From assembly GCA_021201235.1 (NCBI GenBank), contig JAJQFI010000024.1, forward strand, positions 330,657 to 388,777: DNA of 58,121 nucleotides, written 5' to 3'. Made by a program: the position numbers and the translations under genes. Of this stretch, positions 1 to 58,121 are shown one piece after another; within the stretch, counting starts at the first letter, position 1; each line of letters opens with the position of its first letter. The stretch comes from Oscillospiraceae bacterium. Lineage in GTDB: Bacteria > Bacillota > Clostridia > Oscillospirales > Ruminococcaceae. Below the pieces are notes generated by a model. It saw only the letters and a list, made by a program, of their open reading frames with translations. It was not told the DNA's origin and searched no databases.

Positions 1-85
1 TAAGTGAAATATAGGCATCTTCGTTGACAACATCGCCTATTACTCTTATTTCGGTTCCGTTAGCGTCAATTTTCATGTTTTTCAT
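1..85 (-). CDS. KilA-N-like domain protein, N-terminal fragment (runs off the window)
   Basis: Only the first 28 codons are visible, reading MKNMKIDANGTEIRVIGDV and then VNEDAYISL. A short KxxGTEIxVI strand followed by a D/E-DAYISL motif is how KilA-N domains of phage and mobile-element proteins begin, where the motif leads into a DNA-binding helix; that is family knowledge recalled, not a search result. A second in-frame ATG lies at 74-76. An AGGAG lies about 12 nt upstream of the first ATG, so the start is uncertain. It is separated from the upstream mannanase-like gene by 62 bases that contain two TAGGAG motifs. The rest of the gene lies outside the window. Confidence 0.55.
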   Translation of the reverse strand, partial: MKNMKIDANGTEIRVIGDVVNEDAYISL

Positions 86-147
86 TGCCTAAAATCACTC
101 CTATATCATAAAGTGCTCCTACAAATGAACACCCACTCATATTAAAA

Positions 148-1746
148 TTATTTCGTCACCGTCTCCGAACAGTTATAGAATAATATCCACTCCTGCTCGG
201 TCATGTAGTCGGTGCAGAGTTCATTGTCATCCGTTATCGTGTACTCTCCGCTCCAGACCGATGCGAAGAGCCAATAAGCGTTGTCCTTCTTGAGATTTGC
301 GGGGCTCGGGAGGACGTTGCACTCACTGATTGCAATCGGCTTGTCGGTCGTCAGCTCCATCATACGGATAAGAGCTGTAACGTGGCTCTGGTTGTCCCAT
401 GCGCCGAGGCTGAAATCGTAGACGTCGAGAGAGATTATGTCGCAGTATTCGTCCCCGACGTACCATTCAACATCCTGCGCGTTCCATACCCAGATGATGT
501 TGTCGAGTATGTGGTAATCGGTGAGCCGGGTGTAGATGAGCTCATAGAGCCATATGTAGGAGTCGAGGTCCTCGCCCCACCAGAACTCGCCGTTTCCGGC
601 TTCGGGAAGGGGTCGGAAGATAACCGGAATGTCGAGCTCGGCTAATTTTTCAAACTGCTCGGTGATGAGGTCAATCCCCTCAATAATCGCATAGCATTCC
701 TCGCTCACGCCGCCCGTTCCGAGAAGCTCCTCTACCTTTTCAAGGCTCATGTGCGCCACGTCGTGGGTGGTCACGGCGTTCGAAAGCGAAAATTGGGAGT
801 CCTCAAGATAGCAGGAGCCGTTCATAGCCCAGTACCATGAGTAGCCGATGATTCCGCCGTCTTCATAATATTCGATTGCGAGCTCGATGTCGCCGGTGTC
901 GACTCCCGCCGAGTAACCGGAAAGCTCACCGAGCCTGATAAGCGGATATTTTCCCGTGACAGCCGCCACGGCATATATTTCGGCATTTGAGCCTTGCGAA
1001 CACTGCTGAGCCGTCAGGACGCTTTCGCCGTACATCTCGCAGAGATACTCGTAGAGTTCAACCGTAGCCTCGGTTGCTCCCGAATTCGAGAGCACTCCGC
1101 TGACGCTGTAGTCAAGCTCGCTCAGGTCGTCTGCGTTTTCGAGCAGGAAGAAGTCGAGGTCGACTTCGCCCGACAGGTCGGAAATCGTGACCGAAGAGGT
1201 TTCGGGAGAAAGATAGATATTCTCGAACTTGATGGATTCAAAATCCCCCGAGCCGGAGGTCGTGAATGTCCCCCTCGCCAAACCGTCGACATAGAGAACC
1301 CCTTCGACAGGTTCGTCGGAAGACAGGCAGACGGTGACGTTATAGTGCTGAGCCGCAGGGATGTCGAGGACGACCACCAGGGTGCTGTCGGGCAGAGAAA
1401 GCCCCGTGACGTAGCCGGTGCCGGAATAGCCCTCGTGCGAGGACATGGTGGCGCAGTAGCCGCTCATTTCTCCGCTCTCCGCCTCGTAGATAACCGAGCA
1501 TTCGGTCGGGTTATAGGTGACTTCGCCTATCTCAGCTTCGGCATGGGTCGGGAGCTCCGTGGGCGCAGTAAGGTCCGTCACCGCTTCCTCCGTCATGAGA
1601 ATTTCGGTGACGTCCTCTGTCGCAATGGTCAGCTCCGTGGTGACGTCGGATGATATAAGTTCTTCGGTTTCATCGGGTGTGCAAGCCGTGAAGGCGGTGA
1701 GCATCAGCATAAACGCCGTCAGGACTGCGAGTGTTCGCTTGATCAT
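148..1746 (-). CDS. Secreted GH26 (beta-mannanase-like) lipoprotein with N-terminal carbohydrate-binding-like module
   Basis: A 532-residue protein with a lipoprotein signal peptide (lipobox LTAFTAC), a Thr/Glu-rich linker (about 25-75), a beta-sandwich that resembles CBM6/35 (about 80-205, beginning VIYEAESGEMSG), and a GH26-type catalytic barrel (about 220-525). The putative acid/base Glu lies in FRPLPEAGNGEFWWG and the nucleophile Glu in PIAISECNV. GH26 enzymes hydrolyse beta-mannans with retention, so this likely acts at the cell surface on mannan or glucomannan. Odd: the residue before the acid/base, normally His in GH26, is Pro here. The ATG lies one base after the bioY stop and has no good ribosome binding site of its own, so translation is probably coupled to bioY. 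Fold assignment is good; substrate is inference. Confidence 0.82.
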   Translation of the reverse strand: MIKRTLAVLTAFMLMLTAFTACTPDETEELISSDVTTELTIATEDVTEILMTEEAVTDLTAPTELPTHAEAEIGEVTYNPTECSVIYEAESGEMSGYCATMSSHEGYSGTGYVTGLSLPDSTLVVVLDIPAAQHYNVTVCLSSDEPVEGVLYVDGLARGTFTTSGSGDFESIKFENIYLSPETSSVTISDLSGEVDLDFFLLENADDLSELDYSVSGVLSNSGATEATVELYEYLCEMYGESVLTAQQCSQGSNAEIYAVAAVTGKYPLIRLGELSGYSAGVDTGDIELAIEYYEDGGIIGYSWYWAMNGSCYLEDSQFSLSNAVTTHDVAHMSLEKVEELLGTGGVSEECYAIIEGIDLITEQFEKLAELDIPVIFRPLPEAGNGEFWWGEDLDSYIWLYELIYTRLTDYHILDNIIWVWNAQDVEWYVGDEYCDIISLDVYDFSLGAWDNQSHVTALIRMMELTTDKPIAISECNVLPSPANLKKDNAYWLFASVWSGEYTITDDNELCTDYMTEQEWILFYNCSETVTK

Positions 1747-1747
1747 T

Positions 1748-2338
1748 TTATTTTGCGGAAGTCCGGTAGCCCGGTATTCGTTTCAGAGCCGGGACAACAG
1801 CCGTCGCAAGCACAGACGCCGCGACTATTTTAATGAGGTCAACCCCGAGGAACGGGATGACGCAATAAGTCAATGCAACCGCAAGAGTATTCCCCGAAAC
1901 GAAGCAGTACCAAGCCGTTCCGAAAACATAGAGAACAGCGGTGCCGAGAATCATGCCGACGGGATATTTCGCAACGGCGAGGATGCTCTTGAAATTGAAT
2001 TTGCCGTCCTCTTTCTTATAGGCAATCTGAATCTTGTCGGCAAGAAGACCGACGATGAGCGCCAGAGGGATATAGCCGATTATGTAGCCGCCGGTGGCAC
2101 CGGCAATCTTCTGAAGACCGCCAGAGTAGTTCGAAAATACCGGAAGACCGATTGCGCCAAGGAGAATATAGATTGAAACTGCGATTGTGCCTCTGTATGC
2201 GCCGAGGGTCGCAGCAGTGAAATAGATTGCAAAGGTTGCCAGAGTTATCGGAATCGGACCAATCTGCACGCTCATCGGAGCGAAAATGCAGATAATCGCC
2301 GCCGCAACTCCTATAAATGTGATGTCTCTTACTTTCAT
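1748..2338 (-). CDS. bioY: BioY, substrate-binding (S) component of an ECF-type biotin transporter
   Basis: 196 residues, about six hydrophobic segments, with the BioY-typical stretch PIPITLATFAIYFTAATLGAYRG written as an amphipathic loop and helix, and the GGYIIGYIPLALIVGLL segment. BioY binds biotin with high affinity in the membrane and usually couples to the shared EcfAA'T module, which is not in this window. It is transcribed from its own consensus promoter just upstream, after the terminator of the ribosomal operon. The GH26 gene follows with one base between stop and start. A biotin transporter co-transcribed with a mannanase-like lipoprotein is unusual. No clear BirA operator was seen in the 60-base leader. 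Confidence 0.93.
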   Translation of the reverse strand: MKVRDITFIGVAAAIICIFAPMSVQIGPIPITLATFAIYFTAATLGAYRGTIAVSIYILLGAIGLPVFSNYSGGLQKIAGATGGYIIGYIPLALIVGLLADKIQIAYKKEDGKFNFKSILAVAKYPVGMILGTAVLYVFGTAWYCFVSGNTLAVALTYCVIPFLGVDLIKIVAASVLATAVVPALKRIPGYRTSAK

Positions 2339-2397
2339 GTTAAATTCCTTTCCTGTTTGTGTTAAGTTTCAGACCCCTTTGTAAAGCCCGCACATGA

Positions 2398-2426
2398 ATA
2401 ATAGCATTTTTCGGGGCGGTTGTCAA
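2398..2426 (-). promoter_or_regulatory. Sigma-A promoter of bioY
   Basis: On the minus strand TTGACA (2421-2426), a 17-nt spacer and TATTAT (2398-2403). The start would be near 2391, giving a 50-nt leader to bioY. Confidence 0.85.
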
Positions 2427-2459
2427 GGTGGGAGAAGAACTATGGGGTTGTGCGGATAT

Positions 2460-2497
2460 AAAAACGGCAGAGACTATTCATAAAACAGACTCTGCCG
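2460..2497 (-). terminator. Intrinsic terminator after rplQ, end of the ribosomal superoperon
   Basis: Arms CGGCAGAG/CTCTGCCG (2465-2472 and 2490-2497) form an 8-bp stem, followed on the minus strand by five Ts. It separates the r-protein operon from bioY. Confidence 0.9.
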
Positions 2498-2525
2498 GAT
2501 TCATTAGTGTACAACTTTTATGCCA

Positions 2526-2864
2526 TCAGACCAACGAAATTATCGCCATCTCTGCTGCGTCGCCGCGGCGGGGACCGGTCTTGATAATTCTGGTGTAGCC
2601 GCCGTTACGGTCGGCATACTTCGGAGCTATCTCGTTAATCAGCTTTCTTGCAACATCTTCCTTGGTGATGTATGCGTAAATCTGTCTCTTCGAGTGAAGG
2701 TCTCCAGCCTTGCCGAGAGTAATCATCTTCTCTGCAACGCTCTGGACTTCCTTAGCTCTGGTTACTGTGGTCTCTATCTTACCGTTTTCAAGCAGAAATG
2801 TTACCATAGCTCTGAGCATTGCCCGTCTCTGGTCAGTGGTTCTGCCCAATTTTCTTGCCGGCAT
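2526..2864 (-). CDS. rplQ: 50S ribosomal protein L17
   Basis: 112 residues starting [20 protein letters not shown], the invariant L17 N-terminus. L17 binds 23S rRNA near the exit-tunnel side of the 50S subunit. Last gene of the superoperon, 21 nt after rpoA, and followed by the terminator at 2460-2497. Length is normal for bacterial L17. Confidence 0.97.
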
Positions 2865-2885
2865 TGAATTTCACTCCTTACTTTG

Positions 2886-3848
2886 TTATTCCTCGTTGTT
2901 GCTTGAGTTCATTTCGACGCCGAGTGAAGCGAGCCTTGTCTTGACTTCCTCAAACGACTTCTTACCGAGGTTTCTGACTTTCATCATTTCTTCCTCAGTC
3001 TTCTCAGCCAGATCGCTGACAGTGTTGATTCCTGCCCTCTTCAGGCAGTTGAATGAACGTACCGACAAGTCAAGTTCCTCAATGGTCATCTCAAGAACCT
3101 TGTCCTTTGTCTTGTTTTCCTTCTCTGTCATTATCTCGTCAACAATAGTCTCTTCCGAGAGGTTGACAAACAGATTCAGATGCTCGTTGAGGAGTTTGGC
3201 TGCCATGGAAACGGCTTCCTTTGCGGAAATAACGCCGTCCGTCCACACCTCTAATGTGAGCTTATCAAAGTCAGTTATCTGTCCTACACGGGTGTTCTCA
3301 ACGCTGTAGTTGACCTTGAGAACGGGCGTGTAAATACTGTCTACTGCGATTACGCCTATGGGGGCGTTGACCATATAGGTCTTGTTCTTTTCGGCTGAAA
3401 CGTAGCCTCTGCCTCTGTCGAGAGTTATCTCCATATACAGCTTGGCGCCCTCGCCGAGTGTAGCGATGTGCATGTCGGGAACCAGAATCTCAACCTCGGA
3501 ATCGGTCTTGATGTCGCCCGCAGTTACTTCGCGTTCGCCCTCGGCTTCAACATAAACGGTCTTCGGACCATCGCAGTAAAGCTTGGCTGTAAGTTCCTTC
3601 AGGTTAAGGATAATCTCTGCGACATCCTCCTTGACTCCGGGGATGGTGGAGAATTCGTGCTGTACACCGTCAATCTTGACACTGGTGACGGCGACGCCGG
3701 GAAGCGATGAAAGCAATACACGTCTAAGACTGTTGCCGATAGTCGTACCATAGCCACGCTCCAACGGTTCAAGGACAAACTTGCCATAGGTGCCGTTAGA
3801 CTTAAGATCGACTATATTTATATCCGGCTTCTCGATTTTTTCTAGCAT
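2886..3848 (-). CDS. rpoA: DNA-directed RNA polymerase subunit alpha
   Basis: 320 residues. The N-terminal dimerisation domain contains [20 protein letters not shown] and LLSSLPG, where beta and beta-prime assemble; the C-terminal domain (about 245-315) contains [18 protein letters not shown] and [12 protein letters not shown], the helix-hairpin-helix surface that binds UP elements and activators. The start is set at the second ATG (3848) because GGAGG sits 5 nt before it and overlaps the first ATG (3860). It is preceded by a 167-nt structured intercistronic region after rpsD, unusually long for this operon. Confidence 0.97.
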
Positions 3849-3860
3849 TTTAGCCTCCAT

Positions 3861-4015
3861 TTACTATCGGTGACACGCGCCTGTCCTGGAAAAATCATTC
3901 CCATCCCGGCGCAGTCTGTTGCCCTTCCGCTGATACTGTCCCATGCGAACCGTACACAATGGCGACGGATTCGCACCGGCAGAACAGGGTTATCCAATGA
4001 ATAATCTCGAACCGA
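3861..4015 (-). other. Structured intercistronic region between rpsD and rpoA
   Basis: About 155 bases with no ORF. On the transcribed strand the arms TGCGAA-CCGT and ACGG-TTCGCA form a 10-bp stem with one or two bulges (3944-3975). A second possible stem is GCGCC against GGCGC nearer rpoA. No poly-U follows, so this is an RNA element or processing site and not a terminator. Function unknown. Confidence 0.5.
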
Positions 4016-4612
4016 TTATTTGGAGTACAACTCGACAATCATATGCTCCTCAACCTCATAGTCGAGATCGTCCTTGACGGGAACTCTGACTACTGTAGCG
4101 CTGAGGTTTTCCTTGTCCTTGTCAAGCCATGAGGGAACAAGTCTCTTGTCGGTATCCTCGACGATTTCCTTGAACTTTTCGCTCTTCTTGGAGTTCTCTC
4201 TAAGGGAAATAACGTCGCCGACCTTGACTCTGTATGAAGGAATGTCGACTCTTGAGCCATTTACGTTGAAATGACCGTGAGAAACGAGCTGTCTTGCCTC
4301 GCGTCTGGTGGTTGCAAGACCCATTCTGAAGACGACATTGTCAAGTCTTTCTTCGAGGAGGGTGATGAGGTTTGCACCTGCCTGACCTTCCATCTTCTCA
4401 GCTCTTTCATAGATATGTCTGAACTGCTTTTCAAGAACGCCATAGATAAACTTGAGCTTCTGCTTTTCCTTTAACTGCTTGGCGTATTCCGATTCTTTCT
4501 TTCTTACGTTGGCTTTGGGGTTGTGCTTTGTTTCCTTGCCGACACCCATAACCATCGGGCTGATTCCGAGAGCTGCACACTTTTTGAGTATAGGCTCCTT
4601 ATTAACTGCCAT
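4016..4612 (-). CDS. rpsD: 30S ribosomal protein S4
   Basis: 198 residues. It has the S4 RNA-binding domain (about 90-155, LEERLDNVVFRMGLATTRREARQLVSHGH in two parts) and the conserved C-terminus. S4 nucleates assembly of the 5' domain of 16S rRNA. In B. subtilis and E. coli S4 also represses its own operon by binding mRNA. N-terminus MAVNKEPILKKCAALGISP is typical of the short Cys-poor Firmicute S4. GGAGGA lies 8 nt before the ATG. The 88 bases upstream contain a CCGAGT/ACTCGG hairpin (4660-4683), a candidate S4-binding leader. Confidence 0.97.
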   Translation of the reverse strand: MAVNKEPILKKCAALGISPMVMGVGKETKHNPKANVRKKESEYAKQLKEKQKLKFIYGVLEKQFRHIYERAEKMEGQAGANLITLLEERLDNVVFRMGLATTRREARQLVSHGHFNVNGSRVDIPSYRVKVGDVISLRENSKKSEKFKEIVEDTDKRLVPSWLDKDKENLSATVVRVPVKDDLDYEVEEHMIVELYSK

Positions 4613-4700
4613 AATTAAATCCTCCGTTTTAAAATAATATCGAGTTCAATACCCGACTCCGAGTCAACTTTGGTAAACTCGGCTCCCAACTCTGCGTCAA

Positions 4701-5108
4701 TTAAACACGACGACGTTTGGGAGGACGGCATCCGTTGTGGGGAATGGGGGTAACATCCTTGATGAGTCTTACCTCGAGATTCTCTGCCTGCAAAGCACGG
4801 ATTGCTTCTTCTCTTCCCTGTCCGGGACCCTTTACATAAACCTCAACGGTCTTAAGACCATGCTCCTTGGCTGCTCTTGCTGCTGTCTCTGCGGCGGTCT
4901 GAGCGGCGAAAGGTGTAGACTTTTTGGAGCCTCTGAAGCCGAGTCCTCCGGCGGAAGCCCATGAAATCGCATTGCCCTGCATATCGGTGATGGTTACGAT
5001 GGTGTTGTTGAATGTGGACTGGATATGAACCTGTCCCTGTTCGATGTTCTTTCTTTCTCTGTGGCGACGAACAACCGTCTTCTTGCCGCTTGCCTGTTTC
5101 TGAGCCAT
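4701..5108 (-). CDS. rpsK: 30S ribosomal protein S11
   Basis: 135 residues, with [19 protein letters not shown] and the C-terminal [17 protein letters not shown] that are diagnostic of S11. S11 lies on the platform of the 30S subunit near the E site. It is 13 nt downstream of rpsM and upstream of rpsD, as in other Firmicutes. Confidence 0.97.
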
Positions 5109-5121
5109 GTTCTATCCCTCC

Positions 5122-5490
5122 TTACTTCTTCTTGTTGGCGACTGTCTTAACGGGACCCTTGCGGGTTCTTGCGTTGGTCTTGGTTCTCTGACCTCTTACA
5201 GGGAGACCCTTGCGATGACGGGTTCCTCTGTAGCAACCGACTTCAATAAGTCTCTTAATGTTGAGCTGAACTTCTCTGCGCTTGTCGCCCTCAACAATGA
5301 GATACTTGTCGATGTACTCACGGATTTTTGTGACATCGTCTTCGGACATATCCTTGACTCTGACATCCGGGTCTACGCCGGTTTCCTTGCAGATTTTTGT
5401 CGCGGTGGGCTGACCGATTCCGTAGATATAGGTGAGTGCAACCTCAATTCTCTTATCTCTCGGAAGGTCTATACTTGCTATACGAGCCAT
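5122..5490 (-). CDS. rpsM: 30S ribosomal protein S13
   Basis: 122 residues beginning [20 protein letters not shown], with [24 protein letters not shown] near the C-terminus split by the helix-two-turn-helix motif. S13 contacts the P-site tRNA and L5 in the intersubunit bridge. 28 nt downstream of rpmJ. Confidence 0.97.
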
Positions 5491-5518
5491 ATTTTAGTGG
5501 CACCTCCATTAACGATTC

Positions 5519-5644
<126 letters not shown>

Positions 5645-5667
5645 TCAAAAACTGTAAACTGACTGCG

Positions 5668-5702
5668 GATTGCTCTTCGCAATCGCCACCTGTTTACTGG
5701 TG
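5668..5702 (-). other. Two small hairpins between infA and rpmJ
   Basis: GATTGC/GCAATC (5668-5684) and CACC/GGTG (5687-5702) in a 77-nt junction. There is no poly-U. Probably mRNA stability or translational control elements; function not known. Confidence 0.4.
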
Positions 5703-5709
5703 TTCTTTG

Positions 5710-5928
5710 TTATTTCGACCGCCATGTAATCCGACCCTTGGTCAGATCATACGGCGACATCTCGACCGTCACACGGTCACCCGGGACTATTCTTATGTGG
5801 TTAAGTCCCAGCTTACCGGAGACATAGGCGAGAATCTTGTGCCCGTTTGCAAGCTCAACCTGAAACTTTGCTCCCGGCAAAGCCTCCAGAACGGTGCCTT
5901 CAAGTTCAATTACATCTTCCTTGGACAA
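5710..5928 (-). CDS. infA: Translation initiation factor IF-1
   Basis: 72 residues, a single OB fold: [20 protein letters not shown], then [22 protein letters not shown] split in the usual way, and GRITWRSK at the end. IF-1 blocks the A site during initiation. 16 nt downstream of the KOW gene. Confidence 0.97.
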
Positions 5929-5944
5929 TAAAATTCCTCATTTC

Positions 5945-6217
5945 TTATTCTCGTCCGGTCGTAACGGGTTCTCCATCAGCTTCGGGTTCAAGCTCCCGGA
6001 GTAACCTTTTAAGCTTTTTATCTGTCATGCCGGATAGCGAAATCACTTGGTTGGTCGGTGAAATGTGTCTTACGTTCTTTCGCTTGGGACTTGAGAGCTT
6101 TCGCTCCTTGCCGTCGGCGATTGTAACGAAGCGGTCGGTAACGTCTACAGCAACGAAGTAGCCGCCCCGATCTCGACCTGCCGTGGATTTTACCACCGAG
6201 CCTTTGACGACGTTCAC
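5945..6217 (-). CDS. KOW domain-containing RNA-binding protein (L14e-like), between map and infA
   Basis: 90 residues. The N-terminal KOW stretch KGSVVKSTAGRDRGGYFVAV resembles the nucleic-acid-binding loop of NusG/L24/L14e; the tail KRKNVRHISPTN is basic and the last 30 residues are acidic. Such short KOW proteins sit between map and infA in many Clostridia and are annotated as RNA-binding or L14e-like; their role is not established. GTG start, with AGGAGGG 5 nt upstream. 10 nt after map. The context suggests a ribosome- or initiation-linked role (inference). Confidence 0.85.
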   Translation of the reverse strand: MNVVKGSVVKSTAGRDRGGYFVAVDVTDRFVTIADGKERKLSSPKRKNVRHISPTNQVISLSGMTDKKLKRLLRELEPEADGEPVTTGRE

Positions 6218-6227
6218 GGGTTCCCTC

Positions 6228-6980
6228 CTATTCGCGCGTCGTGAGAATTACGGCACCGTCGGGAGTTATCGCTATTGTATGTTCGAAGTGGGCGGCGGCT
6301 TTGCCGTCACGGGTTTTGACCGTCCAGCCGTCTCCGAGGACCTTTATCGCGGGGCTTCCGAGGGTTATCATCGGTTCAATCGCGATGACCATTCCGCTCA
6401 TCAGCCGGACGCCATGACCGGCACGTCCGAAATTCGGGACCTCCGGCTCCTCATGAAGATTGCTCCCCACTCCGTGACCGACGTATTCTCTGACTACTCC
6501 GTAGCCTCGGGACTCGTTATACTCCTGAATGGCGGCTGAGATGTCTCCGAGTCTTACGCCCGGCTTTGCCATCGAGATGGCGAGCTTGAGGCTTTCCTCG
6601 GTTGAGTCCAAGAGACCTTGGACTTCCGGATCAATCTCTCCTACCTTAAAAGTATACGCGCTGTCGCCGTGAAATCCGTCGATATATGCGCCCACATCAA
6701 CGGAAACTATGTCTCCGTCGTGGATAACTTCCTTTGACGAGGGTATTCCGTGGATAACGGTGTCGTTCACCGATATGCACGCCGAGGCGGGAAATCCGCC
6801 ATACCCCAAAAACGAGGGCTTTGCGCCGCGGGAGGTGATGTAGTGGTTGACAACCTTGTCGAGCTCCTTCGTTGTCATTCCTGCATGAAGGGCTTTTCCT
6901 GCGGCAACGAGTGCGCCGCCGGTTATCTCTCCCGCTTTACGCATTTTCAGAAGGTCTTTAGAGGACTTGATGTTTATCAC
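6228..6980 (-). CDS. map: Methionine aminopeptidase, type I
   Basis: 250 residues. The pita-bread fold has metal ligands visible as SVDVGAYIDGFHGDSA (two Asp), GHGVGSNLHEEP (His), the Glu of IAIEPM, and the Glu of AHFEHT. It removes the initiator Met from nascent chains in the cytoplasm. No N-terminal zinc-finger extension, so type Ia. GTG start; the best ribosome site, AGAGG, is inside the end of adk. 4 nt after the adk stop. Confidence 0.96.
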   Translation of the reverse strand: MINIKSSKDLLKMRKAGEITGGALVAAGKALHAGMTTKELDKVVNHYITSRGAKPSFLGYGGFPASACISVNDTVIHGIPSSKEVIHDGDIVSVDVGAYIDGFHGDSAYTFKVGEIDPEVQGLLDSTEESLKLAISMAKPGVRLGDISAAIQEYNESRGYGVVREYVGHGVGSNLHEEPEVPNFGRAGHGVRLMSGMVIAIEPMITLGSPAIKVLGDGWTVKTRDGKAAAHFEHTIAITPDGAVILTTRE

Positions 6981-6984
6981 GATC

Positions 6985-7617
6985 TTAAGCCTCTAAAGCT
7001 TCGAGTGTAAGCTTTGTAGTGTCGTCTACCTCTTCCTGACCTTCAACGGTTACGAGCTTGCCCTTCGCCGCATAGTAGTCCTTGAGAGGAGCCGTTTTCT
7101 CATGATAGACTTTAAGTCTGTCAAGAACGGTAGCGGGTTCATCGTCCTTACGGATGACCACTTTGCCGCCGCAGGCATCGCATATGCCCTCCACCTTGGT
7201 CGGCTTATAGTCTACATGATAGGAGTTGCCGCATTTTTCGCAGACACGACGTCCCGAAAGTCTTGCAACTATCTTCTCATCGGGAACGTAAATCTCGATA
7301 ACCTTGTCGATATTAACGCCCATGGTCTCGAGTGCCTCCGCCTGAGGAACTGTACGGGGGAAGCCGTCGAGGATGAAGCCGTTCTTGCAATCGTCACCCT
7401 GGATTCTCTCCTTGAGGATAGCGATTATGGTCTCATCGGGGACGAGGTCGCCTCTGTCCATATAGCTCTTGGCTGAAAGACCCGCTTCTGTGCCGTTGGC
7501 AACAGCTTCTCTTAACATATTGCCTGTCGAGATAGCCGGGATGCCCTTGGTCTTGCAGATGACTTCCGCCTGAGTGCCCTTACCGGCACCGGGTGCGCCG
7601 AGCAAAATGATATTCAT
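6985..7617 (-). CDS. adk: Adenylate kinase
   Basis: 210 residues from [18 protein letters not shown]; the P-loop is GAPGAGKGT. It interconverts ATP + AMP and 2 ADP. The LID domain has four cysteines ([10 protein letters not shown] ... GICDACGG), the zinc-binding LID of Gram-positive Adk. The start is the ATG at 7617, 8 nt after AAAGGAGAT; longer upstream reading frames lack a ribosome site and lack similarity. It is 84 nt after secY, and that junction holds two perfect hairpins. Confidence 0.97.
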
Positions 7618-7643
7618 GTGGTATCTCCTTTCTATGTTGTGAA

Positions 7644-7691
7644 AGCATCCATTGGATGCTCTGCCGACGTTGTGCAAAAGCGCACAACGTC
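7644..7691 (-). other. Two tandem perfect hairpins between secY and adk
   Basis: GACGTTGTGC/GCACAACGTC (7666-7675 with 7682-7691, 10 bp, 6-nt loop) and AGCATCC/GGATGCT (7644-7660, 7 bp, 3-nt loop). No T-run follows either, so they are not strong terminators. They may adjust adk expression relative to secY. Confidence 0.6.
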
Positions 7692-7701
7692 TGCAATCAT
7701 T

Positions 7702-8997
7702 TTAGTCCAAAAATCCCTTATAGTGACGCATCATAAGCTGAGATTCGAGCTGACGAACAGACTCAAGAGCAACGCTTACAACGATGAGGATCGAAGTACC
7801 GCCGAGAGCCAGGTTCGAAATGCCTGTAATCTGAGCAAAGATGATCGGGAAGATAGCAACAACGCCGAGGAACAGTGCGCCGACGAAGGTCAGCTTGTGA
7901 ACAATTCTCGTGATGTAATCACTTGTCGGCTTGCCGGGACGGATGCCCGGGATGCCGCCGTTGTTCTGGCGAAGGTTGTTTGCAATCTCAACGGGATCAT
8001 ACTGCATCGAAATGTAAAAGTAGCTGAACAGAATGATGAGGATGAAGTAGAGTGTTGCGTATACGGGATGAGTCGTGCTGAAGCAGTTGTAGATTGTGTA
8101 CCAGACGGTGCCCTCGGTGGGCTCGCCGGTGAACATTGCAATAGTCTGCGGGATGGACATGAAGCTCATCGCGAAGATTATTGGCAAGACGCCTGCCATG
8201 GATACCTTGATAGGAAGGTAGGTCGACTGACCGCCGTAAACCTTTCTTCCTACAACGCGCTTTGCGTACTGGATCGGAACCCTTCTCTCCGCATTGTCCA
8301 TGAATACGATGAACGCAATCATCAGAATGAAGATTATGATGATAATCGGGATGAGGATGATATATCCGGCAGAACCCGTGTTTGCGAGTGTTGCGAAGAT
8401 GTTACCGAACGACTGCGGAAGCTCTGCAACGATACCGGCAAAGATGAGCATTGACATGCCGTTGCCGATTCCGTTCTTGTCGATAAGAGAACCGAGCCAG
8501 ATAGTAAGCATAGCACCTGCGGTGAAGCACGCTATGATGATGATTTCGGAAAGAACCTTTGAGAAGCCTGTGGTATAGGTCAGAGCTCCTGCGTTCTTAA
8601 GAGTCAGGTAGTAAGCCCATGACTGGAAGAGTGCGATTACGAGAGCGAGAATCTTGGTGATGGTACCGAGCTTCTTTCTGCCCTCTTCGCCTTCCTTTGC
8701 GAGTCTTTCGAGTGCAGGAATCGCAAAGGTCAGGAGCTGCATGATGATCTGTGCGTTGATGTACGGTGAAACCGACAAGCACAGAAGTGTTGCTCTTGAG
8801 AAGGTGCCGCCGGAGAGAGTGTTGAGGTAGCTGAACAGGTTGTTACTGCCCTCAATCATTTCCGCTATAGCGGCTGAATCGAGAAACGGAACGGGGATAT
8901 ATCCGCCGAGTCTGTAGATGATGAAGATAAGGAAAGTGTAGAGAAGCTTCTTTCTTATCTCCGGAACCTTCCAAGCGTTCTTAAGAGTCTGAAACAC
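7702..8997 (-). CDS. secY: Preprotein translocase subunit SecY
   Basis: 431 residues and ten predicted membrane helices. Visible landmarks include the N-terminal PEIRKKLLYTFLIFIIYRLG, the plug region GGTFSRATLLCLSVSPYINA, and the cytosolic loop RRVPIQYAKRVVGRK. SecY forms the protein-conducting channel with SecE and SecG. GTG start directly after the rplO TAA, with no gap, so translation is coupled. secDF lie at 36.7-39.1 kb in the same window. Confidence 0.97.
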   Translation of the reverse strand: MFQTLKNAWKVPEIRKKLLYTFLIFIIYRLGGYIPVPFLDSAAIAEMIEGSNNLFSYLNTLSGGTFSRATLLCLSVSPYINAQIIMQLLTFAIPALERLAKEGEEGRKKLGTITKILALVIALFQSWAYYLTLKNAGALTYTTGFSKVLSEIIIIACFTAGAMLTIWLGSLIDKNGIGNGMSMLIFAGIVAELPQSFGNIFATLANTGSAGYIILIPIIIIIFILMIAFIVFMDNAERRVPIQYAKRVVGRKVYGGQSTYLPIKVSMAGVLPIIFAMSFMSIPQTIAMFTGEPTEGTVWYTIYNCFSTTHPVYATLYFILIILFSYFYISMQYDPVEIANNLRQNNGGIPGIRPGKPTSDYITRIVHKLTFVGALFLGVVAIFPIIFAQITGISNLALGGTSILIVVSVALESVRQLESQLMMRHYKGFLD

Positions 8998-9438
8998 TTA
9001 GATCACCTCTGCCTCTCCGCCTGCCTTCTCGATCTTCTCCTTAGCTGAAGCGGAGTAAGCGGCTGCCTTTACGGTAAGCTTCTTGGTGAGCTCGCCGTTG
9101 CCCAGTACCTTGATTCCGTTGCCCTCATTCTTGACAATACCGGCAGCGATAAGAAGCTCTGTATCGACGACAGTTCCGTCGACAAACTTTTCGAGATCGG
9201 AGACGTTGATTGCCGTATACTTAGCTGCAAATATGTTGTTGAAGCCCCTCTTCGGGATTCTTCTTGCGAGTCTGGTCTGTCCGCCTTCGAAGCCCGGTCT
9301 TACACCGCCGCCCGAACGAGCATTCTGACCCTTGTGTCCCTTTCCTGCTGTTTTTCCCTGTCCGGAGCCATGTCCTCTTCCGATTCTCTTGACATCCTTT
9401 ACGGAACCCTCAGCAGGTGCTAAATCGTGCAATTTCAA
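8998..9438 (-). CDS. rplO: 50S ribosomal protein L15
   Basis: 146 residues, [20 protein letters not shown] with the glycine/lysine-rich [20 protein letters not shown]-terminal extension that threads into 23S rRNA. It starts at TTG (9438), chosen because GGAGGTG sits 8 nt upstream and family N-termini begin MKLHDL. Confidence 0.96.
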
Positions 9439-9460
9439 TTTATTCGCACCTCCTTAATTC

Positions 9461-9637
9461 TTATGCTTCGGTAACTTTGATAAGGTGAACGATCTTATTT
9501 ATTTTACCTTGCGTCTGTGCGTTATCTGGTTGAATGGTAACGTCACCGATTTTTCTAAGACCTAAGGAGTTTGCAGTTGCGATCTGATCCTTGAGTCTGC
9601 CGTTGAGACTTTTTACAAGCTCAATTTTTACTGACAT
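9461..9637 (-). CDS. rpmD: 50S ribosomal protein L30
   Basis: 58 residues, MSVKIELVKSLNGRLKDQIA. The ATG at 9637 is 8 nt after GAGGAGG and matches family starts; an ATG two codons earlier is too close to the ribosome site. Small single-domain protein of the 50S subunit, between rpsE and rplO. Confidence 0.96.
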   Translation of the reverse strand: MSVKIELVKSLNGRLKDQIATANSLGLRKIGDVTIQPDNAQTQGKINKIVHLIKVTEA

Positions 9638-9650
9638 GATCATTTCCTCC

Positions 9651-10148
9651 TCAGATTATTTCCTTGACGGTCTTGCCTCTCTTGGCTGCCATTTCTTCGG
9701 CAGACTTGAGCTCGGCAAGTCCTGCAAATGTTGCTCTGACGACGTTGCAGGGATTGTTGGACTTAAGAGACTTGGTTCTTATGTCCTTGATGCCTGCAGC
9801 CTCGATTACGGAACGAACGGGACCTCCGGCGATAACTCCGGTACCTTCGGCGGCGGGTCTCATCAAGACTCTGCCTGCGCCGTAAACACCGACTACCTCG
9901 TGAGGAATTGTTGTTCCCTTAAGTGATACTTTTATCAGATTCTTCTTCGCGTCAGCGATTCCTTTTCTGATAGCGTCGGTAACTTCTCCCGACTTTCCGA
10001 TACCGTAGCCGACTGTGCCGTTGCCGTCACCTACAACAATGAGTGCGGAGAACTTCATGATACGTCCGCCCTTGACCGTCTTGGATACACGGTTGATAGC
10101 TACAACCTTCTCGGTAAGCTCCATTTGAGAAGCGTCTATAATAGCCAA
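9651..10148 (-). CDS. rpsE: 30S ribosomal protein S5
   Basis: 165 residues. N-terminal dsRNA-binding-like domain with [20 protein letters not shown] in essence, then [18 protein letters not shown] and the C-terminal [18 protein letters not shown]5 takes part in decoding accuracy. TTG start 9 nt after GGAGG. Confidence 0.97.
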
Positions 10149-10164
10149 AATACGTTACCTCCTC

Positions 10165-10524
10165 TCAGAATTTGAGTCCGCCCTCACGGGCACCCTCTGC
10201 CAAAGCCGCGATACGTCCGTGATAGAGATAGCCGCCTCTGTCGAATACGACTTCCTCTATGCCGTTTGCCTTGCACTTCTCGGCAATCGCCTCGCCGACC
10301 TTCTTGGCACCTTCGACGTTTCCGCCGTTAGCTCCGAAGCCCTTTTCCATGCTTGAAGCGGCGCAGAGAGTTGTTCCGGTGACGTCATCAATCACCTGAG
10401 CGTAAATGTGCTTCGCTGAGCGGAAGACATTGAGTCTCGGGCAGGAAGCGGTACCGCTGACCTTGGCGCGGACTCTTGCGTGCCTTTTGGCTCTTGATTT
10501 AGCTCTGTCTATTGTCTTTACCAT
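10165..10524 (-). CDS. rplR: 50S ribosomal protein L18
   Basis: 119 residues, basic N-terminus [20 protein letters not shown], then [19 protein letters not shown] and the C-terminal [20 protein letters not shown]. It binds 5S rRNA with L5. 18 nt after rplF. Confidence 0.97.
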
Positions 10525-10542
10525 AGATTCTTACTCCCTTAT

Positions 10543-11094
10543 TTACTTCTTCGCGCCCTTGCCGGCCTTGCCTTCCTTGCGGCGGATGACTTCACCGTCG
10601 TAGCGGATTCCCTTGCCCTTGTAAGGCTCAGGAGGACGCTTGGCGCGCACTTCACAGGCAAACTGACCTACCTTCTGCTTGTCGATTCCCTTGACTACAA
10701 TCTGATTAGGTTGCGGGACATCAAGCTTGATGTCGTCAGTCTCGGAAACGATAACCTGATGAGAATATCCGAGGTTAAGGATAACATCCTTACCCTGCTT
10801 CTGGGCTCTGTAACCAACACCCTCGATAATAAGGGTTTTGGAATAACCGTTTACAACGCCCTCGACCATGTTGTTGACGAGAGTTCTTGTAAGACCGTGA
10901 AGAGCCTTTGATCTGTCCTCGTCATCGGGACGTGCAACCTTAAGGGTTCCGTCCTCAACGGTGATGGAAAGGGAAGGATTAAACTTCTGTGTAAGTGTAC
11001 CCTTGGGACCCTTTACGGTAACTACGTTGCCTTCTGCAACGGATACTTCAACTCCGGCAGGAACGCTGATTGGCTTTAAGCCTATTCTTGACAT
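10543..11094 (-). CDS. rplF: 50S ribosomal protein L6
   Basis: 183 residues, MSRIGLKPISVPAGVEVSVA, with the duplicated L6 fold and the conserved KRPPEPYKGKGIRY segment near the C-terminus. It sits near the sarcin-ricin loop region of the 50S subunit. Confidence 0.97.
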   Translation of the reverse strand: MSRIGLKPISVPAGVEVSVAEGNVVTVKGPKGTLTQKFNPSLSITVEDGTLKVARPDDEDRSKALHGLTRTLVNNMVEGVVNGYSKTLIIEGVGYRAQKQGKDVILNLGYSHQVIVSETDDIKLDVPQPNQIVVKGIDKQKVGQFACEVRAKRPPEPYKGKGIRYDGEVIRRKEGKAGKGAKK

Positions 11095-11107
11095 AATTCA
11101 GCCCTCC

Positions 11108-11506
11108 TTACCAGACGAATGCGAGAATCTCGCCGCCTACACCAAGCTCTCTTGCCTTCTTATCGGTAACGATTCCCTTTGAGGTGGAAACGATAGCGAT
11201 ACCTAAGCCCTTCAAGACCTTGGGCATATCCTCACAGCTCGAATAGATTCTAAGACCGGGCTTGGAAACTCTTCTGATGCCGGAGATAACCGGTGTTCTG
11301 TTCTCGTCATATTTAAGTGTAACTCTGATGATTCCCTGCTTACCGTCGTCGATTACCTGATAGGACTTGATGTAGCCCTCATCCTGCAAAATCTGAACGA
11401 TAGACTTCTTCATATTCGAAGCGGGAATATCGACTGTAGCGTGCTTTGCTGAGCTTGCATTGCGAATTCTGGTCAGCAAATCAGCTATTGTATCAGTAAT
11501 CTGCAT
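11108..11506 (-). CDS. rpsH: 30S ribosomal protein S8
   Basis: 132 residues starting [20 protein letters not shown]; the C-terminus [20 protein letters not shown] is diagnostic. The ATG at 11506 has AAGGAGG upstream; a longer reading frame exists but its extra residues are the antisense-like overlap with rpsN. S8 nucleates the 16S central domain and represses the spc operon in E. coli. Confidence 0.97.
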
Positions 11507-11526
11507 ACTTTTGCCTCCTTCGCTAA

Positions 11527-11712
11527 TTACCAGCTCGACTTCTTGACGCCGGGGATCTGACCCTCGAGCGCAAGCTTTCTGAAGCAGATACGGCAAATGC
11601 CGTACTTTCTCAGATAACCGTGAGGTCTTCCGCAAATCTTGCATCTGTTGTAAGCGCGGGTCGAATACTTAGGCTTTGCCTGCTGCTTTAAAACCATTGC
11701 CTTTTTAGCCAT
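11527..11712 (-). CDS. rpsN: 30S ribosomal protein S14, zinc-binding type (S14Z)
   Basis: 61 residues, the short zinc form: [20 protein letters not shown] provides the CxxC...CxxC cluster. It contacts the 16S head. The 61-residue type is characteristic of Firmicutes, and 21 nt separate it from rpsH. Confidence 0.97.
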
Positions 11713-11727
11713 AATCTACCTCCACTC

Positions 11728-12267
11728 TTACTTTGCAAACGAAGCGCCGAGCATGCTCAGAAGCTCCTTTGCCTCTTCGTCGGTCTTTGCGGTTGTGATG
11801 AAGTTGATATCCATACCGCGGACCTTGTCAACCTTGTCGAACTCGATTTCGGGGAAGATAAGCTGCTCCTTGATACCGGTGGAGTAGTTTCCTCTGCCGT
11901 CGAACGAGTTGGGGTTGATGCCCTTGAAGTCACGAACTCTGGGGAACGCGACATTGAAAAGTCTGTCGATGAACTCATACATCTTGTCAGATCTCAAGGT
12001 AACCTTGACTCCGATGGGCATGCCCTCACGGAGCTTGAAGTTTGCAACCGACTTCTTAGCCTTGCAAACAACAGGTCTCTGGCCGGTGATGAGAGAAAGG
12101 TCGTTCATAACCGCGTCGACAACCTTGGAATTCTCCTTAGCCTCGCCGCAAGCTACGTTGATGACAACCTTGTCGAGCTTCGGAATCTGCATAACGTTCT
12201 TGTAGCCGAACTTCTTCATCAGTGCGGGGGCTATTTCATTGACATATTGATCTTTTAATCTTGCCAT
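11728..12267 (-). CDS. rplE: 50S ribosomal protein L5
   Basis: 179 residues. Contains [20 protein letters not shown], the [14 protein letters not shown] strand, and the [21 protein letters not shown]-terminal block. It binds 5S rRNA and contacts P-site tRNA. Confidence 0.97.
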
Positions 12268-12277
12268 AATTAACCTC

Positions 12278-12598
12278 CTACTTGATTTCTGCGCCGCAAC
12301 GCTTGCAAACTCTGAGCTTCTCGCCGTCAGGTCCGAACTTGACGCCGGTTCTTACGCCCTTGCCGCACTTGGGGCAAACGAGCTGAACCTTGCTCGAGTA
12401 CATAGCTGCTTCAGCCTTGACGATGCCGCCTGCTTTGCCCTGTTTGCGGGGCTTGACGGACTTGGTCGCCATGTTGATGCCTTCGACTATTACCTTGCCC
12501 TCCTTGGGGGATACAGCAAGAACTTTGCCCTTCTTGCCCTTGTTCTTACCACTGAGAACAACTACCGAGTCGCCGGTTTTAACGTGAATCTTGTTCAT
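12278..12598 (-). CDS. rplX: 50S ribosomal protein L24 with C-terminal zinc ribbon
   Basis: 106 residues; N-terminal KOW domain ([20 protein letters not shown]) and a C-terminal [11 protein letters not shown] ... CKRCG pair of CxxC motifs, a zinc ribbon found in many Firmicute L24 proteins. It starts assembly of the 50S subunit by binding the 5' end of 23S rRNA. Confidence 0.97.
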
Positions 12599-12615
12599 AT
12601 TTTCTCGGTTCCTCC

Positions 12616-12984
12616 TTAAAGTACCTCGGGTGCGAGCGACAGGATCTTGACATAGTCATTGTCCCTGAGTTCACGGGCAACCGGCCCGAAAATTCTCGTA
12701 CCTCTCGGTGTCTTATCTTCCTTGATTATTACAGCTGCATTCTCGTCGAAACGGATATAGGTTCCGTCCTCACGACGAAGACCGGATGCTGAACGAACAA
12801 TTACTGCTTTAACAACGTCGCCCTTCTTGACCATGCCGCCGGGTGCAGCCTTCTTGACTGACGCTACGACTACATCGCCGATGTTGGCGTATCTTCTGCG
12901 GGTGCCGCCCAAAACTCTGATGCACTGGAGTTCCTTGGCTCCGGTGTTGTCAGCGGCTTTGAGTCTTGTCTGCATTTGTATCAC
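12616..12984 (-). CDS. rplN: 50S ribosomal protein L14
   Basis: 122 residues, [20 protein letters not shown], and the C-terminal [12 protein letters not shown]. It forms bridge B8 with 16S rRNA. GTG start with GGAGGAA 8 nt upstream. 126 nt separate it from rpsQ; that gap holds a hairpin. Confidence 0.97.
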
Positions 12985-13071
12985 AGCAAGTTCCTCCTTT
13001 CAGTATTAAAGAAATCTGAGCGCCGGATCGAGTTATTCACCGACCCTCGTTTACTCTTCGGGTTCGGGTTT

Positions 13072-13098
13072 TGCATCGAACGACTTCCGTTCAATGCA
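13072..13098 (-). other. Hairpin between rpsQ and rplN
   Basis: Transcribed strand TGCAT-T-GAACG pairs with CGTTC-G-ATGCA around a 5-nt loop, an 11-bp stem including one T-G wobble. The rest of the 126-nt gap shows no ORF and no T-run. Confidence 0.55.
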
Positions 13099-13110
13099 CC
13101 CACGCCCTCA

Positions 13111-13368
13111 TTACTTAGCCTGCTCAACAACCCTGACGAGTCTCCATCTCTTGTCCTTGGACAAGGGTCTGGTTTCCATGATTTCGACTCTGTCGCCGAT
13201 GTGGGCAACATTCTCCTCGTCATGAGCCTTGAACTTGACCGTTCTCTTGATAATCTTTCCGTACAAGGGGTGCTTTACGTTATCCTCGATGGCAACGACG
13301 ATTGTCTTGTCCATCTTGTCGGAAACTACCTTGCCGACCCTTGTCTTTCTAAGCTTTCTTTCGCTCAC
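13111..13368 (-). CDS. rpsQ: 30S ribosomal protein S17
   Basis: 85 residues, [20 protein letters not shown] with [20 protein letters not shown]: the S17 OB fold. GTG start, GGAGGATTTACT upstream. Binds the 5' domain of 16S rRNA. Confidence 0.97.
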
Positions 13369-13391
13369 AGTAAATCCTCCTTCTTCGCGGC

Positions 13392-13583
13392 TTACTTGGA
13401 CTCTTGCTCGCGAATAACAGTCTTGATACGAGCAATATCCTTCTTAACAGCCTTGATTCTCATGGGGTTGTCGAGCTGATTTACAGCGTGCTGGAAGCGA
13501 AGGTTGAAAAGCTCTTTCCTCAAATCGTCGAGCTTCTTGTCCATCTCGACGGGAGTCATTTCTCTGATTTCACTGACCTTCAT
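13392..13583 (-). CDS. rpmC: 50S ribosomal protein L29
   Basis: 63 residues, two-helix coiled hairpin: [20 protein letters not shown] and [17 protein letters not shown]. It lies at the exit-tunnel mouth near SRP and trigger factor. Its ATG overlaps the rplP stop by one base (TAATG). Confidence 0.97.
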
Positions 13584-14020
13584 TATTGCTCACCACCCGT
13601 TTCTGAAGCTTCATCTTCTCTTTTAACGAACTTGCACTTGATAGGCAGCTTGTGCATTGCAAGACGCATAGCTTCCCTTGCGACTTCCTCGGACACGCCT
13701 GCGATTTCGAACATGACTCTGCCCGGCTTGACAACCGCTACCCAGTACTCGGGGGTACCTTTACCGGAACCCATTCGAAGACCAAGTGCCTTGGTGGTTA
13801 CAGGCTTGTCAGGGAAAATCTTGATCCAGACCTGTCCGCCACGCTTGATGTAACGTGTCATTGCGATACGAGCCGCCTCAATCTGGGCTGAAGTGATCCA
13901 TGCGGGCTCGAGTGCCTGAAGTCCATACTCACCGTACGAAACCTTGTTGCCTCTTGTAGCCTTGCCCTTCATGCGTCCTCGTTGCTGCTTACGATATTTA
14001 ACTCTCTTCGGAAGTAACAT
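13583..14020 (-). CDS. rplP: 50S ribosomal protein L16
   Basis: 145 residues, [20 protein letters not shown]; the [20 protein letters not shown] segment is diagnostic. L16 helps position tRNA in the A site. It shares one base with the rpsC stop and one with the rpmC start. Confidence 0.97.
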
Positions 14021-14835
14021 TACTTATTACCTCCTTCTCTGTTCTGAGTGTGTCTCTCGCCGCGATTTTCATAGCTACGGTTGCCGTCTCTATTCTGTCT
14101 CGGTCTCGAGTTGCCGTTTCTATCGCCGCGGCGTCTGTCGTCGCCGTTTCTCGGCTTACGGTTTCTTCTGTTGTCGGGAGCCTTCTCTTCGGTCTTCGAA
14201 ATCTCGCCCTTGAGGACTTCTCCCCTGTAGATCCAGACCTTGATACCGATCTTGCCATAGGTTGTTGCAGCCTCGGCAAAGCCGTAGTCAATGTCTGCTC
14301 TGATGGTCTGGAGCGGGATGGTACCCTCGTGGTAGCTTTCGCTTCTTGCGATTTCAGCACCGCCGAGTCTGCCGCCTGCCTTGACCTTGATACCCTTTGC
14401 TCCGAGCTTCATTGCTCTGCTGATGGCGCCCTTCATAGCTCTTCTGAACGAGATTCTGTTTTCGAGGTCGAGAGCTATCTTTTCAGCTACCAACTGAGCA
14501 TTGAGGTCGGGAGACTTAACTTCGATGATGTTGAGGGAGACGGTCTTGCCGATCATCTTCTCAATATCGGTTCTGAGCTTCTCAACAGCCTCGCCGCCTC
14601 TGCCGATAACGATACCGGGCTTGGCGCACCAGATGTTGATCTTCACCTTGTCGGCGAAGCGCTCGATTTCAATCTTCGGAACACCGGCGGAATACAGAGT
14701 CTTCTTGACGTACTTACGGATGTTGTAGTCCTCTACAAGAGTATCTCCGAAAGTGCTCTTATCTGCAAACCAGCGGGAATCCCAGTCCTTGATTATTCCG
14801 ACACGCATACCGTGCGGATTTACTTTTTGTCCCAT
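14020..14835 (-). CDS. rpsC: 30S ribosomal protein S3 with disordered Arg/Asn/Gly-rich tail
   Basis: 271 residues. Residues 1-210 are normal S3: [20 protein letters not shown], a KH domain with [20 protein letters not shown], and the C-terminal domain ending [10 protein letters not shown]. The last 55-60 residues are a low-complexity tail ([20 protein letters not shown] and on). Such tails occur in several Clostridia. S3 is part of the mRNA entry helicase; the tail could bind RNA (inference). Confidence 0.97.
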
Positions 14836-14853
14836 AGTCTACCTCCTGCCGCC

Positions 14854-15189
14854 TTATTCCGCTTCACCGAGAACCACAGTGATGTTTGAGGTTCTCTTGA
14901 GAATCTTGTGTCCTCTGCCCTTTGAAACGGGCTGCATTCTCTTCATGGTCGGTCCCGGATTGACATAGCACTCTTTTACATAGAGGCTCTTCTTGTCAAG
15001 TCCGAAGTTATTCTCTGCGTTAGCCGCAGCCGAGTTCAGGAGCTTCTCCAGATACTCACAGGCAGCCTTAGGAGTATGCTTTACGATTGCCAATGCTGTC
15101 TCGAGGTCTTTTCCTCTGATAAGGTTGAGGACAATTTCGACCTTGCGAGGAGCAATGCGTGCAGTCTTTAATACTGCTCTTGCTTCCAT
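14854..15189 (-). CDS. rplV: 50S ribosomal protein L22
   Basis: 111 residues, ARAVLKTARIAPRKVEIVLN and the tunnel-lining hairpin with NPGPTMKRMQPVSKGRGHKI. Mutations in this hairpin give macrolide resistance in other species; nothing unusual is visible here. Confidence 0.97.
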   Translation of the reverse strand: MEARAVLKTARIAPRKVEIVLNLIRGKDLETALAIVKHTPKAACEYLEKLLNSAAANAENNFGLDKKSLYVKECYVNPGPTMKRMQPVSKGRGHKILKRTSNITVVLGEAE

Positions 15190-15203
15190 CTAAATCTCCT
15201 CCT

Positions 15204-15485
15204 TTACTTGCCGTTGTTGGAAGTCTTTGAACCGGCGTGACCCTTGAAGGTTCTTGTCGGTGCGAACTCACCAAGTCTGTGTCCGACCATGTCCTCGGTA
15301 ACATATACCGGAACATGCTTGCGTCCGTCGTGGACGGCAAATGTGTGTCCCACGAATTCGGGGAAGATAACGGATGCTCTCGACCATGTCTTGATGGCTT
15401 TCTTTTCGCCGGTCTCGTTCATGGCAACTACTTTCTTATAAAGGGATTCCTGTACGAATGGTCCCTTCTTAATGCTTCTGCCCAT
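15204..15485 (-). CDS. rpsS: 30S ribosomal protein S19
   Basis: 93 residues, [20 protein letters not shown], then [20 protein letters not shown]. It binds the head of 16S rRNA with S13. Confidence 0.97.
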
Positions 15486-15507
15486 TATTCATCTGCCTCC
15501 CTTCGCA

Positions 15508-16341
15508 TTACTTCGCGTTACGGCGCTTGACAATAAACTTGTCTGTGCGGTTCTTCTTCTTACGAGTCTTATAGCCCATAGTAGGCTTGCCCCAAGGTGT
15601 AACAGGTGAAGGACGTCCGACAGGGGATTTGCCTTCGCCACCGCCGTGAGGGTGGTCGTTCGGGTTCATAACGGAACCACGGACTGTGGGTCTTACGCCC
15701 ATGTGGCGCTTTCTACCAGCCTTGCCGAGGTGAACGTTTTCGTGGTCGATGTTGCCGACCTGACCGATTGTTGCCATGCAGTTTGCAGGAACATATCTCA
15801 TTTCACCGGAAGGAAGTCTGATAAGAACCTTCTCGTTCTCACGACCCATAAGCTGAGCCATGTTGCCGGCGGAACGGACAAGCTGTGCGCCCTTGCCGGG
15901 ATAAAGCTCGATGTTGTGGATGAAGGTACCGACGGGGATGTTCATAAGAGGAAGTGCGTTGCCCGGCTTGATGTCGGCGTCTGCGCCAGCTCTTACGGTG
16001 TCACCTACGTTAAGTCCGTTCGGTGCGATGATGTATCTCTTCTCGCCGTCCTCATACTGAACGAGTGCGATGTGAGCGGAACGGTTCGGATCGTATTCAA
16101 GAGTGAGAACAGTGGCATCCATGCCGGTCTTATCTCTCTTGAAGTCGATTACACGATACTTTTTTCTTTCGCCGCCGCCGTGATGACGGACGGTGATTCT
16201 GCCATAGCTGTTTCTGCCGGCGGTCTTCTTCTTGGGTTTGAGAAGACTTCTCTCCGGCTTAACCTTGGACAAGCCGCTGTAATCGGTAACGGTCATACCT
16301 CTGCGACCGTTGGTTGTCGGCTTGTAGCTCTTTATAGCCAT
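15508..16341 (-). CDS. rplB: 50S ribosomal protein L2
   Basis: 277 residues, [20 protein letters not shown], and the conserved [20 protein letters not shown] segment next to the peptidyl transferase centre. The start is the ATG at 16341: the GTG four codons upstream overlaps the AAGGAGTG ribosome site. The 159-nt gap from rplW holds two hairpins. Confidence 0.97.
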
Positions 16342-16374
16342 GTAATTTTTCACTCCTTATTAGTGTTTTGCGGG

Positions 16375-16437
16375 CTGCATCGGCAAGGATTGCCATGCAG
16401 TTCCCATACTTACTGCGAAACGCGTCAGCGTTTTCGC
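16375..16437 (-). other. Two hairpins between rplW and rplB
   Basis: CTGCAT-GGCAA against TTGCC-ATGCAG with one bulge (16375-16400, 3-nt loop) and GCGAAAACGC against GCGTTTCGC (16415-16437, 4-nt loop). No T-run. The junction has no ORF. Confidence 0.55.
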
Positions 16438-16500
16438 GTTTTGCCGGAATGTGAGAGCTTGTCAGATCCATGTGGTCCCAATCACTCTCAGACCCAACTA

Positions 16501-16797
16501 TCAGATCATGCCGTCAAAGAAGGCGATGGTCTTTGAGCCCTCGGCAAGCGTAACGATTGCCTTTTTCCAGTCCGGGGTCTTGCCCTCGGATCTGCCCATT
16601 CTGCGGTAACGACCGCGAACGTTCATTGTGTGAACCTTGGCAACCTTGACACCGAAGATTTCCTCAACGGCGTCCTTGATTTCAATCTTGTTGGCGGTCT
16701 TTGCGACCTTGAAGGTGTACTTGCCCGCCTGAAGATCTTCCATAGAAGCTTCGGTGATAACCGGCTTCAGAATGATGTCCTGAGCAACCTTTTCCAT
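16501..16797 (-). CDS. rplW: 50S ribosomal protein L23
   Basis: 98 residues, IILKPVITEASMEDLQAGKY; the loop VHTMNVRGRYRRMGRSEGKT reaches into 23S rRNA. L23 at the tunnel exit docks trigger factor and SRP. Its ATG overlaps the rplD TGA by one base. Confidence 0.97.
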   Translation of the reverse strand: MEKVAQDIILKPVITEASMEDLQAGKYTFKVAKTANKIEIKDAVEEIFGVKVAKVHTMNVRGRYRRMGRSEGKTPDWKKAIVTLAEGSKTIAFFDGMI

Positions 16798-17420
16798 CAG
16801 CAGTAAACCTCCTCAATCTTGGTGACGGCATCCTGAGCTACTACGAACTTGTTGCAGTTGAGGATGTCGTAAACATTCAGAGTGTTTACGAGAGTCGTCT
16901 TTACTCCGGGAATGTTTCTTGCGCTCTTGATGACCTTCTCGTCGGATGCGGGCATTACGATAAGGGTCTTGCCCTCTGCTCCGAGTGCCGAAAGCATCGA
17001 AACGACGTTCTTGGTCTTGATTTCGTCGAAGTCAATCTTGTCAACGACTACTACCTCGTTCTCGGCAAGCTTGGAAGAGAGTGCAGACTTCATAGCGAGT
17101 CTTCTCATCTTCTTGTTGACCGTGAATCTGTAGCTGCGGGGCTTCGGTCCGAGAGCGATTCCGCCGTGTGTCCACTGGGGAGAACGGATTGAACCCTGTC
17201 TTGCATGACCTGTACCCTTCTGTCTCCAGGGCTTCTTACCGCCGCCGGATACCTCTGTTCTTGTGAGTGTGGACTGAGTGCCCAGTCTCTGATTTGCGAG
17301 ATAATTGACAACCATTGTGTGCATAACAGCGGTGTTGGGCTCGATGCCCCAGATGCTGTCGTTAAGCTCAGTGTCGGCAACTACATTGCCTTTAATATCG
17401 TATACGGAAACCTTTGACAT
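16797..17420 (-). CDS. rplD: 50S ribosomal protein L4
   Basis: 207 residues from MSKVSVYDIKGNVVADTELN. The tunnel loop appears as TEVSGGGKKPWRQKGTGHAR and RSPQWTHGGIALGPKPR. In E. coli L4 represses the S10 operon by acting on the leader; whether it does so here is unknown, but the rpsJ leader contains a terminator. The start at 17420 has GGAGAAAG upstream. Confidence 0.97.
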   Translation of the reverse strand: MSKVSVYDIKGNVVADTELNDSIWGIEPNTAVMHTMVVNYLANQRLGTQSTLTRTEVSGGGKKPWRQKGTGHARQGSIRSPQWTHGGIALGPKPRSYRFTVNKKMRRLAMKSALSSKLAENEVVVVDKIDFDEIKTKNVVSMLSALGAEGKTLIVMPASDEKVIKSARNIPGVKTTLVNTLNVYDILNCNKFVVAQDAVTKIEEVYC

Positions 17421-17437
17421 TGTACTTTCTCCTTCCA

Positions 17438-18073
17438 CTAAGCTTTCTTAACGCTGTTGCAGACGGTAACGATACCGTTCTTCGGTCCGGGGATTGCTCC
17501 CTTTACAGCGATAAGGTTGTTCTCGGCGTCAACCTTGATAACCTCGAGGTTCTGGATAGTAACTCTCTCGGCACCGAGGTGACCCGGCATTTTCTTTCCT
17601 TTGTAGATTCTCGAAGGGCTGGAGCAAGCGTTCATGGAACCTGCCTCGCGGTGAACAGGACCTGTACCGTGGGTTTCCTTGAGTCTGTGGGTGTTCCAGC
17701 GCTTGATGGTGCCGGAGAATCCTTTACCCTTGCTTGTGCCGCAAACGTCAACAATCTCGCCCTCAGCGAAGATGTCAGCCTTTACGATGTCGCCTACGTT
17801 CATGCCCGAGATATCCTCAAGTCTGAACTCCTTGAGGGTCTTCTTGAGGGCAACGTCAGCCTTCTTGAAATGACCTGTGAGAGGCTTCTTCAAACTCTTT
17901 GCGGTGGTGTCGCCGAACCCGAGCTGCACGGCTTCGTAGCCGTCGTTCTCGGCAGTCTTCTTCTGGACTACCATGCAAGGACCTGCCTCAATTACCGATA
18001 CGGGAATAACTCTTCCCTTATCGTCGAAGACCTGTGTCATACCGATCTTCTTTCCGATGATGCCTTTCTTCAT
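17438..18073 (-). CDS. rplC: 50S ribosomal protein L3
   Basis: 211 residues, [20 protein letters not shown] and the [20 protein letters not shown] loop near the peptidyl transferase centre. It starts 113 nt after the rpsJ stop, beyond four small hairpins; AGGAGG lies 8 nt upstream. Confidence 0.97.
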
Positions 18074-18097
18074 TTTGTTTCCTCCTAATGGTTATTG

Positions 18098-18186
18098 GTC
18101 GGATTTTCCGACTTGACCTGTCGCGGGATCTCGCTGAGAAATCGTTCTCGATTTCCTTGGGAAATTACTTGATCTCCAGTGGAGAT
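18098..18186 (-). repeat. Four tandem perfect mini-hairpins between rpsJ and rplC
   Basis: ATCTCC/GGAGAT (18172-18186), ATTTCC/GGAAAT (18151-18165), GAAATCG/CGATTTC (18138-18155) and GTCGGA/TCCGAC (18098-18112), loops of 3-4 nt. On the transcribed strand the end of rpsJ (GAAATCAAGTAA) is echoed as GGAGATCAAGTAA 21 nt later and as GGAAATCGAG after that, so this looks like a duplicated and diverged gene end. No T-run. Confidence 0.65.
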
Positions 18187-18500
18187 TACTTGATTTCCAT
18201 TACGATATCCACACCGGCGGGAAGCTCAAGATTCTGCAGAGCCGCAGTTGTGTCGTTGGTGGGGTGAAGCACGTCGATAAGTCTCTTGTGAGTTCTCATC
18301 TCGAACTGCTCACGGCTGTCCTTGTTGACGAATACGGAGCGAAGGACGGTTACGATTTCTCTCTCAGTAGGGAGCGGAATCGGACCCGAAACCTGTGCGC
18401 CCGAACGCTTTGCTGCCTCGACTATCTTAGCCGCTGCCGCATCGACGTTTGTGTGCTCGTAGCCCTTGATCTTGATTCTGATTTTCTCATTGACTGCCAT
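18186..18500 (-). CDS. rpsJ: 30S ribosomal protein S10 (NusE)
   Basis: 104 residues, [20 protein letters not shown], and the loop [10 protein letters not shown]-like [17 protein letters not shown]10 is a 30S head protein and, as NusE, pairs with NusB in antitermination. First gene of the superoperon. The start at 18500 follows AAGGAGG by about 9 nt; an upstream extension lacks a ribosome site. It is preceded by a ~330-nt leader with an intrinsic terminator. Confidence 0.97.
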
Positions 18501-18835
18501 TAAAAACGCCTCCTTAAAGCTTACGATTATTGGGGGCTGGGATTTTCCCATCTGTTTTTTAACACGAATCCGTGTGTTTCCTGCATCCCCATGAAAAAAG
18601 CCGAAAAATCTTCTTTTCGGCGGGACACATAAATCGCATCGGATGCTTTGGTTTTCTAAGGCTCAAAGGCGCAGAATCACCCTTAACCGCTCGCTTGGCG
18701 AGCACTTTGTACCACAGTACCGTGTTGCTATTACAGTCGCCCGGTTTAAAATCGGACATACTCGGCTGAAATTACCCGGCATACCGCCGGCAACCTCCAG
18801 CTTCAACGCATATCTTTTGCAGTCACGCAGTGATT
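18501..18835 (-). other. Long 5' leader of the S10 superoperon
   Basis: About 330 nt between the promoter and rpsJ with no convincing gene. Visible stems on the transcribed strand include CCGGC/GCCGG, GCTCGC/GCGAGC and the intrinsic terminator at 18594-18621. The organisation (promoter, structured region, terminator, 94 nt, start codon) is that of a transcription-attenuation leader. The ligand (an r-protein, translation status, or other) cannot be told from the sequence. Confidence 0.65.
18594..18621 (-). terminator. Intrinsic terminator inside the rpsJ leader (candidate attenuator)
   Basis: Transcribed strand GCCGAAAA, 6-nt loop, TTTTCGGC, then six Ts (arms 18600-18607 and 18614-18621, T-run 18594-18599). 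It lies about 210 nt after the promoter and 94 nt before rpsJ, so it must be read through or regulated. Confidence 0.82.
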
Positions 18836-18864
18836 ATAATATCACTTTTGAAATTCAAATGCAA
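18836..18864 (-). promoter_or_regulatory. Sigma-A promoter of the S10 superoperon
   Basis: Minus strand TTGCAT (18859-18864), 17-nt spacer, TATTAT (18836-18841); TATAAT overlaps three bases downstream. No other promoter of this quality was seen between here and rplQ. Confidence 0.78.
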
Positions 18865-18957
18865 GCATTTTTGATGATTTGTGGCGACTTTTTGATGTAG
18901 AAAAATTAGGGATTTTTAGGGTAGGATTTTGTGCAATATGTGCAGAAGTGACAACTA

Positions 18958-19025
18958 TAGGGGCGGATATCATCCGCCCGCTATTATGGCGACGTTGGTT
19001 TTCGGGCGGATAATATCCGCCCCTA
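18958..19025. repeat. Palindromic intergenic repeat, copy 1
   Basis: Left arm TAGGGGCGGATATCATCC then GCCCG (18958-18980) and right arm CGGGCGGATAATATCCGC then CCCTA (19003-19025), near-perfect inverted repeats around a 22-bp centre. A related copy lies at 27631-27717. No coding capacity; resembles a REP/MITE-type element. It abuts the end of the lipoprotein gene at 19028. Confidence 0.8.
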
Positions 19026-19027
19026 CA

Positions 19028-19756
19028 TCAGACTGCTTCCCCTTCGTCCTCCGTCTCAACCTTCGTAATATCAATAAAGTTCGGGACGGTTCCGACTTCG
19101 TTCTGCTCGGTTATATAAATAGAGTAGGAATACTCGGTGATACTGCCGTCGTCGTTTGTGACTTCGGTTACTTCCCTCAGGAACAGGAAGTTGCCTTCGC
19201 CGTCGAAGTAATAGAGAACCTTGAAGCCGGTCATGCCGTCGGCAGTGTCGACGCCCGAGAGCTTCAAGATGTCGTAATAGTGGCAGACCTCGATTGCGAG
19301 CTCGTTTGTGGCGATATAGGAGGTCTCGGTGTTGACCGCCTTCTTGTAGAAGACAATGAGACCCTCGTCCGCCAAGGGATAGGGAACGTCCTTTGTATAG
19401 GACGTGAAGCTTGCGTCGCCGGTGTCGAGATATGAAACAACGCCGTTTTCCTCGGTGTACTGCTCATAGCCGTTATTGTACTGGGCGATAACGGTGTCGC
19501 CCGAAACGGCATAGTAGGAATAGGTCATCATTCCCACTTCGTCATACTTATAGATGAATATCTGCTCCGACTCGCCGGTGTTGTCGTTGACGACATCGAC
19601 CCGAGCGGAATCGAGCTCAACATAAGCCGCCCTTGCCGCAAGGATATAGTCCTCACCCGCAACCGGGTCGCTCTCCCCGCAAGCGGTCAGGCTCATAAGT
19701 ATAACCGCCGCCGTAATCACAGCCATAAGCCTTCTGCCAAACGATTTAAACTTCAT
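19028..19756 (-). CDS. Lipoprotein of unknown function
   Basis: 242 residues from MKFKSFGRRLMAVITAAVIL; lipobox MSLTAC makes it a surface-anchored lipoprotein. The body alternates short polar strands (FIYKYDEVGMMTYSYYAVSG, IAQYNNGYEQYTEENGVVSY) as in LolA/LppX-like half-barrels, but I cannot assign the family. The ATG at 19756 follows GGGAGG; longer upstream reading has no ribosome site and crosses a terminator. The repeat at 18958-19025 begins right behind its stop. Confidence 0.8.
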   Translation of the reverse strand: MKFKSFGRRLMAVITAAVILMSLTACGESDPVAGEDYILAARAAYVELDSARVDVVNDNTGESEQIFIYKYDEVGMMTYSYYAVSGDTVIAQYNNGYEQYTEENGVVSYLDTGDASFTSYTKDVPYPLADEGLIVFYKKAVNTETSYIATNELAIEVCHYYDILKLSGVDTADGMTGFKVLYYFDGEGNFLFLREVTEVTNDDGSITEYSYSIYITEQNEVGTVPNFIDITKVETEDEGEAV

Positions 19757-19770
19757 TACATTCCTCCCAC

Positions 19771-19801
19771 AAAAGAGAACCGTGCGCGAAACGGCACGGT
19801 T
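19771..19801 (-). terminator. Terminator between the DUF6718-like gene and the lipoprotein gene
   Basis: Arms AACCGTGC/GCACGGTT (19778-19785 and 19794-19801), 8-nt loop, followed on the minus strand by CTCTTTTG. The T-run is short. Confidence 0.65.
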
Positions 19802-19823
19802 TCGAATCCTGCAAGCGCTGTAT

Positions 19824-20048
19824 TTACAACAGCTTGACCTGTTCCTCAAACTCGCTCTCTGAGTCCACAAACCGATACGGTTCATACTCCCCGTAAGCCG
19901 ACGGTCGGCTGATGGTGAATAATTCTATCTCTCGTTCGTCGATTACAGAGCGAATCCTACGCTTAAATTCCACCAAATGGGAACCGAGTTCCATCTCTAT
20001 GGCGATTGACCCGATTTTGTCCCAACGCTTCGCTACAACATAGCTCAC
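19824..20048 (-). CDS. Small DUF6718-like protein
   Basis: 74 residues, MSYVVAKRWDKIGSIAIEME and ISRPSAYGEYEPYRFV. From memory, DUF6718 proteins of Clostridia and Bacilli share the M-x-Y-x-x-AKRxDK start and the SRPxAYGEYxPY core; no function is known. GTG start with AGGAGGT 8 nt upstream, so it is very likely translated. It follows the S1-domain gene by 23 nt, in the same orientation, and is followed by a terminator, so it closes the yabP-yabQ-divIC-S1 cluster. Confidence 0.75.
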   Translation of the reverse strand: MSYVVAKRWDKIGSIAIEMELGSHLVEFKRRIRSVIDEREIELFTISRPSAYGEYEPYRFVDSESEFEEQVKLL

Positions 20049-20071
20049 TGCCGGGCACCTCCTATCGGCTC

Positions 20072-20695
20072 TTACCTTCTCCTCGACCCGCGCTTTTTGA
20101 CGTCCATTGAGCGTTTGAGGTCGGACATGCGGTCCTCGCTTGAAGACTTGAATTTCGAAAGCATATCCTCGAATCCGGCGTCGGTCGTGGTGCCGCTCGG
20201 CTTATAGGCATACTCGGCGTTTACGAGCGCTTCGGGGTTCGGCTCCTCCTTCTTCACAGGCTTCTTCTGCGAATAGTGCCTTACCGGCTGGGAATCCTTG
20301 TCCTTGTCATACATGCCCTTGTCGCGACCCTGATTGTAGCCGCCGCGGTTGTCTCTGCCTCCGGGCTGTCCGCCCTGTTGTCCGCCGGGATGCCCGTTCG
20401 GATGCCCCTGGCGACCGTTCGGCTGTCCGTTTCTCGGGTGATGGGGCGCAGGCTCCCTCGGGGGAAGTGCCCTCTTTATGGACAATGCGACCTTGCCGTC
20501 CTCTGCGATGGAAATGACCTTGACCTTGACAATCTGCCCGACCTTAAGAAAGTCGTTGATGTCGCCGACGTATGTAGGAGAAACCTCGGAAATGTGAACC
20601 ATTCCGTTTCTGCCTCCGCCGATGTCGATAAATGCGCCGAATTTCTGAATACCGGTGACTCTGCCCTCGATAATGCTTCCTTCTTCAAGCTGCAT
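20072..20695 (-). CDS. S1 RNA-binding domain protein (YabR-like) with RG/QG-rich linker
   Basis: 207 residues. Residues 1-70 are a canonical S1 OB fold (GSIIEGRVTGIQKFGAFIDI, GMVHISEVSPTYV, VKVKVISIAEDGKVALSIKR). Residues about 75-135 are a low-complexity region with repeats of GHPNGQQGGQ type ending in RGGYNQGRDKG, and the C-terminus is basic (KKRGSRRR). S1 proteins at this place, after divIC, are called YabR/GSP13 in Bacilli and associate with ribosomes or RNA. The long glycine-rich linker is not part of the basic family. Confidence 0.88.
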   Translation of the reverse strand: MQLEEGSIIEGRVTGIQKFGAFIDIGGGRNGMVHISEVSPTYVGDINDFLKVGQIVKVKVISIAEDGKVALSIKRALPPREPAPHHPRNGQPNGRQGHPNGHPGGQQGGQPGGRDNRGGYNQGRDKGMYDKDKDSQPVRHYSQKKPVKKEEPNPEALVNAEYAYKPSGTTTDAGFEDMLSKFKSSSEDRMSDLKRSMDVKKRGSRRR

Positions 20696-20789
20696 AAATT
20701 TACTTTTTCCTCTTTCGTGACTTATTTGACACGGATGGTTTGCCCAAACGTATCGTTATAACCCTCCACATTTTTCGCCCTGTTAAGCG

Positions 20790-21128
20790 TCACTCCGCCG
20801 ACTTGGCATAATAACGCGTTTCTCGCGGATAAGCATATCCACGCTCGATAGCGGCAGAAAGCATATACTCATACTCATCATCGTCGCTCAGAAGCCTTGT
20901 GTATTCGTCGTTTTCCTGTTGTGCCTCGACAATTTCGGCTTCAAGCTTCTCGATGGTAGCCTTCTGCTCCGCAATTTCCGCCTGCGTGTTTATGATTACC
21001 GACGCCGCATAGACGAGAAGGGTTGAGAAAAATACGAGCTTGATAAAGTGACCCGCTCTGTGGGGCTGTTTCTGCTTAGGTTTTGTCTGTTGTCTGTTGC
21101 TTCTGACAGTCTGAGCTGTTGCCGGCAT
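20790..21128 (-). CDS. divIC: Septum formation initiator, DivIC/FtsB family
   Basis: 112 residues: basic cytosolic N-terminus, one membrane helix (LVFFSTLLVYAASVIINT), then a coiled coil (AEIAEQKATIEKLEAEIVEA) and a short C-terminal region with RGYAYPRETRYY. DivIC/FtsB bridges FtsL and DivIB/FtsQ in the division septum. It follows yabQ as in Bacilli and Clostridia. Confidence 0.88.
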   Translation of the reverse strand: MPATAQTVRSNRQQTKPKQKQPHRAGHFIKLVFFSTLLVYAASVIINTQAEIAEQKATIEKLEAEIVEAQQENDEYTRLLSDDDEYEYMLSAAIERGYAYPRETRYYAKSAE

Positions 21129-21200
21129 TCCTCACCCTCCAATCTAAAATAGTTATGCAAGGTATATTATACAACATTCGTGGCGCATCTTTCAAGTCAT

Positions 21201-21626
21201 TTATGAGGATTTTTTTATTTTTCCGAAAAATTTTTTTGCCGGAAGGGCATTTTTCAGCTTTCCCAAGACACAATTTGCACATTTTCTGAGAATATTTGTA
21301 AGAAATCTGAATGCTCCCGAGATAATCCTTCCTAAGGTGAGAAGGTAGACCGCGAACCCCGCCATCATCCCGACAAGCACATACAGCCGGAGCTCCCCTT
21401 CAAGAATCTCCACCGAGAAGCAGAACCAGACAAAGCCGGAGAATATCACAAACAGGAAATCTTCGGCAAAAACTGCCCAGAACTTATGAGGGATAGTTAT
21501 CCGAAGCGCTCGCAAAATATCATAAACCGCTCCCAGAACTGCACCGACAATAATTGCCAAACCGAAAAGCTTCAACTCATTCGTTACTCCCGTGAATGAG
21601 CCGGGATTAAACTCCATATAGTTCAC
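21201..21626 (-). CDS. yabQ: Spore cortex biosynthesis protein YabQ
   Basis: 141 residues with four hydrophobic segments, LKLFGLAIIVGAVLGAVYDI and RRALRITIPHKFWAVFAEDF-like spacing characteristic of YabQ. In B. subtilis YabQ sits in the outer forespore membrane and is needed for cortex formation. The GTG at 21626 overlaps the yabP TGA (GTGA); an ATG at 21617 preceded by AGGTG is an alternative start. Confidence 0.87.
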   Translation of the reverse strand: MNYMEFNPGSFTGVTNELKLFGLAIIVGAVLGAVYDILRALRITIPHKFWAVFAEDFLFVIFSGFVWFCFSVEILEGELRLYVLVGMMAGFAVYLLTLGRIISGAFRFLTNILRKCANCVLGKLKNALPAKKFFGKIKKSS

Positions 21627-21910
21627 CTAATCAGCTTCTTCCATAATGTCGGTTTCTTCGTTCTGTCCCTATCGCCATAGATAAGCGACTTCACCTCTCC
21701 TGACATCTCCAAGTCCCCTGTTTCGAGGCTTATCTCATCCACATGAAGGTTCTTGCCCCTGATGACGAGCTCGCCCTGCGAGGTGTAGAGCGAGACCTCA
21801 ACATCATTGAAGCTCTCGACATCGGTAACCCCCGAAAGCGACAGCTTCCCACGGTCCTCAAGAATCAGGTTGTGCTTTTTAACGGTCGTGTCAACTGTGT
21901 TCATACCCAT
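21623..21910 (-). CDS. yabP: Sporulation protein YabP
   Basis: 95 residues, KHNLILEDRGKLSLSGVTDV and the all-beta YabP/YqfC fold. YabP is a sigma-E-dependent spore coat or cortex assembly protein in B. subtilis. Its leader contains CATACTAT, close to sporulation-sigma -10 elements. It forms an operon with yabQ, divIC and the S1 gene. Confidence 0.88.
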   Translation of the reverse strand: MGMNTVDTTVKKHNLILEDRGKLSLSGVTDVESFNDVEVSLYTSQGELVIRGKNLHVDEISLETGDLEMSGEVKSLIYGDRDRTKKPTLWKKLIR

Positions 21911-21933
21911 TCCTCCAAAACAATCGTTGGTAC

Positions 21934-21941
21934 ATAGTATG
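21934..21941 (-). promoter_or_regulatory. Possible sporulation-sigma -10 element of yabP
   Basis: CATACTAT on the minus strand, 24 nt before the yabP ATG and next to the preceding terminator. It matches the CATA-x-x-T pattern of sigma-E and sigma-G -10 regions; the -35 is not convincing. Confidence 0.4.
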
Positions 21942-21942
21942 C

Positions 21943-21967
21943 AAAAGCCCGTCTCGAAATGAGACGG
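21943..21967 (-). terminator. Terminator after the orphan solute-binding protein gene
   Basis: Arms CCGTCTC/GAGACGG (21949-21955 and 21961-21967), 5-nt loop, followed on the minus strand by GCTTTTGC. Confidence 0.75.
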
Positions 21968-22009
21968 ACTTCCGCAAAGGTTGTTTTTATGAGGAAAAGA
22001 CTTCTTAGT

Positions 22010-23443
22010 TTATTCGACTTCGATTTCTCCGCTGAACATTGCGTTCAACTCATCAACATAGTATGCGATTCTCTCGGAATAGGACTCCTTGAGCTGTGCC
22101 CATGTCGAAGGATTGTTGCCGAGGGTTCCGCCGATGAGGTTGTTGACAGCATCGGTAAGAGCCGACTGGCATCCGGAGGTGAAGTTTACGATCTGATAGT
22201 TGTTGACGAGCTCGTAGGTCTCATCGAGCATTTCGAGCATTTCGTCGGTCCACAAGTAGGTTTCCTTGAGCTGCTTGGTGTCGATGTCGATAACGGTCGG
22301 GTCGAGAACCTTGAATCTCTCGCAAGCTGCAAGAAGAACAACCGCCTCAGGGTTAGCTGCACCCTGGATGATGTGGTAGCCACAAGGCTGAGCCGCGAGG
22401 TAATAGTTGCCGTCGCCGTCGTCGTCACGAGGCATCGGGCAGAACATGACTTCTCCCTCGGTGATGTCGCCCCAGACAGCGCTGATGTTCTCAACGGTAT
22501 CGGTGAAGCCCCACTTCTCTACAGGATAGAAGAGTGTCAAGCCTTCCTTGACGCCTGCACCAACGGTGTTGGAGTTACGGCACTGATAGGAATTATTCCA
22601 TCTCGGGTATACGCAGTCGTTCTTGTTGAGGTCATAGATAAGAGCCTCAACCTCTTCGAGAAGAGGATTGTCGATGTCGGAGACGAATTCGCCATTCTCA
22701 AGAGCGATAACGGTTACGCCTGTCGAGTCGATAAGTGCCTGCTCCCAGTACCAACCGTCAAGAGCATATCTGTCCTCGTCGGGGTCGGAGAAGTCAACGC
22801 ACATCTCATAGAATACGTCCCAGGTCCACTCGTCGTTGTAGTAGAGCTCGGCGGGGTCGTCATAGCCCCACTCTTCCATAACTCTTCTGTTATAAGCGAT
22901 AACGGTGGTAGCCTTGATATCGGTTACAATAGCATAGTTCTGTCCACCGATTGAGAAGTAATCGGCGGCGAAATCTGCGGTGCCTGCCCAGAGAGCGTCG
23001 GTATAGTCGATATAGTCATCAACCGGTACGAAGATGCCCTTGATGCAGTAGTAAGGGAATGTGGTTACCGAGCATGTTGTGAAGTCGGGGGAGTTGGAAG
23101 CAAGGACGAGGTTAGCGAGGTCGTCGAAACGATTTTCGTATGTACACTCAATCCAATCTACTTCTCCGCCGTACTTGTTGACGAAGGTCCAATAACCGGT
23201 ATTGATGACTTCGTCCTCGGAATAGTTGTGGAAGTCGTCAGTCCACTTGTGGAACTTGATAGTTGTGTTGGCTCCTGCCACTGTCTCCGCATCGGGGAGC
23301 ATGATGCCCGCCGCCGCGAGAATTGCGGTTGAGTCCTCGGTCGAAAGTGTAAGCTGGACGATTTCGCGCTTGGAGCTTCCGCATCCAACCATAGCGACAA
23401 TCATCAGCGCAGCCATAGCGACCGCAATCAGTCTTTTTGCCAT
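22010..23443 (-). CDS. Extracellular solute-binding lipoprotein, sugar type (orphan)
   Basis: 477 residues, lipobox IVAMVGC, then a cluster-1 (MalE/UgpB-like) fold: FHKWTDDFHNYSEDEVINTG, LANLVLASNSPDFTTC, and GIFVPVDDYIDYTDALWAGT are the usual segments of the N-domain and hinge. The ligand is probably a carbohydrate (inference from family). No permease or ATPase is adjacent, so it must use transporter parts encoded elsewhere. Its promoter region carries a TGTGCA-N3-TGCACA palindrome also seen before the ABC operon at 56.9 kb. ATG at 23443 with AAAGGAAA upstream. Confidence 0.88.
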   Translation of the reverse strand: MAKRLIAVAMAALMIVAMVGCGSSKREIVQLTLSTEDSTAILAAAGIMLPDAETVAGANTTIKFHKWTDDFHNYSEDEVINTGYWTFVNKYGGEVDWIECTYENRFDDLANLVLASNSPDFTTCSVTTFPYYCIKGIFVPVDDYIDYTDALWAGTADFAADYFSIGGQNYAIVTDIKATTVIAYNRRVMEEWGYDDPAELYYNDEWTWDVFYEMCVDFSDPDEDRYALDGWYWEQALIDSTGVTVIALENGEFVSDIDNPLLEEVEALIYDLNKNDCVYPRWNNSYQCRNSNTVGAGVKEGLTLFYPVEKWGFTDTVENISAVWGDITEGEVMFCPMPRDDDGDGNYYLAAQPCGYHIIQGAANPEAVVLLAACERFKVLDPTVIDIDTKQLKETYLWTDEMLEMLDETYELVNNYQIVNFTSGCQSALTDAVNNLIGGTLGNNPSTWAQLKESYSERIAYYVDELNAMFSGEIEVE

Positions 23444-23511
23444 AGTAAATGTTTCCTTTCAATAGTGGTGTGATTTGCCACAGGTTGTCACCCGTAATTT
23501 GATACGTCTAC

Positions 23512-23545
23512 ATTATAGCACATATCGCCGAAAAATGATATGTGC
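23512..23545 (-). promoter_or_regulatory. Promoter region with inverted repeat for the orphan binding protein
   Basis: Minus strand TATAAT (23512-23517) with, immediately upstream, a perfect 9-bp inverted repeat GCACATATC/GATATGTGC (23518-23526 and 23537-23545) that covers the spacer and -35 position, where no good -35 hexamer is seen. This is the arrangement of a regulated promoter. The start would be near 23505. Confidence 0.6.
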
Positions 23546-23572
23546 AATTCGCCGAAATTCCGCTGTTGAAAC

Positions 23573-23587
23573 TGTGCATCCTGCACA
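23573..23587. promoter_or_regulatory. TGTGCA-N3-TGCACA palindrome (candidate operator)
   Basis: TGTGCA, TCC, TGCACA: a perfect 6-bp inverted repeat with a 3-bp centre, about 60-75 bp upstream of the -10. The same palindrome with longer arms lies at 56960-56980. Confidence 0.5.
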
Positions 23588-23642
23588 AAGAAACGGATTT
23601 TCTCGGACGTTTCTTAAAACTGGCAGGTCAGATTATTGACCG

Positions 23643-25265
23643 TTAATTTTTCTTAAGTACATAAATTCTTACATTACTGTTGCTTCTTATTTTGACTTCC
23701 GTGCAGGTGTAGGAGGAAGTGATGTTCGCAAGAATCTTCGAGTTGAAGCTCGACTTGCCATAGGCAGACTTGACCGAATCATAAACACTCGAAGAGGAGC
23801 ACTTGACCAAAACATACGCATAACTGCCTCCCTTACTTACAGCCGCCTTTGTAGCCGCCTTCAGTATGCTTTCAGCCTCACTTGCGCTTGAAATATAGCA
23901 ATCATTCAGCATGAACCAATCATACTTGGTGCTTGTTGCGGAAGGAACGGAATAGAAGGTCATGTTGTATACAGCCGCATGGGTCTGAACCATATAATCA
24001 TCCGTTGCGCAGAAGAAGGTATAGTCCATGTAGTCGCTCGGCATTGAGGACTCGTCGCACCATGTCGGGTCGATATTTGTCCATGTGCCGTCAATCTTGA
24101 CCTTTACCCAGAGGTGCTTGGCTTCGGAGCCGACGCCTTCGCAGAAGACTACGTCAAAGCCGGCTTTTGCAAGGAGATAGAAGAGACCCTTTGCATAGCC
24201 CTGGCAGTTTGCCTTGCCGTTGACGACAGAACCGTAAGCGGTGTTGTTGGCGGTGGCATCTCCGTCATAGGAGCAGTTATGGACAAGCCACTCGGTGAGG
24301 TACTTGACCTTCTCGTAATCGGACATCGAGCTCGAGAGGTTGGATATAACGCTGTTTGCAGTCGAGCGGAGCTTCGAGACCATGTTGTTGCCCTGTGACT
24401 CGGTGTCGACGTTATAGGTGACGGTGACCTTGTTCATATAGCCGCCGTTGGTGGTAGCGCCGAGCGATTCGACATAGCAATATTCAACCGCAAGCATCGG
24501 AAGGATGAGGTTTGCAAAGTCTGAGGCTTCGTCTTCGGTGATATAGCCGCTTACATATATAACCGACTCATAGTTCTGGATTCCCTCCATGATGAGGTCG
24601 ATAACCTGAACGTATCTGTCTTCCTTCATGTAGCTCAGGATGGTCTCCCAGCCGTTATCCTCTGCCCAGTCGCCATAGGAAACCTTGCTTGTGGTGGTTG
24701 TGGTTGATGAGCTTGAAGTGGTTGAGCTTGAAGAGCTGTCGTCAAGGTCTACGGAGTCCTCGTCGTCGGCTGTTGTCGTCGCGGTTGTGGCGACCGGTTC
24801 GGAGGAAAGATAGGAAGCGGAAACATATCCCGTTTCGCCCTTATAGCTGACCTGATACCAGCCGGTCGAAGCACGTCCGGTAACGGTTACCTCTGCGCCC
24901 TGTGCATAGCCGCCGATTCTGTCATAGTCGACCGACGGACCGCTTCTTACGTTTACAGAGTATGTAGCGTACATGGTCGCGCTCATTTCCTCGACGGTAT
25001 AATCGGACGAAGAGGTTGATGCGGTGGTTACAACTGCGGTTGTTGCCTCGGTGGTCGCTTCGGTTGTGGCTTCCGTGGTGGTAGCCTCGGTGGTCGTTGC
25101 CTCGGTTGTGGTTGTCGCCTCGGTGGTTTCCTCGGGAACGTCGGTGACCAGGGCGTCGCCTGTTGTCAGGACTTTCTCTGCCACTTCGTTCGCACAGCCG
25201 GAAAGCATTGTGACGGCGAGAACCATAGCGGTAACGAACGACAGTAATCTCTTAAACTTATTCAC
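23643..25265 (-). CDS. Surface lipoprotein with SH3b and transglutaminase-like domains
   Basis: 540 residues. Lipobox MLSGC (Cys24); Thr/Glu/Ala repeats (about 45-85); bacterial SH3 domain (about 98-157, VNVRSGPSVDYDRIGGYAQG); Ser/Thr linker; transglutaminase-like domain (about 280-430) with the triad Cys in GKANCQGYAKG, His in KHLWVKV, Asp in IDPTWCD; a further C-terminal alpha/beta part. SH3b domains usually bind peptidoglycan or wall polymers. Transglutaminase-like folds cleave, crosslink or only bind; the intact triad suggests catalysis (inference). GTG start, GGAGGAAAG upstream. It follows a second protein of the same type by 69 nt. Confidence 0.87.
   Translation of the reverse strand: MNKFKRLLSFVTAMVLAVTMLSGCANEVAEKVLTTGDALVTDVPEETTEATTTTEATTTEATTTEATTEATTEATTAVVTTASTSSSDYTVEEMSATMYATYSVNVRSGPSVDYDRIGGYAQGAEVTVTGRASTGWYQVSYKGETGYVSASYLSSEPVATTATTTADDEDSVDLDDSSSSSTTSSSSTTTTTSKVSYGDWAEDNGWETILSYMKEDRYVQVIDLIMEGIQNYESVIYVSGYITEDEASDFANLILPMLAVEYCYVESLGATTNGGYMNKVTVTYNVDTESQGNNMVSKLRSTANSVISNLSSSMSDYEKVKYLTEWLVHNCSYDGDATANNTAYGSVVNGKANCQGYAKGLFYLLAKAGFDVVFCEGVGSEAKHLWVKVKIDGTWTNIDPTWCDESSMPSDYMDYTFFCATDDYMVQTHAAVYNMTFYSVPSATSTKYDWFMLNDCYISSASEAESILKAATKAAVSKGGSYAYVLVKCSSSSVYDSVKSAYGKSSFNSKILANITSSYTCTEVKIRSNSNVRIYVLKKN
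25030..25130 (-). repeat. Coding tandem repeat (Thr-Glu-Ala-Thr units)
   Basis: Short in-frame units encoding ATTTEATTTEATTEATT in the linker of the SH3b/transglutaminase lipoprotein. Likely an extended stalk; length could vary between strains. Confidence 0.6.
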
Positions 25266-25334
25266 GTTCTTTCCTCCGTTTTACGGTATTTGTTCTTATT
25301 TATGATAGGGCGGCGTAAGTCTCCCATATTCACT

Positions 25335-26606
25335 TTATTCAGACACCTTCAATGTCAGGGTCAGAATTCCCAACTCGTCGTTGAAGGTTCTCGACCATGA
25401 GGTGGTCTGGTATGAGGTTCCGGCGGTGGAGTTAGCCTTTGAGACAACCTCCGACAGTCTTCCGTCGTCTCTCAGGGTCTCGTAAATCTCCCTCATCGCC
25501 TCGGAGCTTTCGAACTTGACATAGAAGCACCTCCTCTCCGAGTCGATTGTCGATTCAGCCTGCTCAAGGAGTATCTCATAGGCTTCGTCGGCGGTCGTGG
25601 CGTAGTAGCCCATGACGTTGAAGAAGTTCAGATCCATCGAGTCTGCATAGGGTGTCTCGTAGTAATCACTCTCATGCTTTGCGACGTGGTCCTTGAGGAT
25701 TTCCTCGTCGCTGATGAGGAAGTAGCAATATCCGACGAAGTACGGGTCGGTGATGTCGGACGGGTCGTCCCATGTCGGGTCGATGATGTACCAGTGACCG
25801 TCCTCGCACATGACATAGTTCCACTTGTGGGTGACGCTCTCGTCGGTGCCGATACCGGTTACGAACATCGTCTCAAAGCCGGCACGGTTCAGAAGAAGGT
25901 GCATGGCGTCGGCATAGCCCTGACAAGTGGCATAGCCCTCGACGAGCGCACCGTAAGCCGAGAACGGGCTTGTGCCGTCGGTATCGCTGTAGTCGCAGTT
26001 AAGTATAAGGTAGTCGTGAAGATACTTGAGGGTTTCGAACTCGGAGCTTCCCGAGGGAACGCTTGCGACAATCTCCTGAAGTTTCGATTCGAGAGCATCC
26101 ATAATCACCTGGATGTCCGACTCATAGTCGATTCCTCTGTAGCTTATCGTGACGCCGGCGACCATATTATCCTCGTCGATGCTCACTCTGAAGGATGTCC
26201 CGACCCATGTATAGAATGTACAGCAGTTGGAAACGAGTGCGAAGAAAGCATCCTTTTCATCGCTCGGGAACCCTACCGACAGCGGGCAGTAAACCTGTCC
26301 AGAGCGGATTGCGTTCATAACTTCGCCGAGGTTGATTCTCGAGTCCTCGTCAAGTCTTTCCCAGACGTACTCGATTCCGTTCTCCGAAATGAACGACGAA
26401 TCGAAGTCATAAGCCCAGTCGGCATCGACGGCTGACGAATCCGTGCTGTCGGTTGAGGCTGTCTGGTCCTTTTCGTTTGTGGTTTCTGTTGCGTCGGTCG
26501 ATGCGGTGGTGGTTGCCGGCTCGTCGTCTATGGTCGTGCCACAGCCGACAAAAACGGTCATCATCATGCAGAAGCTGAGCAACAAACAAATAATTCTTTT
26601 ACTCAT
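25335..26606 (-). CDS. Transglutaminase-like lipoprotein
   Basis: 423 residues, lipobox VFVGC, an acidic/Thr-rich linker, then a transglutaminase-like domain (about 175-320) with Cys in GYATCQGYADA, His in VTHKWNYV and Asp in IIDPTWDD. The C-terminal 100 residues have an alpha/beta pattern shared with the downstream SH3b paralogue (both have AExILxxA-type helices near DxxExILE). No SH3b domain. It is the first of two tandem paralogues, transcribed from a consensus promoter. Probably acts on wall or surface proteins; substrate unknown. Confidence 0.87.
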   Translation of the reverse strand: MSKRIICLLLSFCMMMTVFVGCGTTIDDEPATTTASTDATETTNEKDQTASTDSTDSSAVDADWAYDFDSSFISENGIEYVWERLDEDSRINLGEVMNAIRSGQVYCPLSVGFPSDEKDAFFALVSNCCTFYTWVGTSFRVSIDEDNMVAGVTISYRGIDYESDIQVIMDALESKLQEIVASVPSGSSEFETLKYLHDYLILNCDYSDTDGTSPFSAYGALVEGYATCQGYADAMHLLLNRAGFETMFVTGIGTDESVTHKWNYVMCEDGHWYIIDPTWDDPSDITDPYFVGYCYFLISDEEILKDHVAKHESDYYETPYADSMDLNFFNVMGYYATTADEAYEILLEQAESTIDSERRCFYVKFESSEAMREIYETLRDDGRLSEVVSKANSTAGTSYQTTSWSRTFNDELGILTLTLKVSE

Positions 26607-26660
26607 GTCTTATCTCCTTTTTCTTGAAACGGTGCCACTCCGGCAAAAGCCGCTCCTATT

Positions 26661-26689
26661 ATAATAACGTTTATTTCGTCTGATGTCAA
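26661..26689 (-). promoter_or_regulatory. Sigma-A promoter of the transglutaminase-like lipoprotein pair
   Basis: TTGACA (26684-26689), 17-nt spacer, TATTAT (26661-26666) on the minus strand; TATAAT overlaps the -10. Confidence 0.8.
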
Positions 26690-26711
26690 CCTAAATCGGA
26701 ATCTTTACAAT

Positions 26712-27608
26712 TTATTCACTTTTTGCGAGGCTACCGATGCACTCGGAAATCAGCCCCGAAAGCTGAGCCGTCGGCTTCGAGAATTCGCCGAGGTCTAAGT
26801 AAATAATCTCCACATCCTCAAGCTCCGAAATGTCGTCATCTTCAAGCGCTTCGTCCGCAAAAATCACGTCAACTTCAAGCTCAGTGAGCTCTTCATAGGT
26901 CACCGTCACAAGCTCGCTTTCCTCGTCTTCAAGGGCATTTGAACCGAAAACGGAAAGCATGTCCGAAGCGATATCTGCTCCCGAAGAAGCTACATAGCTC
27001 TCGTCAAGCGCATAGTAGATAATCGCGAAGCTCACGCTGATGCCGGCATCCTCCGCCGAGAGCATGGTGTCGTCAATCCCGCTCAAGGCTTCAAGCGCGA
27101 CCTCCTCCGAATCAATCGAGCCGTAGAAAATCATCGCAAGCTCGATATACTCCTCGCATAAGTAAGAGAAGCTTGTCGGGAGCTCGAGATAGAGCACCCT
27201 CACGTCCGCCTGGTCAAGCCTGACTTCATCCGTCGAGGCTATTGGCGACTGGGTGATGAGAAGCTCGGGAGCAAGCTCGATTATAGCGTCGATATCGGGG
27301 TTTGCGGGGCTTCCGACGGTCGGGAGGCTGTTATAGTTCTCGCAATAGTCGCTGACGGCGACGAGCTTGTCGGAAAGCCCAAGCTCAAGCATAATCTCCG
27401 TAAGTGCCGGAGACAACGATACCACCGTCTCGGGTGCCGAGTCGAACGTCTCCGTCCCGAAGCTGATGGGATATGCCGACTTGACGGGCGCCTCGTCGAT
27501 GACGATATCCTCTGTCACGACCGCCTCGGGAGTGATGTCACTGCAGGCGGTGAGGCTCAGCAAGAGCGCCATAGATAAAATTATTGATATTGTGCGTTTA
27601 AGTTTCAT
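26712..27608 (-). CDS. BtuF/FhuD-type substrate-binding lipoprotein (metal-chelate or cobalamin)
   Basis: 298 residues, lipobox LSLTAC. The helical-backbone receptor fold is visible as TVVSLSPALTEIMLELGLSD, LVAVSDYCEN, VGSPANPDIDAIIELAPELL and ELTELEVDVIFAD. The family binds iron-siderophores, heme or corrinoids. No permease or ATPase follows. The ATG at 27608 is used since the GTG four codons earlier overlaps the GAGG ribosome site. The repeat at 27631-27717 lies between it and tsaD; no promoter was seen, so it may be read through from tsaD. Confidence 0.83.
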   Translation of the reverse strand: MKLKRTISIILSMALLLSLTACSDITPEAVVTEDIVIDEAPVKSAYPISFGTETFDSAPETVVSLSPALTEIMLELGLSDKLVAVSDYCENYNSLPTVGSPANPDIDAIIELAPELLITQSPIASTDEVRLDQADVRVLYLELPTSFSYLCEEYIELAMIFYGSIDSEEVALEALSGIDDTMLSAEDAGISVSFAIIYYALDESYVASSGADIASDMLSVFGSNALEDEESELVTVTYEELTELEVDVIFADEALEDDDISELEDVEIIYLDLGEFSKPTAQLSGLISECIGSLAKSE

Positions 27609-27630
27609 GGTAGTCCTCACTAGACATTTG

Positions 27631-27717
27631 TAGGGGCGGATATCATCCGCCCGTCAGGGGTCGCCGGGAGTTTTCGGGCGGGCAGTTAGCTTCGCTAACG
27701 TATATCCAGTCCCTACA
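27631..27717. repeat. Palindromic intergenic repeat, copy 2, with a nested hairpin; overlaps the end of tsaD
   Basis: The left arm (27631-27653) is identical to copy 1 at 18958. The right arm starts CGGGCGG (27674-27680) but is interrupted by GTTAGC-TTC-GCTAAC (27685-27699), a perfect 6-bp hairpin, before continuing as ATATCC ... CCCTAC. The outer TAG of the repeat is the stop codon of tsaD. Confidence 0.75.
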
Positions 27718-28729
27718 TGTTTGCATAATCAATCGGTAGCGTCGCCAATGCGTTCAGATCCGCCCCGGCTGTCTTTCCTGCCTTGAAATCAAAATATCCC
27801 TGCGAGGCAATCATCGCGCCATTGTCGCCGCAATAGGTGAACTTCGGCATATAGAGCTCATAGCCGCGCTTCTTGCACTCATGGGCAAGCTTGTCCCTGA
27901 CGCCCGTGTTCGCCGAAACCCCTCCGGCGACGGCTATCTTCTTATATCCGATATTTTTCGCCGCAAGCATTAGCTTCTCGGAGAGAATGTCGCACACGGT
28001 CTTCTGGAACGAAGCCGCAAGGTCATTGACGTCCATCTCTTCGCCGCGCTGTTCGGCGTTGTGCCAGAGGTTGATGACGGCGGTCTTAAGTCCCGAGAAG
28101 GAGTAATCATACTCGCAACCGGTGAGCTTCGGGTGCGGGAGCTTGAAGGCGTTTTTGTTGCCGAGCTTGGCGGCTCGATCAATCTCCTTGCCTCCCGGGT
28201 ATGGGAAGCCCAAAGTCCTTGCGACCTTGTCGAAGCACTCCCCCGCCGCGTCGTCACGGGTCCGCCCAACAACGTGAAACTCGGTATGGGTCTTTACTTC
28301 TATAATGTGCGAATGCCCGCCGCTGATTACGAGGCACAAGTATGGCGGCTCGAGCTCGGGGTGCGAGATATAGTTTGCCGCAATGTGCCCCGCCAGATGG
28401 TGAACAGGCACCAAGGGCTTGCCCGTCGCAAATGACAGCCCTTTTGCATAGCTCACACCGACCAGAAGCGCCCCGATAAGTCCGGGAGCATAGGTCACGG
28501 CGACAGCGTCGATGTCGTCCATGGTGACGTTTGCCGATTCCAATGCCTCGCTCACCACTCCGCAAATATTCTCGGCATGCCGCCTCGATGCAATCTCGGG
28601 GACAACCCCGCCATAAAGCTTGTGCTCGTCAATCTGCGAAGCTACGATGTTTGAGAGGACGCTCATGCCGTCCTCGACGACCGCCGCGGCAGTCTCGTCG
28701 CAGGAGCTTTCAATTCCAAGTATCTTCAT
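27713..28729 (-). CDS. tsaD: tRNA N6-adenosine threonylcarbamoyltransferase
   Basis: 338 residues, MKILGIESSCDETAAAVVED, the metal-binding HHLAGH, and DDAAGECFDKVAR with GYPYPGGKEID-type loop (here GFPYPGGKEIDRAA). TsaD transfers threonylcarbamoyl to A37 of ANN-decoding tRNAs with TsaB, TsaE and TsaC. Its ATG overlaps the rimI TGA (ATGA). Stop codon lies in the palindromic repeat. tsaB and tsaE are not in the window. Confidence 0.96.
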   Translation of the reverse strand: MKILGIESSCDETAAAVVEDGMSVLSNIVASQIDEHKLYGGVVPEIASRRHAENICGVVSEALESANVTMDDIDAVAVTYAPGLIGALLVGVSYAKGLSFATGKPLVPVHHLAGHIAANYISHPELEPPYLCLVISGGHSHIIEVKTHTEFHVVGRTRDDAAGECFDKVARTLGFPYPGGKEIDRAAKLGNKNAFKLPHPKLTGCEYDYSFSGLKTAVINLWHNAEQRGEEMDVNDLAASFQKTVCDILSEKLMLAAKNIGYKKIAVAGGVSANTGVRDKLAHECKKRGYELYMPKFTYCGDNGAMIASQGYFDFKAGKTAGADLNALATLPIDYANM

Positions 28730-29148
28730 TTCTCATTCCTCATCAGTATTGCGTTTTCGGTTGGATTTTCGTAGTAATCCCGCCGCATGGCGTATTCCGA
28801 AAAGCCTAATTTCTTGTAGAGATTTATCGCCGGCTGGTTCGACTCCCTGACCTCAAGATAAACGGTCTTTTCAGTATCAAAAGCCGCTTTCATCAGAGCG
28901 GTCGCAACGCCCTGCCCCCGATAATCAGCCCTTACTGCTAAGCTGTCGAGATACTGCTCGTCAAGGATTTCCGAAGCGGCGATATAGCCGACAACTTCGA
29001 TTCCCTCAACAGCCACAAGCGAGATGAAGCCGGACTTACCGAGCCTGTACTTGAAGCTTTCCTTGCTCCAAGCCTCGGCGGTGAAGCACTCTTTTTCAAT
29101 TTCACAGACTGCCGGAAGGTCGCCCTCGAGCATCAGACGGACGGTCAC
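28726..29148 (-). CDS. rimI: Ribosomal-protein-alanine N-acetyltransferase RimI (GNAT)
   Basis: 140 residues, GNAT fold with acetyl-CoA loop VRADYRGQGVATALM and the C-terminal NLYKKLGF. RimI acetylates the N-terminus of S18 in E. coli and often sits beside tsaD/tsaB. GTG start at 29148, overlapping the rsmI TGA (GTGA); AAAGGGA lies about 9 nt upstream. Any earlier start would be inside rsmI. Confidence 0.9.
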   Translation of the reverse strand: MTVRLMLEGDLPAVCEIEKECFTAEAWSKESFKYRLGKSGFISLVAVEGIEVVGYIAASEILDEQYLDSLAVRADYRGQGVATALMKAAFDTEKTVYLEVRESNQPAINLYKKLGFSEYAMRRDYYENPTENAILMRNEK

Positions 29149-29987
29149 TTTTCGCCATCCCTTTCGTTCAGGAGAAGTGTATAGAGCTCCGCCTTCGAGA
29201 AAGGCGTCGTCTTCGCAATTTCTCTGCAAGCGTCTGCGCCTCTCATGCCTTTTTTGACCAGTTCTTTTACTTTCGCAAGAGCGTCTTCTTTCGTGACTGT
29301 TTCAGGAACCTCTTTCAAGCCCTCCACAATCAGGACATATTCGCCCCTCGGCTTTCTGTCCTCGTCGTTATAGAGGCTCTGAGCCTCGGAAAGCGTGGTT
29401 CTTATAATCTCCTCGTGAAGCTTTGTAAGCTCACGGCAGAGGGTAATTTTTCGGTCGCCGAAGAATTTATACAGGTCTCCGAGCGTTTCGACGAGCTTGT
29501 GCGGGGCTTCATAGAAGATGAGTGTTCTTTCTTCGAGCGCACACTTGGCAAAAAGCTCGTTGCGGGAGCGCTTCGCAACCGACGGGAAGCCTTCGAAGGC
29601 AAACCTTGACGTGTCGAGCCCGCTCACGGCAAGTGCCGATATAAGAGCCGTCGGTCCGGGAACAACGGTCACGGGGATGTTGTTCTCGGCGCACAGCCGC
29701 ACCAGATCCTCGCCCGGGTCGGAAATGCAGGGCATTCCGGCGTCGGTGACGACGGCACAGCTCTCGCCGTCCAATATTCTCTTTATAATGCTCTCGCCGG
29801 AGTATTTGTGATTGTGCTCGTGATAGCTGACCATCGGCTTCCTGATGTCGAGGTAGCTTAGTAGCTTCGCCGAGACTCTTGTGTCCTCAGCCGCCACAAA
29901 ATCGACCGATTTAAGCACTTCGACAGCTCTGTATGTTATGTCGCCGAGGTTGCCGATTGGCGTCCCGACCACAAAAAGCTCTGACAT
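29145..29987 (-). CDS. rsmI: 16S rRNA (cytidine1402-2'-O)-methyltransferase
   Basis: 280 residues, MSELFVVGTPIGNLGDITYR, FVAAEDTRVSAKLLSYL, and VTDAGMPCISDPGEDLVR: the SAM-binding tetrapyrrole-methylase fold of RsmI. It methylates C1402 in the 30S decoding centre. The ATG at 29987 overlaps the upstream stop by one base. Confidence 0.95.
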   Translation of the reverse strand: MSELFVVGTPIGNLGDITYRAVEVLKSVDFVAAEDTRVSAKLLSYLDIRKPMVSYHEHNHKYSGESIIKRILDGESCAVVTDAGMPCISDPGEDLVRLCAENNIPVTVVPGPTALISALAVSGLDTSRFAFEGFPSVAKRSRNELFAKCALEERTLIFYEAPHKLVETLGDLYKFFGDRKITLCRELTKLHEEIIRTTLSEAQSLYNDEDRKPRGEYVLIVEGLKEVPETVTKEDALAKVKELVKKGMRGADACREIAKTTPFSKAELYTLLLNERDGEK

Positions 29988-30736
29988 TACTTCTCCTCCA
30001 AATCCTCGCACTGCCGCTGAAACTCGTACAGCCGATAAATTCTTTTCATCTCTTCCGAATAGCTCTCGCCGTTCTCGCCCTTGATAAAGAGCGGCTTTTC
30101 AATCCTCATGAATGCCGACCCACCGAGCCTGCCTTCGACCAGAATCAGCCAAGGCTCGCTATTCTTGTCTTTATGAACGGTTCTGAGCCTTTTCGGCTCT
30201 ATTTTATTCTTTCGCATCGCTTCGATAACGTTCGCAAGCCTTTCGGGTCGGTTGCAGATGCAGAGCCTGCCGCCGTACTTAAGCGACCGTGCGGCGCACT
30301 CGCAGACGTCGTAAATGGTGCAAGCCGTCTCGTGCCGGGCGATGATTGCGGCTTCCGTGTCGCTCCGGATTCCCGCACCGTCCGCTTTGTACGGCGGGTT
30401 GCAGGTGATGAGGTCTAATTTTTCGAGCGCAGTCCACTCTTTCAAATCACCCATAATGGGCAAAATCTTCTTAGCCTCATTGGGAGAAGCTTCTATCGAT
30501 TTCTCAAGCTGAGCATAAGCCTCGGCTTGCAGTTCGACCGCATAAATCTCCGACGGCTGATAGTCCCTCGACAAAAGCAGCGCCACGATTCCGTTCCCTG
30601 AGCACAAATCGCAGACTTTGTCCTTGTGCCGTGCACCCGCAAAGTCAGCGAGCAGGAAAGCATCTGTCCCAAATCTATGCTCCTCCGAAATGCAGACTTT
30701 ATATCCCGCGCCCAAACTCTCATAGCTCAACATCAT
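29987..30736 (-). CDS. trmN6: tRNA1(Val) (adenine37-N6)-methyltransferase, TrmN6/YfiC-like
   Basis: 249 residues. SAM motif KVCDLCSGNGIVALLLS, a GAxLQAEAYAQLEKS-like second strand, and the catalytic NPPY (TCNPPYKADGAG). Members modify A37 of tRNA-Val in E. coli; the substrate in Clostridia is not certain. Its ATG overlaps the dusB TGA (ATGA). In Firmicutes this gene commonly lies next to rsmI. Confidence 0.92.
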   Translation of the reverse strand: MMLSYESLGAGYKVCISEEHRFGTDAFLLADFAGARHKDKVCDLCSGNGIVALLLSRDYQPSEIYAVELQAEAYAQLEKSIEASPNEAKKILPIMGDLKEWTALEKLDLITCNPPYKADGAGIRSDTEAAIIARHETACTIYDVCECAARSLKYGGRLCICNRPERLANVIEAMRKNKIEPKRLRTVHKDKNSEPWLILVEGRLGGSAFMRIEKPLFIKGENGESYSEEMKRIYRLYEFQRQCEDLEEK

Positions 30737-31716
30737 TCTTCACTCTTCGATATTTCTATAAATTCATCCGCCATCTTTTTAAGCTCGTCGTAGGACCTGA
30801 GTGCCCCTGCTCTTTGCCTGAACGTGGAGGCTCCCCGAAGCCCCTTGAAGTACCAACCGACGTTTTTGCGGGCTTCGCGGATGCCGGTGTCCTCGCCTTT
30901 GAACTGCACCAAGAGCCCGACGTGGCGGAGCATTATGTTCATTCTCTCCTCTATGGGCGGCTCATAATTAAGCGTTCCGTCCTCGAGGTAGTCACGGATT
31001 TCCTTGAAAATCCACGGTCTGCCGTTGCTCGCCCTTGCCAGAGAAATCAGGTCACAACCGGTTTCACTATACATTCTTTCAGCGTCGAAGCAGTCGCATA
31101 CATCGCCGTTGCCTATTACGGGGACGCTGACGGCTTGCTTGACATCACGGATAATCGACCAGTCGGAAAGACCGGTGTACATCTGCCGCCTCGTTCTTGG
31201 GTGGACGGCGATTGCCGCCGCTCCGGCTTCCTCCATCTTCACTGCGAACTCGACCGCATTGATGTGCTCGTCGTCCCAGCCGGCACGGATTTTGACCGTA
31301 ATCGGGCAGTCGGAAACGTCGCACATCGCCTTCACTATATCGGAAGCAAGCTCGGGGGTCTTCATCAGAGCGCTTCCCCCGCCGGGGTTCACGACCTTCG
31401 GCACGGGGCAACCCATATTTATATCTATCAGGTCGGGCTTGTACTTTTTTATGATGCCGACCGCCTTCGCCATGTAGTACGGCTCCTCGCCGAAAAGCTG
31501 GATTGCGTAGGGACGCTCGATTTCGGTAATAGAACAGAGCTCCTCGGTCTTGGTGGACGAGTAGCAAAGCCCCTTTGCCGAAACCATCTCGCTTGTTAAG
31601 AGGCTTGCGCCGTACTCCTTGCAGATAGTTCGATAAGCCCTGTCCGCAACCGATGCCATCGGCGACAGCGCACAGCATCTCTCAATCTCCACATTCCCGA
31701 TTTTCAAAGTCTCCAT
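30733..31716 (-). CDS. dusB: tRNA-dihydrouridine synthase, DusB-like
   Basis: 327 residues, FMN-binding TIM barrel: LSPMASVADRAYRTICKEYG, DINMGCPVPKVVNPGGGSAL with the catalytic Cys in MGCP, and TVKIRAGW. It reduces uridine to dihydrouridine in tRNA D-loops. First gene of the five-gene RNA-modification operon and divergent from polA. Confidence 0.94.
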   Translation of the reverse strand: METLKIGNVEIERCCALSPMASVADRAYRTICKEYGASLLTSEMVSAKGLCYSSTKTEELCSITEIERPYAIQLFGEEPYYMAKAVGIIKKYKPDLIDINMGCPVPKVVNPGGGSALMKTPELASDIVKAMCDVSDCPITVKIRAGWDDEHINAVEFAVKMEEAGAAAIAVHPRTRRQMYTGLSDWSIIRDVKQAVSVPVIGNGDVCDCFDAERMYSETGCDLISLARASNGRPWIFKEIRDYLEDGTLNYEPPIEERMNIMLRHVGLLVQFKGEDTGIREARKNVGWYFKGLRGASTFRQRAGALRSYDELKKMADEFIEISKSEE

Positions 31717-31759
31717 TCTCTGTCACACAGTCCCCACACAAAAATAGTCGTACAGGGAT

Positions 31760-31788
31760 AGTATAGCACAAATCAGAGCATTTGAAAA
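31760..31788 (-). promoter_or_regulatory. Sigma-A promoter of the dusB-tsaD operon
   Basis: TATACT (31760-31765), 17-nt spacer, TTTTCA (31783-31788) on the minus strand. Confidence 0.6.
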
Positions 31789-31798
31789 GAGTTTTTTC

Positions 31799-31827
31799 TT
31801 GCTCTTTTTCCCGGCAGGTGGTATACT
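31799..31827 (+). promoter_or_regulatory. Sigma-A promoter of polA
   Basis: TTGCTC (31799-31804), 17-nt spacer, TATACT (31822-31827). GGAGGG (31846-31851) precedes the polA ATG. It is divergent from the dusB promoter, with -35 elements about 10 bp apart. Confidence 0.75.
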
Positions 31828-31855
31828 ATAGATAACAATTCTTTCGGAGGGAACT

Positions 31856-34372
31856 ATGCTACTTCTTGCTGTTGACGGGAACTCGATTCTCAATAGGGCT
31901 TTTTACGGGATAAAGGTGCTTACCACGAAGGACGGCTTCTATACTAACGCCGTCACGGGATTTATGAATACGCTTTTGAGGGAAATCGGCGAAGTGAAGC
32001 CGGACGCCGTCGCGGTCGCATTTGACCTCAAGGCTCCGACCTTCCGGCACCAGAAGTGCGCTTTCTATAAAGCCAACCGCCATGGCATGCCCGATGAGCT
32101 TGCAATGCAGTTGCCGAAGGTGAAGGAGCTTTTAACCGACCTCGGAATCCCGATTTTGGAGATTTCGGGCTACGAAGCCGACGATATCCTCGGCTCCGTC
32201 TCGAAGCTTATGGCGGACAACTCGGGCGATTGCGCCATTCTCTCGGGAGACAGGGACACGCTCCAGCTCGTCGGCGAGCATGTGACCGTCCGGCTCGTCA
32301 CCACCCGGGAGACCACGCCCTATACCCCCGAAAAGTTCAGAGAAGTCTACGGCTTCGAGCCGATTCATCTTATAGATTTGAAGGCGCTTATGGGCGACAG
32401 CTCGGACAACATTCCGGGCGTTCCCGGCATCGGCGAAAAGACCGCGATGAGCCTGCTCGCCCAATATCCTTCTATCGAAGAGATTTACGGGAATATCGAC
32501 ACAATCACGGCGACTCCTTCCATCAAGCGCAAACTGACCGAGGGCAAAGAGTCTGCCGAGACAAGCAAGTGGCTCGCGACAATCGTCCGCGACGCTCCCG
32601 TGCCGCAGAAGTTCGAGGACTATAACCGCAAAGAAACCGACCTTCCCGCCGCCGCAAATCTCCTGAATCAGCTCGAGATGTTCAAAATGATTGACAAACT
32701 CGGGCTCGGGGATATCGAAGTCACGAAAGAAGCCGAAATCGTCACCGATGATTACGCCGAAAAAGAGCTCACGGGAAGCGAGTCTTTCGACAAATCGGCG
32801 TTTATTCTCTCGGGCGACAACCTGATTATCAAAAATGGCGGCGATATATATGTCACCGACGACGAGAATCTTATCTTGAAATACTTTGAATCGGACGGCG
32901 AAAAGATAACTTTCGAAGCGAAAGGCGCATACAAATATTGTTTTGAAAGAGGCAAGGAACTCAATAATCTCACCTTCTCGGCGGACTTGGCGGGGTATCT
33001 CCTCAATTCCCAGTCGAGCGACTACAGCGTGCAGAACCTGTGCGCTTCCTATTCCGTCCCCTACAGCGGCGACGAGAAGTATGGGGACATCCTGTCCCTC
33101 GAAAGGCTTGCCGGCGTGCTCCTGACTGAGCTCGAAAAGACCGACATGAAGAGCCTCTACTATGATATCGAACTGCCGCTCTGCGAGGTCTTAGCCTCTA
33201 TGGAAACGCTCGGCGTTCGGGTCGATGAGAACGGCATAAAAGAGTTTGGAGAAGGGCTCAGTGGGCAAATTTCGGAGCTCGAATCCACCATCTATATGCT
33301 TGCGGGACACGAGTTCAATATCTCGTCGCCGAAGCAACTGGGAGTAGTGCTCTTCGAAGAGCTCGGGCTTCCCTCAGGCAAGAAAAAATCCTCCTCGAAG
33401 AGCTACTCGACGAGCGCAGATGTGCTTGAGGGGCTTGTGAATTACCACCCGATTGTGAACCTGATTCTCGAATACCGCACGCTCACGAAGCTCAAGTCGA
33501 CCTATGTCGACGGGCTCCTCGGGGTCATCTATCCCGACGGCAGGGTCAGAAGCGAGTTCAAGCAGACCGAGACCAAGACCGGGCGAATTTCGTCCGCAAA
33601 CCCGAATATACAAAACATCCCCGTCCGCAAGGAAATCGGCAGGAACATGCGCAAGTTCTTCATCGCGAGCGACGGTTATGCTCTCCTCGACGCCGACTAC
33701 TCGCAGATCGAGCTGAGGGTCCTTGCCGCGATGTGCGGGGACAAAAATATGATCGAGACGTTCCTATCTGGCGTAGATATCCACACCCGCACCGCCTCGC
33801 AGGTCTTCGGAATTCCCGAGGACATGGTCGACAGCGACATGAGAAGAGCCGCAAAGGCGGTCAACTTCGGAATCATCTACGGCATCGGCGCCTATTCCCT
33901 CTCGCAGGACATCGGCGTTTCGGTTGCCGAAGCGAAGAAGTATATCGAGTCATACTTGGCAAACTTCTCGGAAGTCGACCGCTTCATGAACGAAACGGTC
34001 GAGTTCGCAAAAGAGAGGGGCTATGCCGTAACGATGTTCAACCGCCGCCGCTACATTCCCGAGCTGAAGAACGCTAACAAGAACGTTCAGGCTTTCGGCA
34101 AGCGCGCCGCGATGAACGCCCCGATTCAGGGCACAGCCGCCGACATAATAAAAATAGCGATGGTAAGAGTCTACCGTCGCCTTAAGGCTGAAAATCTCGA
34201 TGCCCGCCTCATATTGCAGGTCCACGACGAGCTCATAGTCGAAGCTCGTGAAGACTGTGCCGAGAGAGCCGCAGAGATTTTGCACGAAGAAATGGAATCC
34301 GCCGTCAAGCTCAGTGTGCCGTTGACAGCGGATGTGCATATGGGTAAAAGTTGGTTTGAGACTAAAGAATAA
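31856..34372 (+). CDS. polA: DNA polymerase I, lacking an active proofreading exonuclease
   Basis: 838 residues. Flap/5'-3' exonuclease domain (1-290, LLAVDGNSILNRAFYGI, GDSSDNIPGVPGIGEKTA). Middle 3'-5' exonuclease-like domain (about 300-460) without the DxE and YxxxD metal-binding motifs, hence likely inactive. Polymerase domain (460-838) with motif A LLDADYSQIELRVLA, motif B RRAAKAVNFGIIYGIGAYS and motif C LQVHDELIVEA. Loss of proofreading is common in Firmicute Pol I. It functions in Okazaki-fragment processing and repair. Confidence 0.96.
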   Translation: MLLLAVDGNSILNRAFYGIKVLTTKDGFYTNAVTGFMNTLLREIGEVKPDAVAVAFDLKAPTFRHQKCAFYKANRHGMPDELAMQLPKVKELLTDLGIPILEISGYEADDILGSVSKLMADNSGDCAILSGDRDTLQLVGEHVTVRLVTTRETTPYTPEKFREVYGFEPIHLIDLKALMGDSSDNIPGVPGIGEKTAMSLLAQYPSIEEIYGNIDTITATPSIKRKLTEGKESAETSKWLATIVRDAPVPQKFEDYNRKETDLPAAANLLNQLEMFKMIDKLGLGDIEVTKEAEIVTDDYAEKELTGSESFDKSAFILSGDNLIIKNGGDIYVTDDENLILKYFESDGEKITFEAKGAYKYCFERGKELNNLTFSADLAGYLLNSQSSDYSVQNLCASYSVPYSGDEKYGDILSLERLAGVLLTELEKTDMKSLYYDIELPLCEVLASMETLGVRVDENGIKEFGEGLSGQISELESTIYMLAGHEFNISSPKQLGVVLFEELGLPSGKKKSSSKSYSTSADVLEGLVNYHPIVNLILEYRTLTKLKSTYVDGLLGVIYPDGRVRSEFKQTETKTGRISSANPNIQNIPVRKEIGRNMRKFFIASDGYALLDADYSQIELRVLAAMCGDKNMIETFLSGVDIHTRTASQVFGIPEDMVDSDMRRAAKAVNFGIIYGIGAYSLSQDIGVSVAEAKKYIESYLANFSEVDRFMNETVEFAKERGYAVTMFNRRRYIPELKNANKNVQAFGKRAAMNAPIQGTAADIIKIAMVRVYRRLKAENLDARLILQVHDELIVEAREDCAERAAEILHEEMESAVKLSVPLTADVHMGKSWFETKE

Positions 34373-34373
34373 A

Positions 34374-34419
34374 TAACTTCGCAAGCGAAGTTAGGAAGTT
34401 CGGTTCACACCGAACTTCC
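34374..34419. terminator. Two adjacent perfect palindromes between convergent polA and the HAD gene
   Basis: TAACTTCGC-AA-GCGAAGTTA (34374-34393) and GGAAGTTCGG-TTCACA-CCGAACTTCC (34394-34419), 9- and 10-bp perfect stems. The HAD gene ends inside the second one: its last codons use one arm and its TGA is in the loop. No T-run, so termination may depend on the stems alone. Confidence 0.6.
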
Positions 34420-35076
34420 GCTGTGCAATATCTCACTCGGATTGTTTACAATTTCATCTGCTCCCGCAGACTCAAGTTCTTCCCTCGAGCCGTAGCCGTA
34501 GGTGACGCCGATGCAGGGGATGCCGTTCAGGTGTGCGCCCTTGATGTCGTAATCACGGTCGCCGACCATGACAACTTGGGATTTGTCTTCTATGCCAAGG
34601 CGCTCCATCGACTGTGCTATTACCTGTGCCTTGGTCATCGACTCGTCGCCCAAGGGAATCCCGCAGATATCCTCGAAATACCCGGAAAGCTCGAACTTTT
34701 CGAGTATCTTTTTTGCGTAAACCTCCGGCTTCGAGGTCGCTACGGCTTGGATATACCCGGCTTGGCGGAGCCTTCCCAAAGCCTCCGGCACGCCGTCGTA
34801 GACGCTGTTCTCGAAGATGCCCTTGTCGGCGTAGTAGGTGCGATAGATTTTTATGGCATTGTCAACCTCGCTCTCGTCCATTCCGAGGTAAGCCCCGAAC
34901 GACTCCTGAAGCGGCGGACCCACGAACTTGAGGAGCGCCTTGTCGTCCCAGCCCTCAATTCCGAGCTCATGAAGGCAGTATTTGAACGAGTTGACAATCC
35001 CCCTCGCCGAGTCGGTCAGAGTCCCGTCAAGGTCGTAGAGGATGTATTTTATTTTGGACTTGTCAAGTGTTATCAT
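34405..35076 (-). CDS. HAD-family phosphatase (phosphoglycolate phosphatase-like)
   Basis: 223 residues from MITLDKSKIKYILYDLDGTL. Motif I DLDGTLTDSARG, motif III as the Lys in KPEVYAKKI, motif IV GDRDYDIKGA; helical cap domain of the C1 type (about 30-95). The Gph-like family dephosphorylates small phosphates such as 2-phosphoglycolate or pyrophosphate (PpaX). The start (35076) lies 14 bases inside the toxin gene; GGGGAG is 9 nt upstream. Substrate not determined. Confidence 0.87.
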   Translation of the reverse strand: MITLDKSKIKYILYDLDGTLTDSARGIVNSFKYCLHELGIEGWDDKALLKFVGPPLQESFGAYLGMDESEVDNAIKIYRTYYADKGIFENSVYDGVPEALGRLRQAGYIQAVATSKPEVYAKKILEKFELSGYFEDICGIPLGDESMTKAQVIAQSMERLGIEDKSQVVMVGDRDYDIKGAHLNGIPCIGVTYGYGSREELESAGADEIVNNPSEILHSGSSV

Positions 35077-35410
35077 TCCGGTTTTCTCCCCAATGTATGT
35101 CGATGTCGAGGGTGTCCATGTCACATTTGCCATAGACAACACGAAGAATGGTCACCGTCGCCGCTTCGGTATTTACATGATATATGATGCAATAGTTATC
35201 AACAGAAACAATCCTTATATTCTCATGAACAGGGAATGCGTCATATATCTTATAACGTTCCGGCATGAAGCTAAGACTGTCGACCGTCTTCTGAATTCGG
35301 TTAATCTGCTTGATAGCCGTTGCAGGAGCTAAAAACTCATAGGTGATATACGTTGCGATATTTTTAAGGTCAGCTTTCGCTACCTTTGACGTCGTTACTG
35401 TGTAGTTCAC
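35063..35410 (-). CDS. RelE/ParE-family toxin
   Basis: 115 residues, a ParE/RelE fold: YTVTTSKVAKADLKNIATYI, RIQKTVDSLSFMPERYKIYD, RIVSVDNYCIIYHVN. RelE members cleave mRNA on the ribosome, ParE members poison gyrase; the sequence alone does not decide. GTG start at 35410, overlapping the antitoxin TGA (GTGA), the normal antitoxin-first order. Confidence 0.88.
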   Translation of the reverse strand: MNYTVTTSKVAKADLKNIATYITYEFLAPATAIKQINRIQKTVDSLSFMPERYKIYDAFPVHENIRIVSVDNYCIIYHVNTEAATVTILRVVYGKCDMDTLDIDIHWGENRNDNT

Positions 35411-35715
35411 CAACCAAACTCCTCTCGTATCTCTTCGAATACCTTATCCGCAGGTTCTACTCTCCCCGCCAGCATATCCTGATAACCCTTTTCAATTTCG
35501 GCGTCAAGTTGCTCTTTAGACCATTTTGTCATATCCAAGCTCGGTGGACCGGGTAGTTTGACGTCGAACGGCAGACCTCCGCAGAAAATAATCTGCTTAT
35601 AGAACATGTTGATTGCGGCTGATGAAGACACACCGAGAGAAGAAAGAATCTGCTCCGCTTCCTCTTTTACTTCCGGTTCGATACGAACATATAAATTAGC
35701 TGACTTTCCTGCCAT
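35407..35715 (-). CDS. RelB/DinJ-family antitoxin
   Basis: 102 residues. N-terminal ribbon-helix-helix MAGKSANLYVRIEPEVKEEA ... LGVSSSAAINMFYKQII and a C-terminal acidic toxin-binding arm. It neutralises the downstream toxin and likely represses its own promoter. Confidence 0.9.
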   Translation of the reverse strand: MAGKSANLYVRIEPEVKEEAEQILSSLGVSSSAAINMFYKQIIFCGGLPFDVKLPGPPSLDMTKWSKEQLDAEIEKGYQDMLAGRVEPADKVFEEIREEFGW

Positions 35716-35731
35716 CAGAAATCATCCTTTC

Positions 35732-35776
35732 AGTATTTTATACTCCTATTATACTCTTTCGTCCGCACAATAGCAA
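35732..35776 (-). promoter_or_regulatory. Promoter and candidate operator of the toxin-antitoxin pair
   Basis: TTGCTA (35771-35776), 17-nt spacer, TATAAT (35748-35753) on the minus strand; just downstream AGTAT-AAA-ATACT (35732-35744), a palindrome with a direct AGTATAA copy next to it. The position overlapping the start fits RelB autorepression. Confidence 0.72.
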
Positions 35777-35802
35777 TACAAAAATCAAATTTTACATACT
35801 GT

Positions 35803-36612
35803 TCACAAAACTGTATCTACAACGTTCTGAACATACCTCATCGCCTCCACCAGTTCCTCAAACGTCCCGAAGGAGCTCCGATAGAGCTCGAGCATTATGG
35901 AGCCGGAGAAGCCGGTGTCTTTGAGGGCTTGGATGAAGCGTGGAGTGTTGATTTCGCCCTTGTCGGGGAGGATGCAGGTCGAATTCGCATCATGGTCGGA
36001 ATAGTGGATGTGCTTGATGTTCGGGGAAAGTTCTTTTATGAAGTTATAGGGGTCGTAGCCACGGCGGACGGCTTGCTTGGTGTCGAGGACGAAGCTCACA
36101 TCGTCGCCGAGTGCTTTTTTCATCGCAACGAGCTGTTCAAGAGCGCCCGTTGTGCAACGGTAGACGTTCTCCTGAAGGACGGTCTTGCCGTACTCCTTCG
36201 CGACGCCGTTCAGTCTCCGGTAACCCTCGATGACAACCTCGTCGGGACCCTTGTCCTGATTGCCGTGGAGAATCAGATATTCGGCGCCAAGGATATTCAT
36301 CGCCTCGAAATACCTTCTGTGATAGTCGAGAAAGTCCTGAATCCTGCGCTCATATGGGGTGTAGAGCATGTATGTATCAATGGCGGCGGTGAACGGGTGA
36401 ACCGACTTACAGGTGCAACCGTAGTCGTCCATCATATGCTTCAGCTCTCTGACATACTCCGGCTTCGTTTCGGAGTGGGTGTTTAGGAAAATTTCAACGT
36501 GCCTGACTCCCAGGTCTAAAAGCCGCCTGAGAGTAATCTCCGGGTATTCGGGATAGCCGCACGCCACCGAAACTCCTACTTCTATCTTGTTTTTTGTATC
36601 AGTAATCGGCAT
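35803..36612 (-). CDS. Sugar phosphate isomerase/epimerase-like TIM-barrel protein
   Basis: 269 residues, xylose-isomerase-like (AP endonuclease 2) TIM barrel. Candidate metal ligands: Glu in HVEIFLN, His in YLILHGNQ, Glu in VLQENVY, Asp in FVLDTKQA, His in HIHYSDHD, Glu in IMLELYRS. Such proteins isomerise or epimerise sugars, inositols or related compounds; the substrate is open. The ATG at 36612 follows GGAGGG by 6 nt. Confidence 0.82.
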   Translation of the reverse strand: MPITDTKNKIEVGVSVACGYPEYPEITLRRLLDLGVRHVEIFLNTHSETKPEYVRELKHMMDDYGCTCKSVHPFTAAIDTYMLYTPYERRIQDFLDYHRRYFEAMNILGAEYLILHGNQDKGPDEVVIEGYRRLNGVAKEYGKTVLQENVYRCTTGALEQLVAMKKALGDDVSFVLDTKQAVRRGYDPYNFIKELSPNIKHIHYSDHDANSTCILPDKGEINTPRFIQALKDTGFSGSIMLELYRSSFGTFEELVEAMRYVQNVVDTVL

Positions 36613-36635
36613 TACTATCCCTCCATATAAATTAA

Positions 36636-36660
36636 GCGGTGCAAGAGTTTCCTGCACCGC
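36636..36660 (-). terminator. Terminator-like hairpin between secF and the isomerase-like gene
   Basis: GCGGTGCA/TGCACCGC, 8 bp, 9-nt loop (36636-36643 and 36653-36660), followed by TTAATTTAT; weak T-run. Confidence 0.55.
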
Positions 36661-36681
36661 ATTTTGTGCCGGAAAACCGGC

Positions 36682-37674
36682 TTATTTCTTTTTCTTCGAA
36701 GACTTTTTTTTCGGAGCGGCTGTATTGGAGCCTTCCGCCAGAGCCTTCTCGGCGTTCTTACGGTCGATGTGACCCTGCCATGTGGCCCAGAGCGTCGGGG
36801 CTATGCAGTTCGAGGAATATACGCCCGAAAGAAGTCCGACGAGGAGTGGGAAGGCAAAGCTTACGATAGAATCGACGTTCGCAACGAGCGCAACGAAGCA
36901 GATTGAAGCGACTGCGATAACGGTCGTGACGGTGGTGTGAACCGAACGTCCGAACGACTGGCTGACACTCATGTTTACGAGCTCATCAAGAGACTTTTCG
37001 GTTCCGTAGAGGTTTCTGTTCTCACGGATTCTGTCGTAGATGATTATTGTCGCATTTACGGAATAGCCGAGGATTGTCAATAGAACGGCTATGAAGTTCG
37101 AGTCGATATCGAATCTCAGAATTGTTATGCAAGCGAATACGAAGAACATATCGTGTGCGAGCGCTACAACAGCGCAGATACCTGCGACCCAGCCGCCGAT
37201 TTTTCTGAACCGGAAGCCGATGTAGATGATCATTACAATCATCGAGACGAGAACCGCAACCATGCACTTTCCGAAGAAACCGCTACCGGTTGAAGGATTT
37301 ACGTCCTGAGAGCTGTAGAGCGTCAGTGAGCTCGAAGCATATGTCTCTTCGAGAGCGTCGGTTAATTCCGACTGAATCTCGGTGTCCATACCGGTGGAAT
37401 CGGCGAACGAAAGGGAGATTGTCTCGCTTCCGTCGGAGACGCTTTCACCGTAGGAAATCTCGCAGGAAAGACCGGTTATGTCCTGAGCTGTGGACGCGAT
37501 TGCATTTCCGTCAACCTCTCCCGTGTAGGAATAAGTAATGATGGTGCCGCCCTTGAACTCGATTGCGACGTTTACGCCGAGGATAACGGCAAGAAGCAGG
37601 GTTATAACGATAACCGCTACAGAGAAGATATAGAAATACTTTTTCTTCCCGACTACATCAAAGGTTTTCGTCAT
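36682..37674 (-). CDS. secF: Protein translocase subunit SecF
   Basis: 330 residues, six predicted membrane helices, large periplasmic-side loop after helix 1 (IEFKGGTIITYSYTGEVDGN). Conserved YSVNATIIIYDRIREN and helix 5-6 region. SecDF uses the ion gradient to complete export. It starts inside the end of secD (ATG at 37674, GGAGG 8 nt upstream). The C-terminus is a lysine-rich tail. Confidence 0.95.
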   Translation of the reverse strand: MTKTFDVVGKKKYFYIFSVAVIVITLLLAVILGVNVAIEFKGGTIITYSYTGEVDGNAIASTAQDITGLSCEISYGESVSDGSETISLSFADSTGMDTEIQSELTDALEETYASSSLTLYSSQDVNPSTGSGFFGKCMVAVLVSMIVMIIYIGFRFRKIGGWVAGICAVVALAHDMFFVFACITILRFDIDSNFIAVLLTILGYSVNATIIIYDRIRENRNLYGTEKSLDELVNMSVSQSFGRSVHTTVTTVIAVASICFVALVANVDSIVSFAFPLLVGLLSGVYSSNCIAPTLWATWQGHIDRKNAEKALAEGSNTAAPKKKSSKKKK

Positions 37675-39076
37675 TCTTAACACCTCCGTACAGTACAGGA
37701 TTTCTTAATTTCTTGAATCTTGAGAGCGAGCCGAGCATCAGTCTCGAGCAGAGAACTTCGAATATGAAGTTCATTATAACGCCGACCAGAAGAGTGTAAC
37801 CGAAGGAGTAGATTGTGCCCTCGATTGTGGTCGGGAACATGAAGTAGATGGGCTTCATGATTGTTGCGATGATGCTGTCGGAAGGACCGAACGCACCCAT
37901 AAGAATCAGCGCAACGAACACGATGGTGATGTTGCCGTCGAAGATTGCTCTCCATGCCTTCTGATAGCCGTGGTCAAGCGCCGTGTCGAGGGTCTTGCCC
38001 TGACGAAGCTCTTCCTTGACACGCTCGAACGTTACGACGTTTGCGTCAACACCGATACCGACCGCCAGGATGATACCGGCAATACCGGGAATCGTAAGTG
38101 TGACGCCCGAGATGTTTCCGAAGAAGCCGGTGATGCAGGCGACCGTTCCGACAACCTGTCCGAACAGAGCGATTGAAGCTACAACGCCCGGGAGCTTATA
38201 GGAAGCTATCATGTATATGCAGATGATGATGAACGCAACCACGCCCGCAATGAGCATGGTGTTCTTTGCGCCTTCGCCCATCGAAGCGGAAATCGAACGG
38301 AAGTTGGATGCTTCAAGAGCAAACGGCAGAGAACCTGCGCTGATTTTCTCGGCAAGGTCGCTGGCTTCATCATAGGTGAAGTTGCCGGTAATCTGGCACT
38401 GTCCGTCGGTGATGGCGGAGCTTACTGTCGGGTAAGAGATGCAGGTGTTGTCCATCCAGATGGAGATTATGCCCTCTTCCTCGGCAAGTCTTGTAGTTGC
38501 TTCTGCAAATGCTTCGGTTCCCTCTTCGTTGAGTACCAGAGAAACTCCGTACTCATAGGTTCCGTCGCTGTCTTCCCAGAAAACAGCCGTTGCCGATGTT
38601 ACCATGTCACCGGTTAAAATGATGGTGTCGGCTGTGGTTCCCGAAGGATTGCCATAGTCGTCAGTTTCGTAGCCCTCACGGAAGGTGAGCTCGGCAGTTT
38701 CACCGAGTTCCTGAACTGCCTCCTCAGGGTCGAAATCTTCTTCGTCCGATTGCCACGGGAATCTTACAATAATGTCACTGTTTGAGTAGTCGACATAAAC
38801 CTCATAGTCGGTAATACCGAGGTTTACAAGTCTCAGCTCCAGAGCGGTCTTTGCCGCATCGAGCTCGTCCTGGGTAGCGTCAACGTCTTCAGCAGGTGAG
38901 AATGTTACTTCAACACCGCCGCTGATATCAATTCCCCAGCGGATATCACTTACAGACTTTATGATAGTCGTAGTGATGTCGCCATAGTAGGTGCTGATAC
39001 CGAAGATGTTAAGCAGCGTGAAAACCACCAACAGCGCAACAACAATAAAGAATACAGGCTTTTTTATGTGCCGCAC
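37658..39076 (-). CDS. secD: Protein translocase subunit SecD
   Basis: 472 residues. Membrane helix 1, P1 head (GIDISGGVEVTFSP, and LELRLVNLGITDYEV), then helices 2-6 with PGIAGIILAVGIGVDANVVT. Partner of SecF. GTG start with AAGGAGG 8 nt upstream. Transcribed from a strong promoter at 39186. Confidence 0.96.
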   Translation of the reverse strand: MRHIKKPVFFIVVALLVVFTLLNIFGISTYYGDITTTIIKSVSDIRWGIDISGGVEVTFSPAEDVDATQDELDAAKTALELRLVNLGITDYEVYVDYSNSDIIVRFPWQSDEEDFDPEEAVQELGETAELTFREGYETDDYGNPSGTTADTIILTGDMVTSATAVFWEDSDGTYEYGVSLVLNEEGTEAFAEATTRLAEEEGIISIWMDNTCISYPTVSSAITDGQCQITGNFTYDEASDLAEKISAGSLPFALEASNFRSISASMGEGAKNTMLIAGVVAFIIICIYMIASYKLPGVVASIALFGQVVGTVACITGFFGNISGVTLTIPGIAGIILAVGIGVDANVVTFERVKEELRQGKTLDTALDHGYQKAWRAIFDGNITIVFVALILMGAFGPSDSIIATIMKPIYFMFPTTIEGTIYSFGYTLLVGVIMNFIFEVLCSRLMLGSLSRFKKLRNPVLYGGVKNDENL

Positions 39077-39185
39077 TTCTGTTGCCTCCTTAGAATAATC
39101 TGTTAGTCAATGCTGTACTGATTATCCAGAATCTAAGGCGGACAGCCAGACGGCATAATGGCACCTTACGGTGCGATACTTTATT

Positions 39186-39214
39186 AGTATAGCCAAAACC
39201 CGACCAAAAGTCAA
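39186..39214 (-). promoter_or_regulatory. Sigma-A promoter of secDF
   Basis: TTGACT (39209-39214), 17-nt spacer, TATACT (39186-39191) on the minus strand. The ~100-nt leader has a GCACC/GGTGC hairpin. Confidence 0.82.
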
Positions 39215-39358
39215 TAGGTAGGGGGCAAATTTTCACTTGTGGGTGCACAGCTCCTCCGCAATCAACTGCCCATCAACGAAAATTGCCAAAAAAACAGCGG
39301 TTTTAAAGACCTTTCATTCAGAAATCAGCCTTTCTGTCAACTATCCGTCAACAAAACG

Positions 39359-40822
39359 TCATGCCCAATATGGTATATATTTTCGCGACTTTGCAGCTGA
39401 GGTCGGGTCTGTAAGTTTAATCAGCCCCATCTCCATCGTTTCTTTTATAATTCTCGACATGATTGCCTTGTTTTTCTCTTCAATTCCAAAACGTTCTCTC
39501 AACACGGAATTCGTAACTTCTATTTCATTTACATAGTAGTAGCATGTGGCAAGATAGCATGTCCGAACCCGGTTTTCCTTCTTCCAGTCCCTGAGTCTCG
39601 GATACCAATACAGTTTCACCCGGGTAAAACCTGTGCTTGTCTCAACCCTTGGCGCAGGAATTTTCAAGTCGCCCATGCTTTCCTCGATGCGGTCAAATCC
39701 ACTTCCACGTTTCTCGCAAATTCTTGCTATCCGAAGAAACGAAGCCATTGATTCATTTCTCGCATGTGGAGCTGTATCAATAATCCGATTCACATCAACC
39801 AGCATTCCGCCGGGATTAGATGCCTCAATTCTTGTTTCAAAAATTTCCATCATCGGACCAGCTCCATGTATATCCAGCTGTTGGTGAATAATCAGGTTGC
39901 TGACCATCTCACGAATAGCTTTCTCCGGGAACATCCTATGTTCGATTCTGGAACCAGTCTCAATTTCTTCGCTTTGCGGAACAAGAGTATTGATGTAATC
40001 ACAGATATCATCGAATTCAACTGCGTATCCTTTGGTAAAAACTTTTTCACGGAGTGCAGTTATCCTGCCATTTCCTTTGTACTGAATAACCCGAATTGCT
40101 TTTCTCTTCAAACTTCTGAAATCATTCAGGTTCTTTGCCAGAAGCAATGCACCCATATTTGTAATTTCATAGTTACCGTTATCCATCTCTGTTATAAATC
40201 CCTCGTCAAGCATCTTGTGAATCATAGCAGATCGATTTGTCGGCAAAGGCAGTTTCAATAACGTATAGTAGGCAGCACAATCAAGAAGTGCAGTCACTTC
40301 CTCCTCCGTAATGTTGGATGCTGCTGTACGAAGCTCATACGGTGTATTCTCAAATGATTTCCAGAGCTCACGTTCCTTTTCGGGAAATTCCTTCAGCTTT
40401 TTCTTGTAAGATCCTATCCGAATAAACTCCGTACCGCCAAAGCTAACCGGGCTTACAGTTGCCCTTGATATTTCAAGCACAACCACTTTTTTGCCATCAA
40501 TCATGACTTCCGTAAAAATGAAATCCACTTTGGGCTCCGTCAGCCCAGCCAACCAATTCTCGAGTTCCTGATTGCCTTTCTTAGCCTTTGCCGGAGAAAA
40601 ACTGGTACCAACTATTTCATGGGTAGCATCGTCAATACCCCACAGAAGATATGCCCTGGATTTTCCATTCAATGTAGCGGAATTGCTTAGCGCTGATATA
40701 TACTCCCCAATCATTTGCGGATTGTCGTTATCACACTTGAATTCAACCCATTCTGCCTCTGCAGATAGCTTTCTCAATCTTTCTATAAGTCTCTTGTAGT
40801 AATCCTCGGGTGCTCGTACCAT
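39359..40822 (-). CDS. AlbA_2 (Schlafen-like) / HATPase_c_4-type ATP-binding protein
   Basis: 487 residues. N-terminal AlbA_2 domain (about 10-130, AEWVEFKCDNDNPQMIGEYI, SALSNSATLNGKSRAYLLWG, GIDDATHEIVGT). Middle ATPase-like region (about 290-400) with AIREMVSNLIIHQQLDI, RIEASNPGGM and RICEKRGSGFDRI. C-terminal winged-helix region. Such proteins are found near mobile elements and defence genes and are annotated as transcriptional regulators, but the role is mostly unknown. It has a more A/T-rich codon style than neighbours, suggesting acquisition. Monocistronic with its own promoter. Confidence 0.85.
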   Translation of the reverse strand: MVRAPEDYYKRLIERLRKLSAEAEWVEFKCDNDNPQMIGEYISALSNSATLNGKSRAYLLWGIDDATHEIVGTSFSPAKAKKGNQELENWLAGLTEPKVDFIFTEVMIDGKKVVVLEISRATVSPVSFGGTEFIRIGSYKKKLKEFPEKERELWKSFENTPYELRTAASNITEEEVTALLDCAAYYTLLKLPLPTNRSAMIHKMLDEGFITEMDNGNYEITNMGALLLAKNLNDFRSLKRKAIRVIQYKGNGRITALREKVFTKGYAVEFDDICDYINTLVPQSEEIETGSRIEHRMFPEKAIREMVSNLIIHQQLDIHGAGPMMEIFETRIEASNPGGMLVDVNRIIDTAPHARNESMASFLRIARICEKRGSGFDRIEESMGDLKIPAPRVETSTGFTRVKLYWYPRLRDWKKENRVRTCYLATCYYYVNEIEVTNSVLRERFGIEEKNKAIMSRIIKETMEMGLIKLTDPTSAAKSRKYIPYWA

Positions 40823-40882
40823 AAATCCTTCTCCCTTCTCTGCAAATACCGATTTATTATTTTTCTACCCGCTTTAACTAGT

Positions 40883-40911
40883 ATTATACCAAATCCCAAT
40901 GCACATTTCAA
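40883..40911 (-). promoter_or_regulatory. Sigma-A promoter of the AlbA_2 gene
   Basis: TTGAAA (40906-40911), 17-nt spacer, TATAAT (40883-40888) on the minus strand. Confidence 0.75.
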
Positions 40912-40996
40912 TCTCCCATCACAAAATTCCGCCGCAGTATCTTCTCAGATAAAGATTAATCTTTCATTAATTTTTGCGCCAACATCCCGAGATATG

Positions 40997-41026
40997 TTGA
41001 CAAGTTACCCCGATAAATGCTATAAT
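40997..41026 (+). promoter_or_regulatory. Sigma-A promoter of the membrane protein/NADAR unit
   Basis: TTGACA (40997-41002), 18-nt spacer, TATAAT (41021-41026). Leader of about 25 nt; AAGGGGGA upstream of the ATG. Confidence 0.85.
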
Positions 41027-41058
41027 TGATACATTATTAATTGTAAGGGGGACTTTTT

Positions 41059-41892
41059 ATGAGTTCTATAACACAAAACTACAAAGCGGCTTTCGAGATT
41101 CTGAAAAAGAAGCCGATTCTCCTCTGGGGACTTTCGCTTCTTTCAAACTTCATTATCATCATCGTTTCGCTCTTTGGCGGAGTTGCAATCATCTCCGTTC
41201 CCGTCGCGCTTGTCCTTCAGGCAAGCCTTGCGGTGCTCTACTTAAAGGGCGTAAGAGGTGAGGGAGTCGAGACCAAGAACATCTTCTCCGGCTTCACAAG
41301 CGCAAAGCAGGCGGTTCACGTCGCCGGCGGCATGCTCTGGATGGAGCTCTGGATTCTTCTCTGGGGTCTTATCCCGATTGTTGGTTGCGTCTTTGCGGTC
41401 ATCAAGACCTATGAATACGCCTTCACTCCCTACATTCTCATCACCCGCCCCGAGGTCGAGGCTATGGAGGCTCTCAAGGAGTCGAAGAGAATGACCAAGG
41501 GCTTGAAGGGCAAGATGTTCGGCGCAGAGGCTCTTATTATCGTAGCAGTCATGATTTGTGCGATAATCCTCGGCATCTTCTCCGCAATCCCCTTCATCGG
41601 CGGCTTGTTCAGCCTCGTTCTTCTCGTACTTATCGTTGCGGTTGCGGCTTTCTGCCCGATTTTCCTCGGTCTTGTAAAGGCTAAGTTCTATGAGGATGCA
41701 GTCAACCCGCCGGTTGCACAGCCTGCTCCCGCACCCGTTCAGCCTCAGCCCAACTTCGACCCCTACACCGGTCAGCCGCTGAACCCCTCGGCACAGGCAA
41801 ACGTTCAGCCGAACGTCGAGCCGATTCCCCCTACCCAGCCGGCACCCACATCAGCTCCTACAGAGGAAGCTCCGACTGATGCAGAAAATTGA
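41059..41892 (+). CDS. Integral membrane protein with Pro/Gln-rich tail
   Basis: 277 residues: about four to six hydrophobic segments in residues 20-215 (LLWGLSLLSNFIIIIVSLFG, LWILLWGLIPIVGCVFAVIK, IIVAVMICAIILGIFSAIPF, FSLVLLVLIVAVAAFC) with the ALKESKRMTKGLKGKMFG cytosolic loop, and a tail of 60 residues rich in Pro, Gln and Ala. The arrangement resembles the DUF975/glycerophosphodiester phosphodiesterase membrane-domain group, but I cannot name it securely. It overlaps the NADAR gene by 14 bases, so the two are translationally linked. Confidence 0.8.
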   Translation: MSSITQNYKAAFEILKKKPILLWGLSLLSNFIIIIVSLFGGVAIISVPVALVLQASLAVLYLKGVRGEGVETKNIFSGFTSAKQAVHVAGGMLWMELWILLWGLIPIVGCVFAVIKTYEYAFTPYILITRPEVEAMEALKESKRMTKGLKGKMFGAEALIIVAVMICAIILGIFSAIPFIGGLFSLVLLVLIVAVAAFCPIFLGLVKAKFYEDAVNPPVAQPAPAPVQPQPNFDPYTGQPLNPSAQANVQPNVEPIPPTQPAPTSAPTEEAPTDAEN

Positions 41893-42391
41893 TTTGAACC
41901 CCTCCGCCTACCGCGACCCTTGGTTGGCGGAGGGGATACTGCTTGACCGGGCTATCGGGTTCTTCCCGAGGGAGTTTTATTGCCTTGACAACTACAGCGC
42001 CAACAAGATTGAGTACGACGGCTTCGTCTACGGGACGGTCGAGGAGGCTTATCAGGCGAGCGCATTCAGGGGCGTTGCCGAGGATGTTGTCGAGCAGATT
42101 CGCAATGCCGGGTCACCCTATGAAGCGAAGCAGATTTTCCTCGCCAACAAAGACCGCAAGCGCCCCGACTGGGATTCGGAAAAGGTCGTCGTGATGGAGG
42201 AACTTCTCCGCGAAAAAGTCCGCCAGCATCCGTATGTCAAAGAGATGCTTCTCAAGACCAAGGATTACACTATCGTCGAGGATTCCCCAAAGGATTCATA
42301 TTGGGACTGGGGACCGGACCGCGACGGTGAGAACAACATGGGCAAGCTGTGGATGAAAATCCGCGACGAACTTCTCGAAGAAAACTCATAA
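41879..42391 (+). CDS. NADAR family protein (YbiA-like N-glycosidase fold)
   Basis: 170 residues. Family landmarks: NYSANKIEYDGFVYGTVEEA with the AYQASAF helix, a W-x-x-x-K block DWDSEKVVVMEELLREKV, and the C-terminal VEDSPKDSYWDWGPDRDGEN and MGKLWMKIRDELL. NADAR proteins hydrolyse N-glycosidic or ADP-ribose-type linkages; YbiA acts on riboflavin intermediates, and other members reverse guanine ADP-ribosylation. The substrate here is unknown. The ribosome site AGAGGAAG lies inside the preceding gene; a plus-strand terminator follows. Confidence 0.87.
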   Translation: MQKIDLNPSAYRDPWLAEGILLDRAIGFFPREFYCLDNYSANKIEYDGFVYGTVEEAYQASAFRGVAEDVVEQIRNAGSPYEAKQIFLANKDRKRPDWDSEKVVVMEELLREKVRQHPYVKEMLLKTKDYTIVEDSPKDSYWDWGPDRDGENNMGKLWMKIRDELLEENS

Positions 42392-42402
42392 GCCAAATAT
42401 GT

Positions 42403-42433
42403 AAAGCCGAGTTTGAAAGAACCCGGCTTTTTT
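42403..42433 (+). terminator. Terminator of the membrane protein/NADAR unit
   Basis: AAAGCCG ... CGGCTTT with a T-run (42403-42409, 42424-42430, Ts to 42433). It lies between two convergent genes. Confidence 0.85.
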
Positions 42434-42437
42434 GTGC

Positions 42438-42884
42438 CTACAATACCCTCGTACAGATGAAGTATATCACCCCATAGATCACCCCGGCGGCGGTGCCGTA
42501 GAGGATGACGGGACCTGCGATGGCGAAAATCTTCGTGCCGACGCCCAGGACCCAGCCCTCGGTTTTGAATTCGATTGCGGGCGAAGCGACTGCGTTCGCA
42601 AACCCCGTTATTGGGACGAGGGTGCCGGCTCCGCCGTGCTTCGCGACCTTGGGATAGAGCCCGAAGCCGGTGAGGATTACCGAGCAGAGCACCAGGGATA
42701 TCGAGGTGAACGCCGCAGTCTCGTCCTCGGACATGCCGAAATAGCGATACAAATCGCTTATCCCCTGCCCCACGAGGCAGATGAAGCCGCCGATCAGAAA
42801 CGCCTTCGGCACGTTAAACCAAGCCTTCGACGGCTCCTCGGCGTCCTTCGCAAGCTCCGAATATTGTTTATTGGATAGGTTCAT
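42438..42884 (-). CDS. spoVAC: Stage V sporulation protein AC-like (SpoVAC)
   Basis: 148 residues, three to four membrane helices: AFLIGGFICLVGQGISDLYR, SISLVLCSVILTGFGLYPKV, the conserved HGGAGTLVPITGFANAVASPAIEF in two overlapping pieces, and FAIAGPVILYGTAAGVIYG. SpoVA proteins form the inner-membrane channel that moves Ca-dipicolinate into and out of the forespore. Here no spoVAD or spoVAE is adjacent. The ATG at 42884 follows AAAGGAG; much longer readings upstream are not supported. A sigma-G-like promoter precedes it. Confidence 0.9.
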   Translation of the reverse strand: MNLSNKQYSELAKDAEEPSKAWFNVPKAFLIGGFICLVGQGISDLYRYFGMSEDETAAFTSISLVLCSVILTGFGLYPKVAKHGGAGTLVPITGFANAVASPAIEFKTEGWVLGVGTKIFAIAGPVILYGTAAGVIYGVIYFICTRVL

Positions 42885-42905
42885 TCTCAAAACTCCTTTT
42901 GGGAG

Positions 42906-42935
42906 TAGTATGTGCGCCAAATCGCAAAAAATTCC
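42906..42935 (-). promoter_or_regulatory. Candidate sigma-G promoter of spoVAC
   Basis: Minus strand CATACTA (42906-42912), 17-nt spacer, GGAATT (42930-42935). CATACTA is the consensus sigma-F/G -10; the -35 matches the G-x-A-T type partly. It overlaps the terminator of the ABC operon. Confidence 0.55.
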
Positions 42936-42960
42936 CCCACGGAATCCGTGAGGGAATTTT
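42928..42960 (-). terminator. Terminator of the ten-gene ABC operon
   Basis: AAATTCCC-CACGG arms with ATT loop (42928-42960), one mismatch, followed by a T-run on the minus strand. Nearly symmetrical, so it could work in both directions. Confidence 0.85.
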
Positions 42961-42970
42961 GATTCTGAAA

Positions 42971-44161
42971 TTATCCGACCAGACCGGAGCGTGCCAGACC
43001 TTCGGTGAAGTACTTCTGTAGGAAGATGTACATGACTAAGATCGGCGTGATTGACAGCAAGCATCCGGCTTCGAGCCACACAATCTTTCTTCGTGTACCA
43101 ACCTGTGCGTTGTTGAACAGCTGAGCATCGAGCGTTGCCGATAGCTTTTGCAGCTGTAGCGCGACCGTGTGGTTGTTGATGAAGAATGTGGACGAAACGT
43201 AGTAGTCGTTCCAGTACCAGACTATCGAGAAGAGGAATACTGTCAGGAATGCCGACGAAGCATTCGGAATCATTACTCGGATGAAGGTCTTGAACGGTCC
43301 GCAACCGTCGAGGTAAGCGGCGTCTTCGAGCTCCATCGGGAGTCCTCTGAAGAACTGTCTGAATATGTAGATGAACAGTCCGGAACGAATACCGTTTGCA
43401 AATATCGCCGGGACGTACATTACAATCTGGTGGTCGATGAGGGAGATATAGTGCGCTCCGTCCGACGCCGTGTTAATGGCGACTCCCAGGAACGTCGTTG
43501 CGCCGGCTCTAGCCGCCACCTCCACAAGTCCGAAGCACTTGAAGTATGCCCACTGGAGGTAGAGAGGGATAACGGTGATCTGTGCGGGAACGATAATCTG
43601 CATGATTACGATTCCGAACATGAGCGACTTTCCCTTGAAGTTGAATCTTGCGAAGCCATAGCCGACAAGACAACAGCTTACAACCGAGAGGAGCGAGCAG
43701 ACGAGGTTAAGTCTGATGGTGTTCAGGAGCGTATTTCCGAAGTCCATAACGTTCCATACATCCTGAAGGTTCGAGAGCGTGAACGACTTGGGAATCCAAA
43801 CGACTGACGGGTCGTTCATCTGAGCGCTCGGTCTGAAAGCGGTCGAGAGCATGTAGATGAGCGGATAGAGGATTACGAAGCAGAGTCCGAAGAGGATGAG
43901 GAATCTGGCTACAGGCCAAACCCATCCGAAAATCCTTCTGCGGCGGAGATACCACAGGTACTTCGGGTCGAGCTGACGTTCGTCGAGGGTGCCGTTCTTC
44001 TTGGCTTCCTTATAGGCTTTCTCTTTTTCCTTAAGGTGCTGTCTGCGCTCCTTCTGGAAGAGCTTTTCAGCCTTTTCGGTGCTCATTTCCTTTTTACGGC
44101 GAGGCTTCTTTTCCTTGACAGCCTTCTCCTTGACGACCTTTTCTTTCTTTTCTTTAGCCAC
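42971..44161 (-). CDS. Carbohydrate ABC transporter permease, MalG type, with K/E-rich N-terminal tail
   Basis: 396 residues. The first 65 residues are highly charged (AKEKKEKVVKEKAVKEKKPR and on), then six membrane helices with the binding-protein-dependent EAA loop EDAAYLDGCGPFKTFIRVMI. MalG-type permeases form one half of the sugar pore. GTG start at 44161, GGGGGG 7 nt upstream; a longer reading lacks a ribosome site. Last gene of the operon, 14 nt after its MalF partner. Ligand unknown. Confidence 0.9.
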   Translation of the reverse strand: MAKEKKEKVVKEKAVKEKKPRRKKEMSTEKAEKLFQKERRQHLKEKEKAYKEAKKNGTLDERQLDPKYLWYLRRRRIFGWVWPVARFLILFGLCFVILYPLIYMLSTAFRPSAQMNDPSVVWIPKSFTLSNLQDVWNVMDFGNTLLNTIRLNLVCSLLSVVSCCLVGYGFARFNFKGKSLMFGIVIMQIIVPAQITVIPLYLQWAYFKCFGLVEVAARAGATTFLGVAINTASDGAHYISLIDHQIVMYVPAIFANGIRSGLFIYIFRQFFRGLPMELEDAAYLDGCGPFKTFIRVMIPNASSAFLTVFLFSIVWYWNDYYVSSTFFINNHTVALQLQKLSATLDAQLFNNAQVGTRRKIVWLEAGCLLSITPILVMYIFLQKYFTEGLARSGLVG

Positions 44162-44175
44162 TGTGATTCCCCCCT

Positions 44176-45219
44176 TTATACTTCGTAGTAAATGTGCTTG
44201 TTGATGATACCGAGTACAATTCCCAGGACTACAATTACAATCAGGAAGTAAATCCATGCGAGTGCCGCAGAGTAGCCGTGGTTCCAGTCAGACGCTTCGG
44301 AAAGAACCAGCGTCATGACCTCGTTATCAGTAGCAACGAACGAGTCAACAATCGTATAAACAAGGTTTGTAACGATCATCGGGCTGATGTAAGGAAGAGT
44401 AATCTTCCAGAAGAACTCCCAAGCGGTTGCACCCTCGATGGATGCCGCCTCTCTTGCGGAAACGGGAATGTTCTGCAAGGCTGAGAGGAAGATGATAATC
44501 TGAATACCTGAGTTCCAGACGAGGTTGAATACATCTGATGTAATCAACGCTACCATCTCAGTAACCGTGTCACTTATGTTGTAAACTCCCAAGAACGTCA
44601 GAAGTTCACCCGCCATATCCGTCTCGAACATTGTCGAGAAGGCTTCGGAGCCGCCGGAATATCCGGAGGTGTCCATATCGCCGTTGATGATACTCATAAC
44701 CGGTCCGGTTGCAATGATAACCGGGAGGAAGAATACCGCACGAGCGAAGGTTCTTCCGTGGAACTTCTGGTTAAGAATAACTGCAACGAACAGTGAGAAT
44801 ATCAGGATAACCGGCGTTGACCAAAGTGTTTCACCAAGGACATTAATGAGCGCTGTCGTGTAATCGGTGTCGATTGTGAATGCGTCGATATAGTTCTGAA
44901 TTCCGACGAACGTGGTCTTCATGACGCCGACCGTTACCTCGGTCGTGTTGAAAGAGTACCAAAGCGACGTGATGAGCGGCTTTAAGAAGAGCCAGATGGA
45001 TCCCAAAATCCAGATGGCAAGGAACCCATAGCCATACAACGCTTTACGCCTCTCATAAGGGATTTTCATACCCTTCGCCTTTTTCTCTTTCGGAGGCTTG
45101 GCGGATTTCTTTGAAGCCTTTTCAGAAGCCTTATCGGCGGTTTCAACTACAGTCTCTTCAACTGCTTCGTTCACGGTCTCTGCTACCTCAGCGGCTTCAT
45201 TAACTACTGTATCAGCCAT
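44176..45219 (-). CDS. Carbohydrate ABC transporter permease, MalF/UgpA type
   Basis: 347 residues. N-terminal tail of about 50 Glu/Val/Lys-rich residues (NEAAEVAETVNEAVEETVVE), then six helices and the EAA loop EAASIEGATAWEFFWKITLP. First of the second permease pair. It overlaps the end of the DUF5696-like gene by eight bases. Confidence 0.9.
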   Translation of the reverse strand: MADTVVNEAAEVAETVNEAVEETVVETADKASEKASKKSAKPPKEKKAKGMKIPYERRKALYGYGFLAIWILGSIWLFLKPLITSLWYSFNTTEVTVGVMKTTFVGIQNYIDAFTIDTDYTTALINVLGETLWSTPVILIFSLFVAVILNQKFHGRTFARAVFFLPVIIATGPVMSIINGDMDTSGYSGGSEAFSTMFETDMAGELLTFLGVYNISDTVTEMVALITSDVFNLVWNSGIQIIIFLSALQNIPVSAREAASIEGATAWEFFWKITLPYISPMIVTNLVYTIVDSFVATDNEVMTLVLSEASDWNHGYSAALAWIYFLIVIVVLGIVLGIINKHIYYEV

Positions 45220-47788
45220 TCAATATCCCTCCTTCGTCAACATAGTCTGAATAGTTATAGGTTTTTCCGTTTGCCGTGATTTCGCCGGTCGAGAGATCTA
45301 CGGTCGTCACATAACCGTTTTCATAGGTTGTTGTGATGACATTGCCGTCAGTCTCGTATCCGGTGATGACAGAATCGGAAACAGGTGCTAAAATCTCACT
45401 TGCAAGCTCATACTCTGCGGCTGTCTGTTCGAGCCATCCTGCATAGTTTGCATAGTAGAGATTGATATAGTCGGTGTCTTCTATCTCGGTAGTCTCTTCA
45501 TAAATGAAGGTGTACTTGACATAAGAACCGGAAGCTATAGTCTTAAGGAAGAGTTCCATTGAATCCGCTGAGCCGTTGATAGCCTCGGTGGAGTAAGGAA
45601 TGTAGCCGTGGAGCACAATCTGTACGAACGGAACGTCCTCATCGAAGATCTTGAACTGACTCGACTGGAGCGTCAGGTTCTGGATAACGTCGACGTAGCT
45701 ATAGAGGTAAGCGTTCGGAGCGTCGGCGATGATGCTGTCAACAACTCCCGCAACCGACTTGTAGTATTCGACGATGTACTGTGCCGTAACCTCGCGGTTG
45801 GTGCGGTTCTTGTTGGAATAGTCGCCCCAGAGGGTGTTCGCATAAGAGCCGAGTCCCGCGCCGGGCAGGTCATACTTCGCAAGGTTCTTTGTGACCTTGG
45901 TGGAAAGCTTCGAGATTGATCTCGGCGAGAGAAGCGCCGAAGCAACTCCGTCGTTCGGTGTGCCATAGGCTATGTTGTACTCATAGGGTCTTGCGTAGGA
46001 CTTCGATACACGGTATGCCGTGTTGAAGAGTGTCCAGAAGCCGTTGCCATTTGAGGAGAAGGTGTAATCGGTAATCGAACCGTAGAACTGAGCTCCGATG
46101 CTCTCGCAGTACTCGATTAAGTCTTCAAGGTCGCTCTTGCCGCCAAGGACTGACGCAACACTGCCTGCGGTGTCAAGCTTTCCTGTCATCGAATCGGTCG
46201 TCCAGTCGTTGTAGTTTACGACGAGCTGGTCAACTCCGAGCTCTACGAGTTCTTCAAGAATCTCTGCCGCCTGATCGAAGGTAGTGAAGGCGGTCTTGAG
46301 GTTTACGGGGATACCGAGGATTGACTTCGACTTAAGCGTTCCGCCGTAGAACTCTACGAAGAGCGGAGCATAGTCGGATTCGGTCTTCTGGGTCAAGCCC
46401 TCCTCTTCGATGAGGTAGTCACGGTAAACGTCAGCAATCTCGGTAACGGTTACTTTCTCCTCTTCGGAGGTTACCCAGTAGTATCTGACTTCAAGAGTTT
46501 CAACCGCAATCGAACCGTCGCCCTTTTCAAACATGATGATTGAGCTTGAATCGCCCGACATGCTGTAGGTATCGGTGGAACGAAGGGTGAATGAGAAGTA
46601 GCAGTAGTTATATCCGCAGTTGTCGTCCGAGTTATAGGCGACTGCGGCGTTGACAGATGCGAACGTGTCACCTTCGGTGGCGACCATTACAAGACCGTCG
46701 CTTCCCTGAACCATAGCCATAACAGGCATTGTGACCTGCTCGACTTCGTCAGGCTGATTGTCCTTGACGTCTGCCGCGTCTCTTCCGTAAATGGTGGAGG
46801 AGTAGTTAGAATAGTTACCCTTGCCGTTGTTGAGGTTGATTATAGCACCCGAGCCATCAGCGACGAGCATATATCCTTCGGCTTCGCTGTCTGCGGCGCC
46901 GAAATAAGGGTTCATCGCAAGCGCTGTCAAGATGAGAACGTCGGAATCGGATTCCTGAGCATCCTCGCCGTCAACATATCCGGCTTTTTCCTTTATCTCG
47001 GATGTATTGATGTAGCATCTGAGATATGTGTCTTCGAGTATGTAGTAAACCGGAACAGTTGCCTTAGCACTCGAGAAGGTGTAGGTAACCTTGACGCCGT
47101 TGTCGATAAGCTCAAACTCGGTGTCTTCCTTGTCGGTCGACTGTCTGTAGGAATAGATGTAAGCCGAAATGATAAGGTCTGTTGCGTTGCCGTATCTGAC
47201 TGCGATGTTTGAAAGACGGTTTTCCTGGAGTGAGGACTTGGTGGTTGCGTCATCGAGCAAAGCATTAACGCAGTTTGACCACCATACCTTGCCGGAAGCC
47301 TTGACATAAACGCCGATTCTCTCGTAATCTCTGTCGAGATACATGATAGCTTCGTCGTTCTCGGCGACTACTTCACAACGGGCAATTTCTTCCTCGTCGG
47401 TGACGTACTCGACGGTCTCTTCTTCCTCTTCCTCTTCTTCAGAGTCAGAATCAGCATCAGCATCTTCGGATTCATCATCTTCGGTATCTGTGCCTTCGAC
47501 TAAATCTTCGGAGATTTCTTCGTCGGAAGAATCTTCGTTGGATGTTTCTGCTTCCGCTTCTTCATCCTCAGTCTCCTCGACTATTTCATCTTCCGACGCA
47601 TCGACTAATTCGTCCGTGACTTCAAGCTCTTCGAAGTCGTTCTCGGGCTCACTGCCATCGACGACCTCTTCACTTACTGCCGTTGCTTCTTCTTCCTCAT
47701 CCTCCGCAACCGCCGCGAAGACGGTCATGGACATGAGCATTGTGATTACAAGCAGTCCGGCGATTAATCTAAGAAATTTTTTCTTCAT
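45212..47788 (-). CDS. Large secreted DUF5696-like protein
   Basis: 858 residues. Signal peptide (LLVITMLMSMTVFAAVA) followed by about 100 acidic residues rich in Glu, Asp and Ser, a beta-rich domain (about 140-430), and a barrel-like C-terminal part (about 440-810) with LFVEFYGGTLKSKSILGIPV, VDQLVVNYNDWTTDSMTG and SIGAQFYGSITDYTF. The layout resembles a glycosidase-like barrel; DUF5696 is my family suggestion from memory. No lipobox or sortase motif. It follows the YIP1 gene by 21 nt. I can assign no catalytic residues. ATG at 47788 chosen since the GTG four codons earlier overlaps AGGTGAG. Confidence 0.75.
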   Translation of the reverse strand: MKKKFLRLIAGLLVITMLMSMTVFAAVAEDEEEEATAVSEEVVDGSEPENDFEELEVTDELVDASEDEIVEETEDEEAEAETSNEDSSDEEISEDLVEGTDTEDDESEDADADSDSEEEEEEEETVEYVTDEEEIARCEVVAENDEAIMYLDRDYERIGVYVKASGKVWWSNCVNALLDDATTKSSLQENRLSNIAVRYGNATDLIISAYIYSYRQSTDKEDTEFELIDNGVKVTYTFSSAKATVPVYYILEDTYLRCYINTSEIKEKAGYVDGEDAQESDSDVLILTALAMNPYFGAADSEAEGYMLVADGSGAIINLNNGKGNYSNYSSTIYGRDAADVKDNQPDEVEQVTMPVMAMVQGSDGLVMVATEGDTFASVNAAVAYNSDDNCGYNYCYFSFTLRSTDTYSMSGDSSSIIMFEKGDGSIAVETLEVRYYWVTSEEEKVTVTEIADVYRDYLIEEEGLTQKTESDYAPLFVEFYGGTLKSKSILGIPVNLKTAFTTFDQAAEILEELVELGVDQLVVNYNDWTTDSMTGKLDTAGSVASVLGGKSDLEDLIEYCESIGAQFYGSITDYTFSSNGNGFWTLFNTAYRVSKSYARPYEYNIAYGTPNDGVASALLSPRSISKLSTKVTKNLAKYDLPGAGLGSYANTLWGDYSNKNRTNREVTAQYIVEYYKSVAGVVDSIIADAPNAYLYSYVDVIQNLTLQSSQFKIFDEDVPFVQIVLHGYIPYSTEAINGSADSMELFLKTIASGSYVKYTFIYEETTEIEDTDYINLYYANYAGWLEQTAAEYELASEILAPVSDSVITGYETDGNVITTTYENGYVTTVDLSTGEITANGKTYNYSDYVDEGGILNG

Positions 47789-47809
47789 ATTTGCACTCAC
47801 CTTTCCGCT

Positions 47810-48445
47810 TTAACTTCTCACTCTATACATTATCTCAGTATAGATGGTGTAGAAGAAGACGTATACCTGCTGGAAGAGCGACAGGAGCAGTACGAACATG
47901 CAAAGGATAAGTACCATACCGACAACTGTCAGAGCTATACAGACGAATGTTTTTGTGTAGGAATACTGGTGGCACGCCTTCATGCCTGTTACTATCATAA
48001 TCGCAGTCCAGATGAGACCAACGTAGTAGATTGCACTCGACCAGATTGATTCATCAAGAGTGAGGGCGTAGGTCATAATCGTGGAGATAACCGTGCAGAC
48101 GATGTAGGGAACAAGTGCGTAAGCCGAATAGATTGCGATTCTGCGCATGTTGCCTTCGCCGTCAAGGAGCGTACAGAACGACCAGTTGGCTACTACCCAC
48201 GCCAGATAGATGATAACGCTCTGGGTGATAATCGGAACGATGTTGAATACGTCCGAATATGCCGCCATGTTGAATGCGAAACCGCCCATTCGCTCTTTGA
48301 CTACCTGAGCCACGAGGAGAAGGAACACGATAACTATTGTGATGGGCATGGAACCTTGCTTCTTCCATCTCATGTCCTCATAGCCTTCTATGGGGTGGAA
48401 AATGACGTACTTCAGCCACTGAATCGGCGTCATATCATAGACCAT
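47810..48445 (-). CDS. YIP1-family membrane protein
   Basis: 211 residues, five membrane segments (ITIVIVFLLLVAQVV, IITQSVIIYLAWVVANWSF, IAIYSAYALVPYIVCTVIST, YVGLIWTAIMIVTGMKACHQ, FVCIALTVVGMVLILCMFVL) in the Yip1 pattern, with TPIQWLKYVIFHPIEGYEDM at the N-terminus. Bacterial YIP1 proteins have no known biochemical role. ATG at 48445, 6 nt after GGGAGGAG, inside the end of the NHL/TPR gene (11-base overlap). It sits amid the sugar-transport genes. Confidence 0.85.
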   Translation of the reverse strand: MVYDMTPIQWLKYVIFHPIEGYEDMRWKKQGSMPITIVIVFLLLVAQVVKERMGGFAFNMAAYSDVFNIVPIITQSVIIYLAWVVANWSFCTLLDGEGNMRRIAIYSAYALVPYIVCTVISTIMTYALTLDESIWSSAIYYVGLIWTAIMIVTGMKACHQYSYTKTFVCIALTVVGMVLILCMFVLLLSLFQQVYVFFYTIYTEIMYRVRS

Positions 48446-50108
48446 TTACTGCTCCTCCCTTCTTGTTTTTTGTAAAGAGTCCTGCGATTTTATTCGCAAG
48501 TGTTTTGATTCCCTTTCCTATGAGTCGGAACAGTCTCCGCCAGAGGTGATCGGGAATCTTGCCGCGCTTCTGGAGCATGCTCACAACAATGTAGAGAACA
48601 ATCAGAACCGCAATTACTATAACTGCCGCAGTGAAGTTGTTTCTCATGAGGTCCTTACGATAATACTCGAACGCCTTGTCGTAGTCTTCATCGTCATAGC
48701 CTGCCTTGAAGTACTTCATAGCTTCCTCATACTCATCCTGGTTGAGGAGAGCCTTGCCTATTGCAACGTAAGCCATGTTGTAGTTACCGTCGTGCTTGAG
48801 GATTTCCTGCCAGAGCTCGAGGGATTCTTCGTAAAGTCCTTCGTTATACATCTCGGCGGCTTCGTGAACGTAGGTGCCGAAGAGTGTTTCCGAGAAGACG
48901 GTTATGTCGTTGTTACGACCATCAAGGATGTAAATCTTATCGCCATAGGACTCGATTGCGTTCGGGTTGTCAAATCCGCCGTTCTGGTCTTCCTGATCGC
49001 ATCCGAAGATGAACAGGAGGTTGAACTCACGGTCGTACTGAAAGATACGTCCCGAGGTGTAGTCGAGGATATTGACGATTCCGTTATCGCCGATTGAGAT
49101 ATCGGTCAGTCGGGTCGAATAGGTCGTGCCCGAGTAGGTTACCGACGTCTGGTCACCGAATACGATTTCGGCGCCGTTCTCGGTACGGGCGATGATGTTC
49201 TCGCCTGCCGGGTTCAGCTTCTTTACAGCGTCCGTAGTGGTGTTAGCCGCTTCGGTTACGGTGTAGATGAAGCCCTGATCGTCGATATCGAAGTTTGCAT
49301 ACTCAACAGGGGTTGCCTTGGTAAGTGTTGCGGACTGGGATTCGGTTGCAATCCTTCTCCACATCCTGTTGATTACGACCGTCGCCGTAACCTCAACCTT
49401 GTTCGCACCGAAGTAGCCGAGGAAGGTTCCGGATGCGGAGTACATGATAGCACCCTTGTTTACTGCGGGGCAGATAACGTAGACGTTCTTTGCCGCATCG
49501 ACGAGCACCTTTGCGCAGTAGAACGAAACCGAATCGTAAAGCTCGGAATCAGGTCTTGTGTACTCGGTGATGATTTCGCAATCCTGATTGCACTTGATGA
49601 CTCTCTGGTTATCTCTGTCGGCGATATACATGATGTCGTCTTCGTCGACGTAGATACCATAGGGGCTCTTGAGGGTGTTAGTCTCGGTGACTTCAACCGT
49701 GCCGTCTTCAAGGGTGGTCTCTGTTGTCATTGAGCTTCCTGTGAAGGTCTTGTAGCAAGCTAAGAGGTTGAATTCAAGGTCTGTCTTGATTATACGGTTG
49801 TTGTCGGTGTCAACTATGTACCATTCCTCGTTCTCGGAAAGGAAGAAGTCCTTGGCATTCGACAGAGTAGCCGGTTCATCTTCCGAGATGAAGAACTCGC
49901 TGTCGGGGTCGGAAAGCTGGTCGAGTCCGATGTCAGCACCGGTTATCGTGTCCGTGACCTGATAACCGTTCTGAGAGGGCACCGCCTCTTTCCACGCGTT
50001 GTAGTTATAGGATGTGTACGGGTCGTCGGCGAATGCCGTCACAGCCATCGTGACCGTGAGCATTGCCGCGAGCAGAATACACAACGCTTTTTTGATATTT
50101 AATGTCAC
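48435..50108 (-). CDS. Surface NHL-propeller/TPR protein with C-terminal membrane anchor
   Basis: 557 residues. Signal peptide ending AVTAFA; NHL-type beta-propeller repeats (about 80-400: EEWYIVDTDNNRIIKTDLEF, PYGIYVDEDDIMYIADRDNQ, GIVNILDYTSGRIFQYDREF, KIYILDGRNNDITVFS); two TPR units (about 410-475, MYNEGLYEESLELWQEILKH and GKALLNQDEYEEAMKYFKAG); one membrane helix (AVIVIAVLIVLYIVV); and a basic cytosolic tail. The propeller and TPRs face out. A scaffold or sensor role is inferred. GTG start with AGGTGAT upstream. Confidence 0.83.
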   Translation of the reverse strand: MTLNIKKALCILLAAMLTVTMAVTAFADDPYTSYNYNAWKEAVPSQNGYQVTDTITGADIGLDQLSDPDSEFFISEDEPATLSNAKDFFLSENEEWYIVDTDNNRIIKTDLEFNLLACYKTFTGSSMTTETTLEDGTVEVTETNTLKSPYGIYVDEDDIMYIADRDNQRVIKCNQDCEIITEYTRPDSELYDSVSFYCAKVLVDAAKNVYVICPAVNKGAIMYSASGTFLGYFGANKVEVTATVVINRMWRRIATESQSATLTKATPVEYANFDIDDQGFIYTVTEAANTTTDAVKKLNPAGENIIARTENGAEIVFGDQTSVTYSGTTYSTRLTDISIGDNGIVNILDYTSGRIFQYDREFNLLFIFGCDQEDQNGGFDNPNAIESYGDKIYILDGRNNDITVFSETLFGTYVHEAAEMYNEGLYEESLELWQEILKHDGNYNMAYVAIGKALLNQDEYEEAMKYFKAGYDDEDYDKAFEYYRKDLMRNNFTAAVIVIAVLIVLYIVVSMLQKRGKIPDHLWRRLFRLIGKGIKTLANKIAGLFTKNKKGGAVNGL

Positions 50109-50170
50109 AGCTTATCACCTGTCTCCTTTTCTATAGTAGTCATAGGTTTGCCATAGGCTTGCCCATAGGC

Positions 50171-51136
50171 TTAATCCTTCATACCTGAGCTCGCCATGGT
50201 TTCCATAACGTTGCTCTGTGCTACAAGGAAGATGATAAGCGGAGGGAGCATGAGCACTACCGCCGAAGCGTAGATGATGCCCTGACGCGAGATACCTGAA
50301 GCCGCCAACTGGTTCATGATTGTCGGGAGAGTCTTTAACTGCTCCTCGTAAACGAGTGAACCGCCCTGGATGTTCCATGCACTCTGGAATACATAGATGA
50401 TAAGGGTTGCGATTGCGGGCTTCTGGTTCGGGACGATTACCTGCCAGCAGATGCGGAAGTGTCCCGCACCGTCAACCTTGGCGGCGTCGATGATCGAGTC
50501 GTTGATGGTCGACATACTCTGACGCATGAGGTAAAGACCCATTGATGTTGCGATGTTCGGGAGAATCAATGCCCAGTAGGTATTGATGAGCCCCAATGCC
50601 GCGATGACTATGTACTGCATAATCCAAGTCGCTGTCGAGGAGAAGAGAAGTGCATTAACAACGATTGAGTTGAGAGCACCGTAACCGGGGAATTTGCACT
50701 TCGAAAGTGCATATGCCGCACAGCAGACAACCAAGACGTGGATTATTGAGATAACAACCGTGATGAAGACGGAGTTGAAAACATATCTCGAGAACGGAAC
50801 CCAGAGGTTACCGGCAACCTTGAAGAGGTTTGAGAAGTTCTCCATCGTCGGGTTGAGTACATAAAGTCTCGGCGGGAATATGAAGAGCTCACTGATAGGC
50901 TTCAAAGACTGGATAATTGAGTAGTAAAGCGGGAATATCATGAACAATCCGAGGAGTGCAAGTAAGATGAAGATTACTATGTCTCCGCCGAGGGAGCCGT
51001 TGATGTGCTTGCCCTTTGACTTCTTGACGTGGACGGTCTCGATTTTTATCTTCGACTGTCTCTTTCTGAGCTTCGCTAACTCTTTTTCCTGCTTTTTCGC
51101 GAGCTTTTCTTGATTTTCTCTGATATCAGATGCCAT
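50171..51136 (-). CDS. Carbohydrate ABC transporter permease, MalG type
   Basis: 321 residues. Lys/Glu-rich coiled N-terminus (ENQEKLAKKQEKELAKLRKR), six helices, EAA loop IDAAKVDGAGHFRICWQVIV. Partner of the MalF-type permease at 51151. It follows that gene by 14 nt. Together they form the first permease pair of the operon. Confidence 0.9.
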   Translation of the reverse strand: MASDIRENQEKLAKKQEKELAKLRKRQSKIKIETVHVKKSKGKHINGSLGGDIVIFILLALLGLFMIFPLYYSIIQSLKPISELFIFPPRLYVLNPTMENFSNLFKVAGNLWVPFSRYVFNSVFITVVISIIHVLVVCCAAYALSKCKFPGYGALNSIVVNALLFSSTATWIMQYIVIAALGLINTYWALILPNIATSMGLYLMRQSMSTINDSIIDAAKVDGAGHFRICWQVIVPNQKPAIATLIIYVFQSAWNIQGGSLVYEEQLKTLPTIMNQLAASGISRQGIIYASAVVLMLPPLIIFLVAQSNVMETMASSGMKD

Positions 51137-51150
51137 ACATTTCCACCCCC

Positions 51151-52104
51151 TTAATCATCGGTATACCGGCTCAGAATCTTGCGTATGAAGTAATTTACTA
51201 TGAGCATCGCCGCGAAGAGCACCAAGCATATCGCACTTGAATAGCCCATCTCGTAACGAATCGTACCATAGTCCTGAGCGTGGTTCATAACTGTGTGAAC
51301 TGCGTAGTCGGTCGAAGGGAGTCCGCAGAGCGTTGAACCTACGGTACCGCAGGTGAACGCACCGGAAATTGCCAGAACCGCCGCGAACAGAAGCGAGGGT
51401 CCCATCGCGGGAATCGTGATGGTGAAGAGCTCCTGGAATCTGTTCTGAATGCCTTCGATTGCGCCCGCTTCATAGAGCGAGTTGTCGATATTCTGGAAGC
51501 CGGCTCGGAGGGCAAGGAAGCCTGCACCCATTGACGACCAGAGCTGGACGACGATTACAACCCCCATCATATAGCTCGTGTCCGTCAGCCATTGTATGGC
51601 GTTGTTGATAATTCCCAAGTCCATGAGAACCGAGTTAAGGTATCCATAGGAGTCACCTGAGAAGATGAGCTGCCAGATAACGTATGCCGACGGCGTCATT
51701 GACGGGGCGTAGAATACGAATGTGAAGAATACCTTGAAGAACGGGTTCATTTCGTTGATGAGCCATGCAAGAAGGAAGCTCAGAACGTAGGAGAACGGAC
51801 CAGTGAATACTGCGAATATGAGTGTATTCCTGATAGCTGTCATGAATACATCATCATTTACAAACAGCGAGTAGAAGTTCTGGAGTCCGACGTACCTTGG
51901 TGCCTGTACGAGGTTGAAGTTCGTAAGACCCAGAGGAAGCGTCATGATAACCGGAACCAATGTAAAGATGGTAAACAGCAGGAAGAACGGAAGCAACATC
52001 AGGTACACGGTTTTATTCTGCTTGATGAGATGCCATGTATAGGCGGCTTTGCTCTTTGTGTTTATCGGCTTGACGGCTGTTTGCTCTTTTTTAGCCTTTG
52101 CCAT
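51151..52104 (-). CDS. Carbohydrate ABC transporter permease, MalF type
   Basis: 317 residues, short Lys-rich N-terminus, six helices, EAA loop YEAGAIEGIQNRFQELFTIT. It lies directly after the large solute-binding protein, the standard order for a sugar importer, which supports that protein as its partner. Confidence 0.91.
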   Translation of the reverse strand: MAKAKKEQTAVKPINTKSKAAYTWHLIKQNKTVYLMLLPFFLLFTIFTLVPVIMTLPLGLTNFNLVQAPRYVGLQNFYSLFVNDDVFMTAIRNTLIFAVFTGPFSYVLSFLLAWLINEMNPFFKVFFTFVFYAPSMTPSAYVIWQLIFSGDSYGYLNSVLMDLGIINNAIQWLTDTSYMMGVVIVVQLWSSMGAGFLALRAGFQNIDNSLYEAGAIEGIQNRFQELFTITIPAMGPSLLFAAVLAISGAFTCGTVGSTLCGLPSTDYAVHTVMNHAQDYGTIRYEMGYSSAICLVLFAAMLIVNYFIRKILSRYTDD

Positions 52105-52121
52105 GAAACTTACCCCCTCCT

Positions 52122-55085
52122 TTATTCAAGTGTCGAGATGTCAATTCCCAACTCTTCATACTTTCTCGTGATTTCATCGTTGATATCTCTGTTGTACCAG
52201 AGCAACGTGTCTCTCGGGTTAGCGTAGTTGTTGACGACTTCTCTGAATGCGTTGGTTATGTTACGGGTAACGATGTATGTTGCCGGGATAAGGCTAATCT
52301 CGGTTGTGTAATTCATCTGCTCGAGAATCAGCTCATACTCTGACTTCGACCATGAGAGCTGTGTCAGAGCTTCCTGGTTTGCGGTGTCGAAACGTCCGAG
52401 AGGACCCAAGAGGGCTTCGAGTGAACGTCCGTACTGAGCCTGAATGTCGGCTTCGGTGAACCACTTGATGAGCTCCCAGGCGTCTTCCCTCTGTTCGTCG
52501 GAGAGCTTCGAGAAGATTACGGCGCCGGTTGTTGTCGAAGTGGTTGCGTGGTTGACAGTTCCGTCTTCCTGAACGGTTCCGGGTACCAGAGCGAAGTCCC
52601 AAAGACCTCTGATTTCGGGTGCCGCAGTGTAAACCTGATTGTAGAAGGTGTAGCCGGTGATGATTATCGGATACTCACCTGTACGGAATCTTGAGAACTG
52701 GTCGAAGGTCTGCTCGAAGGAGTAGAGAGTATAGAACTCTGTCCACATTTCGAAGCACTCAACCGCCGTGATATCGTCGAATATTGTTGCGGTCTTGGAA
52801 GTGTTGTAGTAATCCATGCCGTTCTGAACCATGAACGTTGCATATGCGTCGAAGTTGAAGCCGACGTTCATATAGCTACGCTGGATAGTCGGGAGCATGT
52901 CGATAAGTTCGTCCCATGTCTCCGGCGGCTCGTCGAATCCGAACGATTCGAGTACGTCGGTTCTATAGAACGTCATCGAGAAGGTCTGTGAAATCGGGAG
53001 TCCGAAGACCTCGTCGCCATATGTATACAGCGTCATGATGTTGTCGGAGAATCTTTCGATTACCTCCTCGTAATCGTCAAACTGTGAAACGTCCACGAGA
53101 CAGTCACGGATGGCGAGCTGGAGCGGCAGGTCGCCGCTTACGAAGAATGCGACGTCAGGTCCCTTTCCTGCAAGCGTTGCCTCAATGATACCGCCCTGAA
53201 CAAGGCTTACATTTACTGCAATGCCGGTTTCCTCAATGAAGTAGGAGTCGATAAGTTCCTTGACGATCTGAGCCTGGTCACGTCCGAGGGAAACCCAGAC
53301 CTCAAGGGCGTCTTCGCCGCCGTCGGAAAGGTTGTTATAGTCTTCGAAGAAGGAAGCTATGAACTGATCCCAGCTGAACTGGAGCGACTTGAAGAAGCTT
53401 TCATCGGTGGATGTGAACTCTATGTCGGCTGAGGTGATTTCGATGAAGTCAACCTCGAGATACTGACTGCGGTAGTCGGTCATCCACTGAGAAAGTGCGG
53501 TGACGTCGTCCTTGAACTGACTGAGCTTTGCGGGGATGTCATCAGGACGTGAAATCATCTTGTCAAGGAGCTGAGCCATTGTTTCGAGTGAAACGGCTTC
53601 TGTTCCGGAGGTTCCCGCGATTTCCTCAATCTTAGCCTTCAGAGCTCTGAGCTCGTCGGCATAGGTCTGGAAATCATCGAGCAAATCGGGAATCTGCTTG
53701 TGAACCATATAGTCGGTGTACTCATCGGGGTCGGAGCCCGTAATCATGAGTATCTGTCTGTAGTAGCTGTTGAGCTCATAGACGAGGTCATCGAGCTCAC
53801 GCATAATTTCGCCGATGTCGCCCGGGACAGCTTCGAGGGTGATGGTGTGCTCGCCCGCTTCAAGATAGAAGTAAAGGGTGTTGCCGTCTTCGTCTGTCGG
53901 AGTTGTAACCGACCAGCTGTTGGAGTAGTAGAACTTGACAGCCTCAGCCTCTTCGCAAGGAATTTCGCCGTCTATATAAATAGTACGGTTGGAGAAGAGT
54001 CCTCTCATTTCATCCTGAATGGCACGGATGCCAATCTTGACCCAGCCGGCTTCCTCCATTGTGAACGTCCATGTAACGCTCATTCCGGAATCCTTCCAGG
54101 TCTCCGAGCCGATGGTGTTGTAAACCTGCTTGGAAGAAGCGGCGGGAGAAGTGAGGTATGTAGAACGGTCCTGAGTAGGATAAATGGTGATGTCCGAGGT
54201 GCTTGTGCAATCTTCACCTTCAAGAAGGATGTAGATGCCGGTTGACTCGGAAGCTACGGATTCGTCGGTGGTAACGGTGTCAACCTCGGTGAGGGAAGCC
54301 GCATCCTCTTCATTGCAAATCTTGAGATAAGCGATTGCGAATCTTGCCTTGTCCGAGTCGATTGTTATTGTGTGCTCGCCTTCGGTGAAGTAGAACTCGA
54401 GCGGGTCGTTATAAAGACCGTCGGTGTCTTCAAAGAAGGTTGTCTGCCATGCGAGGGACTCCTCGAGGGTAGGTCTTACCTGGTTGCCGCTGATATCTGT
54501 TCTGAAGCTGCGGTTACCATCCTCGTCATACTCATAGGAGCTCTCGGAGATAGCCCAGACCTTGCTCAAAAGAATTCTCTCTGCGGTCGAGTAGGGAAGC
54601 TCGCCGTCGATATAGATAGCAAGCTCGATGTCGTTGGCGGTGCTTGCAAGAGCATAATACATAATCTCTATGTTATAGATGCCCGCTTCCTCGACGGTAA
54701 ACGTATACTCAACATACGCTTCCTCTTCCGGGAGAACCAGAGCCTCGACACCGTCGATTGTATCTACATACGCCTCGGTCTCATCGCTGACGTAGGAGTA
54801 GTCGGCGCCGGCGATTTCAATCTCGTCGTCCGGTCTCGGGTCGTCTGCGTGGTTGTCATAGTATGTCGAGTAGCTGTTGGCTCTCGAAGCATCATCAATG
54901 GCTTGTGCGGATGTTTCGGCGACGGAGGTCGTAGATGAAGACGATGCTTCCTCTTCGGAAGTGTCGCTGTCCGCATAAACCGTGCCGACAAACGGCACCA
55001 TCATCGCAAGCGCAAGCACGAGCGACAACGAACGCATAAACAGTCTATTCCCGAACTTATTGTCCCCGAACAGTTTGTTTTTCAC
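52122..55085 (-). CDS. Giant extracellular solute-binding protein with two lectin-like modules
   Basis: 987 residues. Signal peptide with an AxA-like site (GTVYA-DSD) and no lipobox cysteine. Two similar beta-sandwich modules (about 60-250, FTVEEAGIYNIEIMYYALAS; about 255-430, TFTMEEAGWVKIGIRAIQDE), both with a YIDGE-P motif and an EGEHTITI/AGEHTITL strand, as in carbohydrate-binding domains. A helical stretch (430-560), then a cluster-1 solute-binding domain (about 590-987, GKGPDVAFFVSGDLPLQLAI). Normal members are about 400-550 residues. GTG start at 55085 after AAAGGTGG. Ligand likely a glycan (inference). Confidence 0.87.
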   Translation of the reverse strand: MKNKLFGDNKFGNRLFMRSLSLVLALAMMVPFVGTVYADSDTSEEEASSSSTTSVAETSAQAIDDASRANSYSTYYDNHADDPRPDDEIEIAGADYSYVSDETEAYVDTIDGVEALVLPEEEAYVEYTFTVEEAGIYNIEIMYYALASTANDIELAIYIDGELPYSTAERILLSKVWAISESSYEYDEDGNRSFRTDISGNQVRPTLEESLAWQTTFFEDTDGLYNDPLEFYFTEGEHTITIDSDKARFAIAYLKICNEEDAASLTEVDTVTTDESVASESTGIYILLEGEDCTSTSDITIYPTQDRSTYLTSPAASSKQVYNTIGSETWKDSGMSVTWTFTMEEAGWVKIGIRAIQDEMRGLFSNRTIYIDGEIPCEEAEAVKFYYSNSWSVTTPTDEDGNTLYFYLEAGEHTITLEAVPGDIGEIMRELDDLVYELNSYYRQILMITGSDPDEYTDYMVHKQIPDLLDDFQTYADELRALKAKIEEIAGTSGTEAVSLETMAQLLDKMISRPDDIPAKLSQFKDDVTALSQWMTDYRSQYLEVDFIEITSADIEFTSTDESFFKSLQFSWDQFIASFFEDYNNLSDGGEDALEVWVSLGRDQAQIVKELIDSYFIEETGIAVNVSLVQGGIIEATLAGKGPDVAFFVSGDLPLQLAIRDCLVDVSQFDDYEEVIERFSDNIMTLYTYGDEVFGLPISQTFSMTFYRTDVLESFGFDEPPETWDELIDMLPTIQRSYMNVGFNFDAYATFMVQNGMDYYNTSKTATIFDDITAVECFEMWTEFYTLYSFEQTFDQFSRFRTGEYPIIITGYTFYNQVYTAAPEIRGLWDFALVPGTVQEDGTVNHATTSTTTGAVIFSKLSDEQREDAWELIKWFTEADIQAQYGRSLEALLGPLGRFDTANQEALTQLSWSKSEYELILEQMNYTTEISLIPATYIVTRNITNAFREVVNNYANPRDTLLWYNRDINDEITRKYEELGIDISTLE

Positions 55086-55178
55086 TGTGGTATCCACCTT
55101 TCTTCTAAATTGCTCCGACCGGTTCGCGTACAGTTTTCGGTCAGATGCTTCTATTCTTCCTTACAGGTTATAAAAAGT

Positions 55179-56261
55179 TTATTCCGCCTTGCGAATATAG
55201 ATTCGCTCGGCATCCTTGTCAAGGTCAGCCTTGACTCGGTCACCGCCCTTCATTCCGAGCTCTTCGAGATACTCCTTCGGAAGCTGGAGTCTTCCCGTGC
55301 GGTCGAGGACCACAAGCTCTTCGGAAACGAAGTCCGGTTCGCCCTCAGTCACCGATTTCGTGAGCGCTTCGTCCATATCTTCAAGACTCTGCGATTCTTT
55401 CATGATTTCGGCATGCGACTTTTTGATTATTTCACTGGACGTTCTGCCGTCCCTTATTGCTATTACTCTGTCTATCTGTTTTGCAAGCCGCATGTCGTGG
55501 GTTACGATTACAATCGTAATTCCCCTCGTGCGGTTCAGGTCCTTGAAGACCTGCAAGAGCTGATCGGAGGTCTTTGTATCGACCGACCCCGTCGGCTCGT
55601 CGGCAAGAAGAATCTGCGGGTTATTTGCGAGTGATATCGCAATCGCGACTCTCTGCTGTTCGCCGCCCGACATCTGGTCAAGCCTCGAATTCACTCTGTG
55701 GGAAAGTCCCACGGCATCAAGGAGCTCCAGGGCTCTCTCGCGTCTTTGCTTCTGCCCCTGAAGGAGCATCGGAAGCTCGACGTTCTGCTCCGCCGTTAAG
55801 TACGGAACGAGGTTTCTTGCGTTGTTCTGCCAGACAAACCCGACCATGTTGCGCTTATAGAGCATGTAGTCCTCTTCGGTGAACTTGAGAAGGTTTCTGC
55901 CGTTCACGTTGAGAGACCCCGCCGACGGTTTGTCAAGTCCGCCGAGCATATTGAGGAGCGTCGATTTTCCGGAGCCGGAGCTTCCTACTATCGCAACAAG
56001 CTCACCGCGCTTCACCTTCAGATCAAGTCCCTGCAACGCAACAACCTCAATCTGATCTGTCTTGTAAATCTTGACGAGGTTTTCGCATTCGATTGCGTAC
56101 TCCGTGGTGGGAGCCGTTATCTCCTGCTCGTGGTCAAGTATGCGCTGTTTCTTCTTGGATAACTTTTTTTCTTTCGGCTGTTTTTCTTTGGGCTCTTTTT
56201 GCTTCTTTTCTTTTGGTTTCTTTTCTTCGTCCGGAACGGCGTCTCTTATTTCATCAGTCAA
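55179..56261 (-). CDS. LolD/MacB-type ABC ATPase with charged N-tail and SpoVT/AbrB-like C-terminal domain
   Basis: About 360 residues. Tail (about 5-45, EEKKPKEKKQKEPKEKQPKE); ATPase domain (about 55-280) with Walker A GSSGSGKST, signature MSGGEQQRVAIAIS, Walker B ILLADEPT and the LolD-style TGSVDTKTSDQLL. The last 45 residues (VVLDRTGRLQLPKEYLEELG, then MKGGDRVKADLDKD) match the swapped-hairpin SpoVT/AbrB pattern. No ATG fits; TTG at 56261 is preferred (GTG at 56270 possible), overlapping the upstream gene by eight bases. No TOBE domain, unlike MsmX/UgpC. No permease of the FtsX type is in the operon. Confidence 0.85.
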   Translation of the reverse strand: MTDEIRDAVPDEEKKPKEKKQKEPKEKQPKEKKLSKKKQRILDHEQEITAPTTEYAIECENLVKIYKTDQIEVVALQGLDLKVKRGELVAIVGSSGSGKSTLLNMLGGLDKPSAGSLNVNGRNLLKFTEEDYMLYKRNMVGFVWQNNARNLVPYLTAEQNVELPMLLQGQKQRRERALELLDAVGLSHRVNSRLDQMSGGEQQRVAIAISLANNPQILLADEPTGSVDTKTSDQLLQVFKDLNRTRGITIVIVTHDMRLAKQIDRVIAIRDGRTSSEIIKKSHAEIMKESQSLEDMDEALTKSVTEGEPDFVSEELVVLDRTGRLQLPKEYLEELGMKGGDRVKADLDKDAERIYIRKAE

Positions 56262-56931
56262 TAATCTCACCGTCCTCCAAAGTGTAAACCCTGTCGGCAA
56301 TCTCCAGCAGGCTCGGGTCATGGGTCGTCATGACTATGGTCATCTTTTCTGTGATTACAAGCCTCTTGAAAAGCTCGACGATGTGGTGACTGGTCGCCGT
56401 GTCAAGCTCGGCTGTCGGCTCGTCGGCAAAGATTATTCTCGGCTCGTGAGCCAGAGCTCTCGCTATTGCGACTCTCTGCTGTTCGCCTCCGGAAAGCTCG
56501 CCGGGGCGATGGTTCATTCTCTTGGCAAGACCGACCTCCTCAAGACACTTCTTAACTCGCTCGTCGCGCTGTGCAAACGGAAACTTCGAAAGCCGAAGAC
56601 CGAAATCGACGTTTTCGTATGCCGTCATCGAGGACATCAGCGCCACCGACTGGAAGACAAACGCCATCTTGTAGCGCCTCAGCTCATCTCTTTTACTGTC
56701 CGACAGCTTTGTGATGTCGGTCCCGTCGAAGAAGACCTCGCCCGAAGTGGGTCTGTCAAGAGCGCCCAAGAGGTTTATGAGAGTTGTCTTTCCGGAGCCG
56801 GAGCGACCCTTCAGAATGGTAAGTCCGCCCTCGTTCACCGTTATGTTGATGTCATGAAGCGCGTGAACAACGCTTCCGTCGCCAATCTGAAAATCTCTGC
56901 TCAGACCGTGTGTTGCTATGATTGTTTCCAT
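56254..56931 (-). CDS. LolD/MacB-type ABC ATPase
   Basis: 225 residues from METIIATHGLSRDFQIGDGS. Walker A GRSGSGKTT, signature LSGGEQQRVAIARAL, Walker B IIFADEPT, H-loop TTHDPSLLEIADRV, and a Q-loop FVFQSVALMSSMTAYENV: all intact. It is the first gene of the operon, and its ATG (56931) follows GGAGGA. The paired ATPases could act as a heterodimer. The LolD/MacB group usually serves FtsX-type permeases, not MalFG. Confidence 0.92.
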   Translation of the reverse strand: METIIATHGLSRDFQIGDGSVVHALHDINITVNEGGLTILKGRSGSGKTTLINLLGALDRPTSGEVFFDGTDITKLSDSKRDELRRYKMAFVFQSVALMSSMTAYENVDFGLRLSKFPFAQRDERVKKCLEEVGLAKRMNHRPGELSGGEQQRVAIARALAHEPRIIFADEPTAELDTATSHHIVELFKRLVITEKMTIVMTTHDPSLLEIADRVYTLEDGEIID

Positions 56932-56959
56932 TGGCGTCCTCCGAAATTGAAATCCGTCG

Positions 56960-56980
56960 ATTTGTGCATGTTGCACAAAT
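56960..56980. promoter_or_regulatory. Perfect palindrome upstream of the ABC operon
   Basis: ATTTGTGCA, TGT, TGCACAAAT: 9-bp arms with a 3-bp centre, 29 nt before the first ATPase start and inside the leader. The core equals the TGTGCA-N3-TGCACA element at 23573-23587. It could be a DNA operator or an mRNA hairpin near the ribosome site. Confidence 0.6.
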
Positions 56981-57121
56981 TCACTGTTTCATCCTCTATA
57001 AACACTTATAAGCAAATTCCTTTTCCGAAATTTTGCACAATCAAGCGGCAAAAAATCTTTGATGAAAAAAGCATTTGCTTGGTAAAGTCTCTCCCTGGCG
57101 GACAAAACCCGAAATCCGTTT

Positions 57122-57205
57122 TCAGAGAAGAACTATTCGGATGACTTCATTCCATGAAAAAGCACAGTCCGGAAGATACTGCCATCCATTTGAGATGATT
57201 TTCAC
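57122..57205 (-). CDS. Possible 27-codon leader peptide
   Basis: GTG start at 57205, 4 nt after AAGGTGG and about 15 nt from the expected 5' end; encodes MKIISNGWQYLPDCAFSWNE plus seven residues. The ribosome site and position near the 5' end are suggestive, but so short a frame can occur by chance, and no regulatory codon run is evident. Confidence 0.22.
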   Translation of the reverse strand: MKIISNGWQYLPDCAFSWNEVIRIVLL

Positions 57206-57228
57206 AAAACCACCTTGTAACATTTTCT

Positions 57229-57257
57229 ATTATATCAAAGAAGAGACCGCTTGTCAA
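57229..57257 (-). promoter_or_regulatory. Consensus sigma-A promoter of the ten-gene ABC operon
   Basis: TTGACA (57252-57257), 17-nt spacer, TATAAT (57229-57234) on the minus strand, all twelve consensus bases. The start is near 57222. Confidence 0.9.
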
Positions 57258-57387
57258 TAACTTATGCCAAAATAAAGTTGCTTGAATCGAACCTATTTTA
57301 GCTGAATTGACAAATGGTCTGATCAGGTAGTCAAAATTTGTGATGTTGTTGAAAGTTTGTTTTGGAAAAGTTGACGGGGATGCAGTA

Positions 57388-57780
57388 TTACTCGGCAAGA
57401 AGTTCCTCAAGATACGCTATATCAATCTCAACATCAGCGTCCATCTCATTATAGAAATAGTTGTCATAGTCGATGCGGGTGGCACTCATGACGACGATAT
57501 ATTCAATCAGGTTGTCCTCGGAATCGTACCATCTTAAAGAGTAACTCCAGCCGTTGTGTTGCCGGCTTGACTCGTCCCGGTTGAAGGTCATCGAATTGAT
57601 GTTGTCGGTGATGTATGCGATAGTCTCCGGATCGGTGATTTCGACCGTCTCTCCCGACGAGCCGGACATAAGAAGAAGCTTGCTTGCGCCGTCAATGTCG
57701 AAAGTGACAGTTTTCTTCGCACAGCCGACCATCGTCAGGGCAGTCGCGAATACTAAAATCAGTGCTAATAATCTTTTCAT
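57388..57780 (-). CDS. Small lipoprotein of unknown function
   Basis: 130 residues, lipobox LTMVGC after a clear signal peptide, then a small alpha/beta domain (KTVTFDIDGASKLLLMSGSS, VEITDPETIAYITDNINSMT, WSYSLRWYDSEDNLIEYIVV). The style is that of small periplasmic-type sensor or inhibitor domains, but the family is not recognised. The ATG at 57780 follows AAGGAGG. No terminator was seen behind it; the ABC promoter lies about 130 bp downstream in the same direction. Confidence 0.82.
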   Translation of the reverse strand: MKRLLALILVFATALTMVGCAKKTVTFDIDGASKLLLMSGSSGETVEITDPETIAYITDNINSMTFNRDESSRQHNGWSYSLRWYDSEDNLIEYIVVMSATRIDYDNYFYNEMDADVEIDIAYLEELLAE

Positions 57781-57861
57781 AATAGTGCCTCCTTGGAAAA
57801 GTTATTCTATAAGTAATACACATTTTGGGGAGGGATTATTGCAGGATGAGTAAAAATTTTT

Positions 57862-57892
57862 AAAAAAAGCACCTGCAAACTGCAAGTGCTTT
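57862..57892 (-). terminator. Terminator after tRNA-Asn
   Basis: AAAGCAC-TGCA against TGCA-GTGCTTT with one mismatch, GTT-type loop, followed on the minus strand by a run of seven Ts (57862-57868). It ends the rRNA-tRNA transcript. Confidence 0.9.
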
Positions 57893-57893
57893 G

Positions 57894-57969
57894 TGGCTGC
57901 CTCTGTCGGGCTCGAACCGACGACCCCCTGATTAACAGTCAGATGCTCTACCGACTGAGCTAAGAGGCA
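57894..57969 (-). tRNA. tRNA-Asn (anticodon GTT)
   Basis: 76 nt with encoded CCA. Acceptor TGCCTCT/AGAGGCA, D-loop AGCTCAGTCGGTAGAGC, anticodon stem CTGACTGTTAATCAG with GTT (complement at 57934-57936), T-loop GGTTCGAGCCC. It lies between a 5S rRNA and a terminator, so it is probably cleaved from the rRNA precursor. Confidence 0.96.
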
Positions 57970-57996
57970 ATACTTAATTTCGGGTCTTATGCGAAC

Positions 57997-58028
57997 GAGA
58001 GCACATAATATAAATAGTATGTGCTCTC
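57997..58028 (-). other. Perfect 11-bp hairpin between 5S rRNA and tRNA-Asn
   Basis: GAGAGCACATA against TATGTGCTCTC around a 10-nt A/T loop (57997-58007 and 58018-58028). No T-run. Probably an rRNA/tRNA processing stem or partial terminator. Confidence 0.65.
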
Positions 58029-58038
58029 ATTTCGTAAG

Positions 58039-58121
58039 TGTCGGCAACACCAATTTTCCCAGGACGTCACCATCCAAGTATCGTAGGCGAGAATGAGCTT
58101 AACTTCTGTGTTCGGCATGGG
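58039..58121 (-). rRNA. rrf: 5S ribosomal RNA, 3' part (runs off the window)
   Basis: The minus strand begins CCCATGCCGAACACAGAAGT then TAAGCTC, the loop A/helix III signature of 5S rRNA, and ends with GGTGTTGCCGACAC. The 5' part lies beyond the window. The exact 3' end is uncertain by one or two bases. Confidence 0.93.

Follow-up and report, generated by a model that had tools for sequence, protein, structure and literature searches.

In a gut-dwelling Oscillospiraceae bacterium (GTDB family Ruminococcaceae), ORF and domain calls place ten genes in one run on the minus strand (42971-56931 of the window, the 58,121-nt stretch of DNA analysed here). The products that they encode, two ABC ATPases, one solute-binding protein (SBP), two permease pairs and three proteins of other families, raise the question of whether the run is a self-contained importer or a composite of two machines. 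The explanation that we consider probable is that the operon joins an eight-gene CUT1 importer cassette to an ATPase pair from a MacA/FtsX-type transporter, with an orphan MsmX-type ATPase as the motor of the cassette. The evidence comes from gene order, conservation, gene fusions, the association of the ATPases with FtsX, and predicted folds.

Layout of the operon and its parts

Reading from the first gene, ATP1, to the last, G2, the junctions consist of an overlap of 8 nt, gaps of 81, 17, 14 and 62 nt, an overlap of 11 nt, a gap of 9 nt, an overlap of 8 nt and a gap of 14 nt; seven of the nine measure at most 25 nt, given the start codons that we chose for ATP2 (TTG at 56261, with frame and RBS taken from the sequence) and G2 (GTG near 44161). 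A sigma-70-type promoter, TTGACA-N17-TATAAT (57229..57257, minus strand), matches the consensus at 12 of 12 positions, carries a TG before the −10 element and is conserved in all ten sequences compared (the window and nine close loci). The terminator 3' of G2 was missed by a pattern scan and came from sequence folding, which predicts an intrinsic hairpin of 12-13 bp with a U run (AAAATTCCCTCACGGATTCCGTGGGGGAATTTTTTG, approximately 42925..42960, minus strand) within a 129-nt stretch whose folding z is −3.96. Promoter match, folded hairpin and ORFs thus bear out the first-pass annotation in its description of ten tightly packed same-strand genes with one promoter and one terminator. A palindrome, TTGTGCANNNTGCACAA (56962..56978), lies 30 nt upstream of the ATP1 start as the core of a 21-nt inverted repeat (56960-56980) and is a candidate operator. 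No riboswitch was detected in the leader at gathering score; two weak matches at E < 1 were taken as chance and a riboswitch was rejected.

The transport parts other than the ATPases are of a familiar type. The SBP (52122..55097, 991 aa), assigned by domain search and predicted structure, has its SBP_bac_8 match confined to the last 40% of the protein, and its N-terminal part gave no Pfam match up to E 0.1. The predicted structure shows beta-rich N-terminal regions, a helical middle and a C-terminal sugar-binding-protein fold, and a fold search with the whole model returned binding-protein chains aligned over ~400 columns. BPD_transp_1 was found in all four permeases, F1 (51151..52104) and G1 (50171..51136) of pair 1 and F2 (44176..45219) and G2 (42971..44161, from the inferred start; the longest ORF extends to 44257) of pair 2, with G1 just at the cut-off, and an EAA-like loop was recognized by eye in each. 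The best NCBIfam models for the importer parts are UgpA/UgpE/GlcU-like, each under its own cut-off. A sugar-type SBP together with paired BPD_transp_1 permeases is the composition of a CUT1 importer; the glycan-import theme proposed earlier is supported.

Between the permease pairs lie an NHL/TPR membrane protein (48435..50108; an NHL domain, with TPR matches below cut-off), a YIP1-family membrane protein (47810..48445; Yip1, 59.5 bits) and a secreted DUF5696 protein (45212..47800; DUF5696, 493.5 bits). The predicted fold of the last, a beta-sandwich followed by a TIM barrel over about 560 residues, is GH129-like and resembles the enzymes NagBb and DagB (5wzn, 5opq), from which DUF5696 differs in being only 12-14% identical, in lacking an invariant barrel carboxylate and in being encoded with transport genes. 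An active GH129-like exo-glycosidase that trims captured glycan at the surface appears unlikely, because no barrel carboxylate is fully conserved across 158 aligned sequences: D660 is kept in 81% of 37 sequences outside the family, and E756, kept in 97% of them, is Ala in the window protein. Eight sequence relatives in the PDB, mostly PPR repeats matched over 26 residues, were judged spurious, and a viral fold library returned nothing at E ≤ 0.001. The secreted GH129-like protein and the membrane unit formed by NHL/TPR and YIP1 would serve in sensing, as a scaffold or in holding glycan, alongside a surface SBP that would capture a glycan fragment and pass it to permease pair 1, pair 2 or both.

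Conservation of the importer cassette

A two-pattern scan of the genomes of 84,980 species yielded 498 stretches encoding DUF5696 relatives. Among the best 80 of the 498 named loci, the full ten-gene order is present in 62, 12 show the eight-gene part only (two of these start at a contig edge) and six are cut by contig ends; all 22 genus loci fetched have the ten-gene order, one with split permease frames. The eight-gene cassette (SBP, pair 1, NHL/TPR, YIP1, DUF5696, pair 2) extends to other orders: outside the family, 24 of 37 loci (29 genomes) show its order, counting NHL-YIP1 fusions and one split YIP1, while 3 of the 37 are rearranged and 10 show the cassette in part. NHL and YIP1 form one fused gene in 16 fetched loci. 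Carriers include the cultured gut bacteria R. bicirculans, R. albus and R. callidus. The gene order is far beyond chance, and a chance or genome-specific array was rejected on the intact order among the best-ranked loci. Conservation across relatives was the check that the first-pass annotation itself had named: an order confined to this genome would have counted against one system, and the order recurs in many other genomes. Its view that the non-transport genes are integral to the unit is likewise supported, NHL, YIP1 and DUF5696 lying between the permease pairs in the conserved order.

That stability also bears on whether the cassette is one importer or two. Two independent importers could share a transcript, SBP-F1-G1 forming one and F2-G2 the other, the latter using a separate SBP and owning NHL, YIP1 and DUF5696. 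Consistent with such an arrangement, seven of the 37 outside-family loci have NHL-DUF5696-F2-G2 only, this block precedes SBP-F1-G1 in two, and an SBP_bac_1 match occurs in 23 of 95 neighbours outside the genus (hand-chosen from 212). In addition, a separate SBP of 477 aa (22010..23443, minus strand) has the operon's palindrome upstream of it with one mismatch (23572-23588), a pairing present in the window's clade; this protein may be a further SBP serving the cassette. We nevertheless consider two importers rather unlikely, since the order of the eight genes varies little, the three non-transport genes staying between the pairs, and the operon in the window contains a single binding protein.

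Head ATPases and the likely motor

ATP1 (56254..56931, 225 aa; motifs read by eye) and ATP2 (55179..56261, start codon inferred) are LolD/MacB-like ABC ATPases by domain search. LolD is the best model for both yet scores below cut-off (210.7 and 228.5 versus 307.75 bits). Sequence searches against structure chains gave MJ0796/LolD/MacB for ATP1, and for ATP2 an oligopeptide-type chain first and LolD next; the C-terminal tail of ATP2 has a weak MazE/AbrB-like match under the Pfam cut-off. If these ATPases powered the two permease pairs, the ten genes would be a self-contained importer. The two genes do open the operon and are kept there in those loci that have the full order, all four permeases have EAA-like loops, and FtsX lies on a contig other than that of the cassette in nine of ten family genomes outside the genus that have both.

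The distribution of ATP1 and ATP2 argues against this assignment. Among genomes outside the genus with FtsX but without a full DUF5696, ATP1 lies directly 3' of FtsX in seven of eight, followed by ATP2 in six and by the contig end in one, and six cassette-free genomes have a contiguous MacA-like adaptor, FtsX and ATP1/ATP2. In G503 (78% complete), FtsX is present without DUF5696 and no ATPase lies within 2.2 kb after it; the FtsX contigs of G483 and G498 stop at that gene. Where FtsX and cassette are both present, ATP1/ATP2 head the cassette in all nine family genomes outside the genus with visible upstream sequence, a count in which G504 shows only a cut ATP2 and from which a tenth genome is missing as it is cut before the cassette head. 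Where the cassette occurs without FtsX, again outside the genus, they are absent (0 of 5 visible genomes). This comparison ignores kinship and took 24 of 82 FtsX-negative family genomes. Outside the family, none of the 37 loci carries ATP1/ATP2, some of these being cut before the cassette head. G009, at first sight a keeper of FtsX that lost cassette and ATP1, was rejected as such and treated as an assembly gap because its contig stops 46 bp past the cassette-flank match, where the cassette would begin. Since the presence of ATP1 and ATP2 tracks the FtsX/MacA-like transporter and not the permease pairs, the earlier proposal that they belong to the importer core is not supported, and they probably are not the motor of the cassette; the self-contained importer is, on this evidence, very improbable.

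Having FtsX and a MacA-like adaptor as gene partners, ATP1 and ATP2 appear, as far as sequence comparison can tell, to be the two ATPases of a MacA/FtsX-type (type VII-like) transporter. Type VII-like ABC systems (MacAB, LolCDE, YbbAP) are the nearest comparison for the six cassette-free genomes, and for the one whose contig ends after ATP1, in which LolD/MacB-like ATPases accompany a MacA-like adaptor and FtsX; the present system differs in that the genes for the ATPases have left adaptor-FtsX and now open an operon for sugar import, and in that two different ATPases go with one double-FtsX chain. In a tree of 30 ATP1+ATP2 pairs, the 24 cassette-head rows fall on one side of a single branch (support 70/76). 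The support of 70 for a single relocation is modest; in the explanation favoured here, the genes left the neighbourhood of FtsX and came to lead the importer operon, probably once in Ruminococcaceae.

The operon has no MalK-type gene of its own. A MalK/MsmX-type ATPase, encoded separately, was found in all 25 genus genomes examined and exactly once in each of seven order genomes with the full cassette; G483 (75% complete) has the cassette and no MalK-type match. The orphan ATPase of the window genome scores 567 bits against 7x0q and 451 bits against MsmX (6yir), and the copy of genus genome G024 has OB_MalK and TOBE domains, so that overall similarity and domains are those of an MsmX-type ATPase. 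Of D77, R104, E110 and K154, given as positions that matter in MsmX in PMC7658222, two are kept, and 110 and 154 are Gln (counted by eye). A shared ATPase of the MsmX type is more likely than ATP1/ATP2 to power the cassette, and would drive the permeases from a locus elsewhere. MsmX-type labels were also met at an ORF downstream in one of the 37 outer loci and at an ORF 3.3 kb after FtsX in G470.

AraNPQ-MsmX of Bacillus subtilis, a CUT1 importer sharing the MsmX-type ATPase, offers the closest comparison: it too combines an SBP with BPD_transp_1 permeases bearing EAA-like loops, and the outside-family cassette loci without ATP1/ATP2, with an orphan MalK/MsmX-type ATPase elsewhere, resemble it further. 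The cassette differs from it in having two permease pairs, a 991-aa SBP and NHL, YIP1 and DUF5696 between the pairs, and in that many Ruminococcaceae cassettes are headed by two LolD-like ATPases.

The adaptor-FtsX tail, substrate and significance

The transporter to which the head ATPases appear to belong is often encoded close by. Of the 29 closest named loci, 18 have a GH26 gene, the adaptor and FtsX directly after the ten genes, and adaptor-FtsX closes the gene run also in R. bicirculans and G498. In many relatives, then, the unit goes beyond the ten genes. In the window's clade the GH26/adaptor/FtsX tail lies 41-45 kb from the operon, and adaptor-FtsX is ~44-45 kb from G2 in the window genome. 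The GH26 gene, with a CBM35-like domain (148..1746, minus strand; domain search and neighbour comparison), adjoins BioY (1748..2338, minus strand; neighbour comparison), which in some relatives sits between G2 and GH26; among the 22 fetched genus loci, 17 have a GH26 directly after G2 or after BioY.

The capture of ATP1/ATP2 might be a transcriptional convenience, the FtsX transporter and the importer sharing an operon without sharing a function. We regard this as plausible, if somewhat improbable. A copy of the candidate operator no more than 700 nt from the adaptor occurs in one of nine genus loci and in none of 15 family/order rows (14 distinct loci; one site is 1.6 kb off), and its general absence near the separated adaptor-FtsX leaves co-regulation of the two halves unsupported; BioY, too, is interspersed in some loci. 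On the other side, many genera of the family share this placement of the ATPases, and adaptor-FtsX ends the gene run in the loci described above.

The substrate of the cassette is, we infer, a plant glycan, with beta-mannan favoured in the window's genus. All 25 genus genomes contain a GH26; it neighbours the cassette in this genus, an adjacency that R. bicirculans and most of the wider family lack. R. bicirculans 80/3, which carries the full ten-gene set together with adaptor and FtsX, grows on beta-mannans according to PMC13278490, and has further mannan genes. Mannan is not expected to be the general substrate, since GH26 adjacency is limited and the gene partners of the cassette vary outside the genus. 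Beta-mannan loci of Roseburia intestinalis and Faecalibacterium prausnitzii are reported to couple mannan use to an ABC importer (PMC6385246, PMC8262883), a theme that the cassette may share. Four ABC operons of R. albus 7 are reported to be induced on cellulose (PMC4300822).

The word DUF5696 does not occur across the 5.39 million papers searched, and as far as searched the two-permease sugar-uptake cassette is conserved and unstudied in the literature. It provides a testable case of an ABC importer with two permease pairs and one large binding protein, and the operon a testable case of ATPase genes moving between transporter operons. As the head ATPases appear to come from another transporter, two machines may cooperate on plant fibre. 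A more specific form, distinctly improbable in our estimate, would have a type VII engine (ATP1/ATP2, double FtsX and MacA-like adaptor) work with the dual-permease CUT1 importer, NHL-YIP1 and a glycan holder that has a GH129 fold with altered catalysis, the mechanical work of one system loading or releasing the glycan apparatus at the surface, which in turn supplies the other. With cultured gut bacteria among the carriers, plant-fibre uptake in humans and ruminants becomes open to direct study.

Organization and conservation of the ten-gene operon

The operon occupies 42971-56931 on the minus strand and encodes two LolD/MacB-like ABC ATPases (ATP1 and ATP2), an SBP of 991 aa, a first CUT1-type sugar permease pair (F1 and G1), an NHL/TPR membrane protein, YIP1, DUF5696, and a second permease pair (F2 and G2), with seven of nine junctions within 25 nt (two start codons being inferred). 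The first-pass annotation placed these same-strand genes between one promoter and one terminator, and both signals were recovered: a pattern scan located a promoter matching 12 of 12 consensus positions at 57257-57229, and folding revealed a hairpin with a U run 3' of G2, absent from the output of a simple terminator scan. SpoVAC is the first gene downstream; a tRNA and 5S rRNA lie upstream, where the contig end coincides with the window end. A Schlafen/AlbA_2 protein with a RecG-like C-terminal domain is encoded near the operon (39359-40822).

DUF5696 matches were found in 33 of 41 relatives, with only partial matches in G009 and G039, and in 46 of 398 phylum-wide genomes, 39 of them above the family cut-off. 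Sixty loci were fetched, and profiles built from the proteins of the window served to label their genes. All 22 fetched loci of the genus keep the ten-gene order, the G1 and G2 frames being broken in one. A scan of named genomes returned 498 DUF5696 relatives; among the best 80 of these 498, chiefly MAGs of Ruminococcus, Oscillospiraceae or Clostridia, 62 carry all ten genes in order, 12 show the eight-gene part running SBP through G2 (two beginning at a contig edge), six are cut, and none shows a deviating order. These 80 include ten-gene loci in Ruminococcus bicirculans 80/3, R. albus KH2T6 and Ruminococcus sp. YE71, and an eight-gene form in R. callidus ATCC 27760. The gene order is thus conserved rather than peculiar to the window genome; the ten-gene unit is real and, within reach of literature searches, undescribed.

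Outside the family, ATP1 and ATP2 head none of 37 loci from 29 genomes, some of which are cut before the head. The eight-gene order is present in 24 of the 37, six of which have NHL fused to YIP1 and one a split YIP1; three other loci are rearranged, seven retain NHL-DUF5696-F2-G2 only, and three hold other parts. NHL and YIP1 form a single protein in 16 fetched loci, which ties the two together. One 1.8-Mb genome of the same order (G034) has six DUF5696 loci (L086-L091) with differing neighbours. A second, shorter DUF5696-like family (about 640-660 aa) occurs within the genus in G001, G002, G006, G009, G014 and G020, its match confined to profile positions of about 195-400.

The ATPase pair and the FtsX transporter

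In 17 of the 22 fetched genus loci, G2 is followed by GH26 (sometimes with BioY between), then by genes for an adaptor lipoprotein resembling HlyD/MacA and for a ~935-aa permease that contains two FtsX stretches. Among the 29 closest named loci (at least 52% identity, from the best 80 of 498), 18 have the run from ATP1 through FtsX, two break off within GH26 or after it, and nine belong to the window's clade and lack the tail at that place. In this clade BioY-GH26-adaptor-FtsX lies elsewhere than behind G2: BioY and GH26 are at 2338-148, and the adaptor and FtsX immediately left of the window (locus L140). Since the genes between displaced tail and operon include those for ribosomal protein L4 and SecD/SecF, the displacement looks like a rearrangement rather than an inserted element. 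In the window genome, GH26 and the adaptor are separated by a KilA-N domain gene (L140:11873-12742). GH26 is present in 25 of 25 genus genomes, though sometimes as a GH26 other than that of the tail.

The top models for ATP1 and ATP2 are LolD-type, both scoring under the LolD cut-off. In the PDB, ATP1 matches MJ0796, LolD and MacB chains; for ATP2 an oligopeptide-type chain ranks first and LolD next. A weak MazE/AbrB-like tail, under the cut-off in every case, was detected in the window ATP2 and in three of five scanned FtsX-adjacent ATP2 proteins. All 25 genus genomes of the relatives set have an FtsX ortholog, as do 2 of its 16 other genomes; in the family, 18 of 100 genomes have one, two of these being of the genus. 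ATP1 orthologs of at least 81% identity were found in 24 of the 25 genus genomes. In the two order genomes with FtsX, ATP1 (58-60% identity) directly adjoins it.

Three groups of genomes outside the genus were compared, DUF5696 being sought in all 16 FtsX-positive and in 24 of 82 FtsX-negative family genomes, together with G039, G030 and G009. Eight genomes have FtsX without a full DUF5696: six contain the run adaptor-FtsX-ATP1-ATP2, the contig stops after ATP1 in a seventh, and G503 (78% complete) has no ATPase within 2.2 kb. Ten have both FtsX and the cassette, which is headed by ATP1/ATP2 in nine (counting G504, with only a cut ATP2 at the contig start) and cut before the head in the tenth (G470). 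In nine of these ten FtsX lies on a different contig from the cassette, with no ATP1/ATP2 beside it wherever sequence continues (the G483 contig stops at FtsX); in G498, adaptor-FtsX directly follows G2 before the contig ends. Six genomes have the cassette without FtsX, and none of the five with visible upstream sequence carries ATP1/ATP2 (one of four cassettes was fetched for G436). A tree built from 30 concatenated pairs of ATP1 and ATP2 has a branch (70/76) with all 24 cassette-head rows to one side of it, a topology compatible with a single relocation of the pair.

The pair thus goes with FtsX rather than with the sugar permeases. The single complex of all ten genes proposed initially is better read as an eight-gene importer cassette joined by what are probably the displaced ATPases of an FtsX transporter. 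ATP1 lies beside FtsX in seven of the eight genomes that have FtsX without a full DUF5696. Three cassette-free FtsX operons (L168, L181, L182) have three consecutive MacA-like adaptor ORFs before FtsX.

A palindrome in the leader

The palindrome TTGTGCANNNTGCACAA lies 30 nt before ATP1 (56962-56978), and a second copy (23572-23588) precedes a separate 477-aa SBP (22010-23443). Near the ATP1 start, 18 of the 22 genus loci fetched have its core without a mismatch. Allowing at most one mismatch, it occurs in 26 of 26 genus genomes searched, with 11 sites in the window genome versus none for a reversed control pattern, which has one match in each of 3 of the 26. Among the sites examined in the window genome and three near relatives, some precede genes for an FGGY kinase, EF-G, free SBPs and CBM9 proteins; others are located within long ORFs or next to genes with no assignment. 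Among 34 named ATP1 loci of the wider family, 14 have it within 700 nt (at most one mismatch). It seldom precedes eight-gene loci (1/9) or the SBP of further loci lacking ATP1/ATP2 (1/20). For the adaptor, the counts are none of 15 rows from the family or order, representing 14 distinct loci, and one of nine genus loci. The palindrome is a candidate operator, and in the window's clade it apparently defines a small sugar regulon. As it lies ~250 nt downstream of the predicted promoter, either a second promoter or a roadblock is possible. The leader (57150-56950) contains strongly conserved blocks, such as CTCTGAAAACGGATTTCGGGTTTTGTCCGCCA, in ten close sequences and has no Rfam match at gathering score.

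Motor and substrate of the importer

By eye, all four permeases carry EAA-like loops. OB_MalK-type ATPases are encoded in 38 of 41 relatives, including 25 of 25 genus genomes; the seven order genomes whose cassette is full have exactly one each, and at least one is present in 20 of 22 family genomes, the other two being 75% and 78% complete. Of the three in the window genome, one adjoins permeases and an SBP, one adjoins permeases, and the third is an orphan with no permease nearby; in G375 and three further genomes of the genus, an ATPase of this last type adjoins a gene that by eye looks S4-like. The orphan matches 7x0q_A at 567 bits and MsmX (6yir) at 451 bits, and keeps two of the four MsmX residues named in PMC7658222. 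We infer that this MsmX-type ATPase may drive both permease pairs.

Within the genus of the window, the GH26 next to the cassette points towards beta-mannan as substrate. Beta-mannans support growth of R. bicirculans 80/3, according to PMC13278490; this supports such a substrate weakly, because the cassette of that strain has no adjoining GH26 and other mannan genes are present. Outside the genus, 95 neighbours of 38 loci were picked by hand from 212 listed; SBP_bac_1 is matched by 23 of them, and varied glycoside hydrolases, including GH26, 31, 42, 10, 3, 5 and 106, by a few. Given these neighbours, the role of the cassette is probably general glycan uptake.
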